Shown here one piece after another: positions 1-22,789 of a DNA stretch of 22,789 bases. Position 1 is the first letter of the stretch; every line of letters begins with the position of its first letter. A model generated the notes under the pieces. That model saw only the letters and a program-made list of their open reading frames with translations. It was not told where the DNA came from and did no database searches. The position numbers and the translations under genes are program-made. This stretch comes from a virus, in IMG/VR virus record IMGVR_UViG_3300046167_000392, positions 1 to 22,789 of that record, one strand, 5' to 3'.

Positions 1-1
1 T

Positions 2-247
2 AGAAGAGCACAAGAGCAAGCCAACCAAGAAGCAGAGACAAGAGCTATAGAAGCAGCTGCTTTATCTGAGACCCAGGAAGATACTGGTGCGGATATAATA
101 TTTGGTGCAGCTAAAGGTGGACGGACGTTACTACGTAGACGCCCGACACAAGGCCCAACAACAGGCCCTAGACCAAGGCTTACTGGATTAGGTGGTTTTG
201 GTGGGGGAGACCCTGGCAGAGGCTATAACAATATGAGGCTGCTATGA
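2..247 (+). CDS. Small tail-assembly-like protein (T7 gp7.3 position), 5' partial
   Basis: This is an open frame that runs in from the left edge and ends at a TGA overlapping the portal start codon (ATGA overlap). The visible 81 residues are the C-terminal part. They begin with an Ala/Glu/Gln-rich stretch, followed by ADIIFGAAKGGRTLLRRR and a Gly/Pro/Arg-rich tail. T7 has a small basic protein, gp7.3, immediately before the portal. Its C-terminus is also a Lys/Arg/Gly-rich segment ending in a glycine-rich tail, so both position and composition fit. gp7.3 is a virion protein needed for adsorption or tail assembly in T7. The assignment rests mainly on synteny and composition. The start lies outside the window. 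Confidence 0.6.
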   Translation, partial: RRAQEQANQEAETRAIEAAALSETQEDTGADIIFGAAKGGRTLLRRRPTQGPTTGPRPRLTGLGGFGGGDPGRGYNNMRLL

Positions 248-1827
248 GTACTTATCCAAGCCCTAAAGGAAACATTGGTCAAGTCTGGATGCAGATGTAC
301 CAAGAGAAGGGTGACTTACTAGAGCGCAGTGAAGCTTATGCTAGATGGACTCTAGCTAATATACTTCGTGCTGACAGAGAGACACACCAACAGAATACAG
401 AGATGACTAAAGGTTCTGTGATGATGGGAGCTAAGTGGGTTAATCACTTAGCCAATAGGATAGTAGATGTATTGTTCCCCTTATCCAGGCCATTCTTTAC
501 TGTGTCTTTAACACCTAAAACTAAATTAAAATTAGAACAAGAAAATGGCCCAGACCAAATGGCTATTGTGAAAGAGCAGATAAGAGAGGCTACTACTAGG
601 ATAGAAGAAGAGGCTATAAGAAACCTTAGACTAGTAGAATACAGACCTGTAGCTATAGAAGCATGTAAGCATCTTATTATTACAGGTAATGCTTTACTTA
701 GAAGAATGCCCTCAGGCAAAAGAATACTGTACTCTATTGACCGTTATGGAATTAGACGTGATATAGAGGGTAATGCCATTGAAGTTGTACTATATGACCG
801 AAAGAAATATTGTACCTTTGACCCAGAAATGCAAGCTATGATTAGAGAAGTGCATCCTAAGGTTAAAGATGATGACAAGATGGAACTATTATCTCACTAT
901 AAACTGGAAGCTGATGGACGCTGGTGCTTTAAACAAGAAGTAGAAGGCGTAGCTATAGGTAAACAGGTTAAGTATGTTAAGAAAGACTTTGACTTACTAC
1001 CGTTAGCCTGGAACTTACCTTCTGGATTTCATTATGCTACAGGTCTAGTAGAAGATAACTCTACTACATTCCATAAGCTAGATGTAACCACAGAAGCTCT
1101 TACAGATATGGTAGCTATTGCAGCTGATATTAAGTTCTTTGTTAGACCAGGCTCTGCCTTAGGTTTACAACTAAGAGAACTCAATAATGCACAGCGCGGT
1201 GCTTACTTTGCAGGTAATGCAGAGGACATAGCTGTACCAGAGATTAACTTACGTGGTGACTTAGATACTATAGCTAATATAGTAGCTAAATGGGAAGGTG
1301 ATTTATCCAGAGTATTCTTATTATCCAATGTACGTGATGCCGAACGTGTTACTGCTGAGGAGATAAGGCTTGTAGCTAGAGAATTAGAGAGTTCCTTTGG
1401 TGGACTGTATTCTCAGTTAGCTCTACAATGGCAACAGAAGGAAGCTGACTACGCTTTATCTAAGATGAAGATAGGTTCTGTAGGTAATCTTGATAGCCAA
1501 TTTGAAGTACTTGTTACTACAGGTATGGAGAGTTTATCTAGAGAAGGTCAGATTGATAACCTTAGATTAGCTATCAGCGACTTGCAGATGTTAGAAGCTG
1601 TACCACAGGAGATTAGGTCTATATTTAATCCAACTAGATTCGGACAGTTTATCTTTGTAAACAGGGGGGTTGCATTAGCAGACTTCTTGAATACTCCTGA
1701 AGAGCTACAAGCTATGCAACAACAGGAGCTAGAGATGGCTGGTAGACAAGCTGAGATAGATACTGCTGCTAGTGTAGCACAACATGCTGGTAAATCAGAA
1801 ATAGATAATATGGACGGTCAACAATAG
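244..1827 (+). CDS. Portal / head-to-tail connector (T7 gp8-like)
   Basis: This 527-residue protein is close to T7 gp8 (536). It would form the dodecameric portal ring at one capsid vertex, through which DNA is packaged and ejected and to which the tail tube attaches. Hallmarks seen here are the N-terminal helical region with a WVNHLANRIVDVLFP segment (about residues 65-80) and the conserved RDAERVTAEEIR block in the C-terminal half (around residues 367-378), which is strongly diagnostic of podovirus connectors. A Gln-rich acidic C-terminus follows. The ATG overlaps the stop of the upstream small gene, indicating translational coupling. The scaffold gene starts 8 nt after the stop. The frame is intact throughout. 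Confidence 0.96.
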   Translation: MSTYPSPKGNIGQVWMQMYQEKGDLLERSEAYARWTLANILRADRETHQQNTEMTKGSVMMGAKWVNHLANRIVDVLFPLSRPFFTVSLTPKTKLKLEQENGPDQMAIVKEQIREATTRIEEEAIRNLRLVEYRPVAIEACKHLIITGNALLRRMPSGKRILYSIDRYGIRRDIEGNAIEVVLYDRKKYCTFDPEMQAMIREVHPKVKDDDKMELLSHYKLEADGRWCFKQEVEGVAIGKQVKYVKKDFDLLPLAWNLPSGFHYATGLVEDNSTTFHKLDVTTEALTDMVAIAADIKFFVRPGSALGLQLRELNNAQRGAYFAGNAEDIAVPEINLRGDLDTIANIVAKWEGDLSRVFLLSNVRDAERVTAEEIRLVARELESSFGGLYSQLALQWQQKEADYALSKMKIGSVGNLDSQFEVLVTTGMESLSREGQIDNLRLAISDLQMLEAVPQEIRSIFNPTRFGQFIFVNRGVALADFLNTPEELQAMQQQELEMAGRQAEIDTAASVAQHAGKSEIDNMDGQQ

Positions 1828-1835
1828 GAGAGTAT

Positions 1836-2660
1836 ATGACTGATGAAAGTAACCCACATTCAAATGTTTCAACTGAAGAGCGTAAAGCTGCTGAGGTAGC
1901 TGAACAAGCAGCTGCTAAAGAAACCCCAGTTGAAGAAACCCCAATACAAGCTGTGTCAAATACAGAGGCCAAGGATAAACCTGTAGACCCTGAAGCAGAT
2001 GCAGCTCTAGTAGAAGATGATAAAGAGGAAGCAAAGCCTGAAGACGGCGAAGCTCCTCTTGATACACAAGCTTGGGGAGATACAAATAGTGAAGTAGGAA
2101 ATAGTGTTCTGAGATTAATACAGAACGCTGGAGGAACACCCGAACAGGCGAAGGCATTATTGTTTGACGCTGTACGGGATAATGATATGTCTAAGATAGA
2201 CAAAGCAGAGCTTACTAATTTAGTAGGTGAATCAAATGCTACAATCATTATGTCAGGTGCAGCCTCCTATGCTACAGAGATAGCTGCTAAAAACGTAGAG
2301 ATAGCTAAGACAGTTAATGAAGCCGTAGGCGGTGCAGATAACTGGGAAGCTATACAGAACTGGTCAGACAACTCTGACTTACCTGATGCAGAGAAAGCAG
2401 AGTACAATGAACTCTTATCTGCAGGAGGTGCTAAAGCTAGGTTCGCAGCTACAGAACTATTAAATAAATATAATGCCGATTCTGGCAACACACAAATTAC
2501 GGACACAAACCGAGTTGACCCTGATGTTGATACAACTACCCAGTCCGAAGCTATAACTGCACGTGAATATTATAAGCGTATGGCTATGGCAAACCGTAAA
2601 GGTCAAGATACAACAGCTATAAAAGCGGCAAGAGCAAAAGGCCGTAAGCTAGGTATCTAA
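1836..2660 (+). CDS. Capsid assembly scaffolding protein (T7 gp9-like)
   Basis: This is a 274-residue acidic protein between portal and capsid genes, the invariant place of the scaffold in T7-like phages (T7 gp9 is 307 aa). The first ~90 residues are low-complexity and rich in Glu, Ala, Pro and Asp, as expected for an extended, partly disordered scaffold. The middle is helical. The C-terminus has the typical short basic helix-turn-helix (AREYYKRMAMANRKGQ, then a Lys/Arg-rich end) that contacts coat protein. It would template procapsid assembly and leave before or during packaging. The ribosome binding site is GGAGAG, 6 nt before the ATG. Sequence conservation in this family is low, so the call leans on position, size and composition. 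Confidence 0.9.
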   Translation: MTDESNPHSNVSTEERKAAEVAEQAAAKETPVEETPIQAVSNTEAKDKPVDPEADAALVEDDKEEAKPEDGEAPLDTQAWGDTNSEVGNSVLRLIQNAGGTPEQAKALLFDAVRDNDMSKIDKAELTNLVGESNATIIMSGAASYATEIAAKNVEIAKTVNEAVGGADNWEAIQNWSDNSDLPDAEKAEYNELLSAGGAKARFAATELLNKYNADSGNTQITDTNRVDPDVDTTTQSEAITAREYYKRMAMANRKGQDTTAIKAARAKGRKLGI

Positions 2661-2669
2661 CCTATAAAC

Positions 2670-2683
2670 TGGGAATAATCCCA
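2670..2683 (+). other. Small hairpin in the leader of the major capsid gene
   Basis: TGGGA-ATAA-TCCCA forms a perfect 5-bp stem with a 4-nt loop in the 47-nt gap before the capsid gene. No U-tract follows, so it is not an intrinsic terminator. It lies about 25 nt upstream of the capsid ribosome binding site (ATAAGGA) and may affect mRNA stability or processing. I see no convincing phage RNA polymerase promoter around it. Confidence 0.4.
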
Positions 2684-2707
2684 CAACATTAAATATAAGG
2701 AATTAAT

Positions 2708-3685
2708 ATGCCTATCCCTTCAGACTCAACTCACTTGAGTGCTCAGGCTACGTCAGAAATGATTGAAGAGTATGCTGGCGCAGTGGATTCACAATTCGCT
2801 AAGTCGTCCATCATGCGTGGCTTCGTAAACATAGATAACCTACAAGGTACAGACACAAAGATTAAGCGTCGTGTCGGACGTACCGTTCTTAAGAAGGTAG
2901 TAGCTGGTGTAAGACCCGATGCTGCTCCAACTTCATTCGGACGTACAGCCGTAACAGTCGATACGATTTCATTAGCTCGCGATAACCGTGACCTATTGAA
3001 TGAGTTCCAAACAGACTTTAACGCACGTCAACAATTAGGTATGGACCACGGTAAAGAACTCGGTAAACTATTTGACCAAGCTCATATTATCGCAGCTATC
3101 AAAGGTGCAGCAGCAGCTGCTCCAACAGATGCCGATGGTACTAACTACAACGGTGCATTCGGTGCAGGTTCAACAACTACAATGACTGCATCTAATGATG
3201 ACCTAGACCCAACTAAGTTCTATGAAGCTATTGCTGCACAGATAACAGCTATGGAAGAAGAAGACATTGACATTGAAGAATGCGTTGTGTTCGTACGTCC
3301 AACATATCAAGACGTACTACTTAATAATGACAAATTACTTAACCGTGATTTCTCTTCAGACAATGGTGACTTTGCAAACGGTACATTCAGAACGCTTAAA
3401 GGTGTTCCGATTGTGTCTACTACCAGAATACCAACTGCTGCTATTACTAACCATGTAATGTCTGACGCTAAGAACTCTAACTTCTATAACGTAAGTGCTG
3501 CAGAAGCTAGAAGTAAAGCTATCATTATGCACCCTAAAGCTCTATTCGCTGCAGAGACTATACCATTAACTTCTAAGGTATACTACGACGATAAAGAACT
3601 TCAGTGGTTCATCGATTCATACTTAGCATTCGGTGTTAACTATGACAGACCAGATTGCGCTCGCGTAGTCCGTTCATTCGACTAA
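2708..3685 (+). CDS. Major capsid protein (T7 gp10A-like)
   Basis: This 325-residue protein is of similar length to T7 gp10A (345) and should adopt the HK97 fold and build the icosahedral shell. The order is typical: an N-terminal arm, an E-loop-like segment with basic residues (DTKIKRRVGRTVLKK, about residues 48-62), a central domain with VFVRPTYQDVLLNNDKLLNRDF (about 195-215), and a C-terminal strand region ending with AFGVNYDRPDCARVVRSFD. Synteny (scaffold before, terminator and tail tube after) supports it fully. The stop is followed within 12 nt by a strong intrinsic terminator, so there is no room for a T7 gp10B-style frameshift extension. C/G-ending codons such as CGT, GAC and AAC look commoner here than in its neighbours, as expected of a highly expressed gene. 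Confidence 0.97.
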   Translation: MPIPSDSTHLSAQATSEMIEEYAGAVDSQFAKSSIMRGFVNIDNLQGTDTKIKRRVGRTVLKKVVAGVRPDAAPTSFGRTAVTVDTISLARDNRDLLNEFQTDFNARQQLGMDHGKELGKLFDQAHIIAAIKGAAAAAPTDADGTNYNGAFGAGSTTTMTASNDDLDPTKFYEAIAAQITAMEEEDIDIEECVVFVRPTYQDVLLNNDKLLNRDFSSDNGDFANGTFRTLKGVPIVSTTRIPTAAITNHVMSDAKNSNFYNVSAAEARSKAIIMHPKALFAAETIPLTSKVYYDDKELQWFIDSYLAFGVNYDRPDCARVVRSFD

Positions 3686-3696
3686 ATAATTAACGA

Positions 3697-3729
3697 GGCT
3701 CTCCTGTTTATTCGGGAGGGCCTTTTTTT
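3697..3729 (+). terminator. Intrinsic terminator after the capsid gene
   Basis: GGCTCTCC pairs with GGGAGGGCC to make an 8-bp stem with one G-U pair, around a 9-10 nt loop, followed directly by seven T residues. It begins 11 nt after the capsid stop codon. This matches the place of the T-phi terminator after gene 10 in T7, where partial read-through sets capsid transcripts above tail transcripts. Confidence 0.88.
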
Positions 3730-3736
3730 GTTTTAT

Positions 3737-3775
3737 AGATTCCTGGGCTTTTGCTCTCCGTGGGTTCGGGAATCT
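3737..3775 (+). other. Second hairpin between capsid and tail tubular A genes
   Basis: AGATTCC (3737-3743) and GGAATCT (3769-3775) are perfect inverted repeats. The stem can be extended inward by G-U and G-C pairs. No U-tract follows, so it is not a canonical terminator. Its loop contains 3753-3771, an imperfect copy of the preceding terminator arm and loop at 3698-3717 (both begin GCTCTCC and end TTCGGGA). It could be an RNA processing or stability element, or a decayed terminator duplicate. Confidence 0.5.
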
Positions 3776-3801
3776 TTATAACAAAAAAGAAAGGGACTAC
3801 T

Positions 3802-4434
3802 ATGCCTACAACGGCCAACATTAAATTAAGTTTAATAAACAGTATGCTACGCACACTAGGGTCTGCTCCCTTAGCTGGTGCAGATACTTCGCATCCTGAT
3901 TATATCACAGCTAATGCTGTACTAGAAGAAGTCATAGAAGATTTCTCAAGTAAACCGCTATGGTTTAACAATTCAATAGAAACTCTATCACAAGATAACG
4001 ATGGTAGAGTTCCAGTACCTACTAATGCTGTAGCAGTTGACCCCACAGATGGGTCTAATCTAGCTGTCGCTGGTAACTTCTTATACAATGTAGATAAGAG
4101 AACAGACATTATAGGTAAAGATGTAGAGTGCTACGTTCACAGAGAAATAGAACTAGAGCTTATGCCCAGGGAAGCCCTTAAGTTTATTAGGGCAGCTTGT
4201 AGATTTAAGTTCTATGCAGACGAAGATGGTGGTATGCAAAAGTTACAAGTATATGCTCAGGCTGCACAGTTGTCAGAGCTAGAACTTAACTCTGTAAACA
4301 TAGCACGTATGGATATGAACTTCTTTGCCTCAGGCTCTGGAAGAACATTCTTTATACCTAGACCCTCTAACTATCAACACATTGGTAGTAGTGCTGGTTC
4401 AGGTGGAGTTAAAACAATATTTCAAACTAGCTAG
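3802..4434 (+). CDS. Tail tubular protein A (T7 gp11-like)
   Basis: This 210-residue protein (T7 gp11 is 196 aa) would form the dodecameric adapter ring below the portal. It begins with the family-typical segment IKLSLINSMLRTLGSAPL, followed by a DYITANAVLEEVIEDFSSKPLWFN block; both are characteristic of podovirus gp11 (short helix plus a loop that contacts the portal). The reading frame is open upstream to 3751, but those 17 codons overlap the hairpin. The ATG at 3802, with AAAGGGA about 6 nt upstream, gives the conserved N-terminus, so I chose it. Tail tubular B starts 8 nt after the stop with its own GGAGAAG site, so the two are co-translated in the T7 order. Confidence 0.93.
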   Translation: MPTTANIKLSLINSMLRTLGSAPLAGADTSHPDYITANAVLEEVIEDFSSKPLWFNNSIETLSQDNDGRVPVPTNAVAVDPTDGSNLAVAGNFLYNVDKRTDIIGKDVECYVHREIELELMPREALKFIRAACRFKFYADEDGGMQKLQVYAQAAQLSELELNSVNIARMDMNFFASGSGRTFFIPRPSNYQHIGSSAGSGGVKTIFQTS

Positions 4435-4442
4435 GAGAAGTC

Positions 4443-7016
4443 ATGGCTGATACAAATACATTAGGAAGTATGTTGCAAGGTATTAGCCAGCAACCTCCTC
4501 ACATAAGACGCGATGGTAAAGTAACAGAACAAGTTAACTTAATGTCAGACGTTGTAGAAGGAATAAAAACTAGACCAGGTTCTAAATTACTAGGTGTTAT
4601 AGAAGAAGGTACTGAACAGGTTATAATATATAAGCCTGGTGCAACAGGCCCTGCTACTGTGTATACAGGATTTAGAACTGGTGGTAAATTCTATACATTT
4701 ACAATGGATGGTAACACTTATCAAATAGGTATAAGTAAATTTGGTATAGAGATACTAAATCAAGAAGGAACTGTACTTACAACAAACTTAACACAAGCTG
4801 CTGAGGATTATATAAATGATATACAAGAAGACTTAGCTGTATATGTTTATGACAATGGTGAAGAAACAGTTGCGTATGTATTAAACAGAAACAAAGTAGT
4901 CGCTATGGATAACAGTGCTGCTACTATTGCAGCTCAAGAAGCTGAGGTAGTTAGAGATGTAGGATTAGTAACTTCTTTAGGAGGACAGTTCTCACATACC
5001 TATACAGTAAATGTATCAGCTGATAATAACGTAAACTTCAGTGGTTCTTATACAACACCTAACGGAACAGGTTCAGGCCATGCAGCCGAAACAACTTCTG
5101 ATTATATTGCAAACCAACTAAGAATTTCTTTAGCAGCATCTGCTCCTGTAGGTGCTACTATAGCAGTAAGTGGTTCTGTTGTATCTATTACAGGTCTTCC
5201 TGGGATAACTATTACAGTATCAGATGGTGAAGGTGGTGCTACATTAGTAGAATCAAGTAACGTAGCTAAGAACACAGACAAGCTTGCTAACACAGCACCA
5301 CACGGTACACTAGTTAAAGTACATGGATTAGACGGAACAGCAGATGATTTCTGGATGCGTTTTGAATCTAACTACACTAATACAGTAGGCTCTGGATTTG
5401 GAGATGAGGGTATATGGAGAGAGTGGTATAACGTATCCGAAGCAGCAGCTTTAGATGCTGGAACTATGCCAATGAAAATGACTCCTAATGCTGCTGGAAC
5501 TATTATGAATATAGATGTAGCTCCTTGGACACGGCGACGTGTAGGAGATTCAGAGACTAATCCTGCACCAGCATTCGTAGGTAAAAAAATAAAAGATATA
5601 AGTGGCTTTCAATCTAGACTTGTTACTGTAGCAGGACCTGTTACTAACTTCTCTGTTACTAATGAACCAACAGACTTCTTTAAGAACTCTGCTGTGGCTG
5701 AGATAGCAACTGACCCGATAGAAATAATATCAACAACTGCTGATGAGTTCAGTCTTTTGTATATAGTACCTTTTGATAGGGACTTAATATTGTTTGGGGA
5801 TAAAGTACAGTTCCTTGTTCAAGGCGGCAGTGCATTAACTTCATCTAACGCTTCATTAGTACAGACAACTGCTTACGATATACAAGATGGCGTTAGACCT
5901 GTAGCTACAGGTAGAACAGTTCTGTTTCCATTCTCTATAGGAGAATACGGAGGAGTAAAAGAGTTCTATACATCTGGTAACATAGAGGCTAATCAAGCTA
6001 TATCAATTACATCTAGTGTACCTAAACTTATAGAGGGTACTATAGAACAGATGAAGTACTCTGATACTGCTGATACATTACTTATAAAGTCTAACTTAAA
6101 TAAGTGGACATTGTATGGCTACAAACAGTTATGGGATGGCGAAAAGAAACTACAATCCGCATGGTTTAAATGGGAGTTCCCTGGAGAAATAATTAATTAT
6201 AACTTTGATAAGAATAAGTTATATGTATTACACTTTAAAGGTGGAGTAACTAGTGGGCATTACGGAGAAGTATGTCAAGTTGTATTAGACTTAGATAGTC
6301 CTAATGCAATTGGATTAGATTATCCGTTAGCTCTAGATTCATATGAAATATATAATGGAGATGGTACACCTGATTACGGTGTTAGTATGGGCAGAACTAA
6401 TATGCCTAACTATACAGACCCAGATGGTTACGTTTATTCTGTGTATCAATTCCTAGATAACAACCTAGTTATTATACAAGGTGCTGGGTGTGATAGTCCA
6501 GGGCAACCTGCAGAACATTTAACACCTACTGCTAGTGCATCTAATACTTATACAGATGGTACTGCTATGTGGTATGACTATAAGTTTCCTATTGCTACTG
6601 TACCTAAGAACTCTACACTATACGCAGGTTATGATATAACCTCTACATTTAAACCTACTATGCCGTTTATACGTGATAGTAATAACATAGTAATAAGATT
6701 TATAAGGTTAGTTATATCTAAGTTTATAGTTCATTTTAACAACAGTGGTCCTATGACTGCTACCGTAGGTAGTAAGTATAGAAGCGCATCTGCACAGATA
6801 ACATCTGTACGTACTTTGTCTAACGATGGAGTAGGATTAGCGTTTGACCCAGACGACCCTGAGGGGGACGGAATAAAGAGTGGAAGTTTTGATGTTCCTT
6901 TTAGAGAACAATCAGATATTTCTGAATTAACAATTACCGCTAATGGTGGTGTACCTATTAACATAAATGAAATAGAATGGGTAGGCCAAGTTCGTGGAGG
7001 AAAAAGGAGGTTATAA
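4443..7016 (+). CDS. Tail tubular protein B / nozzle (T7 gp12-like)
   Basis: This 857-residue protein matches T7 gp12 (794 aa) in length and place. It would form the hexameric nozzle closing the tail tip. The N-terminus carries the family signature: LGSMLQGISQQPPHIRRDGKV, then EQVNLMSDVVEGIKTRPGS (residues about 6-46), which is diagnostic of the gp12 family. The rest is beta-rich with many Thr/Ser/Gly/Asn residues, as in a beta-propeller nozzle. The C-terminus ends with a NEIEWVGQVRGGKRRL segment. The stop overlaps the start of the next gene (TAATG). The frame is intact over 2.5 kb. Confidence 0.96.
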   Translation: MADTNTLGSMLQGISQQPPHIRRDGKVTEQVNLMSDVVEGIKTRPGSKLLGVIEEGTEQVIIYKPGATGPATVYTGFRTGGKFYTFTMDGNTYQIGISKFGIEILNQEGTVLTTNLTQAAEDYINDIQEDLAVYVYDNGEETVAYVLNRNKVVAMDNSAATIAAQEAEVVRDVGLVTSLGGQFSHTYTVNVSADNNVNFSGSYTTPNGTGSGHAAETTSDYIANQLRISLAASAPVGATIAVSGSVVSITGLPGITITVSDGEGGATLVESSNVAKNTDKLANTAPHGTLVKVHGLDGTADDFWMRFESNYTNTVGSGFGDEGIWREWYNVSEAAALDAGTMPMKMTPNAAGTIMNIDVAPWTRRRVGDSETNPAPAFVGKKIKDISGFQSRLVTVAGPVTNFSVTNEPTDFFKNSAVAEIATDPIEIISTTADEFSLLYIVPFDRDLILFGDKVQFLVQGGSALTSSNASLVQTTAYDIQDGVRPVATGRTVLFPFSIGEYGGVKEFYTSGNIEANQAISITSSVPKLIEGTIEQMKYSDTADTLLIKSNLNKWTLYGYKQLWDGEKKLQSAWFKWEFPGEIINYNFDKNKLYVLHFKGGVTSGHYGEVCQVVLDLDSPNAIGLDYPLALDSYEIYNGDGTPDYGVSMGRTNMPNYTDPDGYVYSVYQFLDNNLVIIQGAGCDSPGQPAEHLTPTASASNTYTDGTAMWYDYKFPIATVPKNSTLYAGYDITSTFKPTMPFIRDSNNIVIRFIRLVISKFIVHFNNSGPMTATVGSKYRSASAQITSVRTLSNDGVGLAFDPDDPEGDGIKSGSFDVPFREQSDISELTITANGGVPININEIEWVGQVRGGKRRL

Positions 7017-7564
7017 TGTCACCAGCATTATTACAGGCAGGTATAAGCGCTGGTTCAGCGTTAGCAGGATACTTCCAGGCTAAAGAAGAAACTAAACTTA
7101 AACGTGAAAGCCAACGCCATAGAAACGCTATATTAAAATTAAACTCTAATTTGAAAAGAAACGCATTAGAGTTACAAGAAATAGACGCGCGTAACATTAA
7201 CAGGGATATAGATAAACAACTACAGCTTCAGAGTATGCAAGCAAAGGCAGCAGGAGAAGTTTCTTCTGCAGCCGCAGGGGTCTCAGGAGGTTCTGTTGAA
7301 GCTGCTATGAGAGGCTTAGAAAGAAACGCTATGTTTGCTCAAGCAGCTAGAATGAGAAACACTTCTACTACGTTTAGAAAGTTAGGCCAACAACGCAGAA
7401 ACATTAACGTAGGAGAAATACTAGGTGAAGATAGAACAGTTATTCCAGGACCTAGTGTAGGTAGTTTACTACTAAGTATGGGAACAGCTGCTGTAGATGC
7501 GTATGGAACAAATACTCAGTTTGCCAACCCAGCACTTAATAAGTTTTTTGAAGGAAGGAAATAG
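7016..7564 (+). CDS. Internal virion / ejection protein (T7 gp14-like)
   Basis: This 182-residue protein starts at the ATG overlapping the gp12 stop (TAATG), with a strong AAAAAGGAGG site just upstream. An in-frame TTG further upstream (6977) would give 13 more residues but lacks a site and lies inside gp12. T7 gp14 (196 aa) is the smallest of the three core proteins and inserts in the outer membrane during ejection. Features here are an Ala/Gly-rich hydrophobic N-terminus (residues 1-20), a long charged helix with many Arg, Asn and Gln, an Ala/Gly-rich segment around AAAGVSGGSVEAAMRG, and a second hydrophobic stretch (SVGSLLLSMGTAAVDAYG) near the C-terminus. T7 gene 13 has no counterpart between this gene and gp12. 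Confidence 0.88.
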   Translation: MSPALLQAGISAGSALAGYFQAKEETKLKRESQRHRNAILKLNSNLKRNALELQEIDARNINRDIDKQLQLQSMQAKAAGEVSSAAAGVSGGSVEAAMRGLERNAMFAQAARMRNTSTTFRKLGQQRRNINVGEILGEDRTVIPGPSVGSLLLSMGTAAVDAYGTNTQFANPALNKFFEGRK

Positions 7565-7566
7565 AT

Positions 7567-10500
7567 ATGTCTACTCCTAGAAGACAAGTTATAGAATCTA
7601 ATATAGAAAATTCTTTACAAAGAGAACAGGAAGCACAACAAGCTCCTGCTTTTCAGTCAGGCACAGGTACAGGCCCAATATTAAATAATTTTACATCTCA
7701 AGCTTTAGGACAGGTGCAAGGTTATTTAACTCAAGGTGCTCAAAATATTGTTAGTCATAAACAAGAAGAGCAGTTTATAAGTGGTGCTATGGACTACCTA
7801 CAAGGTAAAAGTGTAGAAGAGTTACAAGAGAATTCAGGTAGAAACTTGCATAGAAATAAAGGCTATATGGTATTAGATGTTAATAATAAATTTACATCTT
7901 TTTTAAATGAGTTTAAAAATAAAATAGGTACAGATTATTATTCACAGTCTCCTGAAGAATTTAAGGAAACATCTTCAACACTTTTTGGAGAACAACTTAA
8001 AGGTTTAGACCCATTAACAGGTAATATGTTTAAAGAAAAATTATTGCCTATGCTTCCACAACTTACTGAAATGCATATGGTAGCTCACGATAACTTTAAT
8101 ACAGGGGAAACTATTAAAGCAGTAAAGGAAACTATTGGAACTATAAATAAAAATAGTAGTGAAGACGATGTTCTTCAAACTATGTTAGACATAAAGGCTA
8201 CAACAAGCTCACTAAATCCTGAACAACTAAATGCTTCTATAACTAATGGCATTTTAGAATCGTTAGTACAAAATGATAACCTTTATTCTTATCAGGCTTT
8301 TAGAGATAGTATGTATTGGAAAGACTTGCCTCTGGACCAAAAAAATAGTCTTAGTAGCGCATATAGTAAAACAGTAGGGAAAATTATTTCTAAGTTTGAT
8401 TTAGAAACAGAAGAAAAATTTAACGCTATTATAAAAGAATACAATAGTATTAATGGTTCTATGAATGATACAGCCTTTAGAGATGCAATGTTGGGTGTAT
8501 TTAAAGAACAAGGTATACGGAAAGAAGATATTCTTTCTTCTTACTTTGATACAAAAATAACAGAAAAAAAGGCTAACGTAGAAAAACTTAATATAGTAAA
8601 CTTAAGAAATGCTATGATTAAAGACACTAATTATGACACACAAAGGCTTGCAGAAACATTATCTATTCATCTAAATCAAGAAAATAAAACATTAAACATA
8701 GAAGGTATTGGAGAGGTACTTAATGGAAAGACCCCTTATAATATTGGATTAGCCGATGAAGATTCTAAAGGAGTAGATGATGTATCTATAGCTATAGCAT
8801 CAACAAAATTTTCAGCGGAAGAAGTTAATGCTTGGTCTGAGAAAGGTGGCCCAGATGGAGAGATACAAAAGTATATCTCAACGTATTACGATAGGAAATT
8901 AAAAAAACCTATTACACAATATAATGAAGAAATAGAAAGAGTAATGGCGTCTACTGCAGACCAAATTAAAGACCTCGGTAACTTAGAATATGGAAACTTT
9001 ACTAAGACAGTTAATGAGTTAACATTTAAATATGGTAACGGTATGATTACTGAAAAAACTCTTGAGGAAGGATTAAAAAAAGCTATTGCTGCTCCTAACC
9101 TTCCTGTAACCCAAGCCATGTTTGCTTTAGGTCCTAATATAAAATCTAATCGTAGAGATAAACTTTATCAAGACCAAGTAAGAGAAAAAGTAACCCGCCT
9201 AAACAATGACTTAGCTGGTATTAATACTGAGTATAACGAAACTCTTACAAAGTTATTTAAGGATACTATACCTGAGGTTGAAGATATTGATGAAGTAAAA
9301 CAAACTTACCAGGCTAAGGTATTAAACGCAATTCAAGATTCAAATTTAGACCCTGCTATTGTTAATAAAGCTGTACCTTTAGTACAATTAGAAAACGCAA
9401 TTAGCGCCGCACAAAAAGAAAGAGCGTATCAAGAAGTAATTTTAAAAACGTCAAGACAATACCAAAAAACAAATGGTGACTTTCCAAAAGATAAAGATGG
9501 TCTTTATTTAAACGCTTCTATATTAGACAAAGGTTTTAATGAGCAGCTAAATAGTAATGTTACAAATCGTGTAGCAGAAGAATCAACTAGACCTATTCCA
9601 CTAGCACCAGCTTCTGAAGGTATATCACCTCTTGATGTAGCAGACACTATTATTGACACAAAGTATATACCAAATAAATATAAAAGTCTAGGTATTTCTG
9701 ATATAATTTTTAATGCAAGTGACACAGAATTAGATGTGTCTGCGGCAGCTAGAATACAAAGCGAGTCAATTCTTTATAGTGCACTAAAAAAAGAAGGATA
9801 TCCCTATCTTGCTCAACAATTAGGTACTGCTAAAGACCGAGCTTTATTAGAAACTTTAGAAAATAATAGAGAACTTTCAGGAAGTTTTGAAGGCGCTCTA
9901 CGTGAAACTATTGCTTCAGGCTCACAATTAAATCCTGTAGTCTATAAAGAAGTTATTACAGAACTAGATGAGTTTATTGAAAACGAGTATAAATTAAGTG
10001 ACCTTATTATATCAGGTGATAACACTGATTATATTACATCTACACTTCATATGATAGCTGCAGAGACTCTGATAAAAGATAGTGGTGGAAAAAAATCACA
10101 GAGTATGAAGACTATTAAAAAGAGACTTAGTAATTTTATGAGAGATAATGTAGTCACTGTTAAAGACTCGGGTGTTACAAGCACTTTAATCCATAAAAAC
10201 CCAGATGAATCTTTCATGGGTTATATGTTTCAGGGAGCGTATGCAGACGTTATTAAACCTAAAGCCGTTCCTGATATAGTTAGAAAATTCTTAATAGACA
10301 AAGAAAGTACATTAGATAAAGAAAAGAAAGACGTAACAACTACTTTAACAACAAAAGTAAAAGTCGTAGATTCTTTATTTAAAACTGTGGGTATTGGAGA
10401 AGCAAAGGGCAATATATTTAGTAGAAACATGGGTGTTAATATTACGTATAATTCTAAGGTAGGTACGGCGGTTGTAAGAATGCAACCTGCTTATGCAAGT

Positions 10501-10689
10501 AAAGCAGAACAAAGTGCTTACATTGCTAATGGAGGAAAAGTAACTTTAGATGTAATAGACTTACAAGAAGTAGGTAAATGGTATACAAAAACATATAAAG
10601 ACGAGCTACTAGCAAAAGTAAAGCGAAAGCAGAAAAGACAGCGAGGAACTGTGGATGCTATGTCTTATACTGTTTTTGGTATGTTATAG
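7567..10689 (+). CDS. Internal virion / ejection protein (T7 gp15-like)
   Basis: This 1040-residue protein lies two bases after the gp14-like gene. T7 gp15 is 747 aa, so this one is distinctly longer. It is highly charged, helical and rich in Lys, Asn, Glu and Thr, with a Gln-rich N-terminus (SLQREQEAQQ) and a Gly/Thr segment near residue 30. I see no signal peptide, membrane span or lytic transglycosylase motif. In T7, gp15 forms the periplasmic tube of the ejection machine together with gp16. The role here is inferred from order, size and general character, since sequence similarity in this family is weak. The gene looks more A+T-rich than the capsid gene. An intrinsic terminator begins 14 nt after the stop. 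Confidence 0.8.
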   Translation: MSTPRRQVIESNIENSLQREQEAQQAPAFQSGTGTGPILNNFTSQALGQVQGYLTQGAQNIVSHKQEEQFISGAMDYLQGKSVEELQENSGRNLHRNKGYMVLDVNNKFTSFLNEFKNKIGTDYYSQSPEEFKETSSTLFGEQLKGLDPLTGNMFKEKLLPMLPQLTEMHMVAHDNFNTGETIKAVKETIGTINKNSSEDDVLQTMLDIKATTSSLNPEQLNASITNGILESLVQNDNLYSYQAFRDSMYWKDLPLDQKNSLSSAYSKTVGKIISKFDLETEEKFNAIIKEYNSINGSMNDTAFRDAMLGVFKEQGIRKEDILSSYFDTKITEKKANVEKLNIVNLRNAMIKDTNYDTQRLAETLSIHLNQENKTLNIEGIGEVLNGKTPYNIGLADEDSKGVDDVSIAIASTKFSAEEVNAWSEKGGPDGEIQKYISTYYDRKLKKPITQYNEEIERVMASTADQIKDLGNLEYGNFTKTVNELTFKYGNGMITEKTLEEGLKKAIAAPNLPVTQAMFALGPNIKSNRRDKLYQDQVREKVTRLNNDLAGINTEYNETLTKLFKDTIPEVEDIDEVKQTYQAKVLNAIQDSNLDPAIVNKAVPLVQLENAISAAQKERAYQEVILKTSRQYQKTNGDFPKDKDGLYLNASILDKGFNEQLNSNVTNRVAEESTRPIPLAPASEGISPLDVADTIIDTKYIPNKYKSLGISDIIFNASDTELDVSAAARIQSESILYSALKKEGYPYLAQQLGTAKDRALLETLENNRELSGSFEGALRETIASGSQLNPVVYKEVITELDEFIENEYKLSDLIISGDNTDYITSTLHMIAAETLIKDSGGKKSQSMKTIKKRLSNFMRDNVVTVKDSGVTSTLIHKNPDESFMGYMFQGAYADVIKPKAVPDIVRKFLIDKESTLDKEKKDVTTTLTTKVKVVDSLFKTVGIGEAKGNIFSRNMGVNITYNSKVGTAVVRMQPAYASKAEQSAYIANGGKVTLDVIDLQEVGKWYTKTYKDELLAKVKRKQKRQRGTVDAMSYTVFGML

Positions 10690-10702
10690 TTAATTATATA
10701 TT

Positions 10703-10728
10703 AGAGAAGGAGTATTCCTTCTCTTTTT
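10703..10728 (+). terminator. Intrinsic terminator between gp15-like and gp16-like genes
   Basis: AGAGAAGGA and TCCTTCTCT form a perfect 9-bp stem around a 4-nt GTAT loop, followed by four more T residues. It sits in the 54-nt gap before the gp16-like gene, whose own AAGGAGG site follows within 15 nt. It should lower transcription of the downstream genes relative to those upstream. Confidence 0.75.
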
Positions 10729-10743
10729 ACTTAAGGAGGTTTT

Positions 10744-11985
10744 ATGCCTAAAGAATTAAATGAAGAAGAAGAAGAAAAAACTACTTTTAGTTTAGTGTCT
10801 GACGAAATGGGTAGCGTAGGAACTAGAAACTTTCAAGCCCGTGTAGACGAACAAGTAGGGTTTTTGGGAAATGTTGGTTTAGGGGTTGGATATGCTTATA
10901 AGTATTTAGAAAGAAAAGTAAGAGATGAGTCCCCTAAAGCGTTTGAAAAAAGGAAGATTGATTACGACCCCAATGAAAATGGCACAGGTCTTTCTAAAGA
11001 AGGAGTAGACTTTATAAACGCCGTTGGAAAAGGGCTAGTTAATATTGAAACTATATTTGACCTTAACTCTCCTGAATTTATTGACCCTGATTTAGATTTA
11101 GAAGAGATATACGACGAGGCTACTGAAGGTATCCCAACAAAGTATCACGTTGATATTTTAGCTTACGGTAATAGAGCAGGTATTATGAGGGCTAGGCAAC
11201 GTGTTCTAGATGATATGCAAAGGCATGACATAATGAGTAAGCAATTTGGTTTTACTGTTACCCAAATGGCAGGTTCTTTAATAGATGTAGACTTACCCCT
11301 TATGCCCTTCTTTGGCGGCGGTAAGTTGTTAACAACTACAGGTAATGCAGTTCTTAAACAGAGTATTAAAACAGGTCTTGCATCAGGTACTGCGTCAGGT
11401 GCTTTAATAGGCGGTGTTATAGCTACTAGTAAAGAAGGTGCAGGTGCATCAGACGCTATGTTGTTTACAGCATTAGGTGCTATAACAGGTGGTGTTATGG
11501 GTGCAGGTACTGGTGCTATAGGACAAATGTACGCTAATAAATTAACAAAGTTAGGTGATGATTTAGTAGAACGTGTTTCTAAAGAAGGGGAAGGACCAGA
11601 TGGTGTTGTTACTCCTGAAACAGCAGTAGTTCCACCTAAAGTGAATGAAACCTTTAAACCCTTGCCTACGGGAAAAGATACTATAAAAGGAGAAATTTTT
11701 GAAACACCTAAGAGAAAGAAGGGTGAACCTAAGCGTACTAAAAGAACAAGTTCTGGCGGAGAATCTTTAAGTAAAACTTCAAATGATGTTATAGATAATG
11801 TTACTAAGGATTTAGATAGTATAGACTTTCTTAAAAGAAGAGTGGAAGCAACAAAATCTGCAGCGTTTTATATAGCTTCTATTCCAGGAGTAATGAGAGC
11901 TTTTGGTGTAGGTCTAGGTTTTAAAATGTTTAAATCAGATGCGTCAGTACTTCAATTGGATATCTGCAAGAGTTGTAGAAGGTAA
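10744..11985 (+). CDS. gp16-like internal virion protein, segment 1 (N-terminal)
   Basis: This segment holds the ATG start, preceded by AAGGAGG. It is 413 codons as read, of which about 405 belong to the real protein and the rest follow the first shift. It begins with an acidic stretch (ELNEEEEEK). Two Gly/Ala-rich hydrophobic segments (about residues 211-227 and 239-262) could be membrane-active. A Lys/Arg-rich linker follows (around TPKRKKGEPKRTKRTSS). Its last meaningful part, FKMFKSDASVLQL, runs on into ISARVVEGNFW in the next frame if one G of the GG at 11958-11959 is removed. I find no Glu-containing transglycosylase signature in the first 150 residues, unlike T7 gp16. Confidence 0.78.
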   Translation: MPKELNEEEEEKTTFSLVSDEMGSVGTRNFQARVDEQVGFLGNVGLGVGYAYKYLERKVRDESPKAFEKRKIDYDPNENGTGLSKEGVDFINAVGKGLVNIETIFDLNSPEFIDPDLDLEEIYDEATEGIPTKYHVDILAYGNRAGIMRARQRVLDDMQRHDIMSKQFGFTVTQMAGSLIDVDLPLMPFFGGGKLLTTTGNAVLKQSIKTGLASGTASGALIGGVIATSKEGAGASDAMLFTALGAITGGVMGAGTGAIGQMYANKLTKLGDDLVERVSKEGEGPDGVVTPETAVVPPKVNETFKPLPTGKDTIKGEIFETPKRKKGEPKRTKRTSSGGESLSKTSNDVIDNVTKDLDSIDFLKRRVEATKSAAFYIASIPGVMRAFGVGLGFKMFKSDASVLQLDICKSCRR

Positions 11986-12457
11986 CTTTTGGGTTAGGTA
12001 TGGTTCAAGTACATCTTCAGCCTTTGATAATCTTATTACAATGAAAATATTAGAACATATAAGAGACATAGATAACTTTTATTTAGCTTACAAAAAAGTA
12101 AAAGGACAAGAACCTGAAACAAAAAGAGGTTTACCTATAGTAGATAAAAACACTAAGAGAGAAGTAAATAGATTAGTATTTTTAGAAATGGATGCTAGAA
12201 GCCGTGGTGGAACTTTTACTGACGATGTAAATGTATTAAAAATTGCTGATGCTGTATCAAAGTCTATGCAAGAAGCAGCAGATAGTGCACAAGCTAAAGG
12301 CATGAACCCAAATAAAAGTGTCCGTGGGTCTGGAAGTATGACTAAAAAAGGATACATTCCTAAAGTCTTTACAGGTAGAATAGGAGATATTATTAGAAGA
12401 GCGCCTGAAAATTTAAAAGCAGCTACTAGGTCTGCCTTTGTTAAAGGCCTTGTCTGA
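11939..12457 (+). CDS. gp16-like internal virion protein, segment 2
   Basis: This frame shows no ribosome binding site and overlaps segment 1, so the ATG at 11939 is unlikely to be a true start. The genuine coding part probably runs from about 11960 (ISARVVEGNFWVRYGSS) to about 12445 (AATRSAFVK). It is helical and charged, with MTKKGYIPKVFTGRIGDIIRR near the end. It continues in segment 3 as ALSDNYINI once one base of AAAGG at 12443-12447 is removed. Read alone it stops at TGA (12455-12457). Confidence 0.72.
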   Translation: MRQYFNWISARVVEGNFWVRYGSSTSSAFDNLITMKILEHIRDIDNFYLAYKKVKGQEPETKRGLPIVDKNTKREVNRLVFLEMDARSRGGTFTDDVNVLKIADAVSKSMQEAADSAQAKGMNPNKSVRGSGSMTKKGYIPKVFTGRIGDIIRRAPENLKAATRSAFVKGLV

Positions 12458-12791
12458 CAATTATATAAATATAAACCCTGCTTTTACAAAAGAAGTAGCA
12501 GATTCTTTAGCGGAAAGTATTGTTAAAAGAAGCTTAGATAAAAGTTCTAACTTAGATATTGATATGGGTGCAGGAAGTTTATTAGTAGGTGACGGTAGAA
12601 AAATGTTACAACAAACTTTAACAGAGTCTGGCCTTTCTGAAAAACAAATAAAATCTTTTATGAAAAAGCTTGAGACAAGTATTAGAGAAAAAGGTACAAA
12701 AGACTTTACAAAACAAAGAAACGAGCTAGATTTATCTGCAGAGATTATGTTACCTACTGGAGAAAAAAGTACAAATAGTAGATTTAATTAA
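12438..12791 (+). CDS. gp16-like internal virion protein, segment 3
   Basis: This is the continuation in the third frame. It carries KALSDNYININPAFTKEVAD at the start and LDLSAEIMLPTGEK before the next break. The formal TTG start at 12438 has no ribosome binding site and lies inside segment 2. After the A6 run at 12773-12778 the frame gives only seven unrelated residues and a TAA. The next frame gives VQIVDLINTNLQEVTQRYARKV, an ordinary helical continuation. This marks A6 as the shift point. Confidence 0.7.
   Translation: MLKALSDNYININPAFTKEVADSLAESIVKRSLDKSSNLDIDMGAGSLLVGDGRKMLQQTLTESGLSEKQIKSFMKKLETSIREKGTKDFTKQRNELDLSAEIMLPTGEKSTNSRFN
12773..12778 (+). other. A6 run at a frame junction of the gp16-like gene
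   Basis: Six consecutive A residues (context GGAG-A6-GTAC) lie exactly where segment 3 must pass into the next frame. Five A residues would join PTGEK to VQIVDLIN without a gap. Such a run is both a usual place for sequencing length errors and a possible polymerase slippage site. Confidence 0.6.
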
Positions 12792-12849
12792 TACTAATCT
12801 TCAAGAAGTAACTCAGAGATATGCGCGTAAAGTATCAGGGTCTTCTGCT

Positions 12850-13125
12850 TTGGCTATGGTTGGTATAAGAAGTTCAGATGATATAGAAAAAATTATTAAA
12901 GCTGCTTTAGATGAACAAGATTCTTTAGGAATACCTTTAAATAAACAGGTAAGTAGAGAAGAGCTTACTTCTATATTCTCTCATTTTACAGGTGGTCCTG
13001 TTCAAGGATACGGTAAACTTTTATCTGCTGGTAGTTTAGAAGCTCAAGGTGCTTTAGTATCTACCATGAAGAGAGGCGCTAACTTTGCGTACCTTGACCA
13101 GATGGGGACCTACTCAGGTTATTGA
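12850..13125 (+). CDS. gp16-like internal virion protein, segment 4
   Basis: This frame is open from 12730, well before the TTG at 12850 that is formally its first start codon. Protein-like sequence begins at about 12776 (VQIVDLINTNLQEV, then RYARKVSGSSALAMVGI). It continues helical and charged to ANFAYLDQMG, then reaches a TGA at 13123. Removing one G of the G4 run at 13104-13107 converts QMGTYSGY-stop into QMGPTQVIEFGNQI, which leads into segment 5. No ribosome binding site supports separate translation. Confidence 0.68.
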   Translation: MAMVGIRSSDDIEKIIKAALDEQDSLGIPLNKQVSREELTSIFSHFTGGPVQGYGKLLSAGSLEAQGALVSTMKRGANFAYLDQMGTYSGY

Positions 13126-14386
13126 ATTTGGAAACCAGATAAGTACTTATGGCGTAGCTTCTTTCATTGAGCGTGGAATTAAACCTATGTTTAGTGGCAA
13201 GTCTAGAAAAGAAATGAACGCTTTTTTAGAAGACGTTGCGTTTTTGTCAGGGGATATGAGTTTAGAACATAGAACTCTAGCAATGCACAGAAATCTAGAC
13301 GACTTTAGTACTAAAGAACGTGGACACTTTATGGATAAGCTTGTAGAGTACGGGGGAAACATGCAGTACTTGCAAGCGTATGTATCAGCTTATAACTTTG
13401 TTAGAAAAACTCAACAACGTATTTCTATGATGGGTGCTGCTGACAAACTATTTAGAACCGTATATAAGTCAATGGATAAAAATGGTAAAGTTGTAATGTC
13501 TAAACAAAATCAAAGAAGAATGCTTGATGGATATAATGCAGACTTTAATAGATTACAACAGTACGCTGACCTTATATCAGATGGTACAGTACAAATGCGG
13601 AAGACTGCGTTAGGATTTAGCTTTACTAATAAACTAAATTCTCAAACATGGTCTGATGAATTAGCAAAAGAGTTCGGAGCTAGTATACATCTAAATGTAA
13701 ACCAGGCTATACAAAAAGCTATGGCAGGAGAACAAGACCCTTGGATGTTTACTAGAATAGGAAGTCTTGCAACACAGCTTGTAACTTTCCCTATGCTTGC
13801 ATTTAATAAACAATTTTTAAGACAGATATATATGAAAGATGTTGAATCTATTACTGCAACATTATACAGTTTAGGAGCAGCTGGTGCGGTATCTGTACTT
13901 AAAGATAAGCTTAATCAAAGAGAACCAAGAAGTACTGCAGAACATGCTATTAGAGCGGTGTCATATTCTAATGTATTGGGCTGGCTTCCTATGAATACTA
14001 ACGTTATAGGAACTATATCAGGCATAGATGAACTTAGGTTTGCTAATAAATATACAGACCAAGCAGGTCTTACTCCTGTGGCTGTTAAGTGGGGAGAAGA
14101 CCTTATGAGAGTTTTACCTGCTACGGCAGCATATATAAAAGGAACAGCTGATAATAAAGATAAGAGTGCTTTTAATGCTTTACCTTATACAGGTGTTGTT
14201 GGTTGGACTAGAGCTATAAATAACGCTGGTACTCGTAATGTAGATAAGAAAACAGAAACAAGTATACTTAATGCTATGAAAGATATTGATAAATTTTATG
14301 AAAACCCTCAGTCCTTTAACTTTAAAGAGTTATGGGATGATACTGATGGTACAAGTTTATCATACTTAAAAGACATGTTTGACTAA
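13085..14386 (+). CDS. gp16-like internal virion protein, segment 5 (C-terminal)
   Basis: This is the C-terminal third of the protein. Coding probably begins at about 13106 (PTQVIEFGNQISTYG); the formal TTG start at 13085 has no ribosome binding site. The block LVTFPMLAFNKQFLRQIYMKDVES, then a Gly/Ala-rich hydrophobic stretch (LYSLGAAGAVSVL), resembles the conserved C-terminal part of large podovirus internal proteins, where an aromatic/Asn-Lys-Gln-Phe helix precedes a hydrophobic segment. The frame stays open for 433 codons and ends 9 nt before the hairpin that precedes the tail fibre. Confidence 0.76.
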   Translation: MRTLTRWGPTQVIEFGNQISTYGVASFIERGIKPMFSGKSRKEMNAFLEDVAFLSGDMSLEHRTLAMHRNLDDFSTKERGHFMDKLVEYGGNMQYLQAYVSAYNFVRKTQQRISMMGAADKLFRTVYKSMDKNGKVVMSKQNQRRMLDGYNADFNRLQQYADLISDGTVQMRKTALGFSFTNKLNSQTWSDELAKEFGASIHLNVNQAIQKAMAGEQDPWMFTRIGSLATQLVTFPMLAFNKQFLRQIYMKDVESITATLYSLGAAGAVSVLKDKLNQREPRSTAEHAIRAVSYSNVLGWLPMNTNVIGTISGIDELRFANKYTDQAGLTPVAVKWGEDLMRVLPATAAYIKGTADNKDKSAFNALPYTGVVGWTRAINNAGTRNVDKKTETSILNAMKDIDKFYENPQSFNFKELWDDTDGTSLSYLKDMFD

Positions 14387-14395
14387 TAAAATACT

Positions 14396-14415
14396 GGGGG
14401 GCCATAAGGCCCTCC
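14396..14415 (+). other. G/C-rich hairpin before the tail-fibre gene
   Basis: GGGGGGCC-ATAA-GGCCCTCC forms an 8-bp stem with one G-U pair and a 4-nt loop, 9 nt after the gp16 stop. It lacks a following U-tract, so it would be a poor intrinsic terminator in a standard system. It may block or process mRNA. A close structural counterpart sits on the other side of the tail-fibre gene at 18332-18349. Confidence 0.6.
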
Positions 14416-14427
14416 TCAACTTTAACT

Positions 14428-14454
14428 AAAGGAGGCTAGATTGGCCCTAACTAC
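14428..14454 (+). repeat. Flanking direct repeat, left copy (SD and start of tail fibre)
   Basis: AAAGGAGGCTA followed by a non-ATG start and a CCTAACT-containing first codon set. The same arrangement recurs at 18356-18381, just after the tail-fibre gene. The 11-base core is identical, GGAGG lies 5 nt from the start codon in both, and the following bases align with small gaps. It holds the ribosome binding site of the tail fibre. Confidence 0.55.
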
Positions 14455-17400
14455 AGTGGAATACACATACTCAGGACAAGCGTCATTTGCTATCCCTTTC
14501 TCATTAGGTATACTTAATAGAGCGTATGTAACTATTCAAATAAACAATCAGGTAGATGGTTCAGGCGACCCTCTTTACTATACTAACTTTACCTGGACTA
14601 GTGACAGTGAAGTTGTAATAAACGGACTAACTAACGGAGATATAATTAAAATAGCTAGAACTATCCCTAGTAATTTGTTGCTATCAGATTACACGGCAGG
14701 TTCTAACATAACAAGAGATAACTTAAACATAGCTAACAAGCAGCTTATAATGCTTATACATGAAGTGTTAGATAAGAATGTTACTCAACAGACTAAGCTA
14801 GATACCATTGAATCAGGAGCTACTGCAGACCAGACTGCTGCTGAAATAAAGACAGCTTACGAGAGTAATGCTAACACTAATGCATTCACAGATGCAGACG
14901 AGAGTAAGCTAGATGGTATAGAGGCTGGTGCTGATATAACAGATACAGCTAATGTAACTGCAGCTGGTGCTGTAATGGATTCTGAAGTAACAGACCTTGT
15001 AGGTATTAAAGCTGTTACTGTATCTACTCTACAAGTAAAACCTGCTGAAGGTGCATTCGTAGATGGAGATAAGACAAAGCTAAATACTATAGAGACTAAT
15101 GCTGATGTTACTGACACAGCTAACGTAGTAGCAGCTTTAACTGCAGGTACTAATATAACTATAGCGTCAGATGGTACTATAGCTTCTACTGCTACAGGCG
15201 GTGGCGGTGGTGTATCTGATATAGTAGACGACCTTACTCCCCAGCTTGGAGGAGACCTAGACCTTAATAATCAGGATATAACAGGTACAGGTAATATAAG
15301 TATTACGGGTACAGTTAACACTAGAGATATGGCTGTTGATGGCGCTAAGCTAGATGCAATAGAAGCAGGTGCTACTGCTGACCAAACTAAGGCTGATATA
15401 GATGCATTAGGATTAGATTATAACAATCTAGTCAATACACCTACTATACCTGGTTCTGGGCCTTCTGGATACGCTACTGAGTCTTATGTAGACACAGCAG
15501 TAGCTGACATAGTAGACTCTGCTCCTGGTACGTTAGATACGCTTAATGAATTAGCACAGGCTTTAGGGGATGACCCTAACTTTGCTACTACTACAGCTAC
15601 TAACCTTAGTCAAAAGCTACCTAAAGCTGGTGGCACTATGACAGGTAAATTGACACTTGAATCCTCAGACCCAGAAATATTTCTTGTAGATACAAATACG
15701 AATGTAACTACGAGTATTGATGCCAACTCTAGTGCTGGTTCATTACAAATCCACGTTGATAAAGACGAAACAGCTTCAGACCCTAAATTTATTGTTAATG
15801 TTGGTTCGCAAAACAATGTTTTAGTTGCTAAAAGCACTGGTATAGATGTGACAGGTAATGTAGACTTGCCAGACAACGGTAAATTATTACTAGGTGCTTA
15901 TGATGATTTACAAATCTATCACGATGCTAGTAACTCATATATTAGAGATGTAGGAACAGGTAACTTATTTATAGATGCTACAAGTTTACGACTAAGAACA
16001 GGTGCAGGAACTGAAACATATTTGACAGCAGATGGTAACGGTTCCGTTGATTTATATTATGATAATAGTAAGAAGTTTGAAACAACATCAACTGGTATAG
16101 ATGTAACAGGTAATGTCAATTCTACTGCAAGTTTAACCTTTGGTTCAGGCGGTGCGTATGAAGCGGGTTCTATTTATTCTGATGCAAATTGGGGTATGAT
16201 ACATCGTGCCTACACAGCTAGTCCCGTACAAGCAGACCATTTGTTTGTAAATAGTGCGGGTACGGAGCGTATGCGTATTGATGCTTCTGGTATAGATGTA
16301 ACAGGTAATGTTGTAGGGGATGGATTAACCATAGCAGGTGACGCTACTTTTACAGGTGGTGGTACAGGCTCAATCGTTATTAATGACGAAGATAGTTCAC
16401 TATGCCCTACTATGACATTCTTAAGAAATGGTGGCGGTACAACTACTAATGACTTTATTAAGTTCGAAAATAGTGGTGGCGAAGTAGCTAATATAGATTC
16501 TACAGGCGGTGCATTATTTAGGGAACTAAAAGTTAAAGGTTCTAACACACGTAGAATAGATATCTCTAATACCACATTAGCTGATACAGGTGAGATGGCT
16601 ACATTACAGTGGGATAACAGTGCTAACTTTACGATACAAGGTAGAACAAGTTCAGGTAGCTTTGCTGCTAATTGGTATTCAATACAAACGTCAGATACTG
16701 ATGGGCGTGCAGATGCACATATATTTTATACTGATGCTAGTACAGAACGTATGCGTATTAATAGTACTGGTGTGGGCATAGGTAGTACATCACCGAGTTC
16801 ACTACTACATTTAGCATCGAACGCACCTTATATTACATTTGAAGATGTTGATAACAATCAAGATTGGCAGATACAGGCAACTGCGTGGTTTGCTATACGT
16901 GACCAAACTTCAAACGCAGAACGTATGCGTATTGATAGCTCAGGTAACGTAGGCATAGGGAATGCGGCACCGACTGCTAAGCTTAGTGTGGCAGGTGATA
17001 TAGACGTTGCTAATGGAACAACATATACAACCACAGGTGACTTCTTAGCTAAAGTACAACAAAACTCTAACGCATCGGGCAAGAACGGGTTATCCGTTAT
17101 GAATGCTTGGGCAAGTCCCACTTCAACAATATTTGAAGCGGCTATGGGTTGGAATGGTGTAGCGGCAGGTTATTATCCAGTTTTCACAATAGACGGATTA
17201 GGTAAAACTACTTGGACAGATAATGCTGGTAATGTTAGGGCTACCATAGATGGAAGTGGGTTAGATGTAACAGGTGGTATAGAAGTTAATAATTCTACTA
17301 ACTACAGGGGTATTCATCTAAGAGGGAATGGCGCACCAAATGTTACGTTTGGAAGAAACAATGTAACTACAGCAGAATGGAAAGCAGGTATATCAGGAAA

Positions 17401-18328
17401 CACAGGTACATCTTTCACAATCAGTGAGGGGACTGCGGCGGCATCAGAAAGATTAGTGATTGCTACAGGCGGTAACGTGGGCATAGGTACTTCAGCACCA
17501 AGCTATAAGCTTGATGTACGTGGTGCGGCTAACTCTGATGTTGGTATACAAGTTAAAGCATCAGGTACAGGTGATGTAGATGCAGAGCTTAGACTAGATG
17601 CGGCTGATACAGGTGAATCACTTGTTAGGTACGCAAGGGATGGAACAACACGAGCTGTATCAGAATACACAAATAGTAATGAATGGAACTTTACAACTTA
17701 TAATAATGATAAGATTGACTTCCAGCCTAACAGTACAAATGTGCTTAGGTTAACAGATAATAATATATACGCTTATAAAACAGTTAATGTAACAGGTGAC
17801 TTAACCGTATCAAGCACAATAGAAGTTGGTTCGTTAACTCCTAATCAAGATGGTGCAATTGAAGTTGGTGTGTTAGGGTTTGGTACACCCGCTATAGCAT
17901 CTACAACTGATAGTACATTATTACGTAGTCACATTATATTTGATAACCCTAATGGTGCTGTTGGTAAGATTAACACAACAGGTTCACAGACTTTTTATGT
18001 AACTAGCTCAGACTATAGGCTCAAGACTGATATACAGCCTATGCAAGGGAGTATTGATAGGATAAAAGCACTGAAGCCTTGTAATTTCCAGTGGACACTT
18101 GATGGCACTAGAGTAGATGGCTTTATAGCACATGAAGCACAAGAGGTAGTACCAGAAGCTATTGTTGGTGAAAAAGATGCTACTAAAACTAACAAGGATG
18201 GTGTAGAGGTTCCAGACTATCAAGGTATTGACCAAAGTAAGCTTGTACCTTTACTTACATCTGCACTACAAGAAGCATTAGCTAAGATTGATGACCTAGA
18301 GTTACGCATGGCTAATTTAGAAAGTTAA
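14441..18328 (+). CDS. Tail fibre with T7-type N-terminus and S74 chaperone C-terminus
   Basis: This 1295-residue protein is over twice T7 gp17 (553 aa). The TTG start is chosen because GGAGG lies 5 nt upstream and the protein then begins with the T7-type tail-attachment domain: TVEYTYSGQASFAIPF, then VTIQINN and DIIKIARTIPSNLLLSDYTAGS (residues about 4-95). Residues about 115-400 have helical and beta phage-fibre repeats (DAIEAGATADQTKADI; SAPGTLDTLNELAQALGDDP; LPKAGGTMTGKL). The shaft carries IDVTGNV modules at about 467, 552, 617 and 940, and ERMRI modules at 609, 769 and 827. At the C-terminus SDYRLKTD (from S1190) and GFIAHEAQEVVPEAI (from 1227) identify a Peptidase S74 intramolecular chaperone, which trims itself off before the SD motif once the trimer has folded. 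The fibre should bind the host surface. Confidence 0.95.
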   Translation: MALTTVEYTYSGQASFAIPFSLGILNRAYVTIQINNQVDGSGDPLYYTNFTWTSDSEVVINGLTNGDIIKIARTIPSNLLLSDYTAGSNITRDNLNIANKQLIMLIHEVLDKNVTQQTKLDTIESGATADQTAAEIKTAYESNANTNAFTDADESKLDGIEAGADITDTANVTAAGAVMDSEVTDLVGIKAVTVSTLQVKPAEGAFVDGDKTKLNTIETNADVTDTANVVAALTAGTNITIASDGTIASTATGGGGGVSDIVDDLTPQLGGDLDLNNQDITGTGNISITGTVNTRDMAVDGAKLDAIEAGATADQTKADIDALGLDYNNLVNTPTIPGSGPSGYATESYVDTAVADIVDSAPGTLDTLNELAQALGDDPNFATTTATNLSQKLPKAGGTMTGKLTLESSDPEIFLVDTNTNVTTSIDANSSAGSLQIHVDKDETASDPKFIVNVGSQNNVLVAKSTGIDVTGNVDLPDNGKLLLGAYDDLQIYHDASNSYIRDVGTGNLFIDATSLRLRTGAGTETYLTADGNGSVDLYYDNSKKFETTSTGIDVTGNVNSTASLTFGSGGAYEAGSIYSDANWGMIHRAYTASPVQADHLFVNSAGTERMRIDASGIDVTGNVVGDGLTIAGDATFTGGGTGSIVINDEDSSLCPTMTFLRNGGGTTTNDFIKFENSGGEVANIDSTGGALFRELKVKGSNTRRIDISNTTLADTGEMATLQWDNSANFTIQGRTSSGSFAANWYSIQTSDTDGRADAHIFYTDASTERMRINSTGVGIGSTSPSSLLHLASNAPYITFEDVDNNQDWQIQATAWFAIRDQTSNAERMRIDSSGNVGIGNAAPTAKLSVAGDIDVANGTTYTTTGDFLAKVQQNSNASGKNGLSVMNAWASPTSTIFEAAMGWNGVAAGYYPVFTIDGLGKTTWTDNAGNVRATIDGSGLDVTGGIEVNNSTNYRGIHLRGNGAPNVTFGRNNVTTAEWKAGISGNTGTSFTISEGTAAASERLVIATGGNVGIGTSAPSYKLDVRGAANSDVGIQVKASGTGDVDAELRLDAADTGESLVRYARDGTTRAVSEYTNSNEWNFTTYNNDKIDFQPNSTNVLRLTDNNIYAYKTVNVTGDLTVSSTIEVGSLTPNQDGAIEVGVLGFGTPAIASTTDSTLLRSHIIFDNPNGAVGKINTTGSQTFYVTSSDYRLKTDIQPMQGSIDRIKALKPCNFQWTLDGTRVDGFIAHEAQEVVPEAIVGEKDATKTNKDGVEVPDYQGIDQSKLVPLLTSALQEALAKIDDLELRMANLES
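15839..17281 (+). repeat. Recurring shaft modules inside the tail-fibre gene
   Basis: The stretch GGTATAGATGT(A/G)ACAGGTAATGT occurs at 15839, 16094 and 16289, and a diverged copy occurs at 17258. A second module, GA(A/G)CGTATGCGTATT, occurs at 16265, 16745 and 16919. The near-identity is at DNA level, not only protein level, so the copies are either recent duplications or kept alike by recombination. Confidence 0.75.
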
Positions 18329-18331
18329 ACC

Positions 18332-18349
18332 AGGGGGCTTAGGCCCCCT
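18332..18349 (+). terminator. Hairpin after the tail-fibre gene, terminator-like
   Basis: AGGGGGC-TTAG-GCCCCCT is a perfect 7-bp stem with a 4-nt loop, starting 3 nt after the tail-fibre stop. It is followed by ATTATT, not a true U-tract, so termination would be partial at best. Its shape matches the hairpin before the tail-fibre gene. Confidence 0.55.
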
Positions 18350-18355
18350 ATTATT

Positions 18356-18381
18356 AAAGGAGGCTATTGTGCCTAACTTAC
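18356..18381 (+). repeat. Flanking direct repeat, right copy
   Basis: AAAGGAGGCTA with GGAGG 5 nt before a GTG start, then CCTAACTTAC. This is the counterpart of 14428-14454. It forms the ribosome binding site and first codons of the next gene. Together with the adjoining hairpins it frames the tail-fibre gene. Confidence 0.55.
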
Positions 18382-18611
18382 CTGAAGAGGATACTCAATT
18401 ATATATGCTTCTTGGTTCTATGAGTGCTGACTTAAAAACTGTTCTTAATAAATTTACAGCAGTAGAAGAAAGATTAAACAATCATTCAAATAGAATCAAA
18501 GTATTAGAAAAAGCTAGTTATGCTAGGGCTGTAGTATATACAACTACAGTAACAGTAACACCAATATTATTTACTGCTCTTGGCTGGTTACTAACTAAAA
18601 CATTTTTATAG
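18369..18611 (+). CDS. Small one-TM protein at the T7 gp17.5 holin position
   Basis: This 80-residue protein has a GTG start 5 nt after GGAGG. Residues about 17-50 form a heptad-like helix (LKTVLNKFTAVEERLNNHSNRIKVLEK), and residues about 55-78 are one hydrophobic segment (VVYTTTVTVTPILFTALGWLL) ending KTFL. T7 gp17.5, in exactly this slot between fibre and small terminase, is a small membrane holin. The soluble coiled coil plus C-terminal TM layout also resembles the XhlA-type haemolysin/holin-associated family. A second, more typical holin is encoded at 21787, so this one could be a holin, an antiholin or a lysis-timing partner. The membrane topology is seen directly; the lysis role is inferred. 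Confidence 0.62.
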   Translation: MPNLPEEDTQLYMLLGSMSADLKTVLNKFTAVEERLNNHSNRIKVLEKASYARAVVYTTTVTVTPILFTALGWLLTKTFL

Positions 18612-18621
18612 GGAGATTATA

Positions 18622-18972
18622 ATGGCAAAAGGAGCTGCAACAGAAAAGAATCTTGGTAACTTACATTCAACACTTACAACCATATTTACTAGAGTGTTAC
18701 AGGGTTATCTAGATAAATTAGATAAAGCTCAGGAAGCATTTAACTCAGACGACTTTAACTCAGAGATAATGGGTGAACTAGAATACCTAAGTATAGAACC
18801 TAGTCCAGCTATGTTATCTGCTATAGCTAAGTTCTTAAAAGATAATAGTATAAGTTATGATTCAGAACAGATAGACGAACTAAGTGAACTTGAACAAAGG
18901 CTTAAAGCTAAGAAAGCTAGTAGACCTGACTTCTCTAATGTTACTGCGTTACCTTTAACGGGTACTGAGTAG
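18622..18972 (+). CDS. terS: Terminase small subunit (T7 gp18-like)
   Basis: This 116-residue protein lies directly before the large terminase. T7 gp18 is 89 aa. It starts with a helical region (NLGNLHSTLTTIFTRVLQGYLDKLDKA), then SPAMLSAIAKFLKDNSISYDSEQ, the latter being a well-kept pattern in small terminases of T7-like marine phages, and ends with a polar tail (RPDFSNVTALPLTG). It should assemble into a ring that recognises concatemeric phage DNA and stimulates the large subunit. GGGAG lies upstream of the ATG. The large terminase starts 1 nt after its stop, so the two are tightly coupled. The T7 gene 18.5 spanin found between them in T7 is missing. Confidence 0.88.
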   Translation: MAKGAATEKNLGNLHSTLTTIFTRVLQGYLDKLDKAQEAFNSDDFNSEIMGELEYLSIEPSPAMLSAIAKFLKDNSISYDSEQIDELSELEQRLKAKKASRPDFSNVTALPLTGTE

Positions 18973-18973
18973 T

Positions 18974-20791
18974 ATGGGGCGTGATGCTAGGGAAATGAAT
19001 AAGGCAGACCGTATTAAGGAGCTGCTACTTATTCAGGAGGCTTACCCTAACTTCCAAGACTTTTTATACGACGTTATGGTTAATCTTATGGGATTTAACT
19101 GTACCAATAACCAATTAGATATGGCGAACTACTTACAGTACGGTCCGTTATATAGAATGATACAGGCGCAGCGTGGTCAGGCTAAGACCACGGCTACTGC
19201 TGCGTATGCTGTATGGAGACTAATACATAACCCGACAGCTAGGATACTTATTATATCTGCTGGTGATACAATGGCTAAGGAGATTAGTAATTGGATTATC
19301 CAGATACTAAATGGTATGGAAGAGCTGTCATGTATGCTGCCAGATAAGTCTGCAGGAGACAGGGCATCTGTTACTGCCTATGATATACACTATGTACTTA
19401 AGGGGCCTGAGAAGTCTCCTAGTGTAGCGTGTGTAGGTATTACATCTAACCTGCAAGGTAAACGTGCTGACGTACTTATTGCAGATGATATCGAGAGTGC
19501 TAAGAATGCTTTGACTGCAGATGCTAGGATGAAGCTTACGAACTTAACTAGGGACTTTACTTCTATATGTTCACAGGGAGATATTATATATCTAGGTACA
19601 CCACAGAGTGTAGACAGTATATATAATGCTTTACCTGGACGTGGCTTTGATATACGTATATGGCCTGGTAGATATCCTACAGAAAGAGAATTAGATAACT
19701 ACGGAGAACACTTAGCTCCTATGATATCAGAGGCAGTTAAGAAAGACCCGTCACTGGCAACAGGTGCTGGTCTACTCGGTAACAGAGGTAAGCCAACAGA
19801 TAGTGTTATACTAGGAGAAGATATCCTAGTTAAGAAAGAGATTGACCAGGGAGCTGCTTACTTCCAGCTGCAGCATATGCTAGATACTAGACTTGCAGAC
19901 GAAGCTAGGTATCCCTTGAAACTAAATAAACTAATCTTTATGAATATAAATAAAGGTAGAAGCCCTATACTTCTTAATCACCAACCGTCTATACATAACA
20001 GAGTACCGACTCCAAGTGACTATCCTATTAGAGACCCTATGTATATGTGCTCTGACTTTGGTACTGAGTACGGGGAGTTCACAGGTACGCATATGTATGT
20101 TGACCCTGCTGGTGGTGGACAGAACGGAGATGAGACAGGCTATGCTGTAACTAGGTTCTTAGGTAATAAGGTTTACCTGGTAGCTGTAGGCGGTGTACCT
20201 GGAGGACTAGAAGCTTCTGACTTAGAAGAACTAACTAGAGTAGCTGTTAAATGGAAACCTAATAAGATATCCATAGAACGTAACTACGGTAATGGTGCTT
20301 TGCAAAAAGTATGGGAGCCAACTTTATACAAGGCTATGAAGGAAGTAAATGCTGGCGTAGAGATAGATGACCCCTGGGAAACAGGGCAGAAGGAACTACG
20401 TATAATTGATAAGCTAGAGCCTGTTATAGGTTCAGGTAGATTAGTTGTAGAGCTAGACCTTATCCAGGATGACTGGGCTTCTGTGCAGAAGTACGCTGCT
20501 GTAAACCGAGCTTCGTATAGTTTCTTTCACCAGCTTGCTAAAGTAACCAGGGACCGAGGTAGTCTGTCACATGACGATAGACTTGACGCGGTAGCTGGTA
20601 GCGTAGGTAACTGGATAGACTTACTAGCTGTAGATGATTTGCAAGCGCAAGTGGCAGCAGAAGCACAACGATATAGGACTATGATGGAAGACCCGTTAGG
20701 AAACGGTAGACCTATTAATAACTATAACTCAATGTTCGGCTTGAATACTTTAAGCCCGAATGTACTTAATAATTTAAAACAACGATACTAG
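18974..20791 (+). CDS. terL: Terminase large subunit (T7 gp19-like)
   Basis: This 605-residue packaging motor is close to T7 gp19 (586). The N-terminal ATPase shows a Walker A variant, RGQAKT (67-72), typical for T7-type terminases, and a Walker B, VLIADDIE (167-174), followed by the coupling motif IIYLGTPQ (about 204-211). The C-terminal nuclease of RNase H fold shows VDPAGGG with acidic D377, then a DETGYAV continuation, IERNYGNG with E435, and HDDRLDAVAG with D534/D535; these are the metal-binding acids. It powers DNA entry through the portal and cuts concatemers. The start is one base after the terS stop. The frame is intact. Confidence 0.98.
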   Translation: MGRDAREMNKADRIKELLLIQEAYPNFQDFLYDVMVNLMGFNCTNNQLDMANYLQYGPLYRMIQAQRGQAKTTATAAYAVWRLIHNPTARILIISAGDTMAKEISNWIIQILNGMEELSCMLPDKSAGDRASVTAYDIHYVLKGPEKSPSVACVGITSNLQGKRADVLIADDIESAKNALTADARMKLTNLTRDFTSICSQGDIIYLGTPQSVDSIYNALPGRGFDIRIWPGRYPTERELDNYGEHLAPMISEAVKKDPSLATGAGLLGNRGKPTDSVILGEDILVKKEIDQGAAYFQLQHMLDTRLADEARYPLKLNKLIFMNINKGRSPILLNHQPSIHNRVPTPSDYPIRDPMYMCSDFGTEYGEFTGTHMYVDPAGGGQNGDETGYAVTRFLGNKVYLVAVGGVPGGLEASDLEELTRVAVKWKPNKISIERNYGNGALQKVWEPTLYKAMKEVNAGVEIDDPWETGQKELRIIDKLEPVIGSGRLVVELDLIQDDWASVQKYAAVNRASYSFFHQLAKVTRDRGSLSHDDRLDAVAGSVGNWIDLLAVDDLQAQVAAEAQRYRTMMEDPLGNGRPINNYNSMFGLNTLSPNVLNNLKQRY

Positions 20792-20801
20792 GGAGAACCC
20801 A

Positions 20802-21179
20802 ATGTCTAAGAAAGACAAACCGACCCAGACTAAGCCAACTGTAAGAGTAGTTGGTACTAACTCTAATAAACTACCCTGGCCTCAGGATAACTCAGGCTCA
20901 ACTCAGGAACTACGTAGAGGTGCTGTACGCGCCATAGGACGTATCATGGGTTCAGAAGATAATCTAAAGAAAGTACTAGAAACGCTAGAGGTAGCTAGGC
21001 TGTATGCTATAGAGCGTATGGAAGAGCAGCAAGTAGAAATGAAAGTTAAAGTAAAAGCAATGCAAGACCGTAAAGCTCTTAATGCAGAGCTATTGAAAAG
21101 TGAACTAAGACAAAGAGTAAAGTCTAAGAAGGCTGAGATAAAACGTGTTGAGTCTGAGATAAAGAAGTTGTTAAGCTAA
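20802..21179 (+). CDS. Unknown charged coiled-coil protein between terminase and endolysin
   Basis: This 125-residue protein is not recognised. The ATG follows GGGAGAA with good spacing. Residues 1-35 are polar and probably disordered (Lys, Thr, Pro, Asn). From about residue 36 to the end it is a long Lys/Glu/Arg-rich helix with strong coiled-coil character (ERMEEQQVEMKVKVKAMQ; KSKKAEIKRVESEIKKLLS). It has no signal peptide, membrane span or lipobox, so it is not an obvious spanin despite its lysis-side location. It is translationally coupled to the endolysin by a TAATG overlap, which suggests a role in lysis or a late packaging/structural function. Confidence 0.8.
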   Translation: MSKKDKPTQTKPTVRVVGTNSNKLPWPQDNSGSTQELRRGAVRAIGRIMGSEDNLKKVLETLEVARLYAIERMEEQQVEMKVKVKAMQDRKALNAELLKSELRQRVKSKKAEIKRVESEIKKLLS

Positions 21180-21787
21180 TGGACATAGCAGCATTCTTTG
21201 ATTCTGTACGTCCCTTTATGAAAGACAGTAAGCTAACTGCTGCACAGGTAGTAGGCTTTGAGTGTCTTATAAATTCTTGTTTAGAGTCCGACCTTACAAT
21301 GGAACAGATAGCCTATGTACTGGCTACAGCTTACCATGAGACAGGTGGACGCATGGAACCTGTACGAGAAGGGTTCTGTAAGACCGACGCTGGTAGCCGT
21401 AAGGCAGTAGCTAGGTTATATGAGAAGGGTGTAATAAGCGTAGACTATGCGTTACCACAGAGTAACGGTAAGAGCTATTATGGCCGAGGGTTAGTACAGC
21501 TAACGCATCTAAGTAACTACGCAAGCACAGGGCATGCACTAGGATTAGACCTGGTGACGTATCCAGACCTTATGCTAGACTTAGAGGTATCAGTACGCGC
21601 TATGATATGGGGTATGAAGACAGGGAGCTATAGGAATAAAAGCCTAGCTGATATGTTACCCTACGAGAACCCTACGTACTCTGAGTGGACTAAGGCTAGA
21701 GGTATTATAAACGGTGACGTAGGAAAGAATGGTCCTATGATAGCTGGGTATGCTACTAAGTTCTACACAGCATTGAAGGAGATGTAA
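21179..21787 (+). CDS. Endolysin, glycoside hydrolase family 19 / lysozyme-like
   Basis: This 202-residue peptidoglycan-degrading enzyme carries AYHETGG (51-57), with E54 the likely catalytic acid, followed by E64 as second acidic candidate. Then come YYGRGLVQLTHLSNY (100-114) and RGIINGD (174-180), the usual motif series of GH19 chitinase-like endolysins with the lysozyme-superfamily fold. It would cleave beta-1,4 bonds of the glycan strands. There is no signal peptide, so release depends on a holin, and a three-TM holin follows with a 1-bp overlap (TAATG). This differs from T7, whose endolysin is an amidase (gp3.5) coded in the early/middle region, so the lysis module is of another origin. 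Confidence 0.88.
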   Translation: MDIAAFFDSVRPFMKDSKLTAAQVVGFECLINSCLESDLTMEQIAYVLATAYHETGGRMEPVREGFCKTDAGSRKAVARLYEKGVISVDYALPQSNGKSYYGRGLVQLTHLSNYASTGHALGLDLVTYPDLMLDLEVSVRAMIWGMKTGSYRNKSLADMLPYENPTYSEWTKARGIINGDVGKNGPMIAGYATKFYTALKEM

Positions 21788-22266
21788 TGGGTATATTTAC
21801 AACAGGCATCATAGGTGATGTAGTAGGAGGAGTGTTTGGTATAATAGATGACCTACACACTTCTGATGAAGAAAAAGCAGCAATGAAGTTCCGTATAACT
21901 AAGTTAGCTAGAGAAGCCGACTTAGCACAGCTTGCTGTTAATAAAGAAGAAGCTAAGAGTGGTAGATTATTTGTATCAGGCTGGAGACCGTTTGTAGGAT
22001 GGGTATGTGGTATAGCATTAGCCTGGACCTTTGTAGTCTCTAGAGTTATACAATCTATTGCATTCTATATAGCAGAGTTCACAGGAACAGAACTAGACCT
22101 ATCAGGTCTACCTGAGTTTGACTTAGGAACATTAATGCCCGTACTACTTGGTATGTTAGGACTAGGGACACTTAGGACCTATGAGAAAGTACAAGGTGCA
22201 TCACGTAACGACATGACTCCTGATGGAGGCACTATTAGAAAAGGGAAACAAAGAAATGGCAACTAG
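21787..22266 (+). CDS. Three-TM holin (GTA-type holin family)
   Basis: This 159-residue protein matches the pattern of the three-TM holins first named from gene transfer agents. It has an N-terminal hydrophobic stretch (about residues 7-20), then an amphipathic charged helix (KFRITKLAREADLAQLAVNK), the diagnostic SGWRPFVGW (64-72) leading into a TM segment (73-95), and a last TM with LLGMLGLGTLRTYEKVQG (120-137). The WRP-F-GW and LRTYEK-x-G motifs are the family's clearest features. It should collect in the inner membrane and release the upstream endolysin. The start overlaps the endolysin stop by one base. The last 11 bases overlap the next gene. Confidence 0.88.
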   Translation: MGIFTTGIIGDVVGGVFGIIDDLHTSDEEKAAMKFRITKLAREADLAQLAVNKEEAKSGRLFVSGWRPFVGWVCGIALAWTFVVSRVIQSIAFYIAEFTGTELDLSGLPEFDLGTLMPVLLGMLGLGTLRTYEKVQGASRNDMTPDGGTIRKGKQRNGN

Positions 22267-22513
22267 GAAACCCCGTAAGGGAAAAGCTAAGGTCAAGATA
22301 ACTGCTTCTGGTAAGAAGGTTAGTTACGGCCAGGCTGGTAAAGCCAAGGGCGGTGGCCCCAGGGTTAAGCCAGGTACAAGTAAAGGCGATTCATACTGCG
22401 CCAGGTCTGCTGGACAAATGAAGAAGCATAGTAAAGCAGCTAAGGACCCGAACTCACCTCTACGTTTATCACGTAAACGCTGGAAGTGCAGTGGTTCTAA
22501 ATCGAGGAAGTAG
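22256..22513 (+). CDS. Small basic Cys-containing protein, marine-phage type
   Basis: This 85-residue, very basic protein starts at the ATG at 22256 (preceded by AAGGGAAA). The frame is open to an upstream start at 22223, but that would lie deep in the holin gene without a site. Notable segments are ASGKKVSYGQAGKAKGGGP, GDSYCARSAGQMKK and a C-terminal SRKRWKCSGSK, with two cysteines 39 residues apart. I recall near-identical small proteins in many marine phage genomes (I believe a DUF-type family), but no function is known to me. Its charge suggests binding to nucleic acid, which is inference only. Confidence 0.82.
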   Translation: MATRKPRKGKAKVKITASGKKVSYGQAGKAKGGGPRVKPGTSKGDSYCARSAGQMKKHSKAAKDPNSPLRLSRKRWKCSGSKSRK

Positions 22514-22525
22514 CGAGGAAGTATT

Positions 22526-22693
22526 ATGGCAGCCAAGAAAAGAGGATTGTGGGATAACATCCACGCTAAACGTAAACGCATTGCAAAAGGAAGTGGCGAG
22601 AAGATGAGAAAACCAGGAACAAAGGGTGCTCCAACACAGAAAGCACTAAAGAAATCACAGAACCCTAAGCGTAAGAAGAAGAAGTCTTACTAA
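22526..22693 (+). CDS. Very small Lys/Arg-rich protein, marine-phage type
   Basis: This 55-residue protein follows GAGGAAG about 6 nt before its ATG. It reads RGLWDNIHAKRKRIAKGSGE, then KMRKPGTKGAPTQKAL and a Lys-rich tail. The LWDNIHAKRKRI and MRKPG-KGAPT segments are very recurrent in small proteins of uncultured marine phages as I recall them. The function is unknown. It is the last gene of the late operon in this window, and with the preceding small basic protein it makes a pair of likely nucleic-acid-contacting or virion-associated peptides. The recognisable sequence and good site make this a real gene despite its length. Confidence 0.82.
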   Translation: MAAKKRGLWDNIHAKRKRIAKGSGEKMRKPGTKGAPTQKALKKSQNPKRKKKKSY

Positions 22694-22708
22694 GGTCTGT
22701 AGACATAG

Positions 22709-22756
22709 CCTAGAAAGCTCTGTAACGCCCGTGGAGAGCGATATGGACTTTCTAGG
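22709..22756 (+). other. Long hairpin downstream of the last gene
   Basis: CCTAGAAAG (22709-22717) and CTTTCTAGG (22748-22756) are perfect 9-base inverted repeats. Inside them CTCT (22718-22721) can stack on AGAG (22735-22738), leaving a 13-nt apical loop and a 9-nt one-sided bulge. There is no U-tract, so it is not a simple terminator. The 96 bases after 22693 hold no gene that I can support. The element could be a processing site, a regulatory RNA or part of the genome-end region. Confidence 0.5.
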
Positions 22757-22789
22757 TATACTTGTATATTTATGAATTAGTGCTTCTCT

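Follow-up and report, generated by a model that had tools for sequence, protein, structure and literature searches.

Four single-base frame breaks in the gp16-like gene of a T7-like phage contig are most likely local consensus errors

According to PMC8954989, the ejection proteins of podophages are needed for infectivity, and P22 and Sf6 do not conserve the transglycosylase domain of T7. Proteins of the T7 gp16 type are described by the profile PHROG 342 (internal virion protein with endolysin domain). In the window (the whole stretch of DNA analysed here, 22,789 nucleotides of the virus record IMGVR_UViG_3300046167_000392, a marine T7-like phage), the gene that matches this profile is, by contrast, broken in the consensus, its reading frame changing at four places that are referred to below as joints 1 to 4. 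The large terminase of the window was 61% identical to that of phage MedPE-SWcel-C56 (KX397280; Autographiviridae, listed under Kafavirus). A hypothetical protein of that phage, ANS06237.1, showed 34% identity over residues 395-1155 of the corresponding protein of a close relative of the window, and its gene runs in a single intact frame across all four joint regions, whereas the window is broken there. No paper was found in a literature search for MedPE-SWcel-C56. The gp16-like gene had no blastn match in phage records, so named phages were comparable at the protein level only.

The structural module of the window follows the T7-like order of head-tail connector (PF12236), tail tube (PF17212), internal virion protein (phrog_805 match, 6977-7564), a gene in the place of gp15, the gp16-like gene and the tail fibre. 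Downstream of the tail fibre come a DNA-packaging protein (PF11123) and then the large terminase. The gp15-like gene (7567-10689, 1040 residues) was named from its position alone, and its product had no family match and no Pfam match at E 0.001. The gp16-like gene follows the gp14- and gp15-like genes and precedes the tail fibre, which is the T7-type position. Its pieces 1, 3 and 5 matched PHROG 342, while pieces 2 and 4, searched alone, had no family match. The match of piece 1 begins at profile position 268, leaving the first 267 positions unmatched. The N-terminal transglycosylase domain was not found, and the relative's whole protein had no Pfam match at E 0.001. Since P22 and Sf6 do not conserve this domain either (PMC8954989), its absence here does not argue against a gp16-like role. 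Across 7567-14386, the ejection proteins (gp15-like and the relative's gp16-like) were without a Pfam match at E 0.001, so that no peptidoglycan hydrolase domain was visible. Further along, 21179-22266 encodes an enzyme of the GH19 chitinase class (PF00182), which is probably the endolysin, and then a gene-transfer-agent-type holin (PF11351). The tail fibre gene (14441-18328), which matches tail fibre families, has a TTG start with a strong Shine-Dalgarno site (-11.6), and the start in the relative is also TTG.

The gp16-like gene (10744-14386, plus strand) consists of five overlapping open frames in the order 1, 2, 3, 1, 2, every step being +1. These frames end at 11985 (frame 1), 12457 (frame 2), 12791 (frame 3), 13125 (frame 1) and 14386 (frame 2). 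When the intact protein of the relative was compared with the window by tblastn, it aligned in five pieces in the same five frames, the alignments of pieces 1 and 2 extending slightly beyond a stop. Piece 1 (10744..11985) corresponds to residues 1-419 of the relative and matched phrog_342 at E 8.5e-12; piece 2 (11939..12457) corresponds to residues 403-583, and piece 3 (12438..12791; phrog_342, E 7.3e-15) to residues 565-674. Piece 4 (12850..13125, counted from its first possible start codon) corresponds to residues 673-787, and its homology starts directly 3' of joint 3. Piece 5 (13085..14386; phrog_342, E 1.1e-32) runs to the natural stop and corresponds to residues 783-1212. The gene's own start had a Shine-Dalgarno energy of -13.3 kcal/mol; the first starts of pieces 2, 3, 4 and 5 had energies of -2.7, -3.6, -3.8 and -7.9, and the value for an ATG within piece 3 (12603) was -8.9. 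Weak sites were also seen at some ordinary genes of the window (-0.8 at 6977, -1.9 at 21179, -1.6 at 22223 and -4.1 at 18974).

One close relative, IMGVR_UViG_3300017740_000200 (L002), was found by scanning viral contigs with the last piece of the gene; the same relative recurs in our set as L004, L009, L010 and L076. It carries the same gene in the same place, with DNA 94.6% identical over 10900-15103, and the next homologues had about 40% protein identity, so that close comparison relies on a single contig. The window fails to encode a T7 gp16-type protein in one intact open frame, having five pieces, whereas the relative has a single frame of 1212 codons, exactly the length that the initial annotation had proposed for the repaired gene. 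Over 11300-14386 the window differed from the relative by exactly four single extra bases, at 11953, 12446, 12763 and 13108, all absent from the relative. The only other gap in this interval lay at the cut edge, 11299. Over 10900-11300, gaps of 3 and 6 bases kept the frame; a one-base gap at 10902 lay beside the cut edge, and a longer alignment shows none there. The open frames and this alignment thus agree with the initial annotation that four single-base frame changes of the same sign are clustered in the gp16-like gene.

The alignment to the relative also located each joint. At joint 1 (frame 1 to 2), the window has an extra C at 11953, between TT and AA and outside any homopolymer run. At joint 2 (frame 2 to 3), the extra base falls in a GG pair at 12446..12447. 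Joint 3 (frame 3 to 1) is a run of six A at 12763..12768 where the relative has five, and joint 4 (frame 1 to 2) is an extra A at 13108, between GGGG and CC. Joints 2 and 3 are therefore run-length changes and joints 1 and 4 are not. All four joints had originally been placed in G or A runs; this stood for joints 2 and 3, but joints 1 and 4 fell outside the G runs named for them. The position given for joint 2 (12446-12447) was correct, while the A6 run had been put at 12773-12778, ten bases too high. Aligning the joints with homologues, as had been suggested, thus showed a relative lacking all four bases, with two placements shifted off their runs. Among the peptides predicted across the joints, FVKALSDNY and QMGPTQVIE are present in the relative; GEKVQIVDL is not, the relative having GEKVQMVDL, and in place of the joint 1 peptide SVLQLISARVVEG it has SVLNWISARVVEG. 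When viral contigs were scanned with each joint pattern containing one optional base, the sole match was the relative, with the base absent at all four joints; the match lengths of 23, 30, 29 and 35 are those of the patterns without the extra base. As the collections may lack the record of the window itself and others very close to it, these scans provide one independent witness, not many.

Substitutions in the patch between the first and last joint (11953-13108) followed the intact frame. There were 29 substitutions against the relative in 1156 bases, and 18 of these fell on the third base of a codon in the intact frame (P 0.0014). The ratio of silent to non-silent changes was 16:13 in the patch and 50:40 in the flanks (P 1.0), and substitution density was 2.5% in the patch versus 4.7% in the flanks. 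No nonsense changes, deletions, excess of substitutions or relaxed selection were seen when these signs of decay were sought in the patch against the relative, in line with the earlier statement that the gene is not visibly decaying. To judge from these substitutions, evolution of the patch has been that of an intact coding frame, no different from its flanks. Divergence from the relative is far greater in the latter portion of the gp15-like gene and at the beginning of the gp16-like gene (7567-10689 and 10744-11300) than in the sequence on both sides, a mosaic pattern; BLAST aligned little of 8943-10702 to the relative, and 11920-12387 is nearly identical.

The sequence upstream of the patch appeared to be of good quality. 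Over 1513-8570 (7058 bases) there was no net indel against the relative: each sequence has a single 2-base gap, and the two gaps are separated by nine bases. BLAST gave 96.7% identity and 18 gap letters over this interval. Two other contigs matched the upstream window at 99.3% identity over 4197 bases with no gap (L083) and at 98.5% over 5754 bases with 2 gap letters (L077), and it is this agreement among three contigs that shows the upstream sequence to be good. Positions 8571-10899 and those beyond about 15.1 kb were too diverged or too patchily aligned to the relative, and quality there rests on the open frames. The remaining long genes each form one open frame and none is visibly out of frame, bearing out the remark that no other complete gene of the window is broken. 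Within the comparable parts of the window, the extra bases were confined to the patch. Four breaks inside 1156 of 22,266 bases would be expected with P about 5e-4 under random placement. For at least four breaks in 22.8 kb, P was 0.0013 when the rate was set to 2 indels per 100 kb, and 0.0002 when it was set to that of related loci (9 in about 780 kb). Within the patch, 4 insertions in 1156 bases correspond to a rate of about 346 per 100 kb. Long-read viral assemblies (PMC6487183) likewise show insertions only, and the patch rate is close to that of the long-read-only assemblies in that study; in contrast to the errors described there, the insertions of the window are confined to 1.2 kb.

The relative's protein was also compared with 70 other loci, comprising four phage records, 60 viral contigs (the relative included) and six bacterial genome contigs; several are near copies, and they do not amount to 70 independent cases. 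The best alignment spanned at least one joint in 68 of the 70 loci and all four joints in 38, the relative among them. No stop was found in 37 of these 38, although one of the 37 (L042) lacks two bases close to where its alignment begins. L073 lay in two frames and L030 had one stop in the first comparison, and a more sensitive search of four loci that had shown a stop or short frames revealed a second frame in L029 and L042 as well. Altogether, 66 of the 70 loci had neither frameshift nor stop in the aligned part, or 65 if a possible frame change in L054 is counted; this change, indicated by two queries, lies near the gene start (L054:640), outside the part aligned to the relative's protein. 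Among loci found later, L079 and L082 had the gene in one frame, and the others with gp16 were repeats of known contigs or partial (L091). The L029 break, one extra base relative to L021, is no more than about two codons from joint 1, and the L042 break, a 2-base deletion relative to L033, about a dozen codons before it; other breaks were away from the joints. Because the changes in L029 and L042 lie in other sequence, their nearness to joint 1 was informally judged to be chance.

A search for frame changes in the 70 other loci (about 778 kb), using plus-strand stop-to-stop frames of at least 250 amino acids, identified nine places: three in L029 (one of them in gp16), one each in the gp16 genes of L042, L073 and L054, and one each in other genes of L023, L065 and L068, those of L065 and L068 being seen with one query each and possibly alignment effects. 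With 4 of 9 in gp16, which by a rough estimate makes up about 30% of the searched DNA, there was no clear excess that would mark gp16 as a hotspot of breaks. The gp16 frame changes were all net +1, both the four of the window and those of L029 (184-216), L042 (6013-6046), L073 (6851-6928) and L054 (640). The same sign in eight of eight cases has a chance of 1 in 128 if both signs are equally likely, and the five changes outside gp16 were mixed (three +1, two +2). This shared sign is mildly odd but probably due to chance. L029 (IMGVR_UViG_3300002035_000016), with its three frame changes (150-420 and 6718-7638), looks like another error-rich contig. In a limited literature search, neither this phage nor a clustering of frameshifts in gp16 was encountered, although reports of them may be in print.

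Taken at face value, the contig reads as a gene that is truly broken by four recent insertions, either in a defective genome or in one complemented by intact co-infecting relatives. Single breaks of gp16 do occur elsewhere, as frameshifts in L029, L042, L073 and possibly L054 and as a stop in L030, although these may be errors too. However, four insertions stand in the patch with no deletion, nonsense change, substitution excess or relaxed selection beside them, and the other genes of the window are open. Moreover, if ejection proteins are needed for infectivity, as PMC8954989 states, a genome broken in this way should not dominate a sample. We consider a truly broken gene improbable. Still less credence is given to a phage population that truly has the four +1 changes and lives on intact co-infecting relatives or by repeated frameshifting.

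Programmed recoding, in which ribosomes would shift +1 at all four joints to make one full-length protein, would suit the uniform sign of the steps and the fact that no stop intervenes ahead of each joint; the gp16 frame changes of L029, L042 and L073 (clear) and L054 (possible) are also net +1. Yet the close relative reads through all four joints in one frame, no break was seen at joints 2, 3 and 4 among the other loci, and the frame change is not conserved among the 70 loci, the L029 break near joint 1 being in different sequence on a contig with two further frame changes. The four joints differ locally and share no motif by eye, and few ribosomes would reach the end of the protein if they had to shift four times in a row, making recoding extremely improbable. 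Equally hard to credit is a gene whose fragments are translated independently and then come together as a functional protein. The Shine-Dalgarno site of piece 5 is fair and that of the internal ATG of piece 3 stronger, and the weak sites of ordinary window genes mean that weakness is no disproof, but the first starts of pieces 2, 3 and 4 are weak beside the gene's own, and the gene of the relative is in one frame.

On the sequence comparisons, the four extra bases are very probably uncorrected single-base insertion errors in a local stretch of the contig consensus, 11953-13108 (about 1.2 kb). The differences are absent from the relative, of the same sign, local and without signs of decay. A local low-quality stretch of the assembly, which the initial annotation had favoured as the simplest view, is supported by the intact gene of the relative and by changes that are insertions only, all within 1.16 kb; it is backed further by the lack of a net indel upstream, by the lack of relaxed selection and by joint scans that matched only the base-free relative. 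Two points weigh against consensus errors: two of the four extra bases lie outside homopolymers, so run-length error cannot account for all of them, and such clustering would need a local cause, for instance shallow read depth or the closing of a gap with a single read of poor quality. The patch may rest on few or noisy reads, for example unpolished long reads, the platform not being readable from the sequence. Pyrosequencing run-length errors are unlikely as the sole cause because joints 1 and 4 involve no change of run length.

The breaks are present in the sequence as given and most likely absent from the phage, which most likely encodes an intact 1212-residue gp16-like internal virion protein. 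By analogy with T7 gp16, this protein would enter the host cell envelope and help draw in the DNA. Genuine breaks would either call into question whether podophages need their ejection proteins to infect, or represent an extreme case of recoding; as an artefact they matter for annotation only, and the locus should be listed as a single 1212-residue gp16-like gene in which consensus errors are suspected, rather than as a pseudogene or as five separate genes.
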